Positions 1-64,000 of a stretch of 64,000 nucleotides of DNA are shown piece after piece (positions within the stretch are counted from its first letter, which is position 1; each line of letters opens with the position of its first letter). Under the pieces are notes generated by a model, which searched no databases, was not told where the DNA came from, and saw only the letters and a list, made by a program, of their open reading frames with translations. The position numbers and the translations under genes are program-made. The DNA comes from Paraeggerthella hongkongensis (GTDB lineage: Bacteria; Actinomycetota; Coriobacteriia; Coriobacteriales; Eggerthellaceae), in assembly GCF_003340345.1 (NCBI RefSeq), contig NZ_PPTQ01000009.1:62001-126000 (forward strand). Reading direction: 5' to 3'.

Positions 1-367
1 GAGGGATCTGCCCCTGTCGAGTTAACGTGTCCCAAACGTGTCATAAACCCGCACCGAAGATTCGTTCGATGTGGGTTTATGACAGACGCTCTATGATAAA
101 GCGAAAACCACCTTGCCGGAACGAAGTTCACCGTGCTTGAGTATTTGCTCGCTTGAGCAGTGCCAGTATTCACTTTGAGCAACCGAAATACTCAGCTTCA
201 GCAGCGGCTGCCGATGCGGCCAGCAATGGCAGCCCACTTTCTGCCCCTAGCTTGCCCTCCTGCACTTGGCGCGCATGTTCACGTCGCCCATTTCGATTCA
301 GGTCGCGTTGCGGACGATCCTGCCTAATGCGAAGTAATGCATTAGACAGGTAATGTGAAGCTTCACA
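1..367. other. Non-coding, degenerate mobile-element flank
   Basis: I find no convincing gene here. A perfect 11-bp inverted repeat (40-50 and 73-83, GTCATAAACCC/GGGTTTATGAC) encloses 22 bases; no T-run follows, so it is more like an element end or protein-binding site than a terminator. A 7-bp stem (CTAATGC/GCATTAG) occurs around 324-345. The short ORFs that cross this stretch show no family features. The stretch directly abuts the broken istB remnant on its right. Confidence 0.4.
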
Positions 368-372
368 TTACC
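349..372. repeat. 24-bp perfect palindrome at the broken end of istB
   Basis: The 12-bp arms GGTAATGTGAAG/CTTCACATTACC meet with no loop. The palindrome starts exactly where the istB remnant loses homology (after ...VIDR), so it marks a rearrangement junction rather than an ordinary terminator. No T-run follows on either strand. Confidence 0.7.
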
Positions 373-805
373 GATCGATGACCGCATCAGCGATAGCTCC
401 TTCCCCGAACTTGGGATGCCATGCGCTGAGCGCAAACTGCGAGCAGAGAATTGAAGACCTTTGGCGCTGCCTGCTCTCGACAATCTCTAGAATCTCTCGC
501 GCCCCTTTAGCTCTTGCCGCTTCCAACAGCCAGTCGTCAATAATCAAGACATCGCACTTGATGTGCTTCTTTTTGGCTGTTAGCCACTCTTCGTCACGCT
601 CGGCGACAAGCTCGTCAATCATCTCCGGCAATCTCGCATAGCGTGCCGAGTGGAACGAGCTGCAAGCAGCAACGCCTAGAGCGCAAGCAATCCAGGTCTT
701 TCCGGCACCTGACGCACCTGTGATCACGATGCTCCTTTTCGCCTTCACCCAGCCGCAGTTCGACAGTTCAAGTATCTGACTTTTATCGAGTCCCCGATCG
801 CCATC
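368..805 (-). pseudogene. istB remnant (IS21-family ATPase), cut at both ends
   Basis: Read from 805 downwards the frame gives RGLDKSQILELSNCGW, then a Walker A loop (TGASGAGKTW) and a Walker B segment (DVLIIDDWLL), then ...IADAVIDR before a stop. This is the AAA+ helper ATPase of IS21-type transposition. About 80 N-terminal residues and roughly 25 C-terminal residues of a normal ~250-residue IstB are missing. The 5' side is cut by the complete IS21 element at 806-3779; the 3' side ends in the palindrome at 349-372. Its istA partner survives only as the first ~20 codons at about 3780-3835, so the inserted element also removed most of istA. Not functional. Confidence 0.85.
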
Positions 806-879
806 TGGTTATTACACCCGTATCGGTACATCGTTCCAGACCATCGGTACGGCATTCCGCAGCATCGGCACAGTGATTC
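806..879. repeat. Left end and terminal repeats of the IS21 element
   Basis: The inverted-repeat end (806-837) is followed by three copies of a motif close to CATCGGTACNNNNTTCC, starting at 821, 842 and 863, exactly 21 bp apart. Two helical turns between copies fits cooperative transposase binding, as in other IS21 members; the function is inferred. Confidence 0.7.
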
Positions 880-914
880 TGCCTAGCAGTGCACACCCAC
901 AAGATATTGACTCC

Positions 915-950
915 AAGGGCCCGACTGCAATCGAAAGCAATCGGGCCCTT
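915..950. terminator. Stem-loop inside the IS left end
   Basis: A 10-bp perfect stem (AAGGGCCCGA at 915-924, TCGGGCCCTT at 941-950) closes a 16-base loop. It lies downstream of the fused istAB gene and its small partner, where a transcription stop would be useful. On the minus strand there is no clean U-tract; on the plus strand CCCTTTC follows, so it could also shield the element from outside transcription entering from the left. Confidence 0.45.
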
Positions 951-1086
951 TCAGCTACTAGATACAGCTCGTTTCAATGCGTGTGTCGTATATCGTTGTC
1001 GCGGTAAACGGCTTTACGTCGGCAGGCAATTCGTTTCCCTGTGAGTACGGATTAGGATTACTGAGATCTAGAACCCCGGCGTGCCA

Positions 1087-1272
1087 TCATAACGTGCAGG
1101 TTGCCGCAAGCTCAAACAACTCTCCGCATACTGAGTCGTTGACGTCCTCGGCCCGCATGTTCTTTGCAGCGAAGTCCACGATGTAGTCTTCCAGCTCGAT
1201 CGGAACAGCCATCCAAAGATTCCTGCTGCATGCCTGCTGCAATATCTGCCGCACGGCCTCACGCGACAGCAT
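1087..1272 (-). CDS. Small third ORF of the IS21 element, 61 aa
   Basis: The ATG at 1272 overlaps the last codons and TGA of the fused istAB gene by 14 bases, so it looks translationally coupled to it. The product (MLSREAVRQILQQACSRNLW...) is acidic in its second half and predicted to be mainly helical; it has no signal peptide or membrane segment. It ends well inside the element, about 280 bases from the left terminus. I do not recognise the family. Canonical IS21 elements carry only istA and istB, so a third coupled ORF is unusual. It could be an accessory transposition factor or a chance ORF; the coupling is the main argument for it being real. Confidence 0.45.
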   Translation of the reverse strand: MLSREAVRQILQQACSRNLWMAVPIELEDYIVDFAAKNMRAEDVNDSVCGELFELAATCTL

Positions 1273-3625
1273 GGTTGCTTTCTTTCAGATCGTCATCCTT
1301 GAAGCGCTCGCGCATCGAGATCCCACCTTTGATTTCGATGATGTACGCATTGTTCTTTATACGGTCGACCACCGAGTCTCCCGCAGGGCAATTGCCTAAA
1401 AGAACCGGCCAGCCATCAACAAGATACTGCGTGCAGATGATAGTGGACTTCTTGGCTCGCGTGCGTGCATCGACGACAGCTAACAGCTCGTTTGCTTCTT
1501 GGATGGTAATCGAATCGGAAAGCAACCAGTCATCCACGATAAGAAGCGGAAGTCGCTTCAGCGAGGTAATCTTCTTTTTGTGCTTCAATGGATCCGTACG
1601 AAGTACGAGCAGCTCGTCAACCATGTCGCGGTAGTTCAGATACTCCGCCTTAACAAATTGACGGCACGCTGCATTGGCGAGTGCCGACCCCATGAAAGAT
1701 TTTCCGCCACCAGCCGCTGCTTGTATGATGATGTTGTGGCCCTTAGAGATGTAATCGCCTGTGGCAAGGCGCGATATCAACCCAGCGTCGAGTTCACGGT
1801 CTGAATCCATGCAAAGGTCTTCGAGGTGGGCATCGGGCTCTTCAAGATGCGCGCCCGATATGAGCCTTTCGATTTTCTCTGTCATCTTCACCGTGTAGAG
1901 ATTGTCGATGAGTATTGCCACGTATTCCTGCGCGGTCAGACCCTTCGCCTGCCCACTTCTCTCAAGCGCCTCTGCGGCTTCAATTATGGCAGTAAGCTTC
2001 AGTTTCTTTAGTTGCTCTATCGTTTGCTGCTTTAGCATAATTTTGCCGTATCCTTCCAGCTGGTAGCGGCGAATAGCCCACGGGCTGCCGCCCGCGGGAT
2101 CATCGAGCTCAGTGCTTTTGGCTGTATTCTCTATCAGGGTGTTGATGGCTTTGTAGCTCGGGTTCGCCAGAATCGAGAGCGCTTTTTCGCACGCGCTCTC
2201 GATTGCTGCTGATGAATGAGATGCACGCTGCTTTAAAAGCTTTTCGCACCAGCCCCATCCTTGCTCTTCGGCGAGTCCTTCGCTTAGGAAACCTTCGATT
2301 ACCTTTGTCGTAGCAGGGCCTGTCTTAGCTGCCTCATGGCGATACCACTCGCTGTCGTGATCGAGGTAGTCGGCATGATGCTTTGCGCGGTGCTCAGGAT
2401 TGGTGATCGGTCCGTCTTCGGGCATATGCGTGCGCTGACGAGCATGAATGGCAATACGCTCGCCCTCGCAATAAACCTCGACGGCATGCGGCGTAGTGCG
2501 GGCCTCGACCTCTTTGCCGACGAAGCGATGGGGAACCGAGTAGAGAACCTTATCGGCTGCGCATAAAACGCGATAGCTCTTTCCCACTTTGGCTTTTGGC
2601 GACCAAATCGCGCGTTCCCAAGGGCGTTCGGGCAACGGCTGCAAACATGGCTTCGTGCGTTCCAAGAACACTTCAGCCCGAGATGAAGCGCGCTTTTGAA
2701 AGGGTTTTGCGTTTAGCTCCGCTGCCTTTGCGGCAACGGCTTCATTGAGTTCGTCAATATCGAAGAAGCGCTGTTTTCGCAGTTCAAGGCGTATCTTGTT
2801 GGCGAACTTGTCAACAGACGACTCGACGCTGTTCTTACCGCGTGGTCGGCGAGGTGCGTGCGGAATTGCCGCAACGTTGTAATGCTCGGCAAATTCCCTG
2901 AACGTCCGGTTAAGCACGATCTCTTCGGAGGTATGCTTCGTTACGCCAGTTCGAAGATTGTCGATAACGACGATGCGGGGACACCCGCCGAAGAATGCGA
3001 AGCTGTCGGCCGCTGCTTGAAGCCAGCTTTCCATCGTCATATCGGGGTATGCGCGGACGAATACGTATTGCGAATACGGCAGGCAGGCCACGAATACCGG
3101 CACATCAGCGAGCTCGCCAGTATCGGGATTGCAGATGGTCAGCTTCTTGCCGGCCCAATCAAACTCTCCAATGTCAGCGGCGATGTATCGCCTGATGACG
3201 GCAATATCGTTGGCATCGCACCAGACATGGTATTTCTCGCAGAAGCGCGAGTATTGGTAGGGGCGCTTATCGGATTCAACCGCCTCGATGACGTATTCTT
3301 CCCACAGAATGGTCATCTTCACGGTTCTGTCGCGCGTCATTTCGTCGTAGATCTTTTTGTAGTCGATGGGCGCGTAGAGCTCGACTTGCTCAGGCTTTCC
3401 TCTTACCAGCTCATACGCTTCGGCGTCGGTAAGATCCTCAACATCCTTCCATCCAACATCGCGCTTCTTCGCGAGTTGCACGATGTCTTGCACCGTCGAT
3501 CGGGCACAGCCGCAAGCGTCTGCAGTTTTCTGCAAACTCAAACCGCTGGCACGATGGCGGAGCACATCGCGGTAGCTAACACTACTCGTTAATTTTCTCC
3601 AATCATCGTTTTGCGACGCAGTCAT
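1259..3625 (-). CDS. istAB: Fused IstA-IstB transposase/ATPase, 788 aa
   Basis: One uninterrupted frame encodes both IS21 proteins. Residues 1-529 are IstA-like: an N-terminal helix-turn-helix (about 28-50, SLQKTADACGCARSTVQ), then an integrase core with likely catalytic residues D156 (EFDWAG), D222 (VVIDNLRTGV) and E268 (KNSVESSV). Residues 530-788 match a complete IstB (about 259 aa), beginning MLKQQTIEQLKKLKLT, with a Walker A-like loop (AAAGGGKSF, first Gly replaced by Ala) and Walker B (LLIVDDWLL). In most IS21 elements the two are separate, overlapping genes; here there is no stop before the IstB methionine (ATG at 2038). A purine-rich GGAAGG lies 12 bases upstream of that ATG, so separate IstB could still be made by internal initiation. 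The gene looks intact. Confidence 0.85.
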   Translation of the reverse strand: MTASQNDDWRKLTSSVSYRDVLRHRASGLSLQKTADACGCARSTVQDIVQLAKKRDVGWKDVEDLTDAEAYELVRGKPEQVELYAPIDYKKIYDEMTRDRTVKMTILWEEYVIEAVESDKRPYQYSRFCEKYHVWCDANDIAVIRRYIAADIGEFDWAGKKLTICNPDTGELADVPVFVACLPYSQYVFVRAYPDMTMESWLQAAADSFAFFGGCPRIVVIDNLRTGVTKHTSEEIVLNRTFREFAEHYNVAAIPHAPRRPRGKNSVESSVDKFANKIRLELRKQRFFDIDELNEAVAAKAAELNAKPFQKRASSRAEVFLERTKPCLQPLPERPWERAIWSPKAKVGKSYRVLCAADKVLYSVPHRFVGKEVEARTTPHAVEVYCEGERIAIHARQRTHMPEDGPITNPEHRAKHHADYLDHDSEWYRHEAAKTGPATTKVIEGFLSEGLAEEQGWGWCEKLLKQRASHSSAAIESACEKALSILANPSYKAINTLIENTAKSTELDDPAGGSPWAIRRYQLEGYGKIMLKQQTIEQLKKLKLTAIIEAAEALERSGQAKGLTAQEYVAILIDNLYTVKMTEKIERLISGAHLEEPDAHLEDLCMDSDRELDAGLISRLATGDYISKGHNIIIQAAAGGGKSFMGSALANAACRQFVKAEYLNYRDMVDELLVLRTDPLKHKKKITSLKRLPLLIVDDWLLSDSITIQEANELLAVVDARTRAKKSTIICTQYLVDGWPVLLGNCPAGDSVVDRIKNNAYIIEIKGGISMRERFKDDDLKESNHAVA

Positions 3626-3681
3626 CTTTGCTGCGTTAGCGATGATTTTGGAGAATGACGAGTATGCGAGTCAAATCAATA

Positions 3682-3779
3682 TGTTGTGGTGTACCGATAG
3701 AGCGTAATGATGTACCGGTAGCCCCGTAACGGGTGCCGGTGAAATTTGGAACGATGTACCGATTTACTTGTAATAATCA
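3682..3779. repeat. Right end and terminal repeats of the IS21 element
   Basis: The inverted-repeat end (3748-3779) and three more degenerate copies of the ATCGGTAC/ACCGGTAC motif toward istAB are spaced 21-23 bp. They overlap the region where the istAB promoter must lie, so transposase binding could also repress its own transcription. Confidence 0.65.
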
Positions 3780-3985
3780 CTGACCCTTTGCGCGAAGCTC
3801 CAATATAAGCTTCGCTCTAATCTTGTTCGCCATAAACATCATTCCTTTCGTAGAATCGGCGACGCTTTTGATTCTACGAAGGTGGTGCTCGTGGTGATTC
3901 CGGATTGTGATGCTATGCGGTGCTCGGCGTGATTCTATATGGTGCTTGCTATGCAATCGACGGTGCTAATGCGTGCGAATAATCA
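3780..3985 (-). pseudogene. Remnant of the older IS21 element: istA start and right terminus
   Basis: On the minus strand 3831 down to 3780 reads MMFMANKIRAKLILELRAKG, the start of an IstA, before being cut by the complete IS at 3779. Upstream of it is a perfect 11-bp inverted repeat (TTCGTAGAATC at 3847-3857, GATTCTACGAA at 3870-3880) and repeated GGTGCT motifs ending in the terminus TGATTATTCGCACGC (complement of 3971-3985). Nearly the same arrangement recurs at 7244-7521 and, with a longer istA, at 8309-9717, so at least three copies of this IS type landed in the region. Together with the istB remnant at 368-805 this is one element interrupted by another. Confidence 0.75.
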
Positions 3986-4175
3986 CTAGTCCATTTCTTC
4001 GGACAGAGTCTAGCATGCATCTCGCAAAATTCGCATGCTGTCTAGCCGCAACGTTTATCAGGGTTCCGAGGTGCTTCTCAGTATCAAGGGGAGCAGCGCA
4101 ATGAGGCAACTCCGCTATGAGTAGCTTCCGGTTGGTTTTGCTCAGCTTAGCACTCACTGTTCTGAGCTCCCGCAC
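3966..4175 (-). CDS. Short ORF behind fic, C-terminus replaced by IS end
   Basis: The ORF starts with GTG at 4175, preceded by AAAGGA seven bases upstream, and lies 24 bases downstream of the fic stop, so it could be the next gene of that operon. The product (MRELRTVSAKLSKTNRKLLI...) is basic, 69 residues, without membrane segments. Only residues up to about 63 derive from the host DNA: the last codons (IIRTH) are the terminus of the IS remnant ending at 3985. I do not recognise the family; it is best read as the 5' part of a gene truncated by IS insertion. Confidence 0.35.
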   Translation of the reverse strand: MRELRTVSAKLSKTNRKLLIAELPHCAAPLDTEKHLGTLINVAARQHANFARCMLDSVRRNGLVIIRTH

Positions 4176-4199
4176 AACAAGGTCCTTTCTGCAAAAACC

Positions 4200-5156
4200 C
4201 TAACGGTTGACCTCCCATGATCCTGATCGAGCGCTTCCCAATCTTGTGAGCACGCCACTTTCTTTGAGCTCGGTGAGGTCGCGCTCGATGCTACGCCTGG
4301 AGAAGCCCGTCTTTTCCATTAGCTGCGGGATAGTGACATGCGGGTCATCGGAAACAGCTTTAACAAGCTGCTCTTTGCGCACATCCTTGTCCGACTTGCG
4401 GATTGCGTAAGGCAGGATGGAATCGCGTATAGCCTCAAGCATAAACGCAACAAACGCCTCGCAAGATCCGGAGGCGTTCGACGCCGCTATTGCGGCGTAG
4501 TACTCTTGCTGACGCTGTTGGATGATGCTCTCGATTGGCGACCATTTCAAAACCGGGCGCCACTTGGACAAAAGCAAGGTATACCACAAGCGTCCGCACC
4601 TGCCGTTGCCGTCGGCGAACGGATGCACGAATTCGAACTCGTAATGAAAAATGCATGAGGATATAAGGGGATGAACCTTGGTAGAGGTAATCCAACCGAA
4701 CAGATCAGCCATGACTTCAGGAACGTAATGGGCAGGAGTTCCGGCATAAATCAGAGCGTCTCCATCGTATACGCCGACGTTTTTCGATCTGAAATTACCC
4801 GCATCTTTGATGAGGCCGTCCATCATAACCCCATGGATGCGCAGCAAATCGGAAACATCGAAGGGGTCGATGGAGTCGATTAGCTCGTATGCCCGATGTG
4901 CGTTCTCGACCTCTCGAACGTCCTTGGCATCGCCTAGGACTCTTTTGCCGTCGATTATCGCAGTGACCTGATCTTCGCTCAGGGCATTGCCTTCGATGAG
5001 GAGAGAAGAGTGGATTGTTCGAATCCTGAGCTTGCGGTGAAGATATGGGCTTGTATTGATCTCTGATGACGGCGTCAAGGAGCCAACCAGCTCAGCAATC
5101 TCAAGGCTGAGGCTCTCAGTTTGCGAGGTTCGTTCGAATGGCGGCTCGTATACCGT
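4200..5156 (-). CDS. Fic-domain protein with C-terminal winged helix
   Basis: Fic enzymes usually transfer AMP from ATP to target proteins. The catalytic loop HPFADGNGRCGR (His about 178 of 318) is intact, as is the N-terminal autoinhibitory helix motif SSLLIEGN (Glu about 55), placing it in the class with an N-terminal inhibitory helix. The C-terminal ~55 residues (VTIPQLMEKTGFSRRSIERDL) form a winged helix-turn-helix, so the protein may also bind DNA. The usual family N-terminus (VYEPPFERTSQTESLSLEIAE) is present in frame, but there is no ATG, GTG or TTG in front of it. The codon five bases after the GGAG ribosome site is ACG (5156). Either ACG is the start or an ATG was lost; the next usable start is TTG at 5078 (292 aa), which would drop 26 conserved residues. 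The palindrome at 5166-5190 lies immediately upstream. Confidence 0.75.
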   Translation of the reverse strand, partial: TVYEPPFERTSQTESLSLEIAELVGSLTPSSEINTSPYLHRKLRIRTIHSSLLIEGNALSEDQVTAIIDGKRVLGDAKDVREVENAHRAYELIDSIDPFDVSDLLRIHGVMMDGLIKDAGNFRSKNVGVYDGDALIYAGTPAHYVPEVMADLFGWITSTKVHPLISSCIFHYEFEFVHPFADGNGRCGRLWYTLLLSKWRPVLKWSPIESIIQQRQQEYYAAIAASNASGSCEAFVAFMLEAIRDSILPYAIRKSDKDVRKEQLVKAVSDDPHVTIPQLMEKTGFSRRSIERDLTELKESGVLTRLGSARSGSWEVNR

Positions 5157-5165
5157 GAGTACTCC

Positions 5166-5190
5166 TTTTTACCGCCATTGGCGGTAAAAA
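5166..5190. promoter_or_regulatory. Palindromic operator in front of fic
   Basis: Two perfect 12-bp arms (TTTTTACCGCCA and TGGCGGTAAAAA) flank one base. The palindrome ends directly at the fic ribosome-binding site. Because the Fic protein has its own winged helix, autoregulation through this site is the simplest reading. It could in principle form an RNA hairpin occluding the Shine-Dalgarno. No other gene within 200 bp needs it. Confidence 0.65.
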
Positions 5191-5357
5191 GCAATGGGCG
5201 ACTGGGCTCTTGTGCGCAGCAGTGCACAGATGGCGCTATCGATGAAAGGCGCGAACAAAAGTGAAGATTCACTGGTTTTTTGGTGGAAAATAGGAAACAC
5301 TCAAAGGAAATTTTTCCTAAGATGATATACCCGCAAAGCAAAGTACACTACCGTCGT

Positions 5358-5432
5358 TGTGAATAGCCTATAGGCTTTGCCTACGGGTTTTTAGCGGCTG
5401 CGGGTGCATGCGCCTTCAGCCGCATTTTTCAT
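5358..5432 (+). ncRNA. Structured RNA upstream of the Abi gene (abiF-RNA-like)
   Basis: Two hairpins follow each other just before the Abi gene: CCT-A-TAGGC/GCCTA-C-GGG (5367-5387) followed by TTTTT, then GCGGCTG/CAGCCGC (5394-5423) followed by ATTTTTC. A short structured RNA motif named abiF is known to accompany AbiF/Abi_2 genes. The position (ending about 14 bases before the GTG) and the double-hairpin layout match that idea, but I cannot run the covariance model. Alternatives are a tandem terminator from upstream transcription or an attenuator. Confidence 0.5.
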
Positions 5433-5445
5433 TTTAGAGGTCGCT

Positions 5446-6605
5446 GTGTCAAAGGCTAAGTTAAACGCGGTGGAGCAGGTCTCCTCAATGAAGGAAAATG
5501 GCATCACCTTCGATGGGTTCGATGATCTTCGCGCCGTTGAATTCCTTCAATCGCGTAATTTCTTCTTCAAGGTTAAGGCATTTGCAAAGAACTTTGATAA
5601 GTGGCGAAATGACGATGGAACCACAGGAGCCTATCTTAATCTCGATTTCCTGCATCTGGTTATCAAAATACGATGCTTCGCTCCGTGACCTTGTAATTAG
5701 GCTTTCGCTCGACCTTGAACACTTCATGAAGGTGAAGCTCAACGATGCTATTAGCGATGACCCAAAATGCGATGGCTACGATGTCGTTGCCTCGTTTATG
5801 ACATTTGATAAAAACCGTAAACTAAAGCAGATGGCAAGCTCGATCGAGCGCAAAGCGATTGAGAGCTATTGCTCGGGCATTAGCGAAAGCCTTGATCGGG
5901 CGGTTCGCTTCCGTAAAAACAGGGATCCGGAACATGCCTGCAAATCGATTGGCGATGCGCAGGAGATGCTATATGAGCTCGTTAACGGGCAAGACATGCA
6001 CTACATTCAGCATTCCATGGAGCATCTGTCTGATTCTGCCTACTCGCGCAAGCTTGCGTGCAAATACGGCGTCAGTGAACCCTTGGCCGCATGGAACTAT
6101 ATCGAGATGGCTTCGTTTGGAAGCCTTATCGGATTCTTAAAATACTACTTCTTTGATTACGGGACAGCCGTAAAGGAACGAAGGCGTAAAATCTATAAAA
6201 TCGCTTTTGTTTCCCGCGAAAACCTTGCGCAACGCCGCTGCCCACAACAGCTGCTTACTGAACGGAATGCGGGATAAGCTCAGCAAACCAGTAGGATCGA
6301 TCGCCGTAACCTTGAAGAGAGACTGGCATCTTGGCCCTAAGCAGGTTGACGCGACGAAGCGCGTCCCTATCGCTCACGACTTAGCTGCGCTTTTGATATG
6401 TTATGACACGATGGTCTCAGCGCCTGGGGTAAAGCGAGAGCGGTCGAACGAGATGAAGGCTTTGGCAGACACGCTGGATCTGAAGACAGGGCCGTTCTCC
6501 AGACGGCCCGAGGCGTACGACTGCCTGCGCTTTCTCTCAACGCTTCTGAGGACGTTCGCGCTTTCGTTCTCCGAAGCTGAAGATCAATGGAGCGTCGCGC
6601 AGTGA
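5446..6605 (+). pseudogene. Abi_2 (AbiF/AbiD-like) abortive-infection gene, two frameshifts
   Basis: The start is GTG at 5446 with GAGG five bases upstream. Three consecutive frames together encode a typical Abi_2 protein: VSKAKLNAVEQVSSMKENGI and RAVEFLQSRNFFFKVKAF (frame 1), then SLRDLVIRLSLDLEHFMKVKL through ...KIYKIAFVSRE (frame 2), then LRNAAAHNSCLLNGM through the TGA at 6603-6605 (frame 3). The breaks are at AAAA runs near 5667 and 6219. Deleting one A at each restores a continuous 385-residue protein, a normal length. The LRNAAAHN segment is the conserved R-x4-6-H motif of HEPN-fold nucleases. This may be a recently inactivated defence gene, or two identical homopolymer sequencing errors. 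A structured RNA precedes it. Confidence 0.75.
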
Positions 6606-7243
6606 CGATGACGGCTCGGTATAAGAACCTGGGCAAAACTTGTTGCACCGGAGCGGGCAAGGACTATCTGGTGGGCAGCATCGCCAGGCAGGCTGCCTAC
6701 AAGAATCACTACAGCGCGCGCCACGTGATCTGCTCGACCTGTTGCTGAAGCGCGACGAATTGGCGGCGACTGAGCACTCAGGCGCCAAGATATCAGAGTA
6801 GTATATGCACTACAAACTTCTCATCTTCGACAAATAGCTAGCGAAGACATCGACGATGAGGATATCAATTTCCTGTTCGAGCTGTTCGAGCATCGCTATA
6901 CGGCTAAGTCGACGGTGCGATCTAATAGCGTCGCGATCTACTGCGAACTGCGACTTCGTTGCTGACAGCCCCGCAGGGGCGGGATCGAGAGCCATTGGGA
7001 AGAGTCGGCCGCGCATGCCTCGCGGCTATCCCTCTAGCCCTAGAAACCCGACGGGCCTCGTCATCATCGACTTGTAGCTGCCGAGCCCCAGTTTGAGTAT
7101 TCGCGCGCGTGGTGACCGCCGTTCGCAGCTAAGGTTGCCGGTTCGCCTTTTTCCCGTTCGCACGCATAGTTACCGCCCGTTCTCAAGCCGGGTTACCGCT
7201 CCGGTCGATTCCTGGTCTTTCCTTACTACAATCCTTGTCGTCA
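6605..7243 (+). pseudogene. Degraded istB and terminus of a second IS21-type element
   Basis: In broken frames on the plus strand one can read a Walker A loop (GKTCCTGAGKDYLVGSIARQ), then LLKRDELAATEHSGAK, then LFELFEHRYTAKSTVRSN and HWEESAAHAS, the order of an IstB ATPase with at least three stops or frameshifts. From about 7110 the DNA holds repeated GTTACCGC/GGTTGCCG motifs at roughly 20-30 bp spacing and ends TTGTCGTCA at 7243 (complement TGACGACAA), an IS21-style terminus. The element was inserted into the istA start of another IS (7244-7521). Non-functional. Confidence 0.65.
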
Positions 7244-7521
7244 GTTCATCAGCTGCGTCGAAAACAGCCATCACTGAGCGCATCCCCATATTGCGACTCC
7301 GTGCGATGGCCCTGCGGGATTGCCCCATTGCGCGAAGCTCCAATATTAGCTTCGCTCTGATTTTATTCGCCATAAGCATCATTCGTTAGAATCGGCGACT
7401 ACTTTCATTCTAACGAGGTGGTGCTTATGGTGATTCTAGCTATCGAAAGCGAGCGGTACTCGATGTGATTTTAGGTGGTGCTTTCTATGCGAATACCGGT
7501 GCTCTCGCGTGCGAATATTCA
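7244..7521 (-). pseudogene. istA start and terminus of an IS21 remnant
   Basis: The minus frame from 7382 reads MMLMANKIRAKLILELRAMGQSRRAIARS...DAADEL and is cut by the terminus at 7243. It is homologous to the istA start at 8478 (MARKIRAKLITELREQAASRRAIAS) and to the fragment at 3780-3831. Outside it are an inverted repeat (GTTAGAAT/ATTCTAAC) and GGTGCT repeats, ending at TGAATATTCGCACGC (complement of 7507-7521). The neighbouring doc fragment begins at 7522, so this IS destroyed the 5' end of doc. Confidence 0.7.
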
Positions 7522-7871
7522 ATCTCAACAAAACAACGCGAGACGGCGACGGCACGATACTTAATCAAGGCAAGTTGGACGATATCGTCTTTATGCGGCA
7601 TACCGCGTTTGACCGCGCCCTTCAGGACATAAACGACCCCATCCAGTTAGGCATGGCATTTGCATGGTGCCTTGTCAATGAGCATGTTTTTTTCGACGGC
7701 AACAAAACCACCGCAACGCTGGCTCTTGATTTTATACTCACCCGGAATAACCGTGCCCTTACCGTGTCGACAAGCGACCGAGCGGTCATTAGCATTGCGA
7801 ATGACCTGCATCAAAGCAACCTCAGCGCAATCATGACGGCTGCTCAGAACATTTCTGTCTTCGTATCGTAA
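7509..7871 (+). pseudogene. Truncated Doc-type toxin (Fic/Doc family)
   Basis: Residues GDGTILNQGKLDDIVFMRH and AFAWCLVNEHVFFDGNKTTATLALDFIL are Doc-like. Doc toxins phosphorylate EF-Tu through the loop HxFx(D/A)xNKR. Here the loop is HVFFDGNKTT: the histidine and Asn-Lys are kept but the following Arg is Thr. The 5' end lies inside the IS terminus, so the N-terminal ~15-20 residues and the native start are gone, and no Phd-type antitoxin is next to it. A 120-codon frame is still open from ATG 7509, but I judge it a remnant. Confidence 0.6.
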
Positions 7872-8141
7872 AAAAGATGCTCTGAGACGGTGTCTAGGCG
7901 TTTTTCCGCAAGCACCGTATTGCCTTGCGGAATATCATGGGGTGGAAGGGGCGGTTTCTGCGCCGCTTCCACCCCATTGGGCATGTCTGACCGATGGCTT
8001 CGCCAGCTGATCGGCATCATCTCGATAGGAAGACCAGCCGCCGAGGCTTGCCTCAAGCTTGGTGTCGCGAGCCCCGCGCGCAAGTCGCATGCTCGCCAAA
8101 CGGGCGAGGGCGAATCGCAATCAAGCCAGGGGAGCCGCCGC
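7872..8141. other. Intergenic scar with a long hairpin
   Basis: No recognisable gene. A 12-bp perfect inverted repeat (ATGGGGTGGAAG at 7937-7948, CTTCCACCCCAT at 7966-7977) with an inner GC-rich stem could terminate transcription arriving from doc. Several short ORFs cross the region on both strands but none shows family features. Confidence 0.4.
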
Positions 8142-8303
8142 TAAAAACAGGCGATCCGGGATATCCGAGCCGCCTGCAAGTGAAGAACTACGGTTTCGCC
8201 ATCGTCAAGGTAATCTTCAGCCCACGTTGGCATCCCCAGAGAGTCGTGACCCAGGATGGCTATCACGTTGTCGTACGCGTCCAGGGCGTCCATCACCATG
8301 ATC
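8142..8303 (-). CDS. Small unknown ORF next to an IS end, 53 aa
   Basis: The frame from ATG 8303 encodes MVMDALDAYDNVIAILGHDS...WAEDYLDDGETVVLHLQAARISR and stops at 8142. The acidic, patterned sequence looks like real protein rather than noise, but I do not recognise it. The IS terminus begins six bases upstream (8309), so the ORF may be the C-terminal remainder of a longer gene cut by that element. No convincing ribosome site is left. Confidence 0.3.
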
Positions 8304-8308
8304 CTATG

Positions 8309-8447
8309 TGATTATTTCGCGTTTTGCGTAGCACCTGTTTCGCGCTTTCCGTATCACTGCGCTACCTAGTCATTTCACTTGTTCCGTATCGCCTGATTCG
8401 CTCGTTCCGTATCACCTAGAACACGCTTTTCGTAGAATCGGATCGCC
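8309..8447. repeat. Left terminus and internal repeats of a third IS21-type element
   Basis: It starts TGATTATTTCGCG and contains four to five copies of a unit close to TTTCCGTATCACCTG at about 25-bp spacing before the istA start. The outermost bases (TGATTATT-CGC...TAGCACC) resemble the remnant termini at 3985 and 7521, so all three belong to one IS group. Confidence 0.6.
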
Positions 8448-8477
8448 ATGCAACCGATATGCGAAAGGAGTTTTCAC

Positions 8478-9717
8478 ATGGCAAGGAAGATTCGTGCGAA
8501 GCTGATAACGGAGCTTCGCGAGCAGGCTGCATCAAGGAGGGCGATAGCGTCTTCGCGGCATATGTCGATGGGCTCGGTCTGCGAGGTGTTCGACATCGCC
8601 GCCGAGCGCGGCATAACGCGGGATCGGATCAAGGACATGCCGGAAGACGAGGTCTACCGCCTGTTCTACCCCGACAAGCACAGGCATGGAAGCGCGTTCA
8701 CCGAACCGGACTGGGACCGCATCCACAAGGAGATGGCGAGAGTCGGCGTCAACCTGCGCCTGCTGCACGACGAGCACGAGACCGAATGCAGGAACAGTTG
8801 CAGCATCGCCATGGACCACACGAGGTTCTGCAAGGGGTACGGTGACCACGTCGTCGCCAACAGTCTCACAAAGCGCATCGAACACAAGGCCGGGGTCTCC
8901 TGCGAAGTGGACTGGTCCGGGCCGACGATCGGCAGGGGCCTGGTCGACCCGACGACCGGCGAAGTATCGAAGATATACCCGTTTGTGGGCGTTCTGCCGT
9001 TCAGCCGGAAGGCATATTTCGAACCGACGCCCGGCATGGAGGAACGCACCTGGCTGCGGCGCCACGTGCACATGCACGGGTTCTTCGGAGGCGTGCCCGA
9101 GCGAACCGTGCGCGACAACTGCAAGACCGCCGTCGTCAAGCACCCGCGCGAAGGCGAGATCGTCCTGAACGACGCCTACGAGGCGCTCGGCGAGCACTAC
9201 ATGACCGCCATCATGTCCGCGCAGGTGCGCAAGCCGAAGCAGAAGGCGTCGGCGGAGGGCACCGTGGAGGATGCGGCGACATGGGCGATGGCGAAACTTC
9301 GAAATCGTGTCTTCTCGGACTTCGGCGAAGTCGTCGCTGCGGTGCGCGGATGCCTAAGCGAGTACAACGCCCATCCCTTCCAGAAGCGCGAGGGGAGCCG
9401 CGATGCGGTGTTCTCGGAAGCCGGGGCCGCGCAGCTGCGCCCGCTGCCGTCCGTCCGCTACGATGCGGCCCAGCGGGCGCACGACCGCGCCGTGAACCTC
9501 GACCCCCACGTCGTCTACGCCAAGAACCGCTACTCCGCTCCCCATCGCTTCGCAGGGTGCAAGGTCGATCCGCGGGTGGGCGAATCCACGATGGGAACCT
9601 GCCGTGCCGGGGAGCGCGCGGCGACGCGTCGCCTGCTTCCCTCATACGTTGCGAACTCGGCTCTGCAGATCCCGCCCGCATGCCGGAAGCCTTCCCCAAG
9701 CCCGAATCATGAACCAC
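8478..9717 (+). pseudogene. istA of an IS21-family element, 3' end destroyed
   Basis: The start ATG 8478 is preceded by GGAG seven bases upstream. The product begins MARKIRAKLITELREQAASR (helix-turn-helix) and carries the integrase core with D in CEVDWSG, D in TVRDNCKTAV and E in SAEGTVEDA. Good homology continues to RLLPSYVANS near 9655; there the frame shifts and the expected continuation (DPARMPEAFPKPES) lies in another frame up to 9715. The rest of istA, all of istB and the right terminus are missing. Immediately after the break is a 45-base perfect hairpin (9701-9745). Confidence 0.8.
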
Positions 9718-9745
9718 CCTTTTGAAGGGTGGTTCATGATTCGGG
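9701..9745. repeat. 21-bp perfect inverted repeat at the istA break
   Basis: Arms 9701-9721 and 9725-9745 are perfectly complementary around the loop TTG. The left arm is istA coding sequence (PKPES), so the right arm is an inverted copy of it. This is the signature of a fold-back or template-switch rearrangement at the deletion end point. It would act as a strong hairpin but lacks a U-tract. Confidence 0.75.
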
Positions 9746-9787
9746 TGCGCTTCGCGCGCGGGCGGGCTCGCGATCCCTGAGTAAAGC

Positions 9788-10105
9788 AGTTCGGTAAAAC
9801 TGAAAAATGTTATTTGGGAAGTGTTTGCTCCGTCGGTAATCCTGATTGCGATCGCGCTCGTCGCTGTCGGAACGAATCTGGAAGCTATTCAATCTGCCGT
9901 CTACGGTTTCTATTCCTATTTCGTCGGCAATTTCAGCTGGGTGTTCATCCTGCCTGATCCGGCGGCGCTCGCATTCGCTGTATGGGCGATTTTCGGTCCG
10001 TGCGCAAAGGCCAGGATTAGTGACAAGGACGCTTCGGCGGACTTCAGCTTGTTTGCTTGGGTAGCGATTATGTTCACAACAAGCTGCGGTGCCGGTTTGA
10101 TATAG
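9788..10105 (+). pseudogene. BCCT-family transporter fragment
   Basis: An open frame starting after TGA at 9797-9799 reads NVIWEVFAPSVILIAIALVAVG, then FYSYFVGNFSWVFIL, then FSLFAWVAIMFTTSCGAGLI. This is the N-terminal part (first two to three transmembrane helices and the conserved G-x-G-I/L start of helix 3) of betaine/carnitine/choline transporters, which are normally about 500 residues. Both ends are lost: there is no plausible start and a stop follows GAGLI. It is a gene relic at the edge of the IS region. Confidence 0.65.
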
Positions 10106-10155
10106 TTCACTACCGCGCACTGCTCCACATACTCTTTCGATGACCGCCTCGAGGG

Positions 10156-10605
10156 TTAATCATTGAGACTCATCGCGAACGTAATCGATTCCTCTGCAAA
10201 ACCCAGTTTTCGAAACACCTTCAAAGAAGCCTGATTGCCCGTACGCACTTGACCGCAAAGGCGCTTAACGCCGGGGATGTTTTCCTTCGCCTCGTCCACA
10301 ATCAGCTTGACAATCTGATTGGCGAATCCGTTTCCGCGCCATTCCGGAGCAACACAATATCCGATTTCAGCTTCCTCGTCCGAAACATACAGCTTTACAT
10401 GGCCGACATCGCTTCCGTCGTGCACCATGATGTACAAATATCGAGCTGGATCTTCCAGTGATTCTGAAAGCCACCTCAGGTGCTCTTCAAGCGTTATCTC
10501 TTCACTCGAAAATGAATTAGCACGGTCTAGGGGATCATTGACCCAACGCAATATCAGCTCCGCATCATCCATTGTCGCCGGACGCAAATAATCTCTTTCG
10601 CTCAT
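10156..10605 (-). CDS. pseH: PseH-like GNAT N-acetyltransferase
   Basis: This GNAT protein (149 aa) most likely acetylates N-4 of UDP-4-amino-4,6-dideoxy-N-acetyl-beta-L-altrosamine, the third step of pseudaminic acid synthesis. It begins MSERDYLRPATMDDAELILRW and has the acetyl-CoA loop region VAPEWRGNGFANQIVKLIVDEA (about 80-101) and the terminal NQASLKVFRKLGF. The start was set at ATG 10605 because GGAG lies seven bases upstream; the longer frame to 10638 has no ribosome site. It is the last gene of the pse operon, 29 bases after pseG. The acetyl-CoA fold is certain; the exact substrate rests on context. Confidence 0.85.
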   Translation of the reverse strand: MSERDYLRPATMDDAELILRWVNDPLDRANSFSSEEITLEEHLRWLSESLEDPARYLYIMVHDGSDVGHVKLYVSDEEAEIGYCVAPEWRGNGFANQIVKLIVDEAKENIPGVKRLCGQVRTGNQASLKVFRKLGFAEESITFAMSLND

Positions 10606-10634
10606 CTCGACTCTCCTGTCTTTTGTTCTAGCGC

Positions 10635-11711
10635 TCATGAAGCGCCTCGATGGCTCAAAAACAACCTCGCAAGCCTTTTTGATCCTTCTCCATCCACCAC
10701 CTTTGCGGACGCCTTCCTTAACGACCTCCTCAATGCGGTATCGCTGCAGAGATCCGACAGTGCGGAGACGAGCGGGGTCAGGCTTTTACGCTCGTCTCTA
10801 TAATCGCCGCCGAACAACATCGCACCCTCGCTGGAAAAGGAGTGCGCGGGTGCGTACTGGTCATCAGAAAGGCAGTAATTAACAGTTGGGATCCCGCATG
10901 CGCACAACTCATATAGCGTGGTTCCCGATGCGGAAACCGCAGCATCCATCGCACACATAAAAGTCGCCATGTCTTCGATTCCTTGGTGCACGACAACATT
11001 GTTGTCGTCTGACGCACGTTCCTCAAAGGCTTCAATATCTGGCGCAATGCTGCCAAGGACAAAGTGGAAGCAAACCTCATGTATCAGGTCCCCTTCTTCA
11101 TCAAGCGCGGCAAGGATACGAGCAGCCATATGCTCGGGGTCTGCACCACCGACAAGTATCGCGACATTTTCAACCGACGGCTTGATTTCTGGCAGTACTT
11201 GGATATCGAACTGCTTGCGCAGCGGGGCGTAACTCGAGCCAAGCAGGAGTTCCGTGGTGCGGTTTTCGTACAGCCCTCGATACATATCCCGATTAGCCGA
11301 AACGTTGTAGTTGACCAAGATATCAACAGGCAGCCTGCGCGAACCGAAATCGTCGAAATATACGACCTCGGTTCGGCTAGAGAGACTCTCCAGATATTCG
11401 TCATCAACGTAATAGCTGTCAACGACAAGCAGACGACACTCCATCGTTTCCACAAGATGCAGCAGTCTAGGGAGCTCTTCGCTCATTTCATGATAGGAGC
11501 TATTCAAGCTGACGTAGCTATAGCCTCGCTCCTCAACATATTCGGCGAACTGCTTGTCCGCGCATATGAAAACCGGTTCAGCACCTCTTGGCGCAAGCTC
11601 ATCCGCAACCGATAAGCATCGCATCAAGTGACCAAGTCCGACCGTTGCGTTTGCATCGACGCGGAAAAGTATGGGCAAGCGGGAGGCTGTCTCAGCTCTC
11701 AAATCTACCAA
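10635..11711 (-). CDS. pseG: PseG UDP-sugar hydrolase
   Basis: PseG removes UDP from UDP-2,4-diacetamido-2,4,6-trideoxy-beta-L-altropyranose, giving the free sugar for condensation by PseI. The N-terminus RVDANATVGLGHLMRCLSVA holds the family's G-x-GH-x2-R nucleotide-sugar signature. The C-terminal GT-B half has VSASGTTLYELCACGIPTV. Length 358 is normal. The first possible start (TTG 11711) overlaps the stop of the PIG-L gene; GAGAGG sits just before it, and TTG three codons further in is equally possible. Confidence 0.88.
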   Translation of the reverse strand: MVDLRAETASRLPILFRVDANATVGLGHLMRCLSVADELAPRGAEPVFICADKQFAEYVEERGYSYVSLNSSYHEMSEELPRLLHLVETMECRLLVVDSYYVDDEYLESLSSRTEVVYFDDFGSRRLPVDILVNYNVSANRDMYRGLYENRTTELLLGSSYAPLRKQFDIQVLPEIKPSVENVAILVGGADPEHMAARILAALDEEGDLIHEVCFHFVLGSIAPDIEAFEERASDDNNVVVHQGIEDMATFMCAMDAAVSASGTTLYELCACGIPTVNYCLSDDQYAPAHSFSSEGAMLFGGDYRDERKSLTPLVSALSDLCSDTALRRSLRKASAKVVDGEGSKRLARLFLSHRGAS

Positions 11712-12385
11712 ACCTCTCGAAGGAGCTGAAAGGCTTCCGCGTATTTCACGCCAACATTTGAGCCGCGATATCCAGCTAGGGCCAAGAGCTTATCCGGGCT
11801 CCGCGGATGAGGCTCCGAGGCGCTTTCGGACCGATATTTCGTCATGCCCTCAATCTTTGCCGCGATCGTCTTGCTGACATCAACGAAAACATTAGGCTTG
11901 AAAGGATCGGTGTAGTTGTAATTCCACTCAGAGGAAGAGGGGGTCTCGAACGCATAGATCCTTTTCACCGTATACTCACCCACTGGCCTGCACGCAGTCA
12001 GAACCGCGTCGCATGTGATTCGATGGTCGACATTAAGGTCCCCGTGATGGTGGGTGAAAATCGTATCCGGCTCATACTTCTCGATAAACTTGCTCACCGT
12101 CTTAATGACATCGAGTAGATCAACGCTATCCATCCTGTTGTCGGGGAATCCGCAGAAATCGATAGTGGAGTATCCGACGACCTCTGCCGCAGCGCTTGCA
12201 TCAGACCTTAGGCTCTTCAGCTCGCCCATGTCGCATTCATCCCTAGTTGCTGCTCTTGAGGTCAGTCCCTCTGCCAAAATTAGCGCGTGCGCCTCGACTC
12301 CTTCGTCAACAAAACGACGTATGGTTCCCGCCTCACCGAGCAGCTCGTCATCTGGATGAGCCGCAACAACCAATATCTTTCTCAT
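11705..12385 (-). CDS. PIG-L/LmbE-type N-deacetylase
   Basis: The zinc-dependent deacetylase signature AHPDDELLG is at residues 9-17, and the second metal-site histidines lie in IFTHHHGDLNVDHR (about 112-125). Members remove N-acetyl groups from amino sugars (GlcNAc-PI, bacillithiol and mycothiol precursors, antibiotics). It sits inside the pseudaminic acid operon, between the ATP-grasp gene (14 bases) and pseG (overlapping). The simplest inference is that it deacetylates pseudaminic acid or an intermediate to free an amine that the neighbouring ATP-grasp ligase then acylates. The standard pathway has no such step. Confidence 0.85.
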   Translation of the reverse strand: MRKILVVAAHPDDELLGEAGTIRRFVDEGVEAHALILAEGLTSRAATRDECDMGELKSLRSDASAAAEVVGYSTIDFCGFPDNRMDSVDLLDVIKTVSKFIEKYEPDTIFTHHHGDLNVDHRITCDAVLTACRPVGEYTVKRIYAFETPSSSEWNYNYTDPFKPNVFVDVSKTIAAKIEGMTKYRSESASEPHPRSPDKLLALAGYRGSNVGVKYAEAFQLLREVW

Positions 12386-12399
12386 TGCTTCCCTCTCGA

Positions 12400-13527
12400 T
12401 TAGCTCAGAAGATCTCGATGCTCTAGCATCGCTTTAAAAGGTTCAGGGTCGGATTTGCTCTGGTAATACAGGCAGCCAGCATTACGATAATCGTTAAGCC
12501 AATCCGCCAAGCTCGTATTGCCCTCAAGCACCCTCTTGCCGTAATCGATAGGCTCGACCATTGCCGTATAGTCGTCTGGGATAGGCTTGTAATACGAGGC
12601 GGGAATCGAACCCGTCAGCGTGGATTCAGCCCACAAGAGGGCGATTGGCATGCCGAGTGTGGTTGCAGCATAACTCCAAGTCGAATTTCTGAAATTAATT
12701 TCACTAAAATAGACGGCCCCGTCTTGGTCAACTAGGAACTCAGCAGAGAAGACCCCTTCAAACCCGATCTCCTTGAACATTGCCCGCATACCTGCATCTA
12801 AGTCGACCAGATCGAACCCATGCACCGTCATATATGGGCTGTAATAGCCCTTGATATTGTAATTGTACGTCGTGTACATGGGCATGAACAAATCCCGCCC
12901 CCTGTTGACCGAGTACCCATCAACACAAATCTCGTTACTCTTTTCGACGAACTTTTGGATCAGGACTTTCTTGCTTTGAATGCTTTCAAACGCCTTTCGA
13001 AGTTCTTGTTCGTTTTCGCAAATAAAAACGTCACTTTTCCATCCGCCATCGTTCGGCGAGATGGATTTGGTGATGATGGGATAATCGACGCCTGCGGGAA
13101 CCACTCCCCGATTGGTGACAACGGTATCGAGTACCTTCAGCCCATTTCTCTCGGCACATTCGAGTATCAGCTTCTTGTCCATAAACGCCGTCGTCCGGCC
13201 ATCTTCCCCAGCGTTAAATGCAATAAACCTGCCCTTAACCTCTGACCAGTTTTGATCGATAAGGCTTTGTATATCGTCATCCGTCGTCAAAACAAACGGC
13301 ATCGGGGATACATCACCATAAACGGACATGAGCAGTTCATACGCCTCTTCGCACGAGTCGACATAGTGCACCCTCTCTATATATTTGCTCAACGAAGCCA
13401 GCTCGCATTTATGTTTTATGGCTATATACACGGGCCTGATACCACACTCCCCGAGAGTGCGAATAACTCCTAAGGGGTTGTAGTGTTCCATGCCGATGAC
13501 AATAAACGTATGACTACTTACGCGCAT
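12400..13527 (-). CDS. ATP-grasp ligase of the pse operon
   Basis: This 375-residue protein has a Rossmann-like pre-ATP-grasp domain (FIVIGMEHYNPLGVIRTLGE), then an ATP-grasp fold with the lysine-rich region VDYPIITKSISPNDGGWKS and the Mg/ATP site FSAEFLVDQDG...YFSEINFRNS. Such enzymes join a carboxylate to an amine through an acyl-phosphate. The start is placed at ATG 13527, with GGAGG five bases upstream. It lies between pseI and the PIG-L deacetylase in one operon. I infer it adds an amino acid or another acyl group to a deacetylated pseudaminic acid; carboxylate and substrate are unknown. Confidence 0.8.
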   Translation of the reverse strand: MRVSSHTFIVIGMEHYNPLGVIRTLGECGIRPVYIAIKHKCELASLSKYIERVHYVDSCEEAYELLMSVYGDVSPMPFVLTTDDDIQSLIDQNWSEVKGRFIAFNAGEDGRTTAFMDKKLILECAERNGLKVLDTVVTNRGVVPAGVDYPIITKSISPNDGGWKSDVFICENEQELRKAFESIQSKKVLIQKFVEKSNEICVDGYSVNRGRDLFMPMYTTYNYNIKGYYSPYMTVHGFDLVDLDAGMRAMFKEIGFEGVFSAEFLVDQDGAVYFSEINFRNSTWSYAATTLGMPIALLWAESTLTGSIPASYYKPIPDDYTAMVEPIDYGKRVLEGNTSLADWLNDYRNAGCLYYQSKSDPEPFKAMLEHRDLLS

Positions 13528-13562
13528 TCCTTCCTCCATTCCATATTCAAAGGCCAGTAACG

Positions 13563-14615
13563 CTAGGCCAAGTCATCCCATTCAAGCAGGGCTCCAGCTT
13601 TTATGGCTTTGGCAGCAATCCTCCCGAGAATCGACTCATACGATGAAGGAGGAATCCCCGTTCCCGGACGCCTTAAGCCCAGATTGTTAACCGAGAACAC
13701 CTCGCCTTCTTCAACATCCTCGACGACGACGACACTCCTCCTCGCCAGCGAGCGCATTTCCCGTTCAGCAGGAGTCGGAACAAGGTCAGGGCTGCCAACC
13801 ATTTCGTAAGCTTCCTTGATGCTGGACGCCCATTCCCGAAGCTCATCAGGATCAGAGGCGAACCAATGGTCCGGTCCAGGGAAGTCGTGAGATAAAGTGA
13901 AGTGCTTTTCGAACACCTTAGCGCCGTATCCAACCGCAAGAACGGCCGCAGTGCTGCCTTGAGTATGGTCGCTGAAGCCGAGAACCACGTCAGGGAACCG
14001 TCTCCTCATCTCTTCGAGCTTGCTTATATTTGCGTTTTCCGGAGGTGTCGGATACTGCGAAGTGCACAAGAAAATGCAGAGATCGTCGTTGATCTCCGTC
14101 GAGGCATTAACAACTTGTTCGATCTCATCTCCATCAGCCATGCCGCAGGATATGAGCATAGGGAGTCCCTTCGAGGCATACTCCTTAATGAAAGGGATAT
14201 TGGTGAAGTCGTCCGAGCCGACCTTAACCGCAGCGGTCCCCAAACCGATAAGCATCTCCAAGTCATGCACCGTCACCGGCGTGGATAAGAACGTGATTCC
14301 GCAGTTATCGCAGCAATCCTTAATCTCGCCCCACTCTTCACGCGAGAACTCGGTTCGCTTGAACATGTCGAACATGGACTCGGTGACTTCCTTACCCTGA
14401 GACTGATACGTATAGGTAATCTTGTGGTCAAAGATGAAGTCCTCTGTCCTGAACGTCTGGAATTTGACTGCATCGACTCCAGATTCGGCTGCAACTTCGA
14501 TCATTTTCTTTGCAAGCGATATGTCGCCGTTGTGATTAATGCCAGCCTCGGCGATGACGAACGGCTCGCATCCGTCGCCAACAAGCGCGTTCCCGATATG
14601 AAAAGATTTATTCAT
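13563..14615 (-). CDS. pseI: PseI pseudaminic acid synthase (NeuB family)
   Basis: The enzyme condenses the 6-deoxy sugar with phosphoenolpyruvate to make the nine-carbon nonulosonic acid. The NeuB TIM barrel is clear: FVIAEAGINHNGDISLAKKMI, VDAVKFQTFRTED, GFSDHTQGSTAAVLAVGYGA and KVFEKHFTLSHDFPGPDHWF. The C-terminal antifreeze-like SAF domain follows (ARRSVVVVEDVEEGEVFS, about 290-350). Length 350 is typical. It starts at ATG 14615, overlapping the end of pseF. Presence of PseB/C/G rather than Leg enzymes points to pseudaminic, not sialic or legionaminic, acid. Confidence 0.92.
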   Translation of the reverse strand: MNKSFHIGNALVGDGCEPFVIAEAGINHNGDISLAKKMIEVAAESGVDAVKFQTFRTEDFIFDHKITYTYQSQGKEVTESMFDMFKRTEFSREEWGEIKDCCDNCGITFLSTPVTVHDLEMLIGLGTAAVKVGSDDFTNIPFIKEYASKGLPMLISCGMADGDEIEQVVNASTEINDDLCIFLCTSQYPTPPENANISKLEEMRRRFPDVVLGFSDHTQGSTAAVLAVGYGAKVFEKHFTLSHDFPGPDHWFASDPDELREWASSIKEAYEMVGSPDLVPTPAEREMRSLARRSVVVVEDVEEGEVFSVNNLGLRRPGTGIPPSSYESILGRIAAKAIKAGALLEWDDLA

Positions 14616-15306
14616 CCTTGCTCCTCATATAGCTGTATTTGAGCTCCGCCATCTCCCAATCTGATGTATTGTCGATATCTTGGGTCTCCATTTCGGAAAC
14701 CACATAGCCCAAGGTGCTATCGGTAATCAGCTGCGAGCACCTTTTAAACGAGGACACGCGCGACCAGTAAAACTGACCACAATCATGGTAGATGGCCTCA
14801 AGATCTTGCGACCTCATATTGAACGCCTCCACATCGACAGGCGACACCTTGTTGTCTCCCAGTACGAAACCTCGTTGTGGCGGGAAGGAAAATGCGGTCA
14901 CACTCAGGACGCCGTCGCATTGAGATGCATCGAGCATCGCGAAACTATCCTTTAATTTCTCCGGTGTTACGAATGGCGCCGTCGGGTATATACAGCAGAA
15001 ATAGTCAAATGCCCTGCCCTGCTTCTCGTAGGTTTTGAGCACCTCGCCTAACACGTCCTCGGTCCCAGCGAAGTCACTCGAGTTTTCCTCGCTTCGCAGG
15101 AAGGGGACCGAAGCCCCGAACGATCGCGCAACATCGGCTATCTCTTCACTGTCCGTAGAAACCATGACCTCATCAAACAATCCGCTTTCCAAGGCAGCTT
15201 TGATTGAGTATGAGATTATCGGTTTGCCGAAAAATTCCTTGATGTTTTTCTTTGGAATCCTCTTCGAGCCGCCTCTTGCAGTGATAATAGCGACTTTACG
15301 CATCAT
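14608..15306 (-). CDS. pseF: PseF CMP-pseudaminic acid synthetase
   Basis: This cytidylyltransferase activates the nonulosonic acid with CTP. The N-terminal signature IITARGGSKRIPKKNIKEF (residues 6-24) binds CTP, and YPTAPFVTPEKL, HDCGQFYW and the D-x-D-type NTSDWEMAE follow as in NeuA/PseF. The frame continues to 15366, but ATG 15306 has GAGAGACGA in front and overlaps pseC by 11 bases, as expected for a coupled operon. Product 232 aa. Confidence 0.92.
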   Translation of the reverse strand: MMRKVAIITARGGSKRIPKKNIKEFFGKPIISYSIKAALESGLFDEVMVSTDSEEIADVARSFGASVPFLRSEENSSDFAGTEDVLGEVLKTYEKQGRAFDYFCCIYPTAPFVTPEKLKDSFAMLDASQCDGVLSVTAFSFPPQRGFVLGDNKVSPVDVEAFNMRSQDLEAIYHDCGQFYWSRVSSFKRCSQLITDSTLGYVVSEMETQDIDNTSDWEMAELKYSYMRSKDE

Positions 15307-16504
15307 TTCGTCTCTCTTTGCACCAATCGATGACCTTAACGACCGCGGCGATGACATCATCGGCATCGCTCTCGTCCATGCAGCAATGAAGCGGCAGCGT
15401 CACAGTCTCCTCGTAATACGCGTTCGCGTTAGGACAGCAACCAGGGTCGTATCCGAGACGCTGGTAATACGGCAAGCGGTACACGGGGAGATAATGAACG
15501 TTTGCGCCCACGCCCTCAGCGCGAAGGGCATCGAAGATGAAACGCTTTGTAGCCCCCAATGCCTCGAGATCGAAGCGCAGACAGTATAGATGGCGCGTCG
15601 TATGCGCAGGATCGGAATCACGCTGGTATGACACTTCCGGAACTCCATCGAAGGCGGCATTGTAGTAAGCTACCAATCGCTGCCTCGTCTGGGTGAACTC
15701 TTCCAGCCTTTTCAGCTGCGAAACACCGAGGGCAGCCTGGATATCAGTGATCCTGTAGTTGTACCCGAGCTCCAGTTGCTCATAGTACCAGCCGCCCTCA
15801 TCAGTGTTCTTCATCAGCGATTTGTCCCTGGTGATACCATGCTTGGCGAAAAGAAGGGCCCGTTTCGCCAGCTCGGGGTCGTTCGTTGCAACGGCACCAC
15901 CCTCTCCGGTCGTGACCGTCTTTACAGGATGGAAGCTGAAGGTCGTGATATCCGCAACCGAGCCGACGGACGATCCGTCAACCTTGGAACCGAGCGAGTG
16001 CGCGGCATCCTCGATCAACAGCAACCCATGCTCGTCACAGATACGCCTCAATGCGGGCGCATCTACCGGCACACCGCCGAAATCTACAGCTACCACTGCT
16101 TTGGTATTCGGGGTAATCAGCGACTCAACGGAATCTGGAGAGATATTCCACGTTTCCGGATCGATATCCGCGAATACGGGCTTTGCCCCGCAGTACCTGA
16201 CGCAATTGGCGGAGGCGGCAAAAGTGATAGAAGAAACGATGACTTCATCGTCTTCCTTGATTCCAGCCGCCAAACATGCCACATGAAGTGCGGCAGTGCC
16301 GTTCGAAACGGCGGTTACATATTTCGCCCCAACTGTCCGCTTCAACAAGACCTCGAAAGCCTCGGTCGCCGGACCGCATGTCAGATAGTCACTTCTCAGT
16401 GCATCTTCTACGGCCTGGATATCATCTTCGGTTATCTGCTGGTGCCCGTATCCGAGAAGACTCTTCCTAACTGAAACACCGCCATTTATCGCTAACTCTT
16501 CCAT
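15296..16504 (-). CDS. pseC: PseC UDP-sugar aminotransferase
   Basis: This PLP enzyme of the DegT/DnrJ family aminates C-4 of the product of PseB. The Schiff-base lysine is in SFHPVKTVTTGEGGA; SNGTAALHVACLAAG and IEDAAHSLGS form the cofactor pocket. ATG 16504 gives 402 residues and follows AGGGGC, eight bases after the pseB stop; the upstream extension to 16570 lies inside pseB. Confidence 0.92.
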   Translation of the reverse strand: MEELAINGGVSVRKSLLGYGHQQITEDDIQAVEDALRSDYLTCGPATEAFEVLLKRTVGAKYVTAVSNGTAALHVACLAAGIKEDDEVIVSSITFAASANCVRYCGAKPVFADIDPETWNISPDSVESLITPNTKAVVAVDFGGVPVDAPALRRICDEHGLLLIEDAAHSLGSKVDGSSVGSVADITTFSFHPVKTVTTGEGGAVATNDPELAKRALLFAKHGITRDKSLMKNTDEGGWYYEQLELGYNYRITDIQAALGVSQLKRLEEFTQTRQRLVAYYNAAFDGVPEVSYQRDSDPAHTTRHLYCLRFDLEALGATKRFIFDALRAEGVGANVHYLPVYRLPYYQRLGYDPGCCPNANAYYEETVTLPLHCCMDESDADDVIAAVVKVIDWCKERRNDA

Positions 16505-16512
16505 GCTTGCCC

Positions 16513-17535
16513 CTAGTAGTGAATATCCATCTTGGAAACAAGTTCGCGGAGCTGCTCGACAGAGAGCCACTCGTCATTGACGGCAGAGTCGTAGATGAAG
16601 CCAGGCTCGACCTTTTTGCCGCCCTTCTTGTCGGCCGCTTCAAGGTCGTACCACTCCATGTACGGATAGATGATAAAGTTCTTCTCGTACTCGTAGGTGG
16701 TACCGCTGTCCGCAGCTGGAACCATGCATTCGGAGAGCTTCTCTCCTTCTCGAATTCCAACCTCAATCTGCTTCGCATCAGGTGCCATCGCAGTGGCCAA
16801 ATCGACAATTCGGAAGGAAGGAATCTTGGAGATGAGCGTTTCTCCACCCTCGGCCTCAGCAAGTGCCTTGACTACGAGCTGAATGCCCTCGTCAAGGGAA
16901 ATCCAGAAACGCGTCATCCTGAAATCAGTGATAGGCAACTCAGTTGCGCCGCCTTTGATAAGATTGTCGAAGAACGGAATAATCGAACCGCGGGAGCCTG
17001 CTACGTTTCCATAACGAACAACGGAGAAGGTTGTGCCGGACTGCCCACGATACGCATTCGCAGCTACGAATAGCTTGTCAGAGACAAGCTTCGTTCCACC
17101 ATAAAGGTTTACGGGATTGACGGCCTTGTCTGTAGAGAGAGCGACCACCTTCTGGACATCAGAATCAAGAGCAGCATTGATAAGATTCATCGCACCGTCA
17201 ATGTTTGTCTTGATCGCTTCCATGGGATTGTATTCGCATGCGGGAACCTGCTTGAGAGCAGCGGCATGGACAACATAATCGACGTCGATCAGAGCACGGC
17301 GAAGACGCGCCTCATCACGCATGTCGCCAATAAAGTAGCGAAGCTTAGAGTCGTAATCTTTTCCAGCCTCTTTGCCTAGCTCGATGAACTTGTTCCGCAT
17401 CACGAACTGCTTGTACTCATCACGGGAATAAATGATGATTTTCTTAGGGTTATAATTTTCGAGAACATACTGCGTAAAAGCATTTCCGAAAGAACCAGTT
17501 CCGCCTGTAACCAATATCGTTCTGTTATTTAACAT
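16513..17535 (-). CDS. pseB: PseB UDP-GlcNAc 4,6-dehydratase (inverting)
   Basis: First committed step: UDP-GlcNAc is dehydrated and epimerised at C-5. The NAD-binding loop VTGGTGSFGNAFTQ is at residues 8-21, and the YxxxK motif is YGGTKLVSDKL. HAAALKQVPACEYNP and DFRMTRFWI are typical of PseB-type short-chain dehydrogenases. The start ATG 17535 is preceded by GGAAGG; 340 aa. It opens the pse block, 20 bases after wzx, in the same transcript. Confidence 0.93.
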   Translation of the reverse strand: MLNNRTILVTGGTGSFGNAFTQYVLENYNPKKIIIYSRDEYKQFVMRNKFIELGKEAGKDYDSKLRYFIGDMRDEARLRRALIDVDYVVHAAALKQVPACEYNPMEAIKTNIDGAMNLINAALDSDVQKVVALSTDKAVNPVNLYGGTKLVSDKLFVAANAYRGQSGTTFSVVRYGNVAGSRGSIIPFFDNLIKGGATELPITDFRMTRFWISLDEGIQLVVKALAEAEGGETLISKIPSFRIVDLATAMAPDAKQIEVGIREGEKLSECMVPAADSGTTYEYEKNFIIYPYMEWYDLEAADKKGGKKVEPGFIYDSAVNDEWLSVEQLRELVSKMDIHY

Positions 17536-17555
17536 GTCATTTCCTTCCTTACCCA

Positions 17556-18998
17556 TCAATCAGTTGAGTGACCAAACTTAGAAATAATCTTTCTGTACAA
17601 AGCAGATGCCCTATCTCGATAGACCATCAAACCAAGTACCAAAAACAAAAAGCACATAAACGTACGAATCAAGAAATCTTGATAGACGAAACAGTTTGCT
17701 ATGCATAACCCAACAATCAACGCTGAACATGCAGCCGTTCGCATCCAATTGCGCATAGTCGGGAGAAGCTTGTAGCCAACTGCAGATCGAGCCACCCCAA
17801 CAAACAAAGCAGAACACGCAACACCCACACCGGTGGCAAACGCCCCCGCAAACTGTGCGAGAAGAATTGTGATAACTGCGCATATGCCAATTCCCACAGT
17901 CGTGATGACGGTTCCGTAAATTGGCTTATTTCTAATCATGATCCCGTAATTTGTAGTTTCGCAAATCAACGACTGAATCGGTGCAAGCATTAGAAGCATA
18001 AAAAAGCTCTGGCCGATTCTGTATTCGCCACCCACCAGCAAAAACAGGATATCCTGAAACAGGATTATTGCCGTCACTATCACCAGGGCCAGCATCATAA
18101 TGTAGTCATGTACGTCTTTAATCAATTCTTTCTCGTCTTCGTAATGCTCATACATAAACGGAGCCCAGTACGTTCCAAAAGCCTGGGGGATCATGGAAAA
18201 AGACGTCGCGAGCGTTGTCGCTATTGCCAAAACGCCGACTTCGCCAAAATACCCAAAATTACCTAACACAAGTTTTCCAATTGAGGAATTCAACGTCACT
18301 GCAAGAGAATCCAACATGCAGGGAAATCCGAAGACGGCTAGAGCACCCATACGTTTAGCATTCAGCTCGTTAAAAGGAACAAAACAGTCTTTCCTCTGAC
18401 GCAGAACAAAGAAAATCGTGACTAAAAGCATCCCTCCCGTCATAACCAAAGCTGCAATCTTATAACTTGTTGAATACCATGCAGCAGCAACAAACAACGC
18501 TCTAGTTATGATGTTCTGCAGAATGCTCTGAATGTTAAAGCGCCATCTATTACCGCTCATTCGCGCCATGGTGTTCAAGAGCCGGAATACAATTAGGCAC
18601 CCTATATAAAGGAAAAGCATTAACAGGGTCAAAGAGTCCTGCTCTCCAAAAATTGCCAAGGAGGCCGGTATTGGGAACAAAGCGAGAATGATAAATCCCA
18701 AGATGACATCCATAGACAAACCAACCACAAATGCGGCTGTAAAAAGAATACGAGGACTGTACCCTGGTTCTTTTTCAAAAAAGAACCTCATAAAAGCATG
18801 GTCGAACCCTGCAAGAAACAAGCTCATGCCAATCAAGCCCAAGGAATAAAACAGATTGATTTTTCCATATTCATCTGCAGGGTAAATATATGAAACAACT
18901 GGGATAACGAATAGAGTTATTAGTGCCGTAAAAATTGGAACGGCCGAATAAGTCAGCGATCCTTTGAGAACATCTTTAATCCCGAGCAAACGAATCAC
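17556..18998 (-). CDS. wzx: Wzx-type polysaccharide flippase
   Basis: An integral membrane protein with about 12-14 hydrophobic helices, of the MOP/polysaccharide transport family (LKGSLTYSAVPIFTALITLF at the start, YGKINLFYSLGLIGMSLF). It should flip undecaprenyl-linked repeat units across the membrane. The frame is open to 19043, but GTG 18998 (VIRLLGIKD) gives the usual family start and overlaps the wzy end by 23 bases. The DNA from here to about 23.2 kb is visibly richer in A/T than the flanks, as expected for an imported serotype cassette. Confidence 0.85.
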   Translation of the reverse strand: MIRLLGIKDVLKGSLTYSAVPIFTALITLFVIPVVSYIYPADEYGKINLFYSLGLIGMSLFLAGFDHAFMRFFFEKEPGYSPRILFTAAFVVGLSMDVILGFIILALFPIPASLAIFGEQDSLTLLMLFLYIGCLIVFRLLNTMARMSGNRWRFNIQSILQNIITRALFVAAAWYSTSYKIAALVMTGGMLLVTIFFVLRQRKDCFVPFNELNAKRMGALAVFGFPCMLDSLAVTLNSSIGKLVLGNFGYFGEVGVLAIATTLATSFSMIPQAFGTYWAPFMYEHYEDEKELIKDVHDYIMMLALVIVTAIILFQDILFLLVGGEYRIGQSFFMLLMLAPIQSLICETTNYGIMIRNKPIYGTVITTVGIGICAVITILLAQFAGAFATGVGVACSALFVGVARSAVGYKLLPTMRNWMRTAACSALIVGLCIANCFVYQDFLIRTFMCFLFLVLGLMVYRDRASALYRKIISKFGHSTD

Positions 18999-20325
18999 GC
19001 TCCGTAAAATTTCTAGCACGTGCGATCTCTTCGCCCTTGACAAAGCCTCCCTTTGAGAACAAGTGCAAAAAGGCGTAGACGACTACCACTTCGAAAAGAA
19101 CCCAATCGAGACGCCCAACATTAAAGAAATAGATAGGAGCAAAAATACTCATCGGAATCAAACACGGACTAATAACGCGAAGGAAATAGTAAGACTGAGA
19201 GTATCTCTCGATCTTGCTCATCACCAAACCAAACAGGTATGAAGCAACCGGAGCGCCCCAGAGTCCAAACTCAATAATCAAGTTCCATGCAAAGCTGGTA
19301 TATCTCGCAATTCCCTCAGTAAGCGTGCCGTCTACAAATGTTGGATCGGCGATCAAAGGAATGCTGGCACTATTCAAAAGCTTGGACAGAGGTCGCAGCG
19401 TGTTGGTAAAGGGATACAGTTGGTCAGGCATATAAACATCCCAAAATCCTGCAAATACAAATGGAGCTTCACCTAAATAATCACAGAAATCATAAAATGA
19501 TTCGACAGCACCGTTTGACGAGTAATACAGATCAAGCCAAAAAGGCTTAAGCCACTGATCACCTGGCATAATTTCAAATTTCGTTAACGGCGTGTTGTAA
19601 ATGAGTTTCGTTTCCATCAACTGAACGAAAACAACAAGCAACACAATCCCTGCAACCATAACTATCATTTTGGTCAAGAGAGATGAGACTTTTCCTGCAT
19701 CTACAACTTTTCGAACAGCAGAACTCCTCCTGTTCTCAATAACAAAAAACAAAACGAAAGCTACTGCAATAGAAAAACGAGACCCTTGCAGCAGCGCAAA
19801 AAGACCGACGGTCCAAAACGCACAAATCACTAATCTCTCGAGCCTTTTAGGCCATCCAGAGTTATCCGCGCGCATAAACAAATACGACACGGTACCAAGC
19901 TGCATTGAACTCATTAGTATTTGGTCCAGCATCGTTCTGCCAGTTTCAGCGTATTCATAATACGCACCGCCAAACAATGTATAAGATGCGCCATAGTATC
20001 TCATAAGGCTCACGGTCTCAATCACGAAGGAAGCAATCGAGATAATACTTAACGTGATTAAAAATCTACGTGCACCGATTCCTAGGTAGAAGCTGCGATA
20101 AATCAACGGCTTCTTTTGAAGTACCAGACCCCCAGATCGCATGCCCGCATACAGCAAAACAAAACATGCGATTAGATACAAAATTGCATTGCCGTCATAT
20201 ACACGCCACTGAAAAGGACCGAAGCAAGATATAAACCAACAAGCCAGCGTTGAGTACAAAAAAATTTTTGATATCGGAAAGCGCTTGCCAAATGAAAACT
20301 CACGCTCCTGGTCAACCTTATTCAC
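18976..20325 (-). CDS. wzy: Wzy-type oligosaccharide repeat-unit polymerase
   Basis: A 449-residue membrane protein with about 11-12 predicted helices and a large loop between late helices (about 230-370), the layout of O-antigen/capsule polymerases. Sequence identity in this family is always low; the call rests on topology, position between wzx and glycosyltransferases, and the low-GC cassette. The GTG start overlaps the end of the preceding gene by 8 bases. Confidence 0.7.
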   Translation of the reverse strand: MNKVDQEREFSFGKRFPISKIFLYSTLACWFISCFGPFQWRVYDGNAILYLIACFVLLYAGMRSGGLVLQKKPLIYRSFYLGIGARRFLITLSIISIASFVIETVSLMRYYGASYTLFGGAYYEYAETGRTMLDQILMSSMQLGTVSYLFMRADNSGWPKRLERLVICAFWTVGLFALLQGSRFSIAVAFVLFFVIENRRSSAVRKVVDAGKVSSLLTKMIVMVAGIVLLVVFVQLMETKLIYNTPLTKFEIMPGDQWLKPFWLDLYYSSNGAVESFYDFCDYLGEAPFVFAGFWDVYMPDQLYPFTNTLRPLSKLLNSASIPLIADPTFVDGTLTEGIARYTSFAWNLIIEFGLWGAPVASYLFGLVMSKIERYSQSYYFLRVISPCLIPMSIFAPIYFFNVGRLDWVLFEVVVVYAFLHLFSKGGFVKGEEIARARNFTERDSFARD

Positions 20326-21625
20326 GGGCAGTCCTCACGAGATAGGACCTTAGAGCATTTGCAACATGCTCCGGGGTGCAATCGTTCATATTCTTGTCGG
20401 CAATAAAGTCAGCTTTAAACAATTGTTTTAGTAAATCGCGAACAAATATCTCATTTGGATAGCTCCGTTCAATCGGAAGATTCAGCGAATCTTCCGAAAG
20501 AGAGCTGACGACATGGATGTTCGGATGCAAATCCGAATAATAGTTCCGCTCAAGAGAGATGACCCTCTTGCCTCGTATCAAAGCCTCGACTCCAACGGTT
20601 CCATTATCGACCAGAACAGTCTCAACTCTTTCAAGAATGGCATTGCTGTTATCTAAAGGGTGAACTAATTGAACATTCGATAATTCAGACAACTTACGAT
20701 AGAAATCCAGACGTCGTTTTCCATACATAGCCGGATGCTCTTTGACAACGAAATTAATATTCGCAGGAGAACTATTCAGTATATTCAAAATGTATTTTTC
20801 ATAGCCAAATTGCGATATATCACGACAAAAGTAATCCGTAGTTTGCTCGGGAACATAGTGCATAGGCAAGTAAACTGAGCTTGAATCTATTCGTACTTCA
20901 TTAATGCTGCAGAAGTAACCATCATAGTTCTTGCAATACAAATCAAGAAAACGAGAATCCCCAACTAGTTTCGTACCATACTGCTGATTGTCCCAATCAC
21001 GCTTTACAGCGCGCAAAAGAGGATTGTACACAGATTCGATCAAACGCCTGCGCAAATAGTATTTACGTACATCCCTAGGCCCTAACTTCACATGGCCCAC
21101 CTCAGAATCAGGTAAATAATATTTATCGAGTAGTTGCTTTGTTATCATCGAAACTTCTTCATTGGGAACCTCATCGCGAACAACAACCCCCTCGCCATAA
21201 AGCGTGAATTTCGCGTATCCCCCCAAAAAGGATCCGACAAATGAAATCGTCCGGACACCATATTTTTTTGCAAGACGAGCGCAAATGTCTTGCACATGAC
21301 AATCGATAGGATGCAGCAACACATAGTCGAAGTTACCAACCTCAAACAGCTCTCGCATCCAACCCCATGTTGCTTTAACTATCCTTGTGGCATCCTGAAA
21401 ACTCAACAAGCGAAGATATCTATCGCGGCATACTATGTCATCCAGCAAGCTGCCAGGCAAATCATCGAGACGTTCTGCCCCCATTGTGTAACTACCTTGC
21501 CACAGATCACCACAATCTTTAAATTCTGAGAAAGAGACGATTTCGAGGTCGTCGCCAAACGTAAGCCGGGCGAGATCAAGATAAAACTTTTTAGAGTATG
21601 GCCTGACGTGAATTAATGCCTTCAT
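20318..21625 (-). CDS. Capsule-synthesis-type glycosyltransferase, candidate pseudaminyl transferase
   Basis: A 435-residue soluble protein. Its second half resembles capsule polysaccharide synthesis proteins of the KpsC/KpsS type: INFVVKEHPAMYGKRRLDFYRKL, then a GT-B donor-site-like VLVDNGTVGVEALIRGKRVISLE. KpsC/S-family enzymes transfer Kdo, a CMP-activated 3-deoxy-ulosonic acid, so this is the best candidate in the cassette for transferring CMP-pseudaminic acid. That substrate is inference. It follows the acetyltransferase gene and is coupled to wzy. Confidence 0.6.
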   Translation of the reverse strand: MKALIHVRPYSKKFYLDLARLTFGDDLEIVSFSEFKDCGDLWQGSYTMGAERLDDLPGSLLDDIVCRDRYLRLLSFQDATRIVKATWGWMRELFEVGNFDYVLLHPIDCHVQDICARLAKKYGVRTISFVGSFLGGYAKFTLYGEGVVVRDEVPNEEVSMITKQLLDKYYLPDSEVGHVKLGPRDVRKYYLRRRLIESVYNPLLRAVKRDWDNQQYGTKLVGDSRFLDLYCKNYDGYFCSINEVRIDSSSVYLPMHYVPEQTTDYFCRDISQFGYEKYILNILNSSPANINFVVKEHPAMYGKRRLDFYRKLSELSNVQLVHPLDNSNAILERVETVLVDNGTVGVEALIRGKRVISLERNYYSDLHPNIHVVSSLSEDSLNLPIERSYPNEIFVRDLLKQLFKADFIADKNMNDCTPEHVANALRSYLVRTARE

Positions 21626-21628
21626 GAG

Positions 21629-22129
21629 TCACCTACATTTTTTATATTTAATCGGTTCGACGGTCATTTGCGGCTGAAAACGAACAAGGGAGTTGTCAGG
21701 AATCGAATCGGAAATAACGCAATTTGCTCCAATAACACAGTTCGAACCTATTTTCGCTCCACGCAAGACCACGACATTTGAACCCAGCCAGCAGTTATTT
21801 CCTATTTCAATTCCTAGGGCAGTCGACCCTTGTTCGCGAATGGGAACACCAGCTCGATTAAAGACATGGTTGCTGTCGTAAATCTTCACTCCTTCAGCAA
21901 ACAAGCAGTCGTCCCCTATAGAAACTGAGTCGAGTACATCTATCGAGCAGTTATTATTAAAAAAACAGCGATGCCCGATGGTGCAATGAGCATCATCGGC
22001 GATCATCAAACCCCAGCCCTTTCGAACACTAAGACCTCCACCTACGTTCAAACGCCCCAAATACAGAACCCTATACCAAGCAAGCACGATTATCGTTCTA
22101 AAATGAAACAGCAATTTGCGAATAAACAC
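21629..22129 (-). CDS. Left-handed beta-helix acetyltransferase
   Basis: Hexapeptide repeats run through the 166-residue product (CTIGHRCFFNNNCSIDVLD, VSIGDDCLFAEGVKIYD, IEIGNNCWLGSNVVVLRG, AKIGSNCVIGANCVI), typical of WcaF/CysE-like O-acetyltransferases that modify polysaccharide sugars using acetyl-CoA. The GTG start overlaps the last base of the preceding glycosyltransferase stop. Confidence 0.85.
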   Translation of the reverse strand: MFIRKLLFHFRTIIVLAWYRVLYLGRLNVGGGLSVRKGWGLMIADDAHCTIGHRCFFNNNCSIDVLDSVSIGDDCLFAEGVKIYDSNHVFNRAGVPIREQGSTALGIEIGNNCWLGSNVVVLRGAKIGSNCVIGANCVISDSIPDNSLVRFQPQMTVEPIKYKKCR

Positions 22130-23241
22130 TAAAGAACTCCGGTCTCTTTGTTTACTGCCCTCAAATACTCACGCTCGAGTCGTTTTGCGCATAAAGTAAT
22201 ATCGTACGGATCAAACCCAGGGGCGTGCTTAGCTGCACATCTCGCTTTACTCGACAAATGTCGAATATCATCAACCCAGGCATCCACATCATTCGTCGAA
22301 TGGAATATGCAACTATCGCTAACCGCAACGTCACGAGGAACAGCATCAGATAACACACAAGGAAGCCCGGATTTCTGAGCCTCTAGTGCAACCATCCCGA
22401 ATCCTTCGTACAGACTCGGCAAAAGAAACACATCAAAGGCAGAGTAGATTTTCGCTATATCACGTCTTTGACCAGCGAAGATGCATCTATCCCCAACATG
22501 AAGCGCATCCGCCATGTTTTCAATTTTTTTCCGCATAGGACCATCACCAACAAAACAGACGTACATATTTATGTTATCTGCTGTGGCTTTCTGTAGAAAA
22601 TCCAGAAAAAAAGACTGGTTTTTCTGCTTAACGAATCTTCCAACAGAACCGACTAAAAGAACACCCTCCTCAACGCCAAAATCTTCCCTAAGGCTTTTTC
22701 TCGACTCAGGATCAAAACTAAATGATCGGAGATCAATTCCGTTGTTGACCACTTCAAACTGACGATTTCCGAACAGCCAACGCCCTGCATGCTCGCTACA
22801 AGCAAACAAGTGCGTCGCATACTTCGACGAAAATGGTTTAAGTAAATTCTTGATAATATTTCGACCAAATTCACCCTTTCCGGAAGTTGAATGAGAATGA
22901 GCTATTCGAACCGGAACTTCTACTTTTTTCGCCATGCGCAATGGGAACACAGAAAGTGCATTTAAATGTGAGTGGACCACATCATATTGCCCTTTTCGCA
23001 GAACCTGATACATTTCCCTGCTATAAGCTCCTAATCGTTGATAAGGAGGAACCTTGATAATGGAACCACCAAACATTTCAATCTCATCCCTTGGCACGTA
23101 AGTTGAATCTTCATCAATCAGAAAATCAAACTTAAACAGATTTTGATCCATGTTTTGGCAATAATTCAGGACAACAGCCTCGACGCCCCCACCGACCATC
23201 TTTCCCATAATATGCGCAACGCGAATACGAGTTTTTTTCAT
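22129..23241 (-). CDS. Glycosyltransferase family 4, copy 1
   Basis: A GT-B enzyme that adds a sugar to the lipid-linked intermediate: N-terminal IMGKMVGGGVEAVVLNYCQN, donor-site FDVFLLPSLYEGFGMVALEAQ. It is a paralogue of the gene at 24038-25147 (both start with RVAH-I/V-GKMVGGGVEAVV-NY and share PPYQ-LG-Y and VPVRIAHSH). This copy is visibly more A/T-rich and belongs to the imported cassette. Confidence 0.88.
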   Translation of the reverse strand: MKKTRIRVAHIMGKMVGGGVEAVVLNYCQNMDQNLFKFDFLIDEDSTYVPRDEIEMFGGSIIKVPPYQRLGAYSREMYQVLRKGQYDVVHSHLNALSVFPLRMAKKVEVPVRIAHSHSTSGKGEFGRNIIKNLLKPFSSKYATHLFACSEHAGRWLFGNRQFEVVNNGIDLRSFSFDPESRKSLREDFGVEEGVLLVGSVGRFVKQKNQSFFLDFLQKATADNINMYVCFVGDGPMRKKIENMADALHVGDRCIFAGQRRDIAKIYSAFDVFLLPSLYEGFGMVALEAQKSGLPCVLSDAVPRDVAVSDSCIFHSTNDVDAWVDDIRHLSSKARCAAKHAPGFDPYDITLCAKRLEREYLRAVNKETGVL

Positions 23242-23250
23242 TCAAACAAC

Positions 23251-23900
23251 CTAAACAGAATTAAACAGATGTGATACGGATCGGTTTCCCTGGGCAGTCA
23301 AAACACAGCCAACGGTTTGAACAGTTAGTTTAAAATCAGGCAAAACGCTACATTCCCTGATGTACAACAAATCAAGATCAACCCACTCGTCGAACGTAAT
23401 AGAATCGCGATTGCGGAGAGCCTGCCAATAACAGGTGGCTCCAGGTTTCACTAGAAGACGCTGCCTCTGATAATCACTATAGGCAAGCACCTCACGAAGC
23501 AGAACATGCCTAGGCCCTACAACAGAGACATGTCCCAAAAGGGCGTTTATAAACTGCGGCAGTTCATCTAGGGAGAGCTTGCGAAGCCACTTGCCAACGC
23601 GAATAATCCTGGGATCTTCGGCCATCTTGAACACAGGGCCAGTCTTTTCGTTAAGCTCCTTGAGCTCGGAAAGCTTCTCTTCGGCGTCCACGCACATGCT
23701 CCTGAACTTCCACATCATGAAGCGCTCGCCGTTCTTTCCGACGCGCTCCTGCTTGAATAACACGGGGCCGGAGGGATCGTCGATTTTGATCGCGACGGCG
23801 ATGGCAGCGTAGAGCCAGCAGAGCGGGACGAGGACCGTCGCACTGAGCACGATATCGAAAGCGCGCTTGACGAAGCGGTAGGCTCAGCGCTCCTCGTCGA
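23251..23900 (-). pseudogene. Phosphoglycosyltransferase duplicate with nonsense codon
   Basis: The sequence matches the intact enzyme at 25154 from DEERWAYRFAKRAFDIV onward (IKIDDPSGPV, QERVGKNGERFMMWKFRSM, KLSLDELPQFIN, LLVKPG-TCYWQ). In the copy the Trp codon of DEERWAY is TGA (about 23882-23884), and upstream the DNA switches to the start of a GT2 gene. A GTG at 23850 leaves an open frame of 199 codons, but it lacks the KRAFDI entry to the membrane helix that single-domain PGTs need. I judge it inactive. Part of the copy is close to 90% identical to the intact gene at DNA level by eye, making a recombination target. Confidence 0.75.
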
Positions 23901-24041
23901 TTCGTCGCCCAACCCGTCGTCACGGATTGCGAGCTCCCAGTCCTCAAAACTCTGGAAAACAATCGACTTCACGCTGTCGATAAGGTGTTTTCGTTTGGGC
24001 CTATAAACGCCCATCGCTACGCTGACGCGGGGGGTGCTCAT
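23885..24041 (-). pseudogene. 5' fragment of a family-2 glycosyltransferase
   Basis: The frame starts ATG 24041, overlapping the stop of the preceding gene as ATGA, and reads MSTPRVSVAMGVYRPKRKHL...SIVFQSFEDWELAIRDDGLGDE. This is the nucleotide-binding start of GT2 enzymes (VSV-MGVY ... SI-xQSFxDWEL-I-DDG). After about 50 residues it runs out of frame into the phosphoglycosyltransferase copy. The chimaera shows that a GT2 gene was replaced by recombination. Confidence 0.7.
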
Positions 24042-25147
24042 ATCCGTACTCCCTCATATAGCCGCAAGTAGAAGGCCTCCAGCTTTTCCGACGCATTGTC
24101 GATGTCGAAGGGTTCGAATGCCTTGCCCGCCGCGTCCTTTCGGTCTCCGCCCTCGAACTGCGCCCAGATCTCGCGAGCCCATGCATCGGTGCCGCTCTCG
24201 AGTGGCAGCAGCCTGCAGCTATCCGTAAGTACGACCTCGGGCGACACCCTGTTCGACACGACGCTCGGCACGCCAGCAACCTGCGCTTCAAGCAAAGCCA
24301 TGCCAAAGCCCTCGTACAGCGACGGCAGGACGAACACGTCCATGCCCTGGTACAGGTGGCTCACGTCGTCCACTTGCCCGAGGAAGCGCACGCTCTCGGC
24401 AAGGCCCATGCTGCATGCCATCTTCTCGAGCGGCTCTCGGAGCGATCCGCACCCCGCGATGATGAGCATCGAGTCCGGATGAGCTGCGTGCATACGGGCG
24501 AACGCGTTGATGAGAAAAGCCTGGTTCTTCGTGCTCTCCATGCGCCCCAAGTTGCCCACTACGCAACAACCGTCGTCCACGCCCCAGGCAGCGCGCACCT
24601 CGGCCCTCGAGACGGTGTCGAAGCGAAACCTGCCCAGCTCGACGGCGTTTGGGATCACGGTGAAGTCCGTGTTTTTGCCGAAGAGCCACTCGCCGGCGTA
24701 CCTGCTGCACGCCACGCGGTCGGTCGGGTAGGCGTTGGTGAAGGGGCGAAGAATCAGCTTTATAAGGTTACGTTTGATCTCGCCCTTGCCCATGGTCGCA
24801 TGGCTGTGGGCGATGCGCACCGGAACGCTGGCCCTCTTAGCGACGCGCAGCGGGAACACCGAGAGGGTGTTTATATGACTGTGCGCGATGGAATAGCTGT
24901 TCTGAGCAAGCAGCCCGCCCAGCGCCTTCTGGTACTCACCCAAGTGCTGGTAGGGCGGAACCTCATAGAGACGTCCTCCAAGGCCATCAATCTCTTCAGC
25001 TGACACGACGGTCGAGTCCGAGTCGATGATGAAGTCGAACTGCACCCGCTCGCGGTTTATGTGGCGGTAGTAGTTCATAACGACAGCTTCCACGCCGCCG
25101 CCGACCATCTTCCCTATGACGTGCGCAACCCTTACCGGCTTCTCCAT
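24038..25147 (-). CDS. Glycosyltransferase family 4, copy 2
   Basis: A 369-residue GT-B transferase (VIGKMVGGGVEAVVMNYYRH; MDVFVLPSLYEGFGMALLEAQ) that probably adds the second sugar after the phosphoglycosyltransferase encoded just upstream (6-base gap). Its GC-rich codon use matches the resident genome, unlike its paralogue at 22129-23241. GGGGAG lies ten bases before the ATG. Confidence 0.9.
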   Translation of the reverse strand: MEKPVRVAHVIGKMVGGGVEAVVMNYYRHINRERVQFDFIIDSDSTVVSAEEIDGLGGRLYEVPPYQHLGEYQKALGGLLAQNSYSIAHSHINTLSVFPLRVAKRASVPVRIAHSHATMGKGEIKRNLIKLILRPFTNAYPTDRVACSRYAGEWLFGKNTDFTVIPNAVELGRFRFDTVSRAEVRAAWGVDDGCCVVGNLGRMESTKNQAFLINAFARMHAAHPDSMLIIAGCGSLREPLEKMACSMGLAESVRFLGQVDDVSHLYQGMDVFVLPSLYEGFGMALLEAQVAGVPSVVSNRVSPEVVLTDSCRLLPLESGTDAWAREIWAQFEGGDRKDAAGKAFEPFDIDNASEKLEAFYLRLYEGVRI

Positions 25148-25153
25148 GGATGA

Positions 25154-26023
25154 CTAACTCCCCTGCGCCGTCAGCACGACCCCGACGGTCTTGACGACCT
25201 GCTTCAAGTCAGCCCAAATCCCGCACTTCTTGATGTAGAGCAAGTCCAGGTCGACCCACTCGTCGAACGTGATCTTGTCGCGATCCAAGCGCGTTTGCCA
25301 ATAGCACGTAATTCCGGGCTTGACCAGGAGCCTCTGCTTTTGGCGCTCGGTGTACTGCGTCACTTCCCTCGGCAGGCAGGGGCGCGGGCCCACGATGGAG
25401 ATCTTCGATGAGAACACGTTGATGAACTGGGGCAGCTCGTCCAGCGAGAGTTTGCGTATCACCCTTCCCACGCGCGTGATGCGCGGGTCCTTGGAGATCT
25501 TGAACGCCGGACCCGTCTTCTCGTTGAGCTGCAGCAGGTCGTCCAGCTGCCCTTCCGCGTTCACGTACATGCTGCGGAACTTCCACATCATGAAGCGCTC
25601 GCCGTTCTTGCCGACGCGCTCCTGCTTGAAGAAGACGGGGCCGGACGGGTCGTCGATCTTGATCGCCATCGCGATCAAGGCGTAAAGCCAGCAGAACAGG
25701 ACGAGGACCGTCGCGCTGAACACGATGTCGAACGCGCGCTTGGCGAACCGGTAGGCCCAGCGCTCCTCGTCGATGCGGCGCGCGGCTTCGTAGACCTCCG
25801 GGTCGGGCAGGCCCTCATCCCCAACCCCCGCGCTCGTCCTTACATAACCGCGATTATCAGACTTTTCGTCGAGCGGTTTGCTCGTATTCGCGTCGGAAGC
25901 CCCCGCTTCCGTCACCTCGACGCACCCGGCGACAATCCCCTCGCTTGCAAGCACAGCCACTCCCCCATCGGCTAGCGTCTCTATTGATTTGTCAAGATCG
26001 TTTTTGAACAATTTCCAATCCAA
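25154..26023 (-). CDS. Initiating undecaprenyl-phosphate phosphoglycosyltransferase
   Basis: A monotopic PGT (bacterial sugar transferase) that loads the first sugar-phosphate onto undecaprenyl phosphate. The re-entrant membrane helix is AFDIVFSATVLVLFCWLYALI (about 102-122), followed by DPSGPVFFKQERVGKNG, KFRSM, the catalytic Asp-Glu in SLDELPQFIN, and TCYWQ. An unusual ~90-residue N-terminal extension is low in complexity. The first start (TTG 26023) overlaps the antiterminator gene; GTG 25954, with GGGGGAG six bases upstream, is an equally good start (266 aa). Confidence 0.88.
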   Translation of the reverse strand: MDWKLFKNDLDKSIETLADGGVAVLASEGIVAGCVEVTEAGASDANTSKPLDEKSDNRGYVRTSAGVGDEGLPDPEVYEAARRIDEERWAYRFAKRAFDIVFSATVLVLFCWLYALIAMAIKIDDPSGPVFFKQERVGKNGERFMMWKFRSMYVNAEGQLDDLLQLNEKTGPAFKISKDPRITRVGRVIRKLSLDELPQFINVFSSKISIVGPRPCLPREVTQYTERQKQRLLVKPGITCYWQTRLDRDKITFDEWVDLDLLYIKKCGIWADLKQVVKTVGVVLTAQGS

Positions 26024-26504
26024 CTTTGACGGTTTTCTTTCTGCCCATAATCTCGATGTCCAAGTAGGCCAACCGCTTGTGACGGTCGATCTTCTTGATC
26101 AAACCCGTCTGATGCATAAGCGGGCCGTTGAGGATCACGATCCGGTCGCCTTCTATCACGCCACTCGAAAACTCGATCACGCGCTGATCGGGTTTCGTGA
26201 ATGCGTTGATGAAGGCAACTTCCTGATCATTCAGGGGAATGAACACATCGTTGTTGGAAAGAAGTCGCGTGAACTTGGGGATATCCCGCAAAGCGACTTT
26301 CAGCAAATTCGGTTTATCGGTTACTGCAAATATATACCCAGGGAGCAGCACCTCTTGCGATGTGCGCCACTCCCCTTTGATGCGTTTCTTCACCTCGTAT
26401 CGAGGTATGAACGATTCTTCGATAAGGCTCGGCTCGACGAGCTTTTGCATCAAGTCAAGCACGTGCTTTTCCTGGCCACCGATGGTTTGCACAACGTACC
26501 ACAT
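25992..26504 (-). CDS. loaP: NusG-family antiterminator (LoaP-like)
   Basis: A 170-residue NusG paralogue: NGN domain starting MWYVVQTIGGQEKHVLDLM, and a C-terminal KOW domain (SSGVIEGDRIVILNGPLMHQTGLIKKIDRHKRLAYLDIEI). Specialised NusG proteins such as LoaP and RfaH ride on RNA polymerase to prevent termination in long polysaccharide operons. ATG 26504 was chosen because GGGAGG lies eight bases upstream. It sits inside the capsule operon, directly before ~16 kb of downstream biosynthetic genes. Confidence 0.88.
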   Translation of the reverse strand: MWYVVQTIGGQEKHVLDLMQKLVEPSLIEESFIPRYEVKKRIKGEWRTSQEVLLPGYIFAVTDKPNLLKVALRDIPKFTRLLSNNDVFIPLNDQEVAFINAFTKPDQRVIEFSSGVIEGDRIVILNGPLMHQTGLIKKIDRHKRLAYLDIEIMGRKKTVKVGLEIVQKRS

Positions 26505-26751
26505 GCCACCACCTCCCGGGCAAAACGGTAAAGACATAGCTTCGCCCCGACCTTTCGACCGAAGGCTACAACAACGATATGTTCTCCTGATTGATCCGGA
26601 ACGCGCTCCCAGCGACGATCCCGCTTTCCTCAAGATATGGCAGCCGCATCAGCGCCCAAGCGCTTCGCAGCCGATTGCCGCTTTTGCGGCGGTTGCAGTT
26701 TCCTGCTGTTAGACCTCCCTTTTCAGGAGAGCTAACGGAAGGAAGCTGCCC
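26505..26751 (-). other. Leader between capsule phosphatase and loaP
   Basis: No gene. The minus-strand RNA could form short hairpins (for example GCCGC-AAAA-GCGGC). No clear intrinsic terminator or strong promoter is visible. It is the obvious place to look for the RNA element recognised by the NusG paralogue, because the large biosynthetic part of the operon begins here. Confidence 0.4.
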
Positions 26752-27405
26752 CTAAATGCGGGCGTGAGCTCCACGCGTCCGGTAGTTCTTCTTGGCCTCC
26801 GCCAAGTACCCGTAATGCTCGACGCAGTGAGCGTCGCTTGCAATGTACGAGTACAGGTTCTCGTCGAACAGCCGCTTCGCGGGCTTTCGTTCGGCGCCCA
26901 TCCTGCCGCCAGCGACGAAGTCCGCAGAAGCCTGCAGCTTGCAGCCCTTCTTCACCAGCCTTCGCGCCACCTCGACATCCTCTTGGATAGCCTTGTAGCG
27001 CTCGGGATGCGCGATGATCACCTGAAAGCCCTTGCCCTGCAGCTCGTAGATGGTTCGCTCGTACACCTCGAAGTCGGGCTTGCGAGCCCGCGTGGAAAGC
27101 TCCAGCAGAAACTCATTCGTCCCATCGAAGCACAGGCGATCGGCCCACTCCATGCCCAAATCCATGAGCTTGGCATGGTTCACCTCGAAGCCCATGGTCA
27201 GCGGGAAGCCGCCCGCGTGCGCCACCAGCAGCTCGTAAGCATCCCACATGGCGTCGTAGTCGAAATACGGATCGCGGCAATGGGGCGTGCACACGATAGA
27301 CGTAACGCCTGCAGCTTGAGCGGCATCCAACATGGCGAGCGACTCGTTCAAGTCGCGCGCGCCGTCGTCAACGCCGGGAAGGATATGGCAGTGCAGGTCC
27401 CTCAT
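26752..27405 (-). CDS. cpsB: PHP-type tyrosine phosphatase CpsB/CapC
   Basis: The manganese-dependent phosphatase counteracts the BY-kinase and controls capsule length. The PHP metal ligands are visible: DLHCHILPGVDDGA (3-16), CTPHCRDPYF, IIAHPERY and SDAHCVEH. Length 217 is somewhat short (240-255 is usual), but all four motifs are present. The ATG overlaps the kinase stop (ATGA), so the two are coupled. Confidence 0.92.
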   Translation of the reverse strand: MRDLHCHILPGVDDGARDLNESLAMLDAAQAAGVTSIVCTPHCRDPYFDYDAMWDAYELLVAHAGGFPLTMGFEVNHAKLMDLGMEWADRLCFDGTNEFLLELSTRARKPDFEVYERTIYELQGKGFQVIIAHPERYKAIQEDVEVARRLVKKGCKLQASADFVAGGRMGAERKPAKRLFDENLYSYIASDAHCVEHYGYLAEAKKNYRTRGAHARI

Positions 27406-28259
27406 CGACCGTTACGCCCCTTCCCTGCCGGGTTGGACGATACGTATGCGGCACGATTGGCTGCCTGACTTGCAGCAACGTTGCGACGAGCGTCGCCATG
27501 ACCCACCTGCGGGGCCTTCTGAGCACGCGCCGAACGACCAGGCGCCGGATGAGACTGAAGCGCAGCTACGTCGCCATCGTGCTTCACGCGGCCGCCGTCT
27601 TTGGTGTAATACGCGTAGTAGTATTCGGAACCGGTGCCCTCGCAGAACGTCGCGCAGATACCCAGGATGTTGGCGTCGGCCTTCTTCAACTGCTCGCACG
27701 CGTCCAAGAGTTCGGTACGCTTGGTCGAGTTCGGCTTCACCACCATCACGGTGCCGTCCACCAGCGTGGACAGGATAGCCGCGTCGATGAACGTTCCGAC
27801 CGGCGGAGTATCGAACAGCACGTAGTCGTAGTTCTCCTCCAAAAGCGTCACCAGCTTGGCATAGCGCTTCGACGAGATGATGTCGGCCGGGTTCGGGATG
27901 TTCGGCTCGACGTCCAGGAAGTACAGGTTCGGCGTGGGCGTGGCGGCCACGGCCCGCGAAAGCGGCACGGCGTCGGTCAGCACCGCGTACACGCCCGCAG
28001 GAGGACGCACCCCAAGAGCGTCGGCCAAGGCCCGCCGGCGCATGTCGGCCTCCACCAGCAGCACGGTCTTGCCCGATGTGGCAATGGCGCGCGCAAGCTC
28101 GATCGAGCACGTCGACTTGCCCTCGTTCGGCACCGAGCTGGTAATCACGATGGACCGTATCGGAGAATCGGGCGACATGAAGCGAATGTTCGCGAAGAGC
28201 GTCTTCGCCGCGTTCTGCACTTCGAGCGCGTTGGATGCGGATTTCTTTTTCCTGGCCAT
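27402..28259 (-). CDS. cpsD: BY-kinase CpsD/CapB (tyrosine autokinase)
   Basis: Cytoplasmic ATPase that autophosphorylates on C-terminal tyrosines and acts with the Wzz-like adaptor. Walker A is SSVPNEGKSTCSIELARAI, Walker A' VLLVEADMRR, and Walker B YDYVLFDTPPVGTFIDA. A tyrosine group EYYYAYY (about 219-225) can serve as phosphorylation sites, followed by a basic tail. GGAGGAGAG lies just before the ATG. Confidence 0.93.
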   Translation of the reverse strand: MARKKKSASNALEVQNAAKTLFANIRFMSPDSPIRSIVITSSVPNEGKSTCSIELARAIATSGKTVLLVEADMRRRALADALGVRPPAGVYAVLTDAVPLSRAVAATPTPNLYFLDVEPNIPNPADIISSKRYAKLVTLLEENYDYVLFDTPPVGTFIDAAILSTLVDGTVMVVKPNSTKRTELLDACEQLKKADANILGICATFCEGTGSEYYYAYYTKDGGRVKHDGDVAALQSHPAPGRSARAQKAPQVGHGDARRNVAASQAANRAAYVSSNPAGKGRNGR

Positions 28260-28272
28260 GACTCTCTCCTCC

Positions 28273-28932
28273 CTAGTTCTTGATGGTGGGTATACGGCCG
28301 ATGATGGGCAGGCCCAACAGTTCTTCAGCCTCTTCAGGATTGCGGACGCGCGTGTTCACCATGTCCAGCACCACCACGATGGCAACAGCCAGGAAGATGC
28401 CGGCCAAAAACGCGACTGCCGTATACATAACGCGCGACGGGCCGGACGGCTCTACGGGAACCTTGGCCTGATCGACCACGTTCACGCTCTCCACGCCCAT
28501 GACCTGCTGGGCAACCGTGGACAGCACCTTGGCTATCTCGTTCGCCACGATAGACGCCGCCTCGGCCTTCTCAGCCGTGACGGATATGTCGATGACGCGC
28601 GTGGTAGTGCTCGACTCGACGGAGATCTTGTAATCCTTCAGCGACTCCATGCCAAGCGACTGAGCCGTCTTCTCCTGCACAGTGTCCGACTTCGCCAGGG
28701 TGGCGATGTCGTTGGCCATGAGCTGGCTGGCAGTCAGGTCGTTGTAGGCGGTGGTATTGGCCGTACCTTCTTTTTCCTTGGAGTTCAGGACGTACACGGA
28801 CACCTTGGCCGTGTACTGGTTGTCAAGAAGGCCCCAGCTCACGCCCGCCGTTGCTACGGCAAGGACGATCGGGAGCACAATGACCAAGGCCAAGTGCTTG
28901 CGAAGCAATTTGAACAGTTCGAGCAGTGTCAT
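28273..28932 (-). CDS. cpsC: Wzz/CpsC chain-length determinant, kinase adaptor
   Basis: Two transmembrane helices (about 16-36, LALVIVLPIVLAVATAGVSWG; and about 175-197) bracket an extracytoplasmic coiled domain. The PSGPSRVMYTAVAF segment before the second helix is the proline-rich motif of Wzz proteins. It activates CpsD and sets polymer length. The gene lies 13 bases before cpsD. Confidence 0.92.
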   Translation of the reverse strand: MTLLELFKLLRKHLALVIVLPIVLAVATAGVSWGLLDNQYTAKVSVYVLNSKEKEGTANTTAYNDLTASQLMANDIATLAKSDTVQEKTAQSLGMESLKDYKISVESSTTTRVIDISVTAEKAEAASIVANEIAKVLSTVAQQVMGVESVNVVDQAKVPVEPSGPSRVMYTAVAFLAGIFLAVAIVVVLDMVNTRVRNPEEAEELLGLPIIGRIPTIKN

Positions 28933-28964
28933 GCGATCATCTTTCTATTATCAGCGGCGTCCCG

Positions 28965-30197
28965 CTACTTACCTTCAACCTTCAGTCCCACAGATTCCGG
29001 ATCCTTGCCCGCATCGACGGCCTCCATCAATGCCTTCCAGCCTTCGGGATTCTCATAGCACAGCCAAAGTCCCGTATCCGGATCGATATCGCCCTTGTAG
29101 GGGCCGGTGCAGGTGTAGATGGAAGGGCTTCCAGACTGAGCGAAATCCATAGCCAGGGAGATCATGGTCTGCAGCTCCATGTTGGTGGTCACGCACGCGG
29201 AAAGGCGCTGCACCAGGCCGGGGATCTCTGCCGGCGGCGCCTGGAGCACGCTCTTCAGCAAGGCCATAACCATAGCGCGCACATTGGACTGGCGTATGGC
29301 GTCCTGATCGTCGCCATACGCGGTGCGCATGCGCGCAAGGGCGACGCATTCGTTGCCGTCGAGCAGCTGGTTGCCGGCCTCGATATGAACAGCGGACTGG
29401 TCCTTGGTGTACACCTCGTAATCAATGGTGTACGGAACATCCACGTAGATGCCGCCCATGGAGTCGACGAACTCGGCCAGACCAGCGAACTCGATCTCGG
29501 CATAGTAAGTAATGGGAACGCCGGTCAGCTGCTGCACGGCCGTAACCGCGCCCACGGCGCCGCCTTCGGCAAACGCCTGGTTGATCTTGGTTTTGCTGCC
29601 ATTGAGCATGTAGGGCGTGTCGCGCGGCACGGACACCATGGTAATGGCATGGCTGACGGGATCGACGCGCGTCAGAACAAGCGCGTCGGAACGCTCGCCG
29701 TACGTTTCCCAGTTATCCGAACCCACCAGCAGCACGTAGAAAGGCTTCTGCTGATTGTCGGCAGGGGTCAAAACGGTATCGAGCTGGGACTTTTCTTGAG
29801 CGTCCATGGCCATATTGTTGGCAAGCGTGCTGGTGTACCAGCCCGCATACGCAGCGGTACCTCCAACGAGGACCACCAGCACAACGGCGATGATGAGCAG
29901 TGCGCGCTTGAGCTTCTTATGCTTGCGACGCTTTTTGCGGACGCGAATGATGTCGTCGTTCGAGGAAGGGTACCCGGAGGGCTGGCCGGAATGAACGCCC
30001 GCTGGATGGTAGCCGCCCTGCACCGGCCGGGTCGGGGCCCCATAAGGGCGCTGACCTCCTTGGGGCATGCCTTGGTTTGCACCCGGAACAGATGCAGCAC
30101 CGTTCGCCCTACGAGACTGGTCGTAAGGGCGACCAGGCTGCTCGGGAGCACCGTGTCTGCCGGACGTCGTGCGATTGTAGTTATCACGCGGTTCCAT
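28965..30197 (-). CDS. LytR-CpsA-Psr (LCP) glycopolymer ligase
   Basis: LCP enzymes attach lipid-linked glycans to peptidoglycan. A ~100-residue Pro/Gly/Arg-rich cytoplasmic segment precedes one membrane helix (about 97-120, ALLIIAVVLVVLVGGTAAYAG). The LCP core follows: FYVLLVGSDNWETYGERSDALVLTRVD, MVSVPRDTPYML, INQAFAEGGAVGAV and CVALARMRTAYGDDQDAIRQSN, with the conserved Asp/Arg residues. It is the first gene of the capsule operon. Confidence 0.92.
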   Translation of the reverse strand: MEPRDNYNRTTSGRHGAPEQPGRPYDQSRRANGAASVPGANQGMPQGGQRPYGAPTRPVQGGYHPAGVHSGQPSGYPSSNDDIIRVRKKRRKHKKLKRALLIIAVVLVVLVGGTAAYAGWYTSTLANNMAMDAQEKSQLDTVLTPADNQQKPFYVLLVGSDNWETYGERSDALVLTRVDPVSHAITMVSVPRDTPYMLNGSKTKINQAFAEGGAVGAVTAVQQLTGVPITYYAEIEFAGLAEFVDSMGGIYVDVPYTIDYEVYTKDQSAVHIEAGNQLLDGNECVALARMRTAYGDDQDAIRQSNVRAMVMALLKSVLQAPPAEIPGLVQRLSACVTTNMELQTMISLAMDFAQSGSPSIYTCTGPYKGDIDPDTGLWLCYENPEGWKALMEAVDAGKDPESVGLKVEGK

Positions 30198-30231
30198 AAA
30201 AGGTTCAGCTGTTCCGTTCTCGCTTGTCGTT

Positions 30232-30253
30232 AAAAGAGCGCTTTCGCGCTCTT
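30232..30253 (-). terminator. Leader hairpin before the capsule operon (attenuator candidate)
   Basis: The minus-strand RNA forms AAGAGCGC-GAAA-GCGCTCTT followed by UU, an 8-bp stem with a GNRA tetraloop, 36 bases before the LCP start codon. It has the shape of a short intrinsic terminator inside the leader and could serve as a control point for a processive antiterminator; this function is inferred. Confidence 0.5.
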
Positions 30254-30331
30254 GCCTCCCCGACGCACGCTACATTCGACAGGTTTATAGCATGAATCGG
30301 TTGATATGTATTAAGTCTCTCAACTTTTCCA

Positions 30332-30360
30332 ATCATACTGGCAAGATGTCGCTTTAGCAA
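30332..30360 (-). promoter_or_regulatory. Capsule operon promoter
   Basis: On the minus strand TTGCTA (30360-30355) and TATGAT (30337-30332) are separated by exactly 17 bases, four and five matches to the sigma-A -35 and -10 boxes. It lies 135 bases before the LCP start codon. A 13-base homopolymer tract sits 27 bases upstream of the -35 box. Confidence 0.65.
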
Positions 30361-30387
30361 CAAGAATTTGGCATATGGCAAAAAGCA

Positions 30388-30400
30388 CCCCCCCCCCCCC
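30388..30400. repeat. Poly-C (poly-G) tract of 13 bases
   Basis: Thirteen consecutive C on the plus strand lie in an otherwise A/T-rich intergenic region, just upstream of the capsule promoter. Tracts of this length are prone to slippage and are typical of phase-variable promoters. The exact length could be affected by sequencing. Confidence 0.85.
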
Positions 30401-30948
30401 GATTTTTTGTTTTCGCAGATCAACTACCTATTTGTAAAATTATCATTTATCGTTTTGCGTAAATTTTTTTCGAGATCAACACAGCTCCTACATCCATCGA
30501 AAAACCTATCATTTCGGCAGGAAATTTTGCTTCCTTTGGCAATACGACGCTTGTGTACCGCAGGCGGTAGGCAAACCACCGCGAGCGTCTTCCATGCGCC
30601 CGTCACTACTAAACGGGCAAGGCCAAACGTGCAGTCGCCAGACCCGGCTTCCGTGGAGATTCGCACACATTCAACGTGTTTCTGGGCGTTCTCTCTTCCT
30701 ATATGAAGCCGCAAGGGCCATACTAGATGGTCGCTTCACACGAAATTCTTTCTCGTTTCTTTTCGCGCGTTCGCATAGTTTCGCCAAACAGATTGAGATA
30801 AGCGGCTCGGGTCAAGCGCAATGCACGCCGCAGGAGCGGGTGCGAACAGGGCAGCGCTTAGAGCCGTCCCCTTCTTGCAGGGGGAGCTGAGGGCGCATGC
30901 GAACAACCAGCGCGCATGAAGGCGCGCATGAAGAGAACGGAACAGAAT

Positions 30949-32532
30949 ATGTCCAAATTTGCCGACCTCGGCCTTTCCGAAGCTGCGCTTGCCGCAGTTG
31001 AGCGTCTGGGCTACGAGAACCCCACCCCCGTACAAGAGCAGTCCATTCCGCTGATCATGGAAGGCCGCGACCTGATTGCCGCCGCCAGCACCGGCACCGG
31101 CAAGACCGCCGCGTTCCTGCTGCCCACGCTGTCCACCCTGCCCCGCCTCAAGGGCCGCAACCGCGCGCCTCGCGTGCTGGTAGTCAGCCCCACCCGCGAG
31201 CTTGCGCAGCAGATCGCTCGCACCTGCATGCAGATCTCGCGCAAGACCGGCCACTTCGTGACCACGGTCTTCGGCGGCACGCCCTACGGCCCGCAGATCA
31301 AGGAGCTGCGCGGCGGCACCGACGTGCTCATCGCCACCCCGGGCCGCTTGAAGGACCTCATGTCGCGTGGCGTAGTGGACCTGAAGAGCGTCGAAACGCT
31401 GGTGCTTGACGAAGCCGACCGCATGCTTGACATGGGCTTTTTGCCCGACGTCACCACCATTGTGGACGCTACGCCGGAATGCCGCCAGACGCTTCTGTTC
31501 TCGGCCACCATCGATCAGTCGATCCAGAAGAACCTGGGCTCGCTTTTGAACGACCCCGCGATTGTCGAGATCGCCCGCAACGGCGAGACCGCCAAAACGG
31601 TCGAGCAGTTCATGATGCCCATCAAGAACCACGAGAAGCCCGAACTGCTGCAAGCCGTGCTGAACGAAAAGGGCTCCGAGCGCGTCATCGTGTTCGCCCG
31701 CACCAAGAACCGCACCGAGGATTGCGCCGAGGCGCTGTGCGACGCCGGCTTCCGCGCCGAGTCCATCCACTCCGACAAAAGCCAGGGCCAGCGTCGTCGC
31801 GCGCTCGAGAACTTCCGTCGCGGCAAGACGTCCATCCTGGTGGCTACCGACGTTTTGGCGCGCGGCATCGACGTGCCCGACGTGGACCACGTCATCAACT
31901 TCGACCTGCCCGACATGCCCGAGGACTACGTGCACCGCATCGGCCGCACGGGCCGCGCAGGCGAGCAGGGCTACGCCATCTCCTTCGTCACCCGCGAGTC
32001 CAGCCGCACCATGCGCGACATCGAGAAGCTGATCGGCAAGGATATCCCGCTTATGGAGCTGGAAACCTACGAGCTGAGCCTTTCCGTGCTCGAGAAGCCG
32101 AAAAAGGGCGCAGGTCAGCGCAGCGGCGGCTACAAGGGCAAGGGCGGCAAGAGCAGCGGCCGCTCCTATAACGGCAACCGCTCCTCCGCAAGCGGACGCG
32201 ACGGCAATCGCGACAACAAGCGCCCCGCCGGCAAGAGCTTCGATGGGAAGCGTTCGGAAGGCAAGAGCTTTGCGGGCAAGCGCGACCAGGACAACCGTCC
32301 CGGACGCAGCAACCGCCCCGAAGGCAAGCGCAGCGAGGGACCGAAGCGCGAGGGAGGCTTCGATCGCAAGTTCGAGGGCCAGAAGCGCGAGAACGTTTCC
32401 AAGAACTACTCCAACGCGGCCAAGCGCGTCTCGAAGAAGAGCAACGCCGAGCATCAGGCGAACGAGAAGGCCAAGAAGCAGCGTAGCAAGCACAACAAGC
32501 CCGCTACGTACGACTACAGCCGCTTCGTCTAA
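30949..32532 (+). CDS. DEAD-box RNA helicase (RhlE/CsdA-like)
   Basis: ATP-dependent RNA unwinding in ribosome assembly, RNA decay or cold adaptation. All motifs are present: Q motif (FADLGLSEAAL...PTPVQEQ), I (ASTGTGKT), Ia (PTRELAQQ), II (DEAD in LVLDEADRMLD), III (SAT), V (ATDVLARGIDVP) and VI (HRIGRTGRAG). The last ~150 residues are a disordered Arg/Lys/Gly-rich tail (repeats such as GKSFDGKRSEGKSFAGKR) for RNA binding. ATG 30949 (MSKFADLGLSE) is the usual family start; an ATG 33 bases upstream is possible. Confidence 0.93.
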   Translation: MSKFADLGLSEAALAAVERLGYENPTPVQEQSIPLIMEGRDLIAAASTGTGKTAAFLLPTLSTLPRLKGRNRAPRVLVVSPTRELAQQIARTCMQISRKTGHFVTTVFGGTPYGPQIKELRGGTDVLIATPGRLKDLMSRGVVDLKSVETLVLDEADRMLDMGFLPDVTTIVDATPECRQTLLFSATIDQSIQKNLGSLLNDPAIVEIARNGETAKTVEQFMMPIKNHEKPELLQAVLNEKGSERVIVFARTKNRTEDCAEALCDAGFRAESIHSDKSQGQRRRALENFRRGKTSILVATDVLARGIDVPDVDHVINFDLPDMPEDYVHRIGRTGRAGEQGYAISFVTRESSRTMRDIEKLIGKDIPLMELETYELSLSVLEKPKKGAGQRSGGYKGKGGKSSGRSYNGNRSSASGRDGNRDNKRPAGKSFDGKRSEGKSFAGKRDQDNRPGRSNRPEGKRSEGPKREGGFDRKFEGQKRENVSKNYSNAAKRVSKKSNAEHQANEKAKKQRSKHNKPATYDYSRFV

Positions 32533-32555
32533 GCCGCCCGAGCGCGTACCATCCA

Positions 32556-32592
32556 AAAAAGCCGAGGCCCGGAAGGGACCTCGGCTTTTTCA
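32556..32592 (+). terminator. Intrinsic terminator of the helicase gene
   Basis: AAAGCCGAGG-CCCGGAAGGGA-CCTCGGCTTTTT: a GC-rich stem followed by a T-run, 30 bases after the helicase stop. Confidence 0.88.
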
Positions 32593-32674
32593 TTGTCGGG
32601 ACAAGCCGTGCCATTAACGGCGGACCAACGTACAGCGGAAAGGAAGCCGTCGGAGTGCGGATAGCCGCCCAGCC

Positions 32675-33595
32675 TTACTCGCCGCTGGCTATCCGCACAT
32701 CGAAGCCATCAGCCAAAGAGCTGGGAGCCAACAGTATGCCCTTCGAGTCCTTGGCGCCCTCGTACGCGAGGTTCATCGCCCGAAGCTTCATGGCGCGAGG
32801 ATTGCGATCGTACACCTCGGCAGCCTCGACGAACATCTCGGAGATATCCTTCTCCACCTCGGCAAGGATAATACGAGCGTTACGCTCGCGTTCGGCTTGC
32901 GCTTCCTTCGAAAGCGCGTCCTGCAACTCGCATGGAATCATAATGTCGCGAATCTCCACCGACATGACCGTCACGCCCCACTGCTCGCACTTTTTCCCGA
33001 GCATCTCCTCCAAGTCGCGATCGATCTGCTTGCGCCGCATCGAGATATCGGCAAGATTAAGCTGGCCGATCACATCGCGCATGGCCGTCTGAGCCGATCG
33101 AAGCACGGCCTTGGGATAATTCTCCACTTCCAAGCACGCCTTCTCGGCATCCCACACCATCCAGAACAAGATGGCATCTACGTCAACGGGAACCAAGTCG
33201 GCCGTAAGAGCGGCTTCCGCCGAAAACGAAGCGGTGGTTATGCGCTGGTCGACATGGATGGCAGCGTATTCGGCAAAGGGTATGCAGCAGTACAGCCCCG
33301 GCCCAGCGATGCGGTTGAACTTGCCAAAGCGCAAAATGGCAACGCGCTCCCAATGAGGCGCAACGCGCACCGACGTCGCCAGCACAAAGCCGCCAACCGC
33401 CGAAACCGCAATCGTCAGCGGAGACACCCATGCAAACGTTACGGCGAATACCAGCAAGAACCCTAAAGCGAACATAGCCAAGAAAAACAAGTACACGCCG
33501 CCGCGCGACGCGTCGTTCGCTTCAAGTTCCGTTTCGGCGACCTTTCGAAAGCCCTCCGACTCCCCTTCGTTTTTCGACCGCTTGAACAAACCCAT
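32675..33595 (-). CDS. SPFH/Band 7 (stomatin/slipin-like) membrane protein
   Basis: Two N-terminal hydrophobic stretches (about 35-55 and 60-78) anchor the protein. The Band 7 domain follows (WERVAILRFGKFNRIAGPGLYCCIPFAE; TADLVPVDVDAILFWMV; VLRSAQTAMRDVIGQ), then a coiled stretch rich in AQAERERNARIILAEVEK. Such proteins scaffold membrane microdomains. The start at ATG 33595 has GGGGAG five bases upstream. It is co-transcribed with the GntR regulator, whose stop is 25 bases upstream. Confidence 0.9.
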   Translation of the reverse strand: MGLFKRSKNEGESEGFRKVAETELEANDASRGGVYLFFLAMFALGFLLVFAVTFAWVSPLTIAVSAVGGFVLATSVRVAPHWERVAILRFGKFNRIAGPGLYCCIPFAEYAAIHVDQRITTASFSAEAALTADLVPVDVDAILFWMVWDAEKACLEVENYPKAVLRSAQTAMRDVIGQLNLADISMRRKQIDRDLEEMLGKKCEQWGVTVMSVEIRDIMIPCELQDALSKEAQAERERNARIILAEVEKDISEMFVEAAEVYDRNPRAMKLRAMNLAYEGAKDSKGILLAPSSLADGFDVRIASGE

Positions 33596-33620
33596 TGCCG
33601 CTCCCCTCGAACGTCTTCGC

Positions 33621-34019
33621 CTACTCGGCTGCCGCCGCCAGCCTGCGCTGCAGCACATCGGCTATATCGTTGCGCGGAACGCCCAGCTCCCTGCACTGGC
33701 GGATGAACTCATCGGTCAGAAAATCAACCTCGGTCTTAGCGTCTTCCGCTTGGACGGGGCCTTGGTCGGCCACGAACGTACCGCACCCTCGCTTCGAAAC
33801 GATATAGCCGTCGCGCTCGATATCCTGATACACCTTGCTGACGGTGTTGTAGTTCACGCCCAGGTCGACCGCAAGCTCGCGCACCGTCGGCAGCTTGTCG
33901 CCCGCTTGGAACCGTCCCGAAGCAATCAGGTAGATCAGGCGATTGCGCAGCTGAAGCCACAGGGGAATCCCGCTGTCGCTGTCTATGGTGATTTGCACGG
34001 TCTGGTTTACGGCGCTCAC
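33621..34019 (-). CDS. GntR-family regulator, YtrA type
   Basis: A short (132 aa) GntR protein: winged helix with SGIPLWLQLRNRLIYLIASGRF, KLPTVRELAVDLGVNYNTVSKVYQDIERDGYI and RGCGTFVA, then only ~50 residues of helical tail. This is the YtrA subfamily, which usually controls neighbouring membrane-protein or ABC-transporter genes, here the SPFH gene. The start is GTG; the ribosome site is weak. Confidence 0.9.
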   Translation of the reverse strand: MSAVNQTVQITIDSDSGIPLWLQLRNRLIYLIASGRFQAGDKLPTVRELAVDLGVNYNTVSKVYQDIERDGYIVSKRGCGTFVADQGPVQAEDAKTEVDFLTDEFIRQCRELGVPRNDIADVLQRRLAAAAE

Positions 34020-34191
34020 GTCTGGATAGTCACGCTTTCTTCGTCCGGTCGGAATGTCGACTCATCATACCATGCTTCAAAATGCCGTGCAGCCGGCCCA
34101 AGAGGGAGGGAGGGGGCCAGCTGCACGGTTCCAAGAAACGGGGCAGACGCCCCTGCGCGAGAACCCGTTCGGAACGCTCGCGCTTCGTGGA

Positions 34192-34815
34192 CTACAAAGA
34201 GAGCGAGGTTTTCTCGAAAGCGAGGAATTCCTGCATGGTTTCCGCCAAGCCCCGGAAGAACCCAGTTCGAGCATGGCGCTTCACGTCATCGCAGAATTGA
34301 GGAGCCCAGGCCAGCAGATGATCGGACAAGAACGCCTGCTGGGCGCTGAAGGCCGCCCCCGCTGCCGCAGCATCAGCCGCCGCCAAAGCGGCCGCTTCCT
34401 TCCTGCACAGGCACGCCATGAATTCCAGTTCGAATCCTATGTGGTCTTCTGGCAGATTAACCCCATTTGAACGTCGAAAACCTTCCGCTCGGTACGTCTC
34501 GACCACCTGATCGCGCGCCTCTTGCATCATGATGCGCTTCGAGCTGGTGTACACCGACTCGTACGGGCTTACGGGGTTGGCGGACATACCCAAGAACAGC
34601 GCCGAGAAATCAGCTACGACATCCGTGCGGACGGTTGCCAAATCGGCGGAAGGCAGTTCGGCGGCGAACCGGGACAGCTCGCCCTCCAGAACAGGAGGAT
34701 GAGCGGCAAGCTGCTCTAAAAATCCGATCGTCACTTCCTCCAGGAACGCATGGGACAGAAACGAGTACGTCAACGCCCTCGTCTCGGCTTCCGTATGCAC
34801 GTCGTGCGCTTCCAT
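34192..34815 (-). CDS. TorD-family molybdoenzyme chaperone
   Basis: This all-helical 207-residue protein should hold the catalytic subunit of the upstream-encoded molybdoenzyme until cofactor is loaded and the Tat signal released. The family motif is YESVYTSSKRIMMQEARDQV, followed by LPEDHIGFELEFMACLC (compare the TorD/DmsD E-P-x-D-H core). GAGGGAGG precedes the ATG. It is the last gene of the reductase operon, 35 bases after the membrane subunit. Confidence 0.88.
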   Translation of the reverse strand: MEAHDVHTEAETRALTYSFLSHAFLEEVTIGFLEQLAAHPPVLEGELSRFAAELPSADLATVRTDVVADFSALFLGMSANPVSPYESVYTSSKRIMMQEARDQVVETYRAEGFRRSNGVNLPEDHIGFELEFMACLCRKEAAALAAADAAAAGAAFSAQQAFLSDHLLAWAPQFCDDVKRHARTGFFRGLAETMQEFLAFEKTSLSL

Positions 34816-34850
34816 GATCCGCCTCCCTCGTATTCAAGCCTGCTAAATTG

Positions 34851-35831
34851 CTATAGATAGAACAGTACGCCTTGCACCGCTTGCAGCGCATCCGGGCTGA
34901 CGAGCGCCGCATGCACTCCTGCAGCCAAAACCACGAAACGAAGCGTGAATCCTCCCACGAGAGCGCACGCGGCGCCTCCTACGGGAATCGCCGCAGGAAG
35001 ATGCCCACCGGACTTGCGCTTGGAAGCGGCGATCTGGACCACGGCCGCCGCAAACGGGCCCACAAGCCCCACGGCCACCACGAGCACCCAGAATTGCATG
35101 CTCAGCACGCCTTCGCTCAATATGCCCGCCGAAACCGCCGCGCCGCCGCCCGCCTGCTGCATCGTGACCAAGAACGCGGCCAGGACAACAGCCTCTAGGG
35201 CAACCAGGCCCACGACCGTCTTCTCGAACACCGACTGAACACGCTCGATGCCCTGGTCTTTCTCCAGCACGGCGGCAACGATAGATACCGCCGCCAAACC
35301 CGTATCCAAGGCAGATACGGTGAACAGAACCGGAAGCAGCCACGTGTTCCACAAAGGAATCGCGGGAGCCGATCCTAGAAGAATGCCGGTGTACACCGCC
35401 ACCGCAAGCGCCAGCGGAATGCCGATGATGGCCAGCACCTTGTTAATGGTGCCGCGCGCACGACCCAGCGGCTTGCAAAGCTTTCCCAACCAGTCGGCAA
35501 TCTTGTCGGTAGTGAAGAGTGCGCTCAGGCCTACCATCATGAACGTCGCCATCAAGAGCCACGCGCCGATAGTCATCCAGGAAGACCCGTTCACGAAGCT
35601 CTTGAACAGGATCATTGCCTGCAAAGGCTTCGGTACTTCCGAGATCAGGGCCAGCAGGCCGATGGCCAACGAAGCCACGGCAATCCACACGCCGCCGGTC
35701 ACGGTCCTCTTGAACGAGCCGGGTTTTGCCAAGCGCAGGATCGATACCGTTACGTATGCGCCCGCGCCCAGGCCGCCGAGGAACAGGTAGATCGCCGGCA
35801 GCCAACCCCATGTCGTCTGCAACTCAACCAT
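34851..35831 (-). CDS. NrfD/DmsC-like membrane anchor subunit
   Basis: An eight- to nine-helix integral membrane protein (326 aa) of the NrfD/PsrC family, starting MVELQTTWGWLPAIYLFLGGLGAGAY, the typical N-terminus. It should exchange electrons with menaquinol and pass them to the Fe-S subunit. AAAGGAGG lies nine bases before the ATG. Confidence 0.9.
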   Translation of the reverse strand: MVELQTTWGWLPAIYLFLGGLGAGAYVTVSILRLAKPGSFKRTVTGGVWIAVASLAIGLLALISEVPKPLQAMILFKSFVNGSSWMTIGAWLLMATFMMVGLSALFTTDKIADWLGKLCKPLGRARGTINKVLAIIGIPLALAVAVYTGILLGSAPAIPLWNTWLLPVLFTVSALDTGLAAVSIVAAVLEKDQGIERVQSVFEKTVVGLVALEAVVLAAFLVTMQQAGGGAAVSAGILSEGVLSMQFWVLVVAVGLVGPFAAAVVQIAASKRKSGGHLPAAIPVGGAACALVGGFTLRFVVLAAGVHAALVSPDALQAVQGVLFYL

Positions 35832-35904
35832 GAGTGAACCTCCTTTCCATCATTTCCGTCGAGGCGCGCGCCGCACGCGGCTGCAACGCCTCGACGCCGA
35901 GTTG

Positions 35905-36432
35905 TTACGACACGATAGACGCCCGACCGACCTCGCTGTTCGCTATCTGAGCTACCTTCGTTTCAGCAGCTAGATCGGACATCTCGTCCAGCGTTCCGAA
36001 ATGCAGCGCCTTCGTGGGACAGGTGGCTACGCAGTGCGGCGTGTCACCCGGCTTCACGCCGTTGCCGATGCAGCAGTCGCACTTGTCCATGCCCTGGTCG
36101 TTGTACTGCGGCACGCCGAACGGACAGGCGAAGAAGCAGTAGCGGCATCCGATGCACTTCTCTTTGTCGACCACCACGATACCGTCTTCCGCACGCTTCG
36201 TGATAGCGCCGGCGGGGCACACGGCCGCGCAGGCGGGCTCGGAGCAGTGCATGCACGACATCGACACGAACGTGCGCTTCACCTTGGGAAACGTGCCACT
36301 GGTAACCTCATGGACCTTGCGGCGAGCAATGGTGCCCGCTTCGATTCCGTTCCACTGCTTGCAGGCAACCTCGCACGCCCAGCACTTAATGCAGCGTTCG
36401 GTATCCATATAGAAGCCGTATTGCGCAGCCAT
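35905..36432 (-). CDS. Fe-S electron-transfer subunit (DmsB-like)
   Basis: It carries four [4Fe-4S] ferredoxin motifs: CIKCWACEVACKQWN, CMHCSEPACAAVCPAGAI, CIGCRYCFFACPFGVPQ and CDCCIGNGVKPGDTPHCVATCPT. Length 175 is typical. It links the NrfD anchor to the molybdopterin subunit. Its ATG overlaps the stop of the catalytic gene (TAATG). Confidence 0.93.
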   Translation of the reverse strand: MAAQYGFYMDTERCIKCWACEVACKQWNGIEAGTIARRKVHEVTSGTFPKVKRTFVSMSCMHCSEPACAAVCPAGAITKRAEDGIVVVDKEKCIGCRYCFFACPFGVPQYNDQGMDKCDCCIGNGVKPGDTPHCVATCPTKALHFGTLDEMSDLAAETKVAQIANSEVGRASIVS

Positions 36433-38852
36433 TATTCATTGCCCCCTTCGTACTTGCTGATCTTGACGAGCGTCTGCTTCGACATGGCGGAATTAAAGGG
36501 ATCGAAGTTTGCCAAGTCGGCATCGTAGAGCACGTTAACCTCACTGCCGCCATCCAAGGCTCCGTAACCCGGAAGACCCAGCTCCTCGCAAGGCTGCCAC
36601 CAACCACGACGAGACATAAGCACGTCAGGCGCAATGCCCTCGAAATAGTGAGCAACCATCTTCACCCAGCCATGGGGCGATTCGATTTTCATCCAGTCGC
36701 CATCGGCGATGCCGTACTTTTTCGCCGTTGCCGGATTGATCTTGACCCACGGGTAGGGTTGCAGCTCGCGCAGATACGGAACGTCAACATAGTAGCTGTG
36801 GTTGCATAGGCGATACGCATGCACGTCAGAGATGACCAGCGGATACTCAGCTGCAATATCGGGCGTACCGGCAATGCTTTCGGCTGGACCGTTATACACG
36901 GGAAGCGGAGATATGGTCCCTGTGCCGTCGCAATTCGGCTTATCGCCGATCCACTCGTTATAGCACTGCACCTTGCCGTTGGGCAGGCTTGCAAACATCT
37001 TTTCGTAATCCTGATATTTCGGCTCTGTCGGCTTCGCGCCATCGGTTCGCTCTATAAAGATACCCCTATTTGCAGCGCGCAGCTCTTCAAGCTCAATGCC
37101 CGAGCCATCCAGCTGCTCGCGCAGGCATGCATCCATATCGCCGTTCCAAAAGTCTTCGCCGTAACCCATACGAACAGCAAGATCAAGATAGTACTCCCAG
37201 TCAGAACGCGATTCGCCCATAGGCTCGGATATCTTTTGGTTGATAGCGATAAACGTGCCCGCCGGACTGTTCTTCGTACCGAATTGCTGGTCGGATTCGT
37301 AGTTCGTGCATGCCGGCAAAACGTAGTCGGCATAGTCGCACGACGAATTCCACTGCGTGTCCATGACCACGTAGAAGTCTAGCTTCCTTAGAGCCTCCTC
37401 CACCTTCTTTGGCTGGCGCGTAGCCGACATCGGGTTCGACGACTGTCCGAAGATGCAGCGCAACGGATAGGGATCCTCGGTCAAAATGCTCATGATTCCC
37501 TTGTAATAGGCCGTCGTAGGACCAGATTCCTGAGTGTCCATTGTCTGGAACCAGCGCGGAGTCTCGGGACCGACCAAATCGGAGACACCCGCCATGAAGC
37601 CATTCGCCTCGTCCTCTTTCGTCTTTTGGAGACGATCGCTCAAGATGTCGATGCCCTTGGTCTTAATGAGAGACGGAGGCGGAACCATACCAGCTTCGCC
37701 GCCACCGGCAATGCCGAGGTTCCCGGTAATAGCCTCGATCAAGCACGCGCAAGCCACCGTCCAATGGCCGTCGTTTTGCTGGTCGCCAATGCCGTTGCCA
37801 ATATTGATGCCCATAGGCTTTATGGTGCCCATCATGCGGGCGACCTCGAGAATCTGTTCAACAGGAATGCCCGTAATGTCGGCAGCCCATTCGGGCGTGT
37901 ATTGCTTCATGTGCTCAGCCAGCTTGTCGAAGCCGCTGCACCAGTTTTCCACGAAATCGTGATCGTACATATCCTCTTCAATAATCGTGTTGAGAAGAGC
38001 CATGGCCAGCGCACCATCGGTGCCGGGTCGTACGGGCACCCAAACATCAGCTTTTGAGGCAAGGCCGTCCTGCATAGGACGGATATCGATGACTTTCAAG
38101 CCTTTTTCGATGGCGTCGAGACGACCGCAAGGGTTTCCTTGATTGATCGCCGAGTTCTCGCTGTTGTATCCCCAAACTACAAGGAGCTTCGTCTTGCCAA
38201 GCTGACCCGGTGCCGTATTGGTCGCCTTGGCATGCTTCGGACCACCGATGGTTACCAGGCGAGAAAACATGCGCTGAGAATTGCAGATAGCGCTGTGCAT
38301 GTAGTTCGGACTGCCGTGCACATTCAAGAAGCGACGTCCCATGGTGCCGAGCACGGCGTAGAACTGCGGAGACAAAACGCCGTAGCTTTTTGCGCCGTAC
38401 TGCTCTTTTTGCTCGAGCAACTTCGCCGCAATAGCGTCCATAGCCTCATCCCACGTGCAACGCTCGAACTTCCCCTCGCCCTTTTCGCCGATACGCTTCA
38501 TGGGATACAGAAGGCGGCCGGGTGCGTACAAGACCGCCATGGCCGCATTGCCCTTTGCGCACAAGCTGCGGCTCCCGCGACCCCAGTTGTTGCCCGCCTC
38601 GGGATTGCCTTCCACATTGATCCAGCGGTCATCCTTGATGTAGCAGAGCGTCGAGCAGTGCGTACGGGCCGGACCGCACATCTGGCACCACGCGTGGCGT
38701 ACCTGAACGTCGCCCGATTCCACACCGGCAGCTCCGGCGGGAGCCTCCTCGAGCGTTTCCTGAGAAGCGCATCCAGTGAGCGCCGCCATGGCGCCGAGCG
38801 CGGCGGTTCCCTGCAGGAATGCGCGCCTGGTAAGCTTGCCTTTCTCCGTCAT
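36432..38852 (-). CDS. Molybdopterin oxidoreductase, DMSO-reductase family catalytic subunit
   Basis: The 806-residue product has a Tat signal (KLTRRAFLQGTAALGAMAALTGC), so it acts outside the membrane. The signal ends in a lipobox-like LTGC. The [4Fe-4S] ligands are C56, C59, C66 or C70, and C98. The probable Mo ligand is Cys190 in the segment YMHSAICNSQR, the pattern of polysulfide/thiosulfate/tetrathionate/arsenate-type reductases rather than the serine of true DMSO reductase. MGD-binding segments are WGYNSENSAINQGNP and FGQSSNPMSATRQPKKV. The electron acceptor cannot be told from sequence. It is the first gene of a four-gene operon. Confidence 0.88.
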   Translation of the reverse strand: MTEKGKLTRRAFLQGTAALGAMAALTGCASQETLEEAPAGAAGVESGDVQVRHAWCQMCGPARTHCSTLCYIKDDRWINVEGNPEAGNNWGRGSRSLCAKGNAAMAVLYAPGRLLYPMKRIGEKGEGKFERCTWDEAMDAIAAKLLEQKEQYGAKSYGVLSPQFYAVLGTMGRRFLNVHGSPNYMHSAICNSQRMFSRLVTIGGPKHAKATNTAPGQLGKTKLLVVWGYNSENSAINQGNPCGRLDAIEKGLKVIDIRPMQDGLASKADVWVPVRPGTDGALAMALLNTIIEEDMYDHDFVENWCSGFDKLAEHMKQYTPEWAADITGIPVEQILEVARMMGTIKPMGINIGNGIGDQQNDGHWTVACACLIEAITGNLGIAGGGEAGMVPPPSLIKTKGIDILSDRLQKTKEDEANGFMAGVSDLVGPETPRWFQTMDTQESGPTTAYYKGIMSILTEDPYPLRCIFGQSSNPMSATRQPKKVEEALRKLDFYVVMDTQWNSSCDYADYVLPACTNYESDQQFGTKNSPAGTFIAINQKISEPMGESRSDWEYYLDLAVRMGYGEDFWNGDMDACLREQLDGSGIELEELRAANRGIFIERTDGAKPTEPKYQDYEKMFASLPNGKVQCYNEWIGDKPNCDGTGTISPLPVYNGPAESIAGTPDIAAEYPLVISDVHAYRLCNHSYYVDVPYLRELQPYPWVKINPATAKKYGIADGDWMKIESPHGWVKMVAHYFEGIAPDVLMSRRGWWQPCEELGLPGYGALDGGSEVNVLYDADLANFDPFNSAMSKQTLVKISKYEGGNE

Positions 38853-39262
38853 GCTTTCCTCCTCTTATCTCCCTATTCACTCGTCTCGTCTGACGAGGAC
38901 GTACCCTTGCGAGTTGAAGTTCGGATACAGCTCCGCCCTCGCTCGGCTGCATATTCCTACACCGAGCGCGCATCCAGCACGTCAGCGTACGCTGGCGCCA
39001 GCTTGCCTAGCTGCTTGAACCACTGGATTGATATGCGATTATGCTGTGATTATCTACAAACCGTGAACTTCAGAACCCCTGCGAAGCACTCTCATAAGAC
39101 CAGCTCCCCCGAACTCCCCAAAGCATCTTATTGAACTATTGTCATAGTGTCATAGTTTTTTATTGTTTTCAAGGGCGAGGATTATTCTACTTTCAGATAT
39201 GCCTTGAGGAACGTGCTTCACGAGATGGAAAAGGAAGGCCGACCAGCAAAGCCGAGCGCGCC
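38853..39262. other. Upstream region of the reductase operon
   Basis: No gene. On the minus strand the operon leader is about 280 bases long. The most regular feature is a tandem 8-mer TGTCATAG-TGTCATAG (39140-39155), embedded in a wider AACTAT...ATAGTT dyad (39134-39157), a candidate regulator site for the reductase. T-rich DNA (CATAGTTTTTTATTGTTTTC, 39151-39170) may be the terminator of the XRE gene on its left-reading strand or part of the promoter. Confidence 0.4.
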
Positions 39263-40357
39263 TTACACGTCGATAGGGGCGCTCTGAGCAGCGGCTTTGC
39301 GACGCTTGCGATCGCGCCACCAATGGGAAAGGCTGAACACAAGCCACTCCACCAACGGAATGGTCAGAAACGCCACCCAAGCCGGATGCGGCTGGCTCAG
39401 AACGAACGCCATGTAGAAGAACCAAGCCGTCACTCCTAGCGGATACGCTCCGGCAATAAGCGGAGCGATGCGCCGACGCCCCACAGCATGGCCCACCATA
39501 TAGTACAGCGGCACGGTGAAGAACAGGAACAAGCCCATCCCCCATTGCCCGTTCATAATGCCGATCAGCAGGTACGCCAGAATAACCACGAGCGGATAGG
39601 GAAACTTCAGCCACGACCGCTCGAACTCGCGCAGATAATGCTTGCGAACCGGGATGCTCTTCCCCACCTCGTCACCGTACTTCGCACGGGCATCGTCAAG
39701 CGTCTCGAAGCGCTCGCCCTGCACGGTGTAGCCGCACGGATCGTCCCACCGGCCACCGCCCCGATGGCCGTATTTGGCGTGAGCGTCGTGCCAGCTATCG
39801 AACTGCTCACCGTTGATGACCACGTTATCGCCGTCGATGAAGACCTCGTCGTCATCCGGGCCGTTCTTGGGGCTTTTCACATGCACGCCGTTCCACCCGA
39901 CATGCACCTCTTCGCCCTTCTCTCCATCGATTACGTGAATTCCTTCGCGCCAGGAAATATGAACTTTCTCCGCGCCGTCCTCCACGTGGATGCCCCCGAC
40001 GCCTATGCGCACTTTGGAAGGGTTCTCCGTATTCGGGACCTCGGCGTCCGCAGGCGCTTCCTTCGCGCTGGGCTCATCGCGATTCTCGCAGGCCGTCGCC
40101 TCGCGCTCGGAAGCCCGGTCGGCCGCCTCGAACATCACGTCATCTTGCATGCCTTCGTCCACGTACAGCAAATCGTCCAGCGACACCCCGTACAACTGCG
40201 CGAGCGCGATCAGGTTATCGGTGTCGGGGGAAGACTCGGACCGCTCCCATTTCGACACGGCCTGACGCGACACGCCCAGCCTCTCGGCCAAAGCCTCCTG
40301 AGACAACCCGGCTTGTTTGCGACGCTCGGCCAGACGCTGCGCGATCTCTACGTTCAT
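39263..40357 (-). CDS. XRE-family regulator with membrane-bound C-terminus
   Basis: Residues 1-65 are a Cro/CI-type helix-turn-helix (RRKQAGLSQEALAERLGVSRQAVSKWERSESSPD). The middle (about 110-200) has repeated short beta-strand units: GIHVEDGAEKVHI, GIHVIDGEKGEEVHV, GVHVKSPKNG, DEVFIDGDNVVINGE. The C-terminal third has four hydrophobic helices (LVVILAYLLIGIMNG; MGLFLFFTVPLYYMVGHAVG; AYPLGVTAWFFYMAFVL; WVAFLTIPLVEWLVFSL). It looks like a membrane-tethered transcription sensor. ATG 40357 follows AAAGGGAG; the frame further upstream has no ribosome site. Confidence 0.85.
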   Translation of the reverse strand: MNVEIAQRLAERRKQAGLSQEALAERLGVSRQAVSKWERSESSPDTDNLIALAQLYGVSLDDLLYVDEGMQDDVMFEAADRASEREATACENRDEPSAKEAPADAEVPNTENPSKVRIGVGGIHVEDGAEKVHISWREGIHVIDGEKGEEVHVGWNGVHVKSPKNGPDDDEVFIDGDNVVINGEQFDSWHDAHAKYGHRGGGRWDDPCGYTVQGERFETLDDARAKYGDEVGKSIPVRKHYLREFERSWLKFPYPLVVILAYLLIGIMNGQWGMGLFLFFTVPLYYMVGHAVGRRRIAPLIAGAYPLGVTAWFFYMAFVLSQPHPAWVAFLTIPLVEWLVFSLSHWWRDRKRRKAAAQSAPIDV

Positions 40358-41080
40358 CGTGCTCCCTTTCTCGTTTCGCTCATCATAGCGTATTGAAAAG
40401 AGTACGGTTGCAACGCTTCGAGCGCGACCAATTTCAGTTGGAATCTTGCGCAACTTTTGGTTGCGCTCTCGGGAGCAACGCAGGTCGCACAATCGCAAGC
40501 TGCGGTTTCACGCTCGCACTGCCCATTCGCACGTTCGCACCGAATGCAAACGCACACCATGCGGAAACCGTCGACACAGGGGTTTCCACAGGGCGTTGAA
40601 CAAGGCTCCTTACCACGAGCGATCCATCTGAAACCCGCCGCGAAGCGAACGCCCGGCCGCGTGGTCGCAGGGCCCACCGGGCGCTCGGGCAAACGATCGC
40701 GCCAAACGCGATCTTGCGCACGAAAAACCGCCCTCGCTGGCAGGTTCTTGCGGTTTGAGGTCGTTTGATCGCCCGTGAAGAGCGCTCGCGAAAGTGCAGC
40801 GCGCCAAGCCGAAGCTGTGAGCAGGCAAAACGAAAATCGGGTTGAGCGCCAACAAGAGCAGCACTCGACTCGACGACCTCAAACCGTCAAAAGCTGCCAG
40901 CGGGAGCGGTTTTTCGTGCGTAAGCCCGACCCCTCCGTTGGATAGCGTCTTCGCAGCGGAAGCCAGGGGCCTCCCTCCCGCATCGCGCGGCCGCGCTGCG
41001 AGACCGCTGAACCCGCGAACGCCCGCCCACACCGCGAGACCCATCGGCCCATCCGGTCGCGCATCCCTCGGCGAAAAGCC
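40358..41080. other. Long intergenic region with an inverted-repeat element
   Basis: No ORF here shows protein-family features. It contains the ~200-bp inverted-repeat element at 40718-40919 and, to its left, shorter G/C-rich repeats. Both flanking genes point left, so the region should also contain a terminator for the UbiB-type gene's upstream neighbour and the promoter of the XRE gene; I see no clear -35/-10 pair. Confidence 0.45.
40718..40919. repeat. Inverted-repeat element (MITE/BIME-like), copy 1
   Basis: Two 47-base arms (40718-40764 and 40873-40919) are complementary at about 42 positions, from GCACGAAAAACCGC at the ends to GGTTTGAGGTCGT at the inner edge, around a 108-base centre. 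The core GCTGGCAG...GGTTTGNGGTCGT recurs in the same inverted arrangement at 52205-52368. There is no transposase inside. It resembles a non-autonomous element or a bacterial interspersed mosaic repeat. Confidence 0.7.
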
Positions 41081-42736
41081 TCAAACTCTACGGCGTCGAA
41101 TGTCGACGATCACCCAGATAGACAAAATGGCAGCACCCAGATAGCCGAAGAACGCCAGGACGGGCACGCCCAGAAGCCGGGGCTCCATTGTGGACAGCGA
41201 CAGCATGGACGAGCCGATGAACAACCCGGCGATGATGATTCCCATGGTCAAGCGGTTGATGATCTTGGCCAGCTTGGACAGCGGCGCTTCGGATCCAAGC
41301 ACCTCCATGTTCATCTTCAGCTGCCCGCGCGTGAGCATCTTGAGCGCTTCGCCTGAGTACTGGGCCGCGCCGAGCGCGCCGTTCGCGGATGAGCGCAGCG
41401 CAAGCACCAGATCCTCGACGGCCGAGATCAGCTTGTCTTGCGGATCCTTCGATCGTTGAATATGCGCGTTGATGATGCCGACGACGCTTTCATTGGGAAT
41501 GAACGGCGCAATGGTTCCTTCCAACGTCACGATGCCGCGCGACACGCTGGTGATAGAGGACGGCAGCGTGACCTTGCAAGAACGCGTGAGCATAAGGATA
41601 TCGGCAAGAAACTCGCCAATGTCGATATCGGCCACATCGCATGACCCGTAATCTCTCAGCAACAAATCAAGGTCGGCCAGGAAACGCGTATGGTCGATCA
41701 CCCCGTTGTCCTTCGAGGCGGCGAACGACATGAGAGCATCTTTAAGCTCCGCGGAATCCTGCATGCCCACCGCTTCTATGATGCTGCCGAAGCCCGCACG
41801 ATCGCGCGGCGACAGGCGACCCATGTTGCCCAGGTCGATATACACCACCTTGCCGTTGCGGATAAGCAGGTTGCCCGGATGCGGGTCGGCATGGAAAAAC
41901 CCGTGATCGAGAATCTGGGTGGCATAGTTGTCGAGGATCTTCTCGCCGATCTCTTCAAGCTGATACCCAGCGGCGTGCAACCGGTCGACCGCCAAGATGG
42001 GAATGCCGTCGATATATTCCATGACCAGCACGTATTCGCTGCAAAGCTCCGGGTACACTCGAGGGCTGTCGACGAACGCCACGTTCGCGTTCAAGCGCGC
42101 GAACTCTTCAAGGTTCGCCGCCTCGCGCTGGAAGTCGGTTTCCTCAAGAAACGTGGCCCACAGCTCCTCGACCACGTCGCGCAGATCGAGCATCTGCTCG
42201 TCTTTCATGAAGCGCGACGCCTGGCGCGCCATCGTGCGCATGATATCGATATCCTGCGCCATCGTGGCCTTCACGCCCGGCCGCTGTATCTTGATGGCCA
42301 CGACGCCCCCCGTCGCAAGGCGAGCTTTGTGCACCTGCGCAAGCGACGCGCTGCCAAGCGGCGTGGGGTCGATGGCGTCGAACAAATCCCCCTGCGCATC
42401 GCCGTACATGTCATTGAGCGCAGCGAGTATCTGGTCGAACGGCAGAGGGTCGCACTCCATCTGCAGCTTTGCAAGCTCGTCGCAGTAAGCCTTCGGAAGA
42501 ATCTCCGAGCGCGTGGAAAGGGTCTGCCCGATTTTGACGAAGCTCGGGCCCAGATCTTCCAGCATGGCTCGAAAGCCTTCGGGCGTGAAGCCGTGCAGCA
42601 CGCGATGCTTCTGAAGGATCGAATATATCTCCTTCAGCCGGCGCGCCCTCGTCTTCCGGTTGAGATTGAAGCGCCCTTCCGGATCGATGTCCGCGCCGGT
42701 GCTGAAGAAGTGCTTGAGTACGGTGTTGTCGATCAT
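41081..42736 (-). CDS. UbiB/AarF/ABC1-family atypical kinase
   Basis: 551 residues. Protein-kinase-like motifs of the ABC1 family: LGPSFVKIGQTLSTR (KxGQ motif), GSASLAQVHKARL (Ala-rich nucleotide loop), VAIKIQRPGV (catalytic Lys), EYIDGIPI, HADPHPGNLLI and YIDLGNMG (DxG metal site). Two C-terminal membrane helices (about 500-545) anchor it. Homologues support quinone or isoprenoid lipid metabolism. Located 15 bases after the phasin-like gene. Confidence 0.92.
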   Translation of the reverse strand: MIDNTVLKHFFSTGADIDPEGRFNLNRKTRARRLKEIYSILQKHRVLHGFTPEGFRAMLEDLGPSFVKIGQTLSTRSEILPKAYCDELAKLQMECDPLPFDQILAALNDMYGDAQGDLFDAIDPTPLGSASLAQVHKARLATGGVVAIKIQRPGVKATMAQDIDIMRTMARQASRFMKDEQMLDLRDVVEELWATFLEETDFQREAANLEEFARLNANVAFVDSPRVYPELCSEYVLVMEYIDGIPILAVDRLHAAGYQLEEIGEKILDNYATQILDHGFFHADPHPGNLLIRNGKVVYIDLGNMGRLSPRDRAGFGSIIEAVGMQDSAELKDALMSFAASKDNGVIDHTRFLADLDLLLRDYGSCDVADIDIGEFLADILMLTRSCKVTLPSSITSVSRGIVTLEGTIAPFIPNESVVGIINAHIQRSKDPQDKLISAVEDLVLALRSSANGALGAAQYSGEALKMLTRGQLKMNMEVLGSEAPLSKLAKIINRLTMGIIIAGLFIGSSMLSLSTMEPRLLGVPVLAFFGYLGAAILSIWVIVDIRRRRV

Positions 42737-42751
42737 GCGTTCATTCGCACG

Positions 42752-43135
42752 CTATGCGCCGGAAACCTGCTGGTCAGCACGCTCTTCGCTCTTGGCAGGA
42801 TCGTCCACCTCGACGCAAGACGCATCGCCCACTTCGACGTCGGCCGGCTTGGAATCCGCCTTCGCAGCGAACTCCGCGGCTTTGGCGGCGAACTCGGCTC
42901 GCTCTTCGGGCGTCATAGCGGCCATGCGCGCCTCGAGCATGTCGTAGCGCATGGCGGACACGGCGTCCTCGGCCTTGTGCTTGAGCTCGGTGTTGATCTC
43001 TTTGCCTTGATCAACCGTGAGTTCGCCCTTTGCGATCAACTGATCGACAAGCTCCTTGGTCTTCTCCCCGGTAATAGCCATAGCGCCGATACCGGCCAAG
43101 AAAATGTCTTTGAATCCGTCGCTGAGGTTAGCCAT
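42752..43135 (-). CDS. Phasin-like helical protein upstream of ubiB
   Basis: 127 residues beginning MANLSDGFKDIFLAGIGAMAITGEKTKELVDQLIAKGELT, the pattern of small PHA-granule/phasin-like helical proteins that often precede UbiB-family kinases. An alanine-rich helix (AEFAAKAAEFAAKAD) and acidic tail follow. Function unknown; the pairing suggests a regulatory or scaffold partner for the kinase. ATG 43135 follows GGAGGC; the longer frame to 43189 is unlikely. Confidence 0.75.
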   Translation of the reverse strand: MANLSDGFKDIFLAGIGAMAITGEKTKELVDQLIAKGELTVDQGKEINTELKHKAEDAVSAMRYDMLEARMAAMTPEERAEFAAKAAEFAAKADSKPADVEVGDASCVEVDDPAKSEERADQQVSGA

Positions 43136-43291
43136 GGATGCCTCCTTCGCCTGCGATTCGCCGGGCAATCGAAAACCCAGCCTTTGCAATCATGATGCAC
43201 TAAATCGGCGAAAAGGGCAATGCGCGCAAGGAAACCGTCATGTGAATGCAAATGCAGAGAAGCGGAGCCCCGAACTGAATGCGAACCGCCG

Positions 43292-44314
43292 CTATGCAGC
43301 GTTCTCGCGGGCGAGCGCCAGTTGGTCGGGCAGCGCCGCGTGCGAGGCTTCCGCCCCAAGAGCCGCCACGCGTGCGGAAGCCACGCCCTCGAGCGCGCCT
43401 CGCGCAGCCAGCGCATGCTCGCGCGCGCCGGAGGCTTGACGGCCCTCTACGTACGTGGCGGCCATCACGGCGCACACGATAACGACGGCCCCGGCAAAAC
43501 CGGCAGCGGAAAGCACCTCGCCAAGCAGGACGAACGAGAACACGGCGGTGAACACGGGCTCTCCCGTCAAAAGCAGCGACACCGACGACGACGGCAGCGC
43601 CGTCAACGCCAAGTTCTGCAGCAAAAACGTCAGGCACGTAGAAAGCAGGGCCAAAAACGCGATAGTGCCCCACGCGATCGGCTGCACGGCAGCCAGATTA
43701 ACCGGCGCTTCGAACGCAAGCGCGCAAACCAGGGACACGACGAACGACATGGCTATTTGCGTGCCGGCCACGGCAACCGCGTCAAGCTCGGCCAACCCCC
43801 GCTCGCCGAACACGAGCGCCCCCGCCAACGCAACGGAAGACAGAAGCCCCAGGACCTCGCCCCATCCGAAAGTCAGAGCCCCGCCGTTGTTACACAGCAG
43901 ATACAGCCCCACGACGACGGCAACTTGAAACGGGATGAAGGCCAGAGGGTACCGGCGCCGATTCACCACTGAAAAGAGCAGCGGCGCGAACACCACAGGC
44001 AAAGCAACCAGAAAGCCCACGTTGGTGGCCGTGGTCAAATCGAGCGCCACGTTGCAGGTGAGGTACGCAAGCGCCATACATACGGCCGAAGGCACCCAAA
44101 CGCGCAAGCGCACGCCCTTGACCTGGCGCACGATACGCGGACCGAAGAACAGCGCGAACACGAGCAGCGCCAAGCCGAAGCGAATGGCCAGGCACCACAG
44201 CGGCGTGATGCTGTCGTACGCCATCTTCGTGATGGCGTTGCCCGACCCGAAGATAACGGTCTGCAAAACGACAAGAGCCACGTAAGGCCAACGCTTGCTC
44301 GAACGATTCGCCAC
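43292..44314 (-). CDS. EamA/DMT-family transporter
   Basis: About ten transmembrane helices in two EamA repeats (VFGSGNAITKMAYDSITPLWCLAIRFGLALLVFALF; SSVSLLLTGEPVFTAVFSFVLLGE), an exporter of metabolites or amino acids. Start set at GTG 44314 because GGAGGAG immediately precedes it. A ~35-residue hydrophilic tail follows the last helix. Divergent to the LysR gene, its likely regulator. Confidence 0.88.
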   Translation of the reverse strand: MANRSSKRWPYVALVVLQTVIFGSGNAITKMAYDSITPLWCLAIRFGLALLVFALFFGPRIVRQVKGVRLRVWVPSAVCMALAYLTCNVALDLTTATNVGFLVALPVVFAPLLFSVVNRRRYPLAFIPFQVAVVVGLYLLCNNGGALTFGWGEVLGLLSSVALAGALVFGERGLAELDAVAVAGTQIAMSFVVSLVCALAFEAPVNLAAVQPIAWGTIAFLALLSTCLTFLLQNLALTALPSSSVSLLLTGEPVFTAVFSFVLLGEVLSAAGFAGAVVIVCAVMAATYVEGRQASGAREHALAARGALEGVASARVAALGAEASHAALPDQLALARENAA

Positions 44315-44552
44315 AGCTCCTCCTTCCACGTGCGCGACGGTGCGACAGACAGCGTACGAAATAAAAGACTTCTATCAAGAAGCCTTGCACGACTACGATT
44401 GAATTTCCGACATACTACGGGTTCGGCTATAAAAAGTAAAACGAGACTATCTTTTCAAAAATTAAAGTAATTCTTGTAAAGCCATGTCATACCCCTTGTT
44501 CGTTTGCGCAATAAACGCGAGAATCACGATATCGACGCGAAAGGCGAACGGT
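44315..44552. promoter_or_regulatory. Divergent promoter region between eamA and lysR
   Basis: The 238-base gap between the two divergent starts is A/T-rich around 44400-44480 and contains GACTTC-TATCAA-GAAGCC (44369-44386), a near-perfect dyad. LysR regulators commonly act from such shared regions. No precise boxes can be assigned. Confidence 0.45.
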
Positions 44553-45452
44553 ATGGGCAATCAGAAATACGAGGCGCTTCTCAAAGTAGCCGAAACGGGC
44601 AGCTTCAAACAGGCGGCGCACGACCTTGGATACACCCAAGCCGGCATAAGCTACCTTGTGAACTCGCTCGAACGAGATCTGGGCGTCACCTTGCTGGTAA
44701 GGGAGTACGGCGGCACGCGCCTCACGGCGGAGGGCCAGGACCTGCTGCCCTGGATGCAAAACGTCTGCAACAGCGAACGACAGCTGGAAGCGCGTTTGGC
44801 CGAACTCAAGCATCTGGAAAGCGGCATCGTCCGCGTAGCGGCTTTCACCAGCACGGCAACCCAGTGGTTTCCCGGCATAGCGAAAACGTTTCTGGCCCAG
44901 CATCCCGGCATCGACCTCCAGCTCATTTGCATGGACGACGAGGATGCGCTGGAAGAAGCCGTATATCGCGGCGACGCCGACTGCGGCTTTTTCGTCTATC
45001 CCATCAAAATGGAAATGGATTCCCTGCCCCTGCGCCACGATCCCCTGCTCGTGGCGCTTCCCCCGGATCATCCGCTGGCCGACGCGCCGCGTTTCCCCGC
45101 ACGCTCCCTTGCAGGCGAGCCCTACATACGGCTGCTCAGCGGAACGTCGTCGGAGATGGAAGCGCTCTTCCGCAACAACGGCGTGGAAGCCAACGTGCGC
45201 TTCACCGTCGACAGCGACTATGCGGTGATGAGCATGGTGAGCGCAGGGTTGGGGTTCAGCGTGCTGCCCGACCTCATCCTGCGCAACGCCCCCTTCCCCA
45301 TAGCCGTGGTGCCTCCCGAAGTGGAAACGAGTCGCGAAATCGGCATCGCCGTCCGCTCGATGAAAACAACCTCGGCCGCGACGAAGGCGTTCTTGGACGT
45401 TACCGAGCAATGGGTGGCTAAAACGTACGGCCAGCCGAATCAGGCTCGGTAG
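44553..45452 (+). CDS. LysR-family transcriptional regulator
   Basis: 299 residues: N-terminal winged helix (MGNQKYEALLKVAETGSFKQAAHDLGYTQAGISYLVNSLERDLGVTLLVRE), and a periplasmic-binding-type effector domain (VRVAAFTSTATQWFPGIAKTFLAQHPGIDLQL ... SAGLGFSVLPDLIL). ATG 44553 is preceded by AAAGGCG and matches the family start; the upstream frame has no ribosome site. It likely controls the divergent EamA transporter. Confidence 0.9.
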   Translation: MGNQKYEALLKVAETGSFKQAAHDLGYTQAGISYLVNSLERDLGVTLLVREYGGTRLTAEGQDLLPWMQNVCNSERQLEARLAELKHLESGIVRVAAFTSTATQWFPGIAKTFLAQHPGIDLQLICMDDEDALEEAVYRGDADCGFFVYPIKMEMDSLPLRHDPLLVALPPDHPLADAPRFPARSLAGEPYIRLLSGTSSEMEALFRNNGVEANVRFTVDSDYAVMSMVSAGLGFSVLPDLILRNAPFPIAVVPPEVETSREIGIAVRSMKTTSAATKAFLDVTEQWVAKTYGQPNQAR

Positions 45453-46111
45453 GAAGAGGAACCGATCCCGAGCAACGGGGGAACGTCCGAGCAGCGCCCG
45501 CACACGTACGTAGGGCTTTCGCCAAGCAGCATGCCCCGCGAGAACATGCCCCAGAGCGCTGCCGCCGTCGCGCATCCCGCGGCGTTGCCCGCCTGCATGT
45601 CGAAGGGGCTATCGCCCACGTACAGGCACGCTTCGGGACGAAGGTCGAGCAGCCGGCACCCGTGGGCAACGGGACCGGGGCTCGGCTTGTGCTCCGGCCA
45701 GTCGTCGGATCCCACCACGAAATCGAAGTAGCCGGCCAGGTTGAAGCAATCGAGGCCGCGCATCGCCGGATCGTGCCGCTTCGAAGTGACCACGCCAAGC
45801 GGGACTCCTTCGTCTTTCAGGCGGTTCAGCATGTCGATCGTATCGGGAAAGAGCCTGATGAGGTCGTCGTGGATCACGGCGTTGTGCTCCCGGTACACGC
45901 GGCACAGCTCCTCGTGCACGGAATCGTCGTCCGTGAAATCCCGCATCTGCGTGTTGAGCGGCTGCCCCACCTTGGCCATAAGCGCCTCATCGGGAACGAC
46001 TTCGCCCAGCACCGTGCGCGTGGCATAGCGAAACGTGGCCAGCAAAAGATCGTACGTATCGAGCAACGTACCGTCGAGATCGAACAGAACTGCCTGGATG
46101 TCGCGTTGCAC
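45440..46111 (-). CDS. HAD-superfamily phosphatase (phosphoglycolate phosphatase-like)
   Basis: Motif I is AVLFDLDGTLLDTYD, motif II VVTSKR, motif IV CLYVGDSPFDMQAG. The helical cap between I and II places it with Gph/PpaX-type enzymes. The tail ends with a Cys pair (YVCGRCSDVPP). Start GTG 46111 has GGAAGAGAG upstream; no ATG fits. It follows proS with a hairpin between, so it may be separately expressed. Confidence 0.85.
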   Translation of the reverse strand: MQRDIQAVLFDLDGTLLDTYDLLLATFRYATRTVLGEVVPDEALMAKVGQPLNTQMRDFTDDDSVHEELCRVYREHNAVIHDDLIRLFPDTIDMLNRLKDEGVPLGVVTSKRHDPAMRGLDCFNLAGYFDFVVGSDDWPEHKPSPGPVAHGCRLLDLRPEACLYVGDSPFDMQAGNAAGCATAAALWGMFSRGMLLGESPTYVCGRCSDVPPLLGIGSSSYRA

Positions 46112-46164
46112 AACGTCTCTCTTCCTCAATACACGAGCGCGCAAGCAATGTCCCGGGTGAAACG

Positions 46165-46199
46165 GACGAGGCAAGGGAAGCGTGCCCCCTTGCCTCGTC
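46165..46199. terminator. Hairpin behind proS
   Basis: A 13-bp perfect stem (GACGAGGCAAGGG at 46165-46177, CCCTTGCCTCGTC at 46187-46199) lies 35 bases after the proS stop. No U-tract follows on the minus strand, so termination may be partial. Confidence 0.55.
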
Positions 46200-46234
46200 T
46201 CGACCTACCCTATCCTTGGACCTGCGCGCGTCTT

Positions 46235-47992
46235 TTATTCGAACAAGCTGCCGAAGAGCGAAACCTCGGAGCCCCACACCTTCGAGTTGCGCTGCGCGAA
46301 CGCAAGCGCATCGGTCAGCGCGGTCAAGGGGATGTCGCGGCGCGCACCGGTGCTACGGCGCTTGATCTCCACCTTCTGCTCCGCCAGGCCGCGCTTGCCC
46401 ACGATGATCTGCAGCGGCCAGCCGATCAGGTCCGCGTCGGCGAACTTCACGCCCGCGCGCTCCTTGCGATCGTCGATAGCCACCTCAAGGCCCATCCGCG
46501 ACAGGTCGGCCGCCAGCTTCTCGGCCGCAGGCTGCACCTCGTCATCGCCCACCGTCAGCGGAATGACGCACACATGAGCAGGGGCGACGGTCAGCGGCCA
46601 GCTGATGCCGTTCTCGTCGTTGTGCTGCTCGACAATGGCGGCCATGGTGCGCGAAACGCCCACGCCGTAGCAGCCCATGAGGAAGGGCTGCTCGGAGCCG
46701 TCCTCCGTCATGAAGGTGGCGCCCATGGAGCGCGAGTACTTGTCGCCTAGCTGGAACACCTGGGAAACCTCGATGCCGCGCGCGCCCTCCAACGGAAGCC
46801 CGCAGGTCGGGCAGCTGTCGCCGGGACGCACGATGCACAGGTCGGCCCATTCGTCCACCTTGAAGTCAACGCCCAGCTGCGCTCCCACGTAGTGATAGCC
46901 GTCCTCGTTCGCGCCCACGACCCACTTCGGAACCGCCTGCAAGCTGCGCGCGGCGATCACGTACGCACCCTCGGGCAGACCCACCGGGCCCATCGAGCCC
47001 TTGTGCAGGCCGAAGGACTCCATGTCCTCGTCGGTCAGCAGCGTGAACCCGCCAGCCGCACGGGCAGCCTTGATCTCGTTGAGCTCGTGATCGCCGGGCA
47101 CGAACATGACCACCAGCTTGCCCTCGTCGTTCTTGCCGGAAAGCGCCTTCACCGTCGAGGACTCGGGAATGTCCAGGAACGCAGCCAGCTCGGCGATGGT
47201 ATGGACGTCGGGCGTCGCAACCTTTTCCATGGCCGGAACGTCGTAGACGGTCGGGCGAGCCAGGCAGTCGCCGGCTTCGGTGTTCGCGGCGTACCCGCAC
47301 GAGCAATGAACGAGTTCCGCTTCGCCAGCCTCGGCAAGCGCCATGAACTCGCAAGTCACGCTGCCGCCGATCTGACCCGGATCGGCCTCGACCGGACGGT
47401 AGTCAAGGCCCATGCGATCGCAGATGCGGCCGTACGCCTCGCTCATCTCGTCATACGTTTGCTGCAGCGATTCCTGGTCGGCATGGAAGCTGTACGCGTC
47501 CTTCATGATGAACTCGCGGCTGCGCAGAAGGCCGAAGCGCGGGCGGATCTCGTCGCGGAACTTCACCTGGATCTGGTACAGCGAAAGGGGCAGCTGCTTG
47601 TACGAGCGCAGCTCGTTGCGCACCAGCGCGGTGAGCAGCTCTTCATGGGTGGGCCCCAAGCAGAATTCATGGTCGTGGCGATCCTTCAGGCGCATGAGCT
47701 CGGGGCCGTAATCGTTCCAACGGCCGGACTCGTGCCAAAGCTCCGCCGGCTGCAGCGCGGGCATCATGATCTCCTGAGCGCCGATAGCGTCCATCTCCTC
47801 GCGGACGATGCCCTCCACCTTGGACAGGACGCGCTTGCCCAGCGGCAGGAACGTGTACACGCCCGACGCCGTTTTGCGAATGAAGCCAGCGCGCAGCAGC
47901 AGTTTATGGCTGGCGATCTCCGCATCGGTGGGATCTTCCTTGAGCGTGGGGGCGTAGAGCTGGCTCATACGCATGATGTTCGAATTCGTCAT
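46235..47992 (-). CDS. proS: Prolyl-tRNA synthetase
   Basis: Bacterial-type class II ProRS (585 aa) with an editing insertion (about 220-400, including ESSTVKALSGKNDEGKLVVMFVPGDHELNEIKA), motif 2 (QIQVKFRDEIRPRFGLLRSREFIMKDAYSFH) and motif 3 (GCYGVGVSRTMAAIVEQH). The ATG at 47992 overlaps the ispG stop (ATGA), fixing the start; the frame upstream lies inside ispG. Confidence 0.96.
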   Translation of the reverse strand: MTNSNIMRMSQLYAPTLKEDPTDAEIASHKLLLRAGFIRKTASGVYTFLPLGKRVLSKVEGIVREEMDAIGAQEIMMPALQPAELWHESGRWNDYGPELMRLKDRHDHEFCLGPTHEELLTALVRNELRSYKQLPLSLYQIQVKFRDEIRPRFGLLRSREFIMKDAYSFHADQESLQQTYDEMSEAYGRICDRMGLDYRPVEADPGQIGGSVTCEFMALAEAGEAELVHCSCGYAANTEAGDCLARPTVYDVPAMEKVATPDVHTIAELAAFLDIPESSTVKALSGKNDEGKLVVMFVPGDHELNEIKAARAAGGFTLLTDEDMESFGLHKGSMGPVGLPEGAYVIAARSLQAVPKWVVGANEDGYHYVGAQLGVDFKVDEWADLCIVRPGDSCPTCGLPLEGARGIEVSQVFQLGDKYSRSMGATFMTEDGSEQPFLMGCYGVGVSRTMAAIVEQHNDENGISWPLTVAPAHVCVIPLTVGDDEVQPAAEKLAADLSRMGLEVAIDDRKERAGVKFADADLIGWPLQIIVGKRGLAEQKVEIKRRSTGARRDIPLTALTDALAFAQRNSKVWGSEVSLFGSLFE

Positions 47993-49056
47993 AGCTTTCC
48001 AATCTCCTCCATCAAAGCGTCCACGATGGCTTCTTCCTCCACCTTGCGGACGACCTTTCCCTGTAAAAACACCACGCCCGACCCCTTGCCGCACGCAACG
48101 CCGATATCGGCGTCGGCAGCTTCGCCGGGTCCGTTCACCACGCAGCCCATGACCGCTACCTTGAGCGGCTTGTCCAGCCCCGCGATGCGATCCTCAACCT
48201 GCCGCGCCATGCCGATAAGGTCGACCTGACAGCGACCGCACGTCGGGCAGCTGATGAGTTCGGGGGCGCGACGGCGCAGGTCAAGCGCCGCAAGCAGCGT
48301 CCAACATGCGCGAATTTCCTGCACGGGATCGTCGGTAAGCGAGATGCGCAGCGTGTCGCCGATCCCCTCTTCCAGAAGAATCCCCAGGCCGCACGCGCTC
48401 TTGATGGCGCCTTGGAACGTGGTGCCCGCCTCCGTGACGCCAATGTGCAGCGCAACGTCCGGAAGCTTTTCGCTGAGCAGGCGGTACGTGCGCACCGTGG
48501 TCATCACGTCGTGAGCCTTCGCGCTTACCACCAGGTCCCGAAAGCCGCGGCTTTCGCAGTAGCACGCGTAGTCGACGGCCGAAAGCGCCAGCTTCTCCGG
48601 CTGCGAAAGATCCTCGCGAGCCGCAATGGCATCGTCAAGCGAGCCGGCGTTCACGCCGATGCGAATGGGAATACCCGCTTCGCCCGCGGCGTCGAGCACG
48701 GCATCGGTCTTGGCCAGCCCGCCGATATTGCCGGGATTGATGCGCAGCTTCGCCGCGCCGCGTCGCGCCGCCTCGACCGCGATGCCCGCGTCGAAGTGAA
48801 TGTCGGCCACCACGGGCAGCGGGGATTCCTCGCACACGGCCTGGAATGCGTCGAGGCAAGCGCGCCGGGGAATGGCCATGCGCACGACCTCGCACCCCGC
48901 GTCGGCCAGCGCCCGGATCTGGGCCAGGTTCGCAGCCACGTCGTCGGCCGGCGCGTTGAGCATCGACTGCACGACAACGGGCGCGCCGCCGCCCAGCGGC
49001 ACGTCGCCGACCATCACCCGACGGGTGCGTTCGTTCGGTTTGGCGTCGATCGCCAT
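47989..49056 (-). CDS. ispG: IspG, HMBPP synthase
   Basis: Fe-S enzyme of the MEP isoprenoid pathway, making hydroxymethylbutenyl diphosphate. TIM-barrel start PLGGGAPVVVQSMLNAPADDV, and the cluster domain with SCPTCGRCQVDL and VAVMGCVVNGPGEAADADIG. ATG 49056 follows GGAGAAACG. Same pathway as dxr further right; together with uppS they supply undecaprenyl precursors. Confidence 0.96.
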   Translation of the reverse strand: MAIDAKPNERTRRVMVGDVPLGGGAPVVVQSMLNAPADDVAANLAQIRALADAGCEVVRMAIPRRACLDAFQAVCEESPLPVVADIHFDAGIAVEAARRGAAKLRINPGNIGGLAKTDAVLDAAGEAGIPIRIGVNAGSLDDAIAAREDLSQPEKLALSAVDYACYCESRGFRDLVVSAKAHDVMTTVRTYRLLSEKLPDVALHIGVTEAGTTFQGAIKSACGLGILLEEGIGDTLRISLTDDPVQEIRACWTLLAALDLRRRAPELISCPTCGRCQVDLIGMARQVEDRIAGLDKPLKVAVMGCVVNGPGEAADADIGVACGKGSGVVFLQGKVVRKVEEEAIVDALMEEIGKL

Positions 49057-49215
49057 CGTTTCTCCGTTTCTGATCCCCGCCGATCGCGAACGCGATGCGA
49101 CAGAACCGCGCCCGGCTCCAAAGGGCACAGGGCGCACGAGTGCATTGCAGGTTATTCTACCGCTGATTGACCGCTCGGCGAAGCAAATGCACAGGGATTT
49201 CGCGGAGCGCGTGCT

Positions 49216-50334
49216 TTACGCGCCGAAGCCGACGCCCGATATGATCCTTTGGATGTCTTGATTCGCCATCACCAAGAAGAAGCACACGAACAGCGCCATG
49301 CCCGCCATCGAAAGGTAGTTGAGGGCCTTCATGGACACCGTGCGACGCGCAAGCTTCTGGAACAGCTCGATGACCAAACGGCCTCCGTCAAGCGGCGGGA
49401 TGGGCAGCAGGTTCATGATGCCGAGCGACACCGAAATAGCCGCGAAGAATTGGAGGATGTTGACCAGACCCCCTTCGAACGCGTCTTTCGACATGACCGC
49501 GATGCCGATAACGGACGAGGAGTTGGACATGGTTTCGGCCGCAGTCGCCGGGTTGAACAGGCCCGCGATCAGCTGGATCACCATGCCGATGTACGAAAAT
49601 CCCATCTGGATAGCCTGAATCGGCCCCACGACGACATGCTGCAGAACGCCCGTGGTGGGGTTTTGCATGTCGATTCCGACCACCGAGAACAAGACGATGA
49701 ACAGCAGCACGGCGAACAACAGGTTCACGGCAACGCCCGCTACCAGAATGATCGCGCGCTTCCAAAACGGCAGGCTGCGATACTGCTGCCGGTACTCGGA
49801 TTCGAAGAACGCATGCGGATCCGAGACCGGACGCGCTTCGCCGAGCGCCCCCGCAACCGGTTCGGGAAGGCCGGCGGCGCGGGCGGCCTTGATCTGCTTC
49901 TTGGATGGGACGTACTCCGGCGTTCGATACGTGTTGTACTGGTCCTTCTTCGAGGGGCCCACGATAGACCCCCACTCCGTCAGCTCTTCGAGCGCTTCGT
50001 AGGCCTCGTCGTCGGTAATGCCGCAGTCCGCAGCAATGTCCTCCATGTTGGCGGTGCCGCGCTGGTACAGGGCGGCCAGAACCTGCTCCAGATGAGGGCT
50101 CATCTCGCCCGGCTCCATGCCGCACACCTTTGCGTATCCGCCCAGGAGAATGGGCGTGACGCCGAACTTCGTGCCCCATTTGGTGAAACCGATGCTCGGG
50201 CCGGGCAAGCCCAGCATGAACTCGGTCACGCGCACGCCGAACGCGCGCGCCGCCAGGTAATGGCCGCCCTCGTGAATGAACACGAGAAAGCCCAGCACCA
50301 GCGTGGCGTACACGATCATGAGGATTACGTCCAT
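49216..50334 (-). CDS. rseP: RseP-like site-2 membrane metalloprotease without PDZ
   Basis: Zinc protease motif HEGGH (21-25 from this start) in the first helix and the second active-site motif NLLPIPPLDGGRLVIEL near the C-terminus; four membrane helices. RseP normally has one or two PDZ domains between these. Here that space holds a helical segment (about 79-127, PHLEQVLAALYQRGTANMEDIAADCGITDDEAYEALEELTEWGSIV is its span) resembling a small winged-helix fold, and then a charged linker. The start ATG 50334 has GGAG eight bases upstream; GTG 50340 is too close to it. Confidence 0.88.
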   Translation of the reverse strand: MDVILMIVYATLVLGFLVFIHEGGHYLAARAFGVRVTEFMLGLPGPSIGFTKWGTKFGVTPILLGGYAKVCGMEPGEMSPHLEQVLAALYQRGTANMEDIAADCGITDDEAYEALEELTEWGSIVGPSKKDQYNTYRTPEYVPSKKQIKAARAAGLPEPVAGALGEARPVSDPHAFFESEYRQQYRSLPFWKRAIILVAGVAVNLLFAVLLFIVLFSVVGIDMQNPTTGVLQHVVVGPIQAIQMGFSYIGMVIQLIAGLFNPATAAETMSNSSSVIGIAVMSKDAFEGGLVNILQFFAAISVSLGIMNLLPIPPLDGGRLVIELFQKLARRTVSMKALNYLSMAGMALFVCFFLVMANQDIQRIISGVGFGA

Positions 50335-51517
50335 ATACACAGCTCCTATGCGCTAACGGCCCCGCTCCTGCAGCATGCAGCGCTGCATCCGAGAGCCGGC
50401 AATGTGTCATGCCCCAGTATAAAGTGAAACCGCGAAGGAACCATTTTCAAACGAGAAACCCACGAACCTGCCGCGAAATCTTCGCGAGCAAGCCCGACGC
50501 CAGTACGCCGCATTGCACCCACGGCAGCGTTCGCGTATTCCCGACGCAACCTCCAACCTGGTAAAAAAAGCCGGTTCGAGACAACTCCAGGATAGCGCCG
50601 ACAGATCCGCGCGGTCGCATGCACGTTCGAGCGATTCGACAACCGCAGCGACATCGGCTATCGCTTCGATTTCGGCAAGGCGAGTCGCCCGAACGAAGAA
50701 GCCTACGAAGTCAGTGTCGGCATGCTGGAGTGGATGGCGGAGGCGCTTGGCTCGACGCCCGCTCGCAGCCGCCTTGACGGTGCGCCCGGCGCGGCCATGC
50801 CCGCACTTGCGCGCCCGCGCGCTTGCGGACCCGTGCACTTGCGGGCCCGCGCGCCCGCGGGACCGAGCGCTCGCGGGCTCGTGCGCTTGCGGGCTCGCAC
50901 GCTTGCGGGCTCGTGCGCTCGATTCTTCTCGAAATGTTGCGGTCGAAGGGTACGTCAAGGCCAACCCGTTAGCAGGGGGCATCTGCGATCAGGCAAAACT
51001 CACGACCGTATTCAACGCCGCCTTTCCGCATGTCCTTCGAACGCAACATTTGGGAAAGAATCGCACAGAGAGCAGGCTCGGCCCGATCAACCTTCGCCGA
51101 CCGCAGGCAAAGCAGCTATCGACTTCGGCGCGCTACACCGTTTTCCACCGCGGCGCGCATGCGTACCCATTGCGGTTTCCACCGTGGCGGGCGCACGTGC
51201 ACACGCCGCAGATCCGGGCTGGCAAAGGGAGCGTTTCAACGCTTTGACCTGGCTTGTTGCATTCAACGGCCAATATCCGGGCAACGCGCGCTGGATTCCT
51301 GCTAGGTTCTGGCTAGATTCCGAACAGGTTTCTGCTAGATGCGCGTTGGAACCAGCCGAGAAACGAGCAAGCTCCACGATAGATCGCGCAAGCATTTCGC
51401 TGGACGCACGTCATCTACGCGCAAGATGCCGCAGCTAAGATAGTACCAGCGGATCCGCACAACGAAATACAAGCCACTAAATCATTTTATTGATTATGAA
51501 TACCCATGAGGTATAGT
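50335..51517. other. 1.2-kb non-coding insertion between rseP and brnT
   Basis: No ORF has family features, though several stay open by GC bias. The region contains the minisatellite at 50804-50915 and repeated TTC-TG-CTAG-type segments near 51296-51345 (GGATTCCTGCTAGG, GGCTAGATTCC, GGTTTCTGCTAGA). A TATACT box on the minus strand near 50420 may belong to the rseP promoter. In most bacteria rseP directly follows dxr, so the whole stretch is an addition. Confidence 0.5.
50804..50915. repeat. 16-bp minisatellite, seven copies
   Basis: Seven head-to-tail degenerate copies of CGCTTGCGGGCTCGTG, with no spacer. Copies 5-7 are nearly identical and copies 1-4 more diverged. The unit is not a multiple of three, so it is not a coding repeat. 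Confidence 0.75.
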
Positions 51518-51814
51518 ATGAATATATATAAGGTGTGTTTTGCGCAGTTTGAATACGATCATCGCAAAAATGAAGCTAACCTAGAAAAGCACGGAATAAG
51601 TTTCGAGGAAGCTAAAGCTATTTGGGATGATCCCAATTACCTGAAGGCGCCAGCGAAAAAGCGAGGCGAGAAGCGCTATCTTGCGATCGGGATCGTAAAC
51701 GGAATGCATATCGCCGCCATCGCGACTGATCGCGGCGATGCGATACGGATCATATCCGCACGGCGCGCGAGCAAAAGGGAGGTTATGCAGTATGAACGAG
51801 ACGACCGACATTAA
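51518..51814 (+). CDS. brnT: BrnT-family ribonuclease toxin
   Basis: A 98-residue RelE-fold toxin: FEYDHRKNEANLEKHGISFEEAKAIWDDP is the BrnT signature (F-W-D-x-K-N-x-N-x-x-K-H-G), and RYLAIGIVNGMHIAAIATDR plus IRIISARRASKREVMQYE supply the core sheet and catalytic Arg. It should cleave RNA when free of antitoxin. ATG 51518 has GAGG six bases upstream; an ATG 12 bases earlier overlaps that site. Overlaps the next gene. Confidence 0.88.
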   Translation: MNIYKVCFAQFEYDHRKNEANLEKHGISFEEAKAIWDDPNYLKAPAKKRGEKRYLAIGIVNGMHIAAIATDRGDAIRIISARRASKREVMQYERDDRH

Positions 51815-52040
51815 CCTAGTAGAACGGTTCGACAACGGCAACGACGTCAACGATTACTTCGACTTCGACAAGGCGAGCCGTCCCAATCGAGAAACTCGCA
51901 AAGTCAACGTTGACATGCCGGAATGGATGATAGAAGCGCTTGACGAAGAGGCCGGGCGGCTATCCGTCAACAGGCAAGCAGTCATCAAGTTCTGGTTATC
52001 CGACCGCATCGACGAAGAGAGATCGAAGCGCGCGGTATAA
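51792..52040 (+). CDS. brnA: BrnA-family antitoxin
   Basis: An 82-residue protein with an acidic N-terminus (NLVERFDNGNDVNDYFDFDKASRPNRE) that would wrap BrnT, then a ribbon-helix-helix DNA-binding segment (RKVNVDMPEWMIEALDEEAGRLSVNRQAVIKFWLSDRID). It neutralises the toxin and represses the operon. GGGAGG lies nine bases before the ATG; the gene overlaps brnT by 23 bases. Confidence 0.88.
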   Translation: MNETTDINLVERFDNGNDVNDYFDFDKASRPNRETRKVNVDMPEWMIEALDEEAGRLSVNRQAVIKFWLSDRIDEERSKRAV

Positions 52041-52468
52041 ATACTCGAAAGAGTCCGAGCTCTTGTAAAGGGCTGCGTTATGTTGGTAAGTCACTATCGA
52101 CATTGCCCTTTTTCGGGACACGAAACGGGATCTTTTCCTTGCAGCCTGGATGAAAGCCGGCTACCCCGCACCACCCCGCCTGCTCCGCTCATAAAAGGCG
52201 CCTCGCTGGCAGATTCCGACGGTTTGCGGTCGTCGAATGCACGCCGCGAGCGGCCTTTCCCCGACCTCGATTTTGCACAAGCTTCTGACCAGGCGCGATG
52301 ATGAAGCGCTTGCAGCTTGCGAAACGAAAGGCCGAAGCAACGACTGCAAACCGTCAAAACTTGCCAGCAAACGCGATTTTCCGAGCGCATGCCTTTGTCT
52401 TCGAGCATTACGGCAATCCGCGTCGGTTGCCAGAAGCGAACGCTATACGAACAGGCTGCGTTGGCGGA
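52041..52468. other. Non-coding region between brnA and dxr
   Basis: No gene. It is occupied mostly by the second inverted-repeat element. Genes converge here (brnA rightward, dxr leftward), so the hairpins could also act as a bidirectional terminator. Confidence 0.45.
52205..52368. repeat. Inverted-repeat element (MITE/BIME-like), copy 2
   Basis: Arms 52205-52233 (GCTGGCAGATTCCGACGGTT...GTCGT) and 52340-52368 (complement GCTGGCAAGTTTTGACGGTT...GTCGT) are related to the arms at 40718-40919 and have the same inverted order and similar spacing (106 bases). The outer GCACGAAAAACC part of copy 1 is not preserved here, so this is a shorter or more decayed copy. Confidence 0.65.
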
Positions 52469-53758
52469 CTAGCGAGCTTCGATCCATCGACGCGCTTCCT
52501 GGCGAGCCCAAGCATCCACGGCCTCCAGCTGATCAAGGCTCTCGACCCGTTGAACGCCGTTGCGCTCGTGCACGTCCATGACGGCTTCGACGCATTCCGC
52601 AATGCCCAAATAGGTTCCCTCTTCGGCCAAGAACGCGGCGACTGCAACTTCGTTCGCGGCGTTCATGACGCACGGCAGCGTACCGCCCGTACGCCCCGCA
52701 TGATACGCCAGGTCAAGACAACGGAACGTATCGGTGTCGGGCGCGGCGAACTCCAGCGTGCCCAGCGTGCGGAAGTCGAGCGGCGCAACCGGAGCGTCCC
52801 AGCGCTCGGGATAGGACAGCGCGAACTGGATGGGAATGCGCATGTCGGTGGTGCCGAGGTGCGCCTTCACGCTGCCGTCGGAAAACTCCACCATGGAATG
52901 GATGGCGCTTTGAGGCTGCACCACCACTTCGATCTTGTCATAGGGCATCGCGAACAAATGATGGGCCTCTATGACCTCGAGCCCCTTGTTCATAAGCGTG
53001 GACGAGTCGATTGATATTTTCGCGCCCATGTTCCAGGTGGGGTGAGCCAGGGCTTGAGCAGGCGTGATGCAAGCCAGATCGGCACGCGTGCGTCCGCGGA
53101 ACGGGCCGCCCGAAGCGGTCACCCACAGCTTCGACACCTCGCGCGCGTCCTCGCCGAGCAGGCACTGGTAGATTGCCCCATGCTCGGAATCGATGGGCAT
53201 GAGCGCCCCCGCAGGACCCTGCGCAGGTGCCGTTCCCGCAGCTCGACGTTGGGCGTCAACCTGCGCAGCCAGGGGCATGATGAGGTCGCCGCCCACTACA
53301 AGGGACTCCTTGTTCGCCAGAGCAAGAACCTTGCCTGCCGCCAACGCTTCATGGCTTGCGCGCAAACCGGCTGCTCCCACCAGGGCGTTCACCACGATAT
53401 CCGCCTCGGGAAGACTCGCCAAGCGCGCAACGGCCTGGGCACCGAACCCCAGCGCTCCTTCGCCGCCGGCTTCGCGGCGCGCAACGGCCTGGGCAAGCGT
53501 AGACGATGCGCTCGGTGCGGGCTGCGCGCTCTCGCGCACCAGGGCCGCCAGGTCGTCGGCAACCGCCTCGCCCTTCAAACGCTCGTCGCCTACCGCCACG
53601 TGACGCACCCCGAACTCCCGAGCCTGAGCCAAAAGCTCGTCCGCTCGCGAATGCACCGCCAACGCAATAACCTCAAGCTGGTCCGCATGCCTGCGCACCA
53701 CGTCGAGCGTTTGCGTGCCGATAGAACCCGTAGAGCCCAGAACAACGATGCGTTTCAC
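52469..53758 (-). CDS. dxr: DXP reductoisomerase
   Basis: Second enzyme of the MEP pathway. NADPH loop VVLGSTGSIGTQTLDVVRRH at 4-23; active-site segments ALANKESLVVGGDLI, PIDSEHGAIYQCL, TASGGPF and MGAKISIDSSTLMNKGLEVIEA. At 429 residues it is about 30 longer than usual, due to an Ala/Gly-rich insertion near 90-115. GTG start with AGGAGG upstream. Confidence 0.95.
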   Translation of the reverse strand: MKRIVVLGSTGSIGTQTLDVVRRHADQLEVIALAVHSRADELLAQAREFGVRHVAVGDERLKGEAVADDLAALVRESAQPAPSASSTLAQAVARREAGGEGALGFGAQAVARLASLPEADIVVNALVGAAGLRASHEALAAGKVLALANKESLVVGGDLIMPLAAQVDAQRRAAGTAPAQGPAGALMPIDSEHGAIYQCLLGEDAREVSKLWVTASGGPFRGRTRADLACITPAQALAHPTWNMGAKISIDSSTLMNKGLEVIEAHHLFAMPYDKIEVVVQPQSAIHSMVEFSDGSVKAHLGTTDMRIPIQFALSYPERWDAPVAPLDFRTLGTLEFAAPDTDTFRCLDLAYHAGRTGGTLPCVMNAANEVAVAAFLAEEGTYLGIAECVEAVMDVHERNGVQRVESLDQLEAVDAWARQEARRWIEAR

Positions 53759-53831
53759 GTACGCCTCCTATCAGAGCGTTCAGTCACCAAGTCGTTCGCG
53801 GTGCCAGCAAAGGCGGCCGCGTCGCCCGCCC

Positions 53832-54761
53832 CTAGAAAAGAGGAACGGGAAACGGAATGCAGCCTCCCCCGACCAAAAGGATGGCCGAAGTCACGGCCAC
53901 CAAGAACAGCGAGTCGCATCGATCGAGCAAGCCACCGTGGCCCGGCATGATGCTCCCGGAGTCCTTGAAGCCCGAATTGCGCTTGATGCGGCTTTCAGCC
54001 AAATCGCCAAGCACGCCCATCAATCCGCTGATCAGGCCAAACACGATAGCTTGAGGAATGGACATGACCACGCCCGGAATAAACGTCATCAAGCACCAGA
54101 ACACGGCCGATCCCACCAAGCCGGCAATGAAGCCCTCCCAGCTTTTCTTGGGGCTGGTCCGCGGAGCCAGCTTGTGCTTGCCGAACTTGCTGCCCACCAA
54201 ATAAGCGAACGAGTCGTTGGCCCACACGCTCAAGAACACGCCCAGAGCCAGCACGCCGCCCCACGGCTGGGGAAGCGCCGTGCGGATGACCACCAGACCG
54301 GACAGCAGCATGCCGCAGTACGCCGCGCCGAAAAAGCTCACGCCCACGTCGGGGACGCGCGCCCGCATCCAGAACACGTACCACACGATCAACGCCAGAA
54401 GCAGCGCCATGCTGACGTACAGCGCCCCGTTCAATCCCAAGAAAAACACGCTGAGCGGGTACAGCATGGCCGCGATGATGCCAAGCATCTCGTTGGGAAG
54501 CTTCGCATCAGAACGCAGCATATAGTAGAACTCGCCCGCCGTGATGCCGGCCGTGGCAACCAAGAACGCAACCGTGGTCCACTCGCTTGCCAAAATGCAC
54601 ACCACGGACAGCGCCACGTACACGAAGCCCGTGCGAAACCGCACCTGGAGGTCCGTGGCGTTCTTCAGCTTCTTGGGCGTCTTTCCGTACGCGAAGTCCT
54701 TGATGCGCTCGGTGCGCTTGCGATCATCGTTGGCCGACTGATCGCCGGGCCGCTCGTCCAC
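53832..54761 (-). CDS. cdsA: Phosphatidate cytidylyltransferase
   Basis: Makes CDP-diacylglycerol from phosphatidate. About seven membrane helices. The C-terminal CdsA signature is SPKKSWEGFIAGLVGSAV ... LGDLAESRIKRNSGFKDSGSIMPGHGGLLDRCDSL, with the metal-binding Asp residues. A ~45-residue charged N-terminal extension precedes the first helix. GTG start directly after the uppS stop. Confidence 0.95.
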   Translation of the reverse strand: MDERPGDQSANDDRKRTERIKDFAYGKTPKKLKNATDLQVRFRTGFVYVALSVVCILASEWTTVAFLVATAGITAGEFYYMLRSDAKLPNEMLGIIAAMLYPLSVFFLGLNGALYVSMALLLALIVWYVFWMRARVPDVGVSFFGAAYCGMLLSGLVVIRTALPQPWGGVLALGVFLSVWANDSFAYLVGSKFGKHKLAPRTSPKKSWEGFIAGLVGSAVFWCLMTFIPGVVMSIPQAIVFGLISGLMGVLGDLAESRIKRNSGFKDSGSIMPGHGGLLDRCDSLFLVAVTSAILLVGGGCIPFPVPLF

Positions 54762-55541
54762 TTACTTCACCGCCCCGAACCGTCGATCGCGCCCCTGGTA
54801 CTCAAGCAGCGAACGCAGCAACTCGTACCGGTTGAAGTCGGGCCACAGAACGTCGGTGCACACGAATTCCGAATACGCGATCTGCCATAGCAGGAAGTTC
54901 GATACGCGCATTTCGCCGCTCGTGCGAATAAGCAGGTCGGGATCGGGAATGTCGGCGGTATACAGATGGCGCGCGAACGACTCCTCGGTAAGCTCCTCGG
55001 GCGCGCGACCGTCGCGCATCGCGTCATGAGCCTCGTCCATGTACGAGCGGACGGCGTCGAGCAGCTCCTGACGACCGCCGTAGTTCACCGCCACGACCAG
55101 GGTCATGCCGTCGTTGTCCTTCGTTTTCTCCCACGCTTTCGCGAATGCGTCACGCGTCTTCTTCGGAAGCGCATCGGTCTGCCCGATGGTCATGACCCGA
55201 ACGTGCTCTTCGTGCAAGCCGTCCACTTCAGCCAGCATAGTGGTTGCGAACAGGTTCATCAGGCCGATGACCTCTTCCTGCGGACGGCGCCAGTTCTCGG
55301 ACGAGAACGAATAGATGGTTAGGTAGCGAACGCCCACGTCGGACGCGCAGCGGATAGTCTCGCGCACCGCCTCGATGCCGGCTTTGTGGCCGAACAGGCG
55401 ATTCTTGCCGCGCTCTTTCGCCCATCGACCGTTGCCGTCCATGATGACGGCCACGTGCTGGGGAACCGCCGCAGGGTCAAGCTGCGTCGGATCCAGGTCC
55501 GCCGGCGGATGGGGAAATATGTAATCCAAGGGCTTGTTCAC
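54762..55541 (-). CDS. uppS: Undecaprenyl diphosphate synthase (isoprenyl transferase)
   Basis: cis-Prenyltransferase with the motifs VAVIMDGNGRWAKERG (30-45), GHKAGIEAVRETI, YLTIYSFSSENWRRP, LVVAVNYGGRQEL and DPDLLIRTSGEMRVSNFLLWQIAYSEF. It makes the lipid carrier used by the capsule and peptidoglycan pathways in this window. GTG start. Confidence 0.95.
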   Translation of the reverse strand: MNKPLDYIFPHPPADLDPTQLDPAAVPQHVAVIMDGNGRWAKERGKNRLFGHKAGIEAVRETIRCASDVGVRYLTIYSFSSENWRRPQEEVIGLMNLFATTMLAEVDGLHEEHVRVMTIGQTDALPKKTRDAFAKAWEKTKDNDGMTLVVAVNYGGRQELLDAVRSYMDEAHDAMRDGRAPEELTEESFARHLYTADIPDPDLLIRTSGEMRVSNFLLWQIAYSEFVCTDVLWPDFNRYELLRSLLEYQGRDRRFGAVK

Positions 55542-55566
55542 GCTACCACCTCACAAAAGACGAGAA

Positions 55567-55592
55567 AGCCGACGATCGCGCGATCGTCGGCT
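55567..55592. terminator. 26-bp perfect palindrome between frr and uppS
   Basis: AGCCGACGATCGC and its exact complement abut. On the minus strand TTTCTCGTCTTTTG follows, so frr transcription may terminate partially before uppS, allowing different expression of the translation and lipid genes. The GATCG centre could also be a protein-binding dyad. Confidence 0.55.
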
Positions 55593-55620
55593 TCGGAGAT
55601 TTATCCCAGCTTGCGCCGAG

Positions 55621-56178
55621 TTAAATCTCCATCACCTCGGCTTCTTTCTTCTTGAAAGCCTCGTCCACCTCGGCGACGTACTTGTCGGTGAGCTTCTGGA
55701 CTTCAGCCTGGGCACGACGCTCGTCGTCTTCGGGAAGGTTGTCCTCTTTGACCGAGCGCTCGATGGCGGCATTGGCATCCTGGCGAGCCTTGCGCACGCC
55801 GACGCGCGCCTCCTCGGCGTAGCCCTTGCACTGCTTCACCAGATCGCGGCGACGTTCCTCGGTAAGCGTAGGGAACGGCAGGCGAATGACCGAGCCGTCG
55901 TTCGAGGGCGTCACGCCCAGATCGCTGGCCAGGATGGCCTGCTCGATGGCGCCCAGCACGCCTTTGTCCCACGGCTCGATGACCAGCATGTGCGCGTCGG
56001 GAGCCTTGACGCCCGCCATCTGGTTGACCGGCGTCGGCACGCCGTAGTAGTCCACCCTGATGCGATCGAGCACCATGGCGTTCGCGCGTCCCGTGCGCAC
56101 AGCGGAGAAGTTGTTGCCCAGCGAATGGAGCACGCCTTGCATGCGCTCCTCAGCTTGCAGCATGATATCGTCGATCAT
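55621..56178 (-). CDS. frr: Ribosome recycling factor
   Basis: 185 residues: MIDDIMLQAEERMQGVLHSLGNNFSAVRTGRANAMVLDRI, PTPVNQMAGVKAPDAHMLVIEPWDK, and the helical PTLTEERRRDLVKQCKGYAEEARVGVRKARQDAN. With EF-G it splits post-termination ribosomes. ATG 56178 follows AAAGGAATC; an upstream start at 56193 is less likely. Confidence 0.96.
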   Translation of the reverse strand: MIDDIMLQAEERMQGVLHSLGNNFSAVRTGRANAMVLDRIRVDYYGVPTPVNQMAGVKAPDAHMLVIEPWDKGVLGAIEQAILASDLGVTPSNDGSVIRLPFPTLTEERRRDLVKQCKGYAEEARVGVRKARQDANAAIERSVKEDNLPEDDERRAQAEVQKLTDKYVAEVDEAFKKKEAEVMEI

Positions 56179-56229
56179 TCCGATTCCTTTCAACCTGCTT
56201 CTTGCAATACGCTCGTCGCGCGAGCGCTA

Positions 56230-56261
56230 CGTTCGTTCGTTCGTTCGTTCGTTCGTTCGTT
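56230..56261. repeat. CGTT tetranucleotide repeat, eight copies, between pyrH and frr
   Basis: Eight perfect CGTT units lie in the 87-base gap, starting five bases after the pyrH stop. Such a perfect short repeat is prone to slippage. It changes only the spacing between two essential genes, so any effect would be on coupling or mRNA stability. Confidence 0.9.
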
Positions 56262-56265
56262 GACC

Positions 56266-56982
56266 TTATTCTACCGTGGTTCCGACGTTTTCGCCCTTCA
56301 AAGCCCGCGAAATGTTTCCGCTTACCGTCAGGTCGAACACGATCATGGGCACGCTGTTGTCCATGCACAGCGAAGTCGCCGTGGAATCCATGACGTTGAG
56401 GCCCTGCGACAGCACGTCCATGTAGCTGATGCGATCGTAGCGCTTGGCATCCGGATTCTTCTTGGGATCGCTGTCGTACACGCCGTCGACCTTCGTGGCC
56501 TTCATGAGCACGTCCACGTCCAGTTCGCACGCGCGCAGGGCGGCCGTGGTGTCAGTGGTGAAGTACGGGTTGCCCGTGCCGGCGGCCAAAATGACCACGC
56601 GGCCCTTCTCCATGTGACGGATGGCGCGGCGGCGAATGTAGGGCTCGGAAACTTCCTGCATGTTGATGGCGCTTTGCACGCGCGAGAAAATGCCGTGGCG
56701 CTCGAACGCGTCCTGCAGGGCCAGCGAGTTCATGACCGTGGCCAGCATGCCGATGTAGTCGGCCTGCGCGCGGTCCATGCCCTCGGCCGATCCGGCCAGG
56801 CCGCGGAAGATGTTGCCGCCGCCCACCACCACGGCAAGCTGCACGCCGTCGCGCACGATGTCGGCAATCTGGTCGGCCAGGTCGTCGACCACCTTGGGAT
56901 CGATACCGTAGCCAACATCCCCCGCCAGCGCTTCGCCGGACAGTTTGAGCAGCACGCGCTTGTACCGATACTCTTCAGACAT
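56266..56982 (-). CDS. pyrH: UMP kinase
   Basis: Amino-acid-kinase-fold enzyme making [23 protein letters not shown] at 8-27, [47 protein letters not shown] and the terminal [21 protein letters not shown]. 238 residues is standard. GAGAGG precedes the ATG. First gene of the pyrH-frr-uppS-cdsA-dxr series. Confidence 0.96.
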
Positions 56983-57044
56983 AGACTCTATCCTCTCGGT
57001 GGTCGTTCATTGCTTTGAATTTAGCCTATCTATAGTACCTGAAA

Positions 57045-57080
57045 AAGAAACGGCCGCGTAGTCAACGCGGCCGTTTTCAG
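57045..57080. terminator. Bidirectional hairpin between htrA and pyrH
   Basis: AAACGGCCGCGT and ACGCGGCCGTTT form a 12-bp stem with a short loop; T-rich runs flank it on both strands (CGTTTTC on plus, CGTTTCTTTTTC on minus). It insulates pyrH from htrA transcription. Confidence 0.7.
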
Positions 57081-57184
57081 GCATTTCACGCAAAGGACAA
57101 ACCAAAAAACACCGCCGAGAAGCCTTGCCCTCGCGCGTTTCGGCACTCGGTTTCGCAGAAGCGACCGCACGAGCCTCGACGGAA

Positions 57185-57218
57185 AAGCGGCCCCCGCTTC
57201 ACATGCAGGGGCCGCTAG
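57185..57218 (-). terminator. htrA terminator
   Basis: On the minus strand AGCGGCCCC...GGGGCCGCT followed by TTTT, about 20 bases after the htrA stop: a typical intrinsic terminator. Confidence 0.75.
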
Positions 57219-57234
57219 AAACCGCCGTCAGCTC

Positions 57235-58674
57235 TTAGGCCGCGCTTTGCTGCGACTCGCCGCTACCGCCGCCGAACAGGCGCTCAAGCATGGACTCCTT
57301 CGAAGTGGAGCTGTTCTGCTGCGTGGTAGCAGCCTGCGAGGACTCGTCGGATCCCAGCGTGACCTCGATCTGCTTCGTCTCGCCGTTGCGGTTCACGTCA
57401 AGCGAAACCTTGTCGCCGGGGTTCTTGGCGCGAACGGCCAGCATGAGATCGCTTGCCGAGGCAACGTCCTTGCCGTCGAACTTGGTGATGATGTCGCCCG
57501 CTTGCAAGCCAGCCTCCGCCGCGCCGGAGCCGGGATTCACGGCGGCAACGTACGCGCCGCTGTCAACCGACAGGCCGTAACGCTTGGCGTTCTGCGAGTT
57601 CACCGTGGACAGGGACACGCCAAGCTGCGCATGGGTCGGGGTCTTGCCGTCGATGATCTGCTGGGCGATGTTGACCGCGTAGTTCACCGGGATGGCGAAC
57701 CCGACGCCGGAGTAGTTGCCGGAGTTCGACGTGATCAGGGTGTTGATGCCGATCAGCTTGCCTTCGGCGTCAACGAGCGCGCCGCCGGAGTTGCCGGGGT
57801 TGATGGCCGCGTCCGTCTGGATCATGTTCGGGTAGATGGTCACTTCGCCCGATCCGCCCTGCTGGGCGCTGCTGTTCATGATCTGAGAGCGGCTGGTGGC
57901 CGACACGATGCCCGTGGCAACGGACTGCTCCAAACCGAAGGGGCTGCCGATGGTCATAACCCATTCGCCGATAGTCAGGTTGTCGGAGTCGCCAATTGCC
58001 ATCGGCGTCAGGTCGGTTGCATCCTTAGCCTTGACAACGGCCAGGTCGGAGCTGGGATCGCTCCCAACAACTTGGGCATCGTACGTGTTGCCGCCTACGG
58101 TCACCTTGAGCGCGTCGGCGCCCTGGACCACGTGGTAGTTCGTCACGATGTAGCCGTCCTTGGTCAGCACGACGCCGCTGCCCAGCGACGACTGCGTCAG
58201 CGTGGATTCGGAAGACCCGCTCACGCCGTAGCCGTACAGCCCCATGCCGGACTGGCTGGTGTACACGTCGATGGCCGCTACGGAAGGCAGGGATTTGCTG
58301 GCCACGGCCTCGGCCAGGGTCACGCTTTCCCCTTCGGCGTTGATGACGCTGCCGCTCGACGATCCGATCTGGGCAGAAGAGCCCCCGTCACCGGAAGACG
58401 AGCCTGCGGTCGAGGCTTGCCAGATGCCGAACCCGCCCAACCCGATGACGCAGGCAAGGGCCGCTCCGGCAAATGCAACGCCGAACGTCCGGCCGGCGCT
58501 GGACTTGGCCTGAGGCGTCGACGGCACGGCGGTGTGCTGCGCCGCGGCGTACCCATGACCCGGCTGCTGATAGTAAGGTTGCTGTCCCGCAGGAGCAACG
58601 TGCTGGGCGCGCTCGTCGCCCGGCTTCGGCGGCAAGGGGCTGCCGCTCGGGGTGGTTCCATTGGTTTCGCTCAT
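57235..58674 (-). CDS. HtrA/DegP-like serine protease with PDZ domain
   Basis: A cytoplasmic Pro/Gln/Gly-rich N-terminus (~55 aa), one membrane helix (about 62-87, FGVAFAGAALACVIGLGGFGIW), a Ser/Gly-rich linker, a trypsin-like domain with the triad in TNYHVV, SSDLAVV and INPGNSGGALV, then one PDZ domain (LGVSLSTVNSQ ... AEAGLQAGDIITKFDGKDV) and a short tail. It degrades or refolds envelope proteins. ATG 58674 is ten bases from GGAG; a GTG nine bases upstream is possible. Confidence 0.93.
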   Translation of the reverse strand: MSETNGTTPSGSPLPPKPGDERAQHVAPAGQQPYYQQPGHGYAAAQHTAVPSTPQAKSSAGRTFGVAFAGAALACVIGLGGFGIWQASTAGSSSGDGGSSAQIGSSSGSVINAEGESVTLAEAVASKSLPSVAAIDVYTSQSGMGLYGYGVSGSSESTLTQSSLGSGVVLTKDGYIVTNYHVVQGADALKVTVGGNTYDAQVVGSDPSSDLAVVKAKDATDLTPMAIGDSDNLTIGEWVMTIGSPFGLEQSVATGIVSATSRSQIMNSSAQQGGSGEVTIYPNMIQTDAAINPGNSGGALVDAEGKLIGINTLITSNSGNYSGVGFAIPVNYAVNIAQQIIDGKTPTHAQLGVSLSTVNSQNAKRYGLSVDSGAYVAAVNPGSGAAEAGLQAGDIITKFDGKDVASASDLMLAVRAKNPGDKVSLDVNRNGETKQIEVTLGSDESSQAATTQQNSSTSKESMLERLFGGGSGESQQSAA

Positions 58675-59019
58675 ATGCTTCACGCTCCTTTATTTCGTAT
58701 CGCGATCGCTCGTCTTACGTACTGCTTGTAACGCGGTCACCTTAGCACGCCAAGCTTCTGATCTGGGTCGCTTGCACTCAATCGTCATCTTCGCGTCATG
58801 GAATTACACCGATTGGTGTACGTACCGAAACCAAGCCGTACACTGGCGGGTGCAAAGGCGCCAACGAAGCGGGAGCCGACCGCGCCGCGCCCGCAGCGCA
58901 AGCGCCAACCGCCCGATCGCACGGTGCGGCGCGCCCCGAAAAGCACTCTTCCCTCCGCATTCGGCAACGGCGCGGTATGATACGAACAACGTCGGCAAAC
59001 CCCTATCGAAGGAGCGCGT
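58675..59019. promoter_or_regulatory. Divergent region between htrA and the 59020 operon
   Basis: No gene. A perfect dyad TACACC-GATT-GGTGTA (58805-58820) is a candidate operator for one of the two divergent units. Otherwise GC-rich DNA with no clear promoter boxes. Confidence 0.4.
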
Positions 59020-59571
59020 ATGGATCGACCCTCCCAACCGCATCGCACCCTGGCCCAGCGCGTGCAAGAGCTGTACATCCGCATCCTGTTGCGCCTGCTC
59101 CCCTTGCTGCTTTCGCTGTTTCGCCGCGTATCGAAGCGCATCCAAGCAGAAATAGACTACCTGGAGCCCGGCTGCACCTTCATGTTGACCGTCGACGGAA
59201 CCGGGCTGGCATGCGCGTGCCGGCGCACCGACAGCGGATCGTTCAAGCGCGTGCCGCCGAGCGCCCTTGCGCGGGACGTGGAACCGGGAAGCGGCCTGGC
59301 CAGCGCGAACGCGCAGGCCGTCACCGTGGATTACGTGATCGCGTTTCGGTCGTCGGCCTACGCGTTCGCCTGCTTCTCCGGCGGCATGACGCTGCAGGAC
59401 GCGCTTGCGCAGCGCGCGTTCTCGACTCGCGGCCCCAACAGCACGGGCGTGGCCCTGACCTACCTGTTCACCGCGCTGCTGAAAATGTTCTTCGGCTGGC
59501 GCGCAGCCTACCGAATCTCAAAGCCCGCCGTCAAACCGCTCCCCCGCCCGGCGGAGCCTCGGAAAGGATAG
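59020..59571 (+). CDS. Conserved hypothetical, possible lipid-binding (SCP2-like) protein
   Basis: 183 residues, AAGGAG three bases before the ATG. An amphipathic N-terminal stretch (YIRILLRLLPLLLSLFRRVSKRIQ) precedes a compact domain (CTFMLTVDGTGLACACRRTDSGSFKRV ... VTVDYVIAFRSSAYAFACFSGGMTLQDALAQRAFSTRG). The order beta-meander, hydrophobic helix, small-residue helix is reminiscent of sterol-carrier-protein-2 folds, but I cannot confirm the family. It precedes the alcohol dehydrogenase gene by two bases, so it likely belongs to that operon. Confidence 0.6.
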   Translation: MDRPSQPHRTLAQRVQELYIRILLRLLPLLLSLFRRVSKRIQAEIDYLEPGCTFMLTVDGTGLACACRRTDSGSFKRVPPSALARDVEPGSGLASANAQAVTVDYVIAFRSSAYAFACFSGGMTLQDALAQRAFSTRGPNSTGVALTYLFTALLKMFFGWRAAYRISKPAVKPLPRPAEPRKG

Positions 59572-59573
59572 CC

Positions 59574-60761
59574 ATGCAAGGTTTCGAATTCAGCTGCCCC
59601 ACCAAAATCGTCTGCGGCCAGCACGCGTTGGACAAGCTTCCCGGGGAACTCTCCGACCGCGGCGTCAAGCACCCGCTGGTCATGACCGACGCCGGACTGG
59701 TGAAGCTGGGCGTTGCCGCGAAGCTCACCGACGTGCTGGACGCCGCCGGCGTAGCCTACGACGTGTTCGACCAGGTGCCGCCCGACTCGTCGATGGACGT
59801 GGTGAACCAGGTGGCGCAGCTGTACGCGCAACGCGGATGCGACGGGTTCGTGGCCATCGGCGGCGGATCGGTCATCGACACCACGAAGGGCGCCGCAGCC
59901 TCGCTTGCCTGCGAGGGCGTCGACTTCGCCACCTTGCAAGGCGCGGAGATCCTGCAAAACGACATGCCGCCTTTCATCGCCGTTCCCACCACGGCCGGCA
60001 CCGGCAGCGAAGTGACGCTGGTGGCCGTGGTGGCCGACACACGCAAGCACGCGAAGCTGTCGTTCACATCCTACAAGCTGGTGCCGCACGTAGCCGTGCT
60101 GGATCCCGCGCTGACCGCGTCGCTGCCGCCGAAGCTGACCGCGACCACGGGCATGGACGCGCTCACGCACGCCGTCGAAGCGTACACGTCCATCCAAAAG
60201 AACCCTGTGTCCGACGCGTTCGCTGTGAAGGCGATCGAGCTGATCTCGCAGAACCTGCCAACAGCGTGCCGCGACGGCGGCAACGTGGAAGCGCGCACCA
60301 ACCTTGCGCTCGGATCGCTCATGGCCGGCGCCGCGTTCAGCAACGCCATGGTGGGCATCGTGCACGCCATCGGGCATTCGCTGGGCGGACTGTGCCATAT
60401 CCCTCATGGGCAGGCCATGATGATGCTGCTTCCCCACTGCGTTGCATACAACCTGGACACGGGCACGCACGCCGGCCTGTACGGGGAGCTGCTGCCGTAC
60501 CTGGCGCCGGCCCGCGCGGCGTCCTTAGGCGCGAACGCGTCGAGCGACGCTCGCGACGGGGCCTTCTGCGAGCACCTGTTCGCGCTTAACGACCTGTACC
60601 ACGACTCCTACGGCGTACCGCTCAAGCTGTCTGAAATGGGCGTGGAACGCGACCAGCTGGAAGCGGTGGCGAAGCAGGCGCGCTACGACGGCGCCGCGCT
60701 TTACAACAAGACCGAGATCACCGTGGATGTTGCGATGCGCATCCTGGAAGCCGCCTACTAA
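59574..60761 (+). CDS. Iron-containing alcohol dehydrogenase
   Basis: 395 residues. GGGSVIDTTKGAAASLACEG and PTTAGTGSEVTLVAVVAD form the NAD site; D/H metal ligands in GMDALTHAVEAYTS, IVHAIGHSLGGLCHIPHGQAMMMLLPH. It oxidises or reduces a primary alcohol/aldehyde. GGAAAGGATAGCC before ATG 59574 sets the start; the open frame further upstream overlaps the previous gene. Confidence 0.92.
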   Translation: MQGFEFSCPTKIVCGQHALDKLPGELSDRGVKHPLVMTDAGLVKLGVAAKLTDVLDAAGVAYDVFDQVPPDSSMDVVNQVAQLYAQRGCDGFVAIGGGSVIDTTKGAAASLACEGVDFATLQGAEILQNDMPPFIAVPTTAGTGSEVTLVAVVADTRKHAKLSFTSYKLVPHVAVLDPALTASLPPKLTATTGMDALTHAVEAYTSIQKNPVSDAFAVKAIELISQNLPTACRDGGNVEARTNLALGSLMAGAAFSNAMVGIVHAIGHSLGGLCHIPHGQAMMMLLPHCVAYNLDTGTHAGLYGELLPYLAPARAASLGANASSDARDGAFCEHLFALNDLYHDSYGVPLKLSEMGVERDQLEAVAKQARYDGAALYNKTEITVDVAMRILEAAY

Positions 60762-60780
60762 GAGGAAAGCGAAGGACCCC

Positions 60781-62190
60781 ATGACCAGCACACCCGCCTT
60801 CCAAAACGTTGCCGACGTCGAAGCTCAAGCGCGCAGGATGCACGACTTCTTCCAAACGGGAGCCACGCTGCAGGTGGAATACCGCCGCCAAGCGCTCGTC
60901 AAGCTGAAAAGCTACCTCAAGGAAAACGAGGAGCGCATTTTGGACGCGCTTCACGCCGACCTGGGAAAAGCCCCGTTCGAAGGCTACGCAACCGAGCTGG
61001 GCATCGTCTACGACGAGATCAACACCTGCCTGAAGCACCTGAGTTCATGGGCGCGGCCGCGCCGCGTGCGCACCCCTATCGTGCACTTCCACTCCACTTC
61101 GAAAGTGTATCCGAGCCCCTTGGGCGTGGTGCTGGTGCTGTCGCCGTGGAACTACCCCGTGCAACTGGCGCTTGTGCCGCTAGTGGACGCCATCGCGGCC
61201 GGCAACTGCGTGGCGCTCAAGCCCTCCCGCACGTCAAAGGCCACAAGCGAGCTTTTGATCGACCTGTTGGCCAACGTGTTCCCGCCCGAGTTCGTGTGCG
61301 GGTTTCCCGGTTCGGGAGCCATGAACGACTGGCTTCTGGAGGTGCGCTGGGACCAGATATTCTTCACCGGCAGCCCGAACGTGGGGCACACTATTATGGA
61401 AGCGGCGGCCAAGCACCTGACGCCCGTCGTGCTGGAGCTGGGCGGCAAGAGTCCCTGCATCGTGGACGAAACGGCCAACGTGAAGCGAGCGGCGCAGCGC
61501 ATCGCTTGGGGCAAGGGAATCAACAGCGGGCAAACCTGCGTGGCGCCCGACTACTTCCTGGTGCACGAACGCGTGGCGGACGACTTCGTGGCCCAGCTGG
61601 ACGCATGCTTCCATCAATACTACGGCCAGGACATCCTCGCATGCGACGAATGGCCGCACATGATATCGCAGCGCCACTTCGAACGCGTCATGGGGCTGAT
61701 CGAGAACCGCAACCCGGACGCATCCGTGGCGTTCGGCGGCCACGGCGACGCCGCCACGCTGCGCATAGAGCCCACGTGCCTGCGCGGGGTGACGCTCGAC
61801 GACCCCGTCATGAATGAGGAAATCTTCGGACCCGTGCTGCCCATTCTTACGTACCGCTCGCTTGACCAGGCCTTCGACATCGTGCGCACGTTCGAAAAGC
61901 CGCTGGCCTGCTACGTGTTCTCCGACGACAAGCAGGTGCAGCACCGCGTGCTTACCCGTCTGCAATTCGGCGGTGCCACGGTGAACGACGTGGTTGTTCA
62001 CCTGGCGAACAACCACATGGGCTTCGGCGGCGTGGGCAACTCCGGCATGGGCGCGTATCACGGCAAAGTGGGCTTCGACTGCTTCACGCACTACAAGTCC
62101 ACGCTCAAGAAGGGCACGTGGCTCGAGCTTCCCATCCGCAACCCACCCTTCGGCGACAAGATCAAGCTGCTGAGAATGCTGATGAGGTAA
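60781..62190 (+). CDS. Aldehyde dehydrogenase (class 3-like)
   Basis: 469 residues. SPWNYPVQLALVPLVDAIAAGNCVALKPS is the cofactor site, FFTGSPNVGHTIMEAA and LELGGKSPCIV hold the general-base Glu, and INSGQTCVAPDYFLV the catalytic Cys. The hydrophobic C-terminal region and missing N-terminal extension fit class 3 (fatty or aromatic aldehyde) enzymes. 19 bases after the alcohol dehydrogenase: together they convert an alcohol to its acid. Confidence 0.93.
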   Translation: MTSTPAFQNVADVEAQARRMHDFFQTGATLQVEYRRQALVKLKSYLKENEERILDALHADLGKAPFEGYATELGIVYDEINTCLKHLSSWARPRRVRTPIVHFHSTSKVYPSPLGVVLVLSPWNYPVQLALVPLVDAIAAGNCVALKPSRTSKATSELLIDLLANVFPPEFVCGFPGSGAMNDWLLEVRWDQIFFTGSPNVGHTIMEAAAKHLTPVVLELGGKSPCIVDETANVKRAAQRIAWGKGINSGQTCVAPDYFLVHERVADDFVAQLDACFHQYYGQDILACDEWPHMISQRHFERVMGLIENRNPDASVAFGGHGDAATLRIEPTCLRGVTLDDPVMNEEIFGPVLPILTYRSLDQAFDIVRTFEKPLACYVFSDDKQVQHRVLTRLQFGGATVNDVVVHLANNHMGFGGVGNSGMGAYHGKVGFDCFTHYKSTLKKGTWLELPIRNPPFGDKIKLLRMLMR

Positions 62191-62208
62191 GCCCTCCAAG
62201 GCTCCAAG

Positions 62209-62238
62209 AGGGTGCGTCGAGAAAGCGCGACGCACCCT
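62209..62238 (+). terminator. Hairpin behind the aldehyde dehydrogenase gene
   Basis: AGGGTGCGTCG and CGACGCACCCT form an 11-bp stem 18 bases after the stop. No U-run, so efficiency is uncertain. Confidence 0.5.
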
Positions 62239-62323
62239 GCACGACGCGCCGTTCGACAAAACAACGAGCCTTCCGGCGAATAACCTGGGCGAACGCATCC
62301 CGCGCAAGCCGCAAAAAAGCCGA

Positions 62324-62333
62324 GGGGGGGGGG
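62324..62333. repeat. Poly-G tract of 10 bases
   Basis: Ten consecutive G lie between the convergent aldehyde dehydrogenase and MerR-family genes. No coding frame depends on it. Confidence 0.8.
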
Positions 62334-62401
62334 TCGCAGCCCGGTCAGCCGAATCCCAGCAAGAACCTCAAGCGTCCAACCCGCAAGCTCGCGAAGCATG
62401 C

Positions 62402-63211
62402 CTACTTATTCTCTACCGGCACCTGAATCTCGGTGAGCCAATCGGACTCGTTTTCGCAGTTCCAGATGCCATCGATGTAACTCTCGCGGGCAAGACCGGT
62501 CACGCGGTAGCCATTGCGCTCGACCCATTCCATCGCGAACGCATAGGCGCGCGACAGATCGGCGCAGGGCCCGCGATGCATCACGGACGCAACGGTGACG
62601 GCCGGCGCCTCCTCGAACACGATGCCGTTGCCTTCCACGCCGAGCCCCTCGACGGCCTCGCTGTACTTGATGGTGATGTCGCGCTCCTTGTACTCACCGT
62701 CGAGGTACGTGATGAAGCAGTACTCGAGCGAGGCGCACTTGAGGTTCGGGTTCGCCGCCATCACGGCACGACCGAGGGCCGGAATCACCTCGAAGTACGC
62801 GGAAAAGTCCGGAACGGCCATTGTTTTCGAGAACACGATGCAGCTAGGAATGTCTTTGATCGTTGCCTGATAGTCCATGGTGAACCCCTTTTCTTCGTCT
62901 GAAAGCATGAATGCGATGCGCGCAAGACGATCCTTGCGCGCGCTGAGTTCCCGCTCGATCCGATCGCGGCGCCGCGCGAGTATGGGACGAGGATCGGCGC
63001 CGCCCACGATAGCGGCCACCTCGTCGATGCTCAGACCCGCTTGCCTGAGCGCCTGGATCCGATGCAGATTGGCAAGCTGGCCCGTGGCGTACAAACGGTA
63101 GCCTGTCACCCCATCCACCGCAGCCGGACGCAGCAGTCCAATACGATCGTAATGATGCAGCGTCTTGATAGTGGTTTTTCCCATCTTCGAGAACTCTCCG
63201 ATGTAGAACAT
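62402..63211 (-). CDS. MerR-family regulator with GyrI-like effector domain
   Basis: 269 residues: MFYIGEFSKMGKTTIKTLHHYDRIGLLRPAAVDGVTGYRLY (MerR winged helix), a coiled dimerisation helix (ARRRDRIERELSARKDRLARIAFML), and a GyrI/BmrR-type ligand-binding domain (about 115-269, ending GIWNCENESDWLTEIQVPV). It probably senses a hydrophobic or cationic compound. ATG 63211 has GGAGG eight bases upstream; the longer frame is not supported. Confidence 0.9.
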   Translation of the reverse strand: MFYIGEFSKMGKTTIKTLHHYDRIGLLRPAAVDGVTGYRLYATGQLANLHRIQALRQAGLSIDEVAAIVGGADPRPILARRRDRIERELSARKDRLARIAFMLSDEEKGFTMDYQATIKDIPSCIVFSKTMAVPDFSAYFEVIPALGRAVMAANPNLKCASLEYCFITYLDGEYKERDITIKYSEAVEGLGVEGNGIVFEEAPAVTVASVMHRGPCADLSRAYAFAMEWVERNGYRVTGLARESYIDGIWNCENESDWLTEIQVPVENK

Positions 63212-63473
63212 GTATGTCACCTCCTTCTCATCGCATTCAACAGCCTCCTGCAAGGGGAGGGTCAAGGGGCTGATTCGAAATGGTATCACGCACGCCGCAG
63301 CAAAAGACAGCCCGCAACGCTCGGCACAGGATTGAAGAGGTTTCGCGACGAGCGAAACGATTCGGCATCGCGCGACGTGTTCGAGGTGAAGAGGTTCCGC
63401 GAACGTCTTTCAGGCTGTTTTCAATATGGATCGATAAGCCAGCAGCTTGCCAACTCAAGAGAAAGGTGCCGCA

Positions 63474-64000
63474 TGATCGCCGAACAGCCTCGCAAACGCG
63501 CATTGCGCGCCCGCCGCGCCGCATGCCGCCGTCGACCGCTCGTCCGGCAGGCCCTCCCTCGCGCACGGCGCGAACGCCCGATATTCAATCGGCAGCGCAG
63601 CCGCCGGACAGCCGTGCGCCTATGCGCTTTTGCGACGGCGCTGCTGATCGCGGGCGCGGTATCGTTTTCCCTGCTGACCTCTTCGCGCGCAGCCGCCGAC
63701 GTCCACTCCGAAGAGCGGGCCGCGCAGGACGTGGCCGCCTTGCAAGCAGACCCCTCCCCGATGCCGAGGGCCGCATCGTTCGACGTGCCCGCGCTCCAGC
63801 AGAACCCCGAGCTTCCCACCGGCTGCGAGTCGGTTGCACTGACGAACGCGCTGCTGTCGCTTGGGTTCGAACTCGACAAAACCGAGATCGCCGATGCATG
63901 GCTGCCCCGTAGCGACAGCGACTTCGTAACCGCATTCGTGGGCGATCCGCATGCAACCGACGGTCACAGCTGCATGGCCCCAGCCATCGTCCAGACCGCA
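63474..64000 (+). CDS. Secreted C39-like cysteine peptidase domain protein (partial)
   Basis: The gene starts ATG 63474 (AAAGGTG upstream) and is still open at the window edge, so only the first 175 residues are visible. A ~50-residue Arg-rich N-terminus is followed by one hydrophobic segment (TAVRLCAFATALLIAGAVSFSLL), i.e. a signal anchor, then FDVPALQQNPELPTGCESVALTNALLSLGFELDKTEIADAWLPRSD. The Q-N-P-E-LPTGCES segment is the catalytic-Cys start of the C39-like (peptidase_C39_2) family. Many relatives are cell-wall-associated in Gram-positives. Confidence 0.75.

Follow-up and report, generated by a model that had tools for sequence, protein, structure and literature searches.

Nonulosonic acids on bacterial surfaces play a part when cells meet hosts and phages, and they carry widely differing N-acyl groups. 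Few enzymes are known that determine which acyl group C5 bears. A pseudaminic acid (Pse) operon of Paraeggerthella hongkongensis carries, in addition to genes for the Pse steps, genes for a PIG-L deacetylase and an ATP-grasp ligase, which raises the question of what this pair does and to which sugar. In the following, the window is the whole stretch of 64,000 nucleotides that was analysed.

A capsule cluster ending in a pseudaminic acid operon

Eight tightly packed genes, all on the minus strand (positions 10156-17535), form the end of a capsule cluster. From pseB to the pseH-like gene the intergenic gaps are 8, -11, -8, 23, 14, -7 and -4 bases, with the start of pseC placed at the ATG 8 bases past the pseB stop. 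In that order the genes are:

16513-17535, minus strand: pseB, UDP-GlcNAc 4,6-dehydratase (inverting); TIGR03589, 508.5 bits (cut-off 407.8)
15296-16504, minus strand: pseC, aminotransferase; TIGR03588, 467.6 bits (cut-off 423.5)
14608-15306, minus strand: pseF, CMP-pseudaminic acid synthetase; TIGR03584, 295.4 bits (cut-off 205.7)
13563-14615, minus strand: divergent nonulosonic acid synthase with NeuB and SAF domains; below both the NeuB_NnaB and the PseI cut-offs
12400-13539, minus strand: ATP-grasp carboxylate-amine ligase, from a 14-sequence profile match and invariant residues
11705-12385, minus strand: PIG-L de-N-acetylase; PF02585, 90.0 bits (cut-off 28.2)
10635-11711, minus strand: pseG, UDP-sugar hydrolase; TIGR03590, 194.4 bits (cut-off 153.6)
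10156-10638, minus strand: pseH-like GNAT acetyltransferase; TIGR03585, 49.8 bits (cut-off 93.1)

All eight genes were located and matched to families, which bears out the gene positions originally predicted and the description of a Pse operon with two genes added between the synthase and pseG. PseB, PseC, PseF and PseG each exceed their NCBIfam equivalog cut-off. The PseH-like protein falls far below its own, although TIGR03585 is still its top NCBIfam match. The accompanying claim that all six Pse steps are encoded is therefore right as a count of genes, with a divergent synthase standing for step I and a weak match for step H.

The remainder of the capsule cluster was annotated as follows:

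17556-19043, minus strand: Wzx-like flippase; PF01943, 26.3 bits, just below the cut-off of 28.2
18976-20325, minus strand: Wzy-like polymerase, a weak match; TIGR04370, 21.5 bits, below the cut-off of 40
20318-21625, minus strand: Capsule_synth-family protein; PF05159, 32.0 bits (cut-off 20)
21629-30197, minus strand: hexapeptide transferase, two GT4 glycosyltransferases, two phosphoglycosyltransferases, CpsB, a CpsD-like ATPase, Wzz and LytR-CpsA-Psr, all by Pfam

The Capsule_synth-family protein is a candidate for transferring the modified sugar. The genome gave no match to flagellin.

The deacetylase, the ligase and the synthase

The PIG-L protein is the sole member of its family found in the genome. 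Its HPDDE and DH motifs (H10, D12, D13, E14, D120 and H121) are invariant in 19 of 19 sequences, and among its solved relatives are several deacetylases of N-acetyl-amino sugars, as well as a 4-oxalmesaconate hydratase. It scores below the cut-offs of both models for the bacillithiol deacetylase BshB, TIGR04001 (72.8 versus 182.5 bits) and TIGR04000 (47.5 versus 195.3 bits).

The 14-sequence profile built around the ligase matches PurK, carbamoyl-phosphate synthase and biotin carboxylase (3orq, 4.3e-13; 1bxr, 1.1e-10), and residues K122, K158, E267, E280, N282 and R284 are invariant in 14 of 14 sequences. The window protein itself lies just below the Pfam cut-offs (PF02222, 25.7 versus 27; PF08443, 20.8 versus 21), and its relative at locus L062 is above that of PF02786 (25.1 versus 19.8). 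ATP-grasp enzymes also rank top in a Foldseek search, with TM-scores of only 0.3-0.4 from a poor structure model; both structure models are poor (mean pLDDT 51 and 61), too poor for placing a substrate. Phages, plasmids and viral contigs gave no match to the single protein as query, nor did viral contigs to a two-row alignment.

For the synthase, the NCBIfam model NeuB_NnaB (337.7 bits, cut-off 399.7) scores higher than PseI (253.5 bits, cut-off 340.3), and the protein is thus neither a canonical PseI nor a canonical NeuB, and is closer to the latter. In a tree that also took in 14 canonical PseI and 6 NeuB-type rows, the synthases of the window, of L062 and L084 and one from Mariluticola form a single clade apart from both (support 100/100, stem 0.97), with the Mariluticola sequence as sister of the window synthase (93/83). 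Residues particular to the clade include D135, D136, H243 and W262. Among the 82 PseG loci of one family, two carry a synthase of this type, and the same two carry a window-type ATP-grasp gene. The neighbour of the Mariluticola synthase is a probable formyltransferase (Formyl_trans_N, 24.8 bits, below the cut-off of 26.1), and none of the genes at that locus matched ATP-grasp. A strict link between this third synthase type and the ATP-grasp ligase is thereby ruled out.

Recurrence of the pair and a proposed pathway

All 12 close ATP-grasp loci, the window and the 11 others located, have a PIG-L gene no more than about 3 kb away. Close means here a score of at least 570 bits with the A2 profile (the window was used in building this profile and was counted without that threshold). 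A more distant relative, L085 (392.6 bits), had no PIG-L gene nearby. Three of the 12, the window, L062 and L084, are Pse-type operons sharing the order synthase - ATP-grasp - PIG-L - pseG. The other nine are polysaccharide loci with the order PIG-L - sugar transferase - ATP-grasp, at which no synthase, pseC or pseG match was found; the pair itself is thus not specific to Pse. In L062 and L084 no PseH-like match was found, only a hexapeptide transferase, and the cytidylyltransferase of L084 is not PseF-like. The PIG-L proteins of the three Pse-type operons form their own clade (99/99), apart from those of the nine sugar-transferase loci (100/100); the tree is unrooted, and we do not claim two separate recruitments. 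The search of other genomes for the adjacent pair, suggested with the original prediction, thus added two Pse-type operons to that of the window, together with nine polysaccharide loci of the other kind.

Elsewhere, PIG-L genes in Pse or Neu loci are accompanied by formyltransferases or, in Pse loci, by another ATP-grasp family. The combination with a formyltransferase appears to apply this logic to a different acyl group. Relatives from another ATP-grasp family occur at 20 of the 82 PseG loci, the two weakest matches being below 30 bits, and 17 of these loci are without PIG-L, which rules out a strict link between an ATP-grasp gene in a Pse locus and PIG-L. Three of ten PIG-L loci with another ATP-grasp enzyme, and one with a formyltransferase, carry an in-between synthase (266-276 bits with the NeuB profile). 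Because the pair recurs in this way, and PIG-L is found with other acylating enzymes elsewhere, the predicted de-N-acetylation followed by re-acylation is supported in part; the aminoacyl-amide form given there as an example is conjectural.

Gene content, family membership, conserved motifs, the recurrence of the pair and the separate synthase clade are read directly from the sequences; the reactions, the C5 position and an exchange before the synthase are what we infer. We consider the chances about even that the operon makes, as a capsule sugar, a CMP-pseudaminic acid whose C5 acyl group is other than acetyl (Pse5R7Ac), the acyl groups being exchanged before the synthase acts. PseB, PseC and the PseH-like enzyme would make the UDP-2,4-diacetamido-altrose precursor, from which PseG would release the sugar. 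PIG-L would then strip the UDP-GlcNAc-derived 2-N-acetyl group, exposing the future C5 nitrogen, while the 4-N-acetyl group added by PseH would stay. The ATP-grasp enzyme would activate a carboxylic acid with ATP and couple it to the amine exposed in this way. The divergent synthase would condense the altered substrate with phosphoenolpyruvate, and the product would be activated by PseF and used by the capsule machinery. Calculated from the formulas, the oxonium ion of Pse5Ac7Ac has a mass of 317.134, and those of the forms with Gly, Ala, Asp, Glu, di-O-methylglyceroyl and betainyl have masses of 332.145, 346.161, 390.151, 404.166, 391.171 and 374.192.

Several findings speak against this model. 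The Mariluticola locus loosens the tie between synthase and ligase, and the in-between synthases make synthase type more variable than the model asks. ATP-grasp genes of the other family occur without PIG-L at 17 PseG loci, nine of the 12 pairs lie outside Pse operons, L062 and L084 gave no PseH-like match, the L084 cytidylyltransferase is not PseF-like, and a hydratase is among the solved PIG-L relatives.

The same chemistry might take place later, with PIG-L and the ligase acting on finished Pse or CMP-Pse and the product still being Pse5R7Ac. In favour of this order, two Pse operons with PIG-L and a formyltransferase, L055 and L059, have a canonical PseI (NCBIfam), and the synthases of two more such loci, L150 and L195, score best with the PseI profile; a special synthase is thus not required for an exchange at C5. 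The cleavage proposed in Campylobacter jejuni is likewise placed on the basal Pse sugar in the available text of PMC3068675. Nonetheless, the three operons with a window-type ATP-grasp gene share a synthase that is neither PseI nor NeuB, which an ordinary substrate would not need, and we regard the later order as unlikely.

It is also conceivable that the pair serves another capsule sugar, for instance one with a 2-acetamido group next to the lipid carrier, and that its place among the Pse genes is an accident of how the cluster was put together. The nine sugar-transferase loci and the two phosphoglycosyltransferases of the window cluster fit such a role, but both genes sit inside a packed pse operon, their internal order is identical in three Pse-type operons, and the PIG-L proteins of these operons branch together, so we consider it quite improbable. 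ATP-grasp enzymes could, furthermore, activate the sugar's own carboxylate. Amide formation by the ligase at the C1 carboxylate, or acylation of C7, with PIG-L trimming a different acetyl group, would agree with the 17 PseG loci that have an ATP-grasp gene of the other family and no PIG-L. Against this, PIG-L acting at C7 would reverse the work of the PseH-like enzyme, and PIG-L, a supplier of amines, is present at every one of the 12 close ligase loci; we hold this alternative to be very unlikely.

Returning to an exchange at C5 before the synthase, the findings can tentatively be joined in a wider reading, which we think possible but doubtful. PIG-L and the ATP-grasp ligase may be a portable cassette for swapping acyl groups on UDP-GlcNAc-derived amino sugars, at work both in Pse operons and, in a version with a different PIG-L lineage, in the polysaccharide loci led by a sugar transferase. 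Its partner in Pse operons would be a nonulosonic acid synthase of a third class, one whose substrate is the re-acylated hexose. What lies between the ligase and deacetylase genes differs from strain to strain (no gene, one for a radical SAM enzyme, or genes for a betaine-type transporter and an acyltransferase); such genes might supply or alter the acid, betainyl-pseudaminic acid being one possible product. If the proposed pathway is true, C5-modified pseudaminic acids could be predicted from the presence of the pair, and this synthase type is worth testing on new substrates.

Comparison with known acyl exchanges

In the bacillithiol and mycothiol routes, a GT4 glycosyltransferase works with a PIG-L enzyme, which unmasks an amine, and with an amide-forming enzyme that later acylates it. 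The proposed pathway shares the order of PIG-L and then acylation, but the PIG-L protein of the window is far below the cut-off of the BshB1 model (72.8 versus 182.5) and has no thiol pathway context. Our proposal, if true, would extend this logic from thiol biosynthesis to capsule sugars.

Among nonulosonic acids with other N5 groups, Leg5GluNMe7Ac of Clostridium botulinum has an amide derived from an amino acid (as quoted in PMC5207245); it resembles the products that an ATP-grasp ligase could make, but belongs to the legionaminic series. Halorubrum sp. PV6 has 5-N-formyl-legionaminic acid, for which a formyltransferase was suggested (PMC6137143). This is a non-acetyl C5 group, as proposed for the window, but a formyl rather than a ligated acid, and the available text of that paper names no deacetylase, LmbE or PIG-L. 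In Clostridium acetobutylicum, an ATP-grasp 'amino acyl ligase' is tabulated two genes from a NeuB gene (CA_C2187-2189), and the neighbouring DUF4910 protein was suggested to transfer an acyl group or a peptide to an amino sugar (PMC4000134). As in the window, an ATP-grasp gene lies near a synthase gene of the NeuB/PseI family, but the C. acetobutylicum neighbourhood, as tabulated, has a peptidase-like protein and no PIG-L. A paper on the Shewanella sfm genes mentions ATP-grasp in its reference list only.

The closest system is that of C. jejuni, in which Pse5(2,3-di-O-methylglyceroyl)7Ac was proposed to arise by cleavage of the C5 acetamido group and subsequent substitution, with Cj1295 (PMC3068675). 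As in our proposal, the C5 acetyl group of Pse is swapped for another acyl group. However, the domain described there for Cj1295 is aminopeptidase-like rather than PIG-L, the available text makes no mention of ATP-grasp, and the C. jejuni sugar is on flagellin, whereas the window operon lies in a capsule cluster. By Pfam, the eight pse genes and two neighbours include no Cj1295/DUF4910-like protein. At the 17 PseG loci with an ATP-grasp gene and no PIG-L, none of the 25 Pfam families matched most often, out of 62, was that of a Cj1295-like deacylase (59 of the 64 unassigned reading frames of 330-520 residues were scanned); the commonest matches in these frames were glycosyltransferases, including GT52 in nine. 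We found no paper joining PIG-L and pseudaminic acid in the openly licensed literature, in line with the original statement that no pathway with this pair was described, but re-acylation at C5 as such had already been proposed. Thus, as far as the available text of the Campylobacter work goes, C5 re-acylation of Pse is already described there with an unrelated candidate enzyme, Cj1295.

The pse operon and its proposed chemistry

10156-17535, minus strand, read from 17535 to 10156: pseB, pseC, pseF, a NeuB/PseI-family synthase gene, an ATP-grasp ligase gene, a PIG-L deacetylase gene, pseG and a pseH-like gene
Upstream of the operon: genes for LytR-CpsA-Psr, Wzz, a CpsD-like ATPase, CpsB, two phosphoglycosyltransferases, two GT4 enzymes, a hexapeptide transferase and a Capsule_synth protein, then Wzy-like and Wzx-like genes
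8448-9725, directly past the operon's downstream end: transposase-like open reading frame with a Mu-transpos_C_2 domain (34.4 bits)

Adjacent genes of the operon overlap by 4-11 bases or lie 8-23 bases apart, and thus all eight are very likely carried on a single transcript. The original prediction of a pseudaminic acid (Pse) operon with all six steps described real genes well, but the NCBIfam equivalog cut-offs are exceeded by PseB, PseC, PseF and PseG and not by the synthase or PseH. The PIG-L protein exceeds its Pfam cut-off, and the ATP-grasp protein, slightly below its own, was assigned to its family with a profile built from its relatives. The upstream genes form an ordinary-looking capsule cluster, in which the Wzy-like and Wzx-like genes are weak matches only. 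A search for flagellin in this genome found none, and the capsule is therefore the likely destination of the sugar.

Pse takes its C5 nitrogen, already acetylated, from the 2-amino group of UDP-GlcNAc, whereas the C7 nitrogen is introduced by PseC and acetylated by PseH. At C7 a different group can be installed by another transferase alone; at C5 the acetyl must first be removed. A deacetylase and an amide ligase next to an apparent PseH are thus what a C5 exchange would need, with PIG-L freeing the amine and the ATP-grasp enzyme re-acylating it. The exchange itself, de-N-acetylation followed by re-acylation as put forward in the original prediction, is plausible and is strengthened by the recurrence of the pair described below, although the chemistry is one that we infer. 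The motif residues, whose catalytic roles we assume from the families, are intact in all 19 PIG-Ls (H10, D12, D13, E14, D120, H121) and all 14 ATP-grasps (K122, K158, E267, E280, N282, R284). Among the PIG-L relatives with solved structures are diacetylchitobiose deacetylase, an N-acetylglucosaminyl malate deacetylase and MshB, though a 4-oxalmesaconate hydratase is one of them too.

Recurrence of the pair in two genomic settings

The ATP-grasp gene is rare. Relatives were found in 2 of 296 genomes of the window's class (its own, and a 26% match in a different gene setting) and in 1 of 396 of the phylum sample, again its own. Scanning genome contigs with the protein gave six relatives (47-57% identity) in records of Roseburia, Hungatella, Lachnospiraceae, Erysipelotrichaceae, Porphyromonadaceae and Oscillospiraceae, every one with a PIG-L gene a few genes away at most. 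In the family of the Roseburia record, a profile search matched 5 of 378 genomes, four of them new. Two further ATP-grasp copies occur in the Hungatella genome, whose three copies (L063, L080, L081), on different contigs, share the arrangement PIG-L - sugar transferase - ATP-grasp. Overall, PIG-L lay within 6 kb of the ATP-grasp gene in 12 of 13 loci examined; the exception, L085, has the most distant ATP-grasp (392.6 bits, versus at least 571 for the 11 close scored ones). Since the window's whole genome holds one PIG-L, this proximity is hardly chance.

The window's order synthase - ATP-grasp - PIG-L - pseG recurs in two further Pse-type operons, L062 (the Roseburia record) and L084 (same family), both with a hexapeptide transferase gene added after the synthase. 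Between ATP-grasp and PIG-L the window has no gene, L062 a radical SAM gene (with a MaoC-like gene preceding ATP-grasp), and L084 a betaine-type (BCCT) transporter and an acyltransferase. The transporter (L084:10317-11819) scores 622 bits against the glycine betaine model (cut-off 650); betaine as the acid or acyl donor is only a guess. L062 also carries a Pse-associated methylase and, on the opposite strand, a second, canonical NeuB synthase. Neither locus has a PseH-like match, and since the L084 cytidylyltransferase is also not PseF-like, the product there may not be plain Pse.

Nine loci place the pair in polysaccharide clusters, in the order PIG-L - phosphoglycosyltransferase - ATP-grasp, where matches to a synthase, pseC or pseG are absent. 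Three of these have a PseB-related dehydratase (112-127 bits), in L063 the examined stretch ends, about 9 kb off, in a PseF-like match (66.7 bits), and L066 and L067 have one unassigned gene before ATP-grasp. NusG-like genes, perhaps dedicated antiterminators, precede the pair in L063-L065 and L080-L082 (by Pfam in L063 and L065; one sequence cluster across the six). In the trees, the Pse and polysaccharide settings each have a PIG-L clade of their own (99/99 and 100/100, respectively), and the ATP-grasps from the Pse-type operons cluster together (88/99).

A divergent synthase and the partners of PIG-L

The synthases of the window, L062 and L084 score 338-369 bits for NeuB_NnaB and 254-272 bits for PseI, below both cut-offs. 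By contrast, L034, L036 and L039, the plain Pse operons scanned from the window's class, have a canonical PseI (427-509 bits), as do L055 and L059, whose operons combine PIG-L with a formyltransferase. A 24-row tree unites the three divergent synthases with that of Mariluticola (100/100, stem 0.97), apart from 14 PseI and 6 NeuB-type rows; within this clade the window's is nearest to Mariluticola (93/83), not to L062 or L084. A synthase given the usual hexose would have no reason to diverge, so this clade offers the best hint of a substrate altered before condensation, but a hint only, since the Mariluticola operon pairs PIG-L with a probable formyltransferase.

The 397 genomes searched in the family of the Roseburia record gave 105 PseG matches, of which we surveyed 82. 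PIG-L was present in 10 loci, partnered by the window-type ATP-grasp in two, by a formyltransferase at most 10 bases away in four (all related to the annotated L055 enzyme), and by another ATP-grasp family in three (ATP-grasp_4, assigned by Pfam in L143 and L152 and with a profile in L163); L181 has no recognised partner, with a hexapeptide transferase nearby. Formyltransferase occurred in these four loci only, and the divergent synthase only in the two with the window-type ATP-grasp; no synthase was detected in 21 of the 82, 10 of them stretches shorter than 14 kb. ATP-grasp_4 (PF13535) relatives were found in 20 loci, 17 of them without PIG-L. Any partner was present in 9/10 loci with PIG-L versus 17/72 without (Fisher p = 8e-5; 7/8 versus 17/72, p = 7e-4, minus L062 and L084), p-values that are descriptive, the partner set having been defined after some of these loci were looked at. 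Of 246 genomes in the window's class, 25 have a PseG match (29 matches); the HPDDE motif was absent from all 13 such loci fetched besides the window's own, and G059, a locus of this class found via PIG-L, has both the motif and a formyltransferase.

Comparison with known systems

The PIG-L - GT4 - ATP-grasp ('carbamoyl-phosphate synthase') layout on plasmids of Priestia (L056:8989-12116, close to spore coat genes) and Cytobacillus (L058:8989-12154) recalls bacillithiol synthesis. In an archaeon, Halorussus (L087:6113-11021), neuB - PIG-L - neuC with two adjoining formyltransferase genes may make an N-formyl nonulosonic acid.

The original prediction knew of no described pathway with this pair. 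A search of openly licensed papers found none joining PIG-L with pseudaminic acid, with or without ATP-grasp, nor any mention of LmbE where that name was checked; a 2009 ATP-grasp amidoligase survey (cited in PMC3765264) may mention the pair. PMC4000134 and PMC5207246 note ATP-grasp proteins by a NeuB gene and in a flagellin glycan locus, respectively; neither the latter nor a second paper that mentions both ATP-grasp and pseudaminic acid describes the pair. C5-modified Pse, however, is not new: according to PMC3068675, C. jejuni 11168 flagellin bears 5-(2,3-di-O-methylglyceroyl) Pse, and its authors proposed Cj1295 as the enzyme that removes the C5 acetamido group by cleavage. Similarly, an amino acid-derived N5 amide is reported on C. 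botulinum legionaminic acid (quoted in PMC5207245) and 5-N-formyl-legionaminic acid in Halorubrum (PMC6137143).
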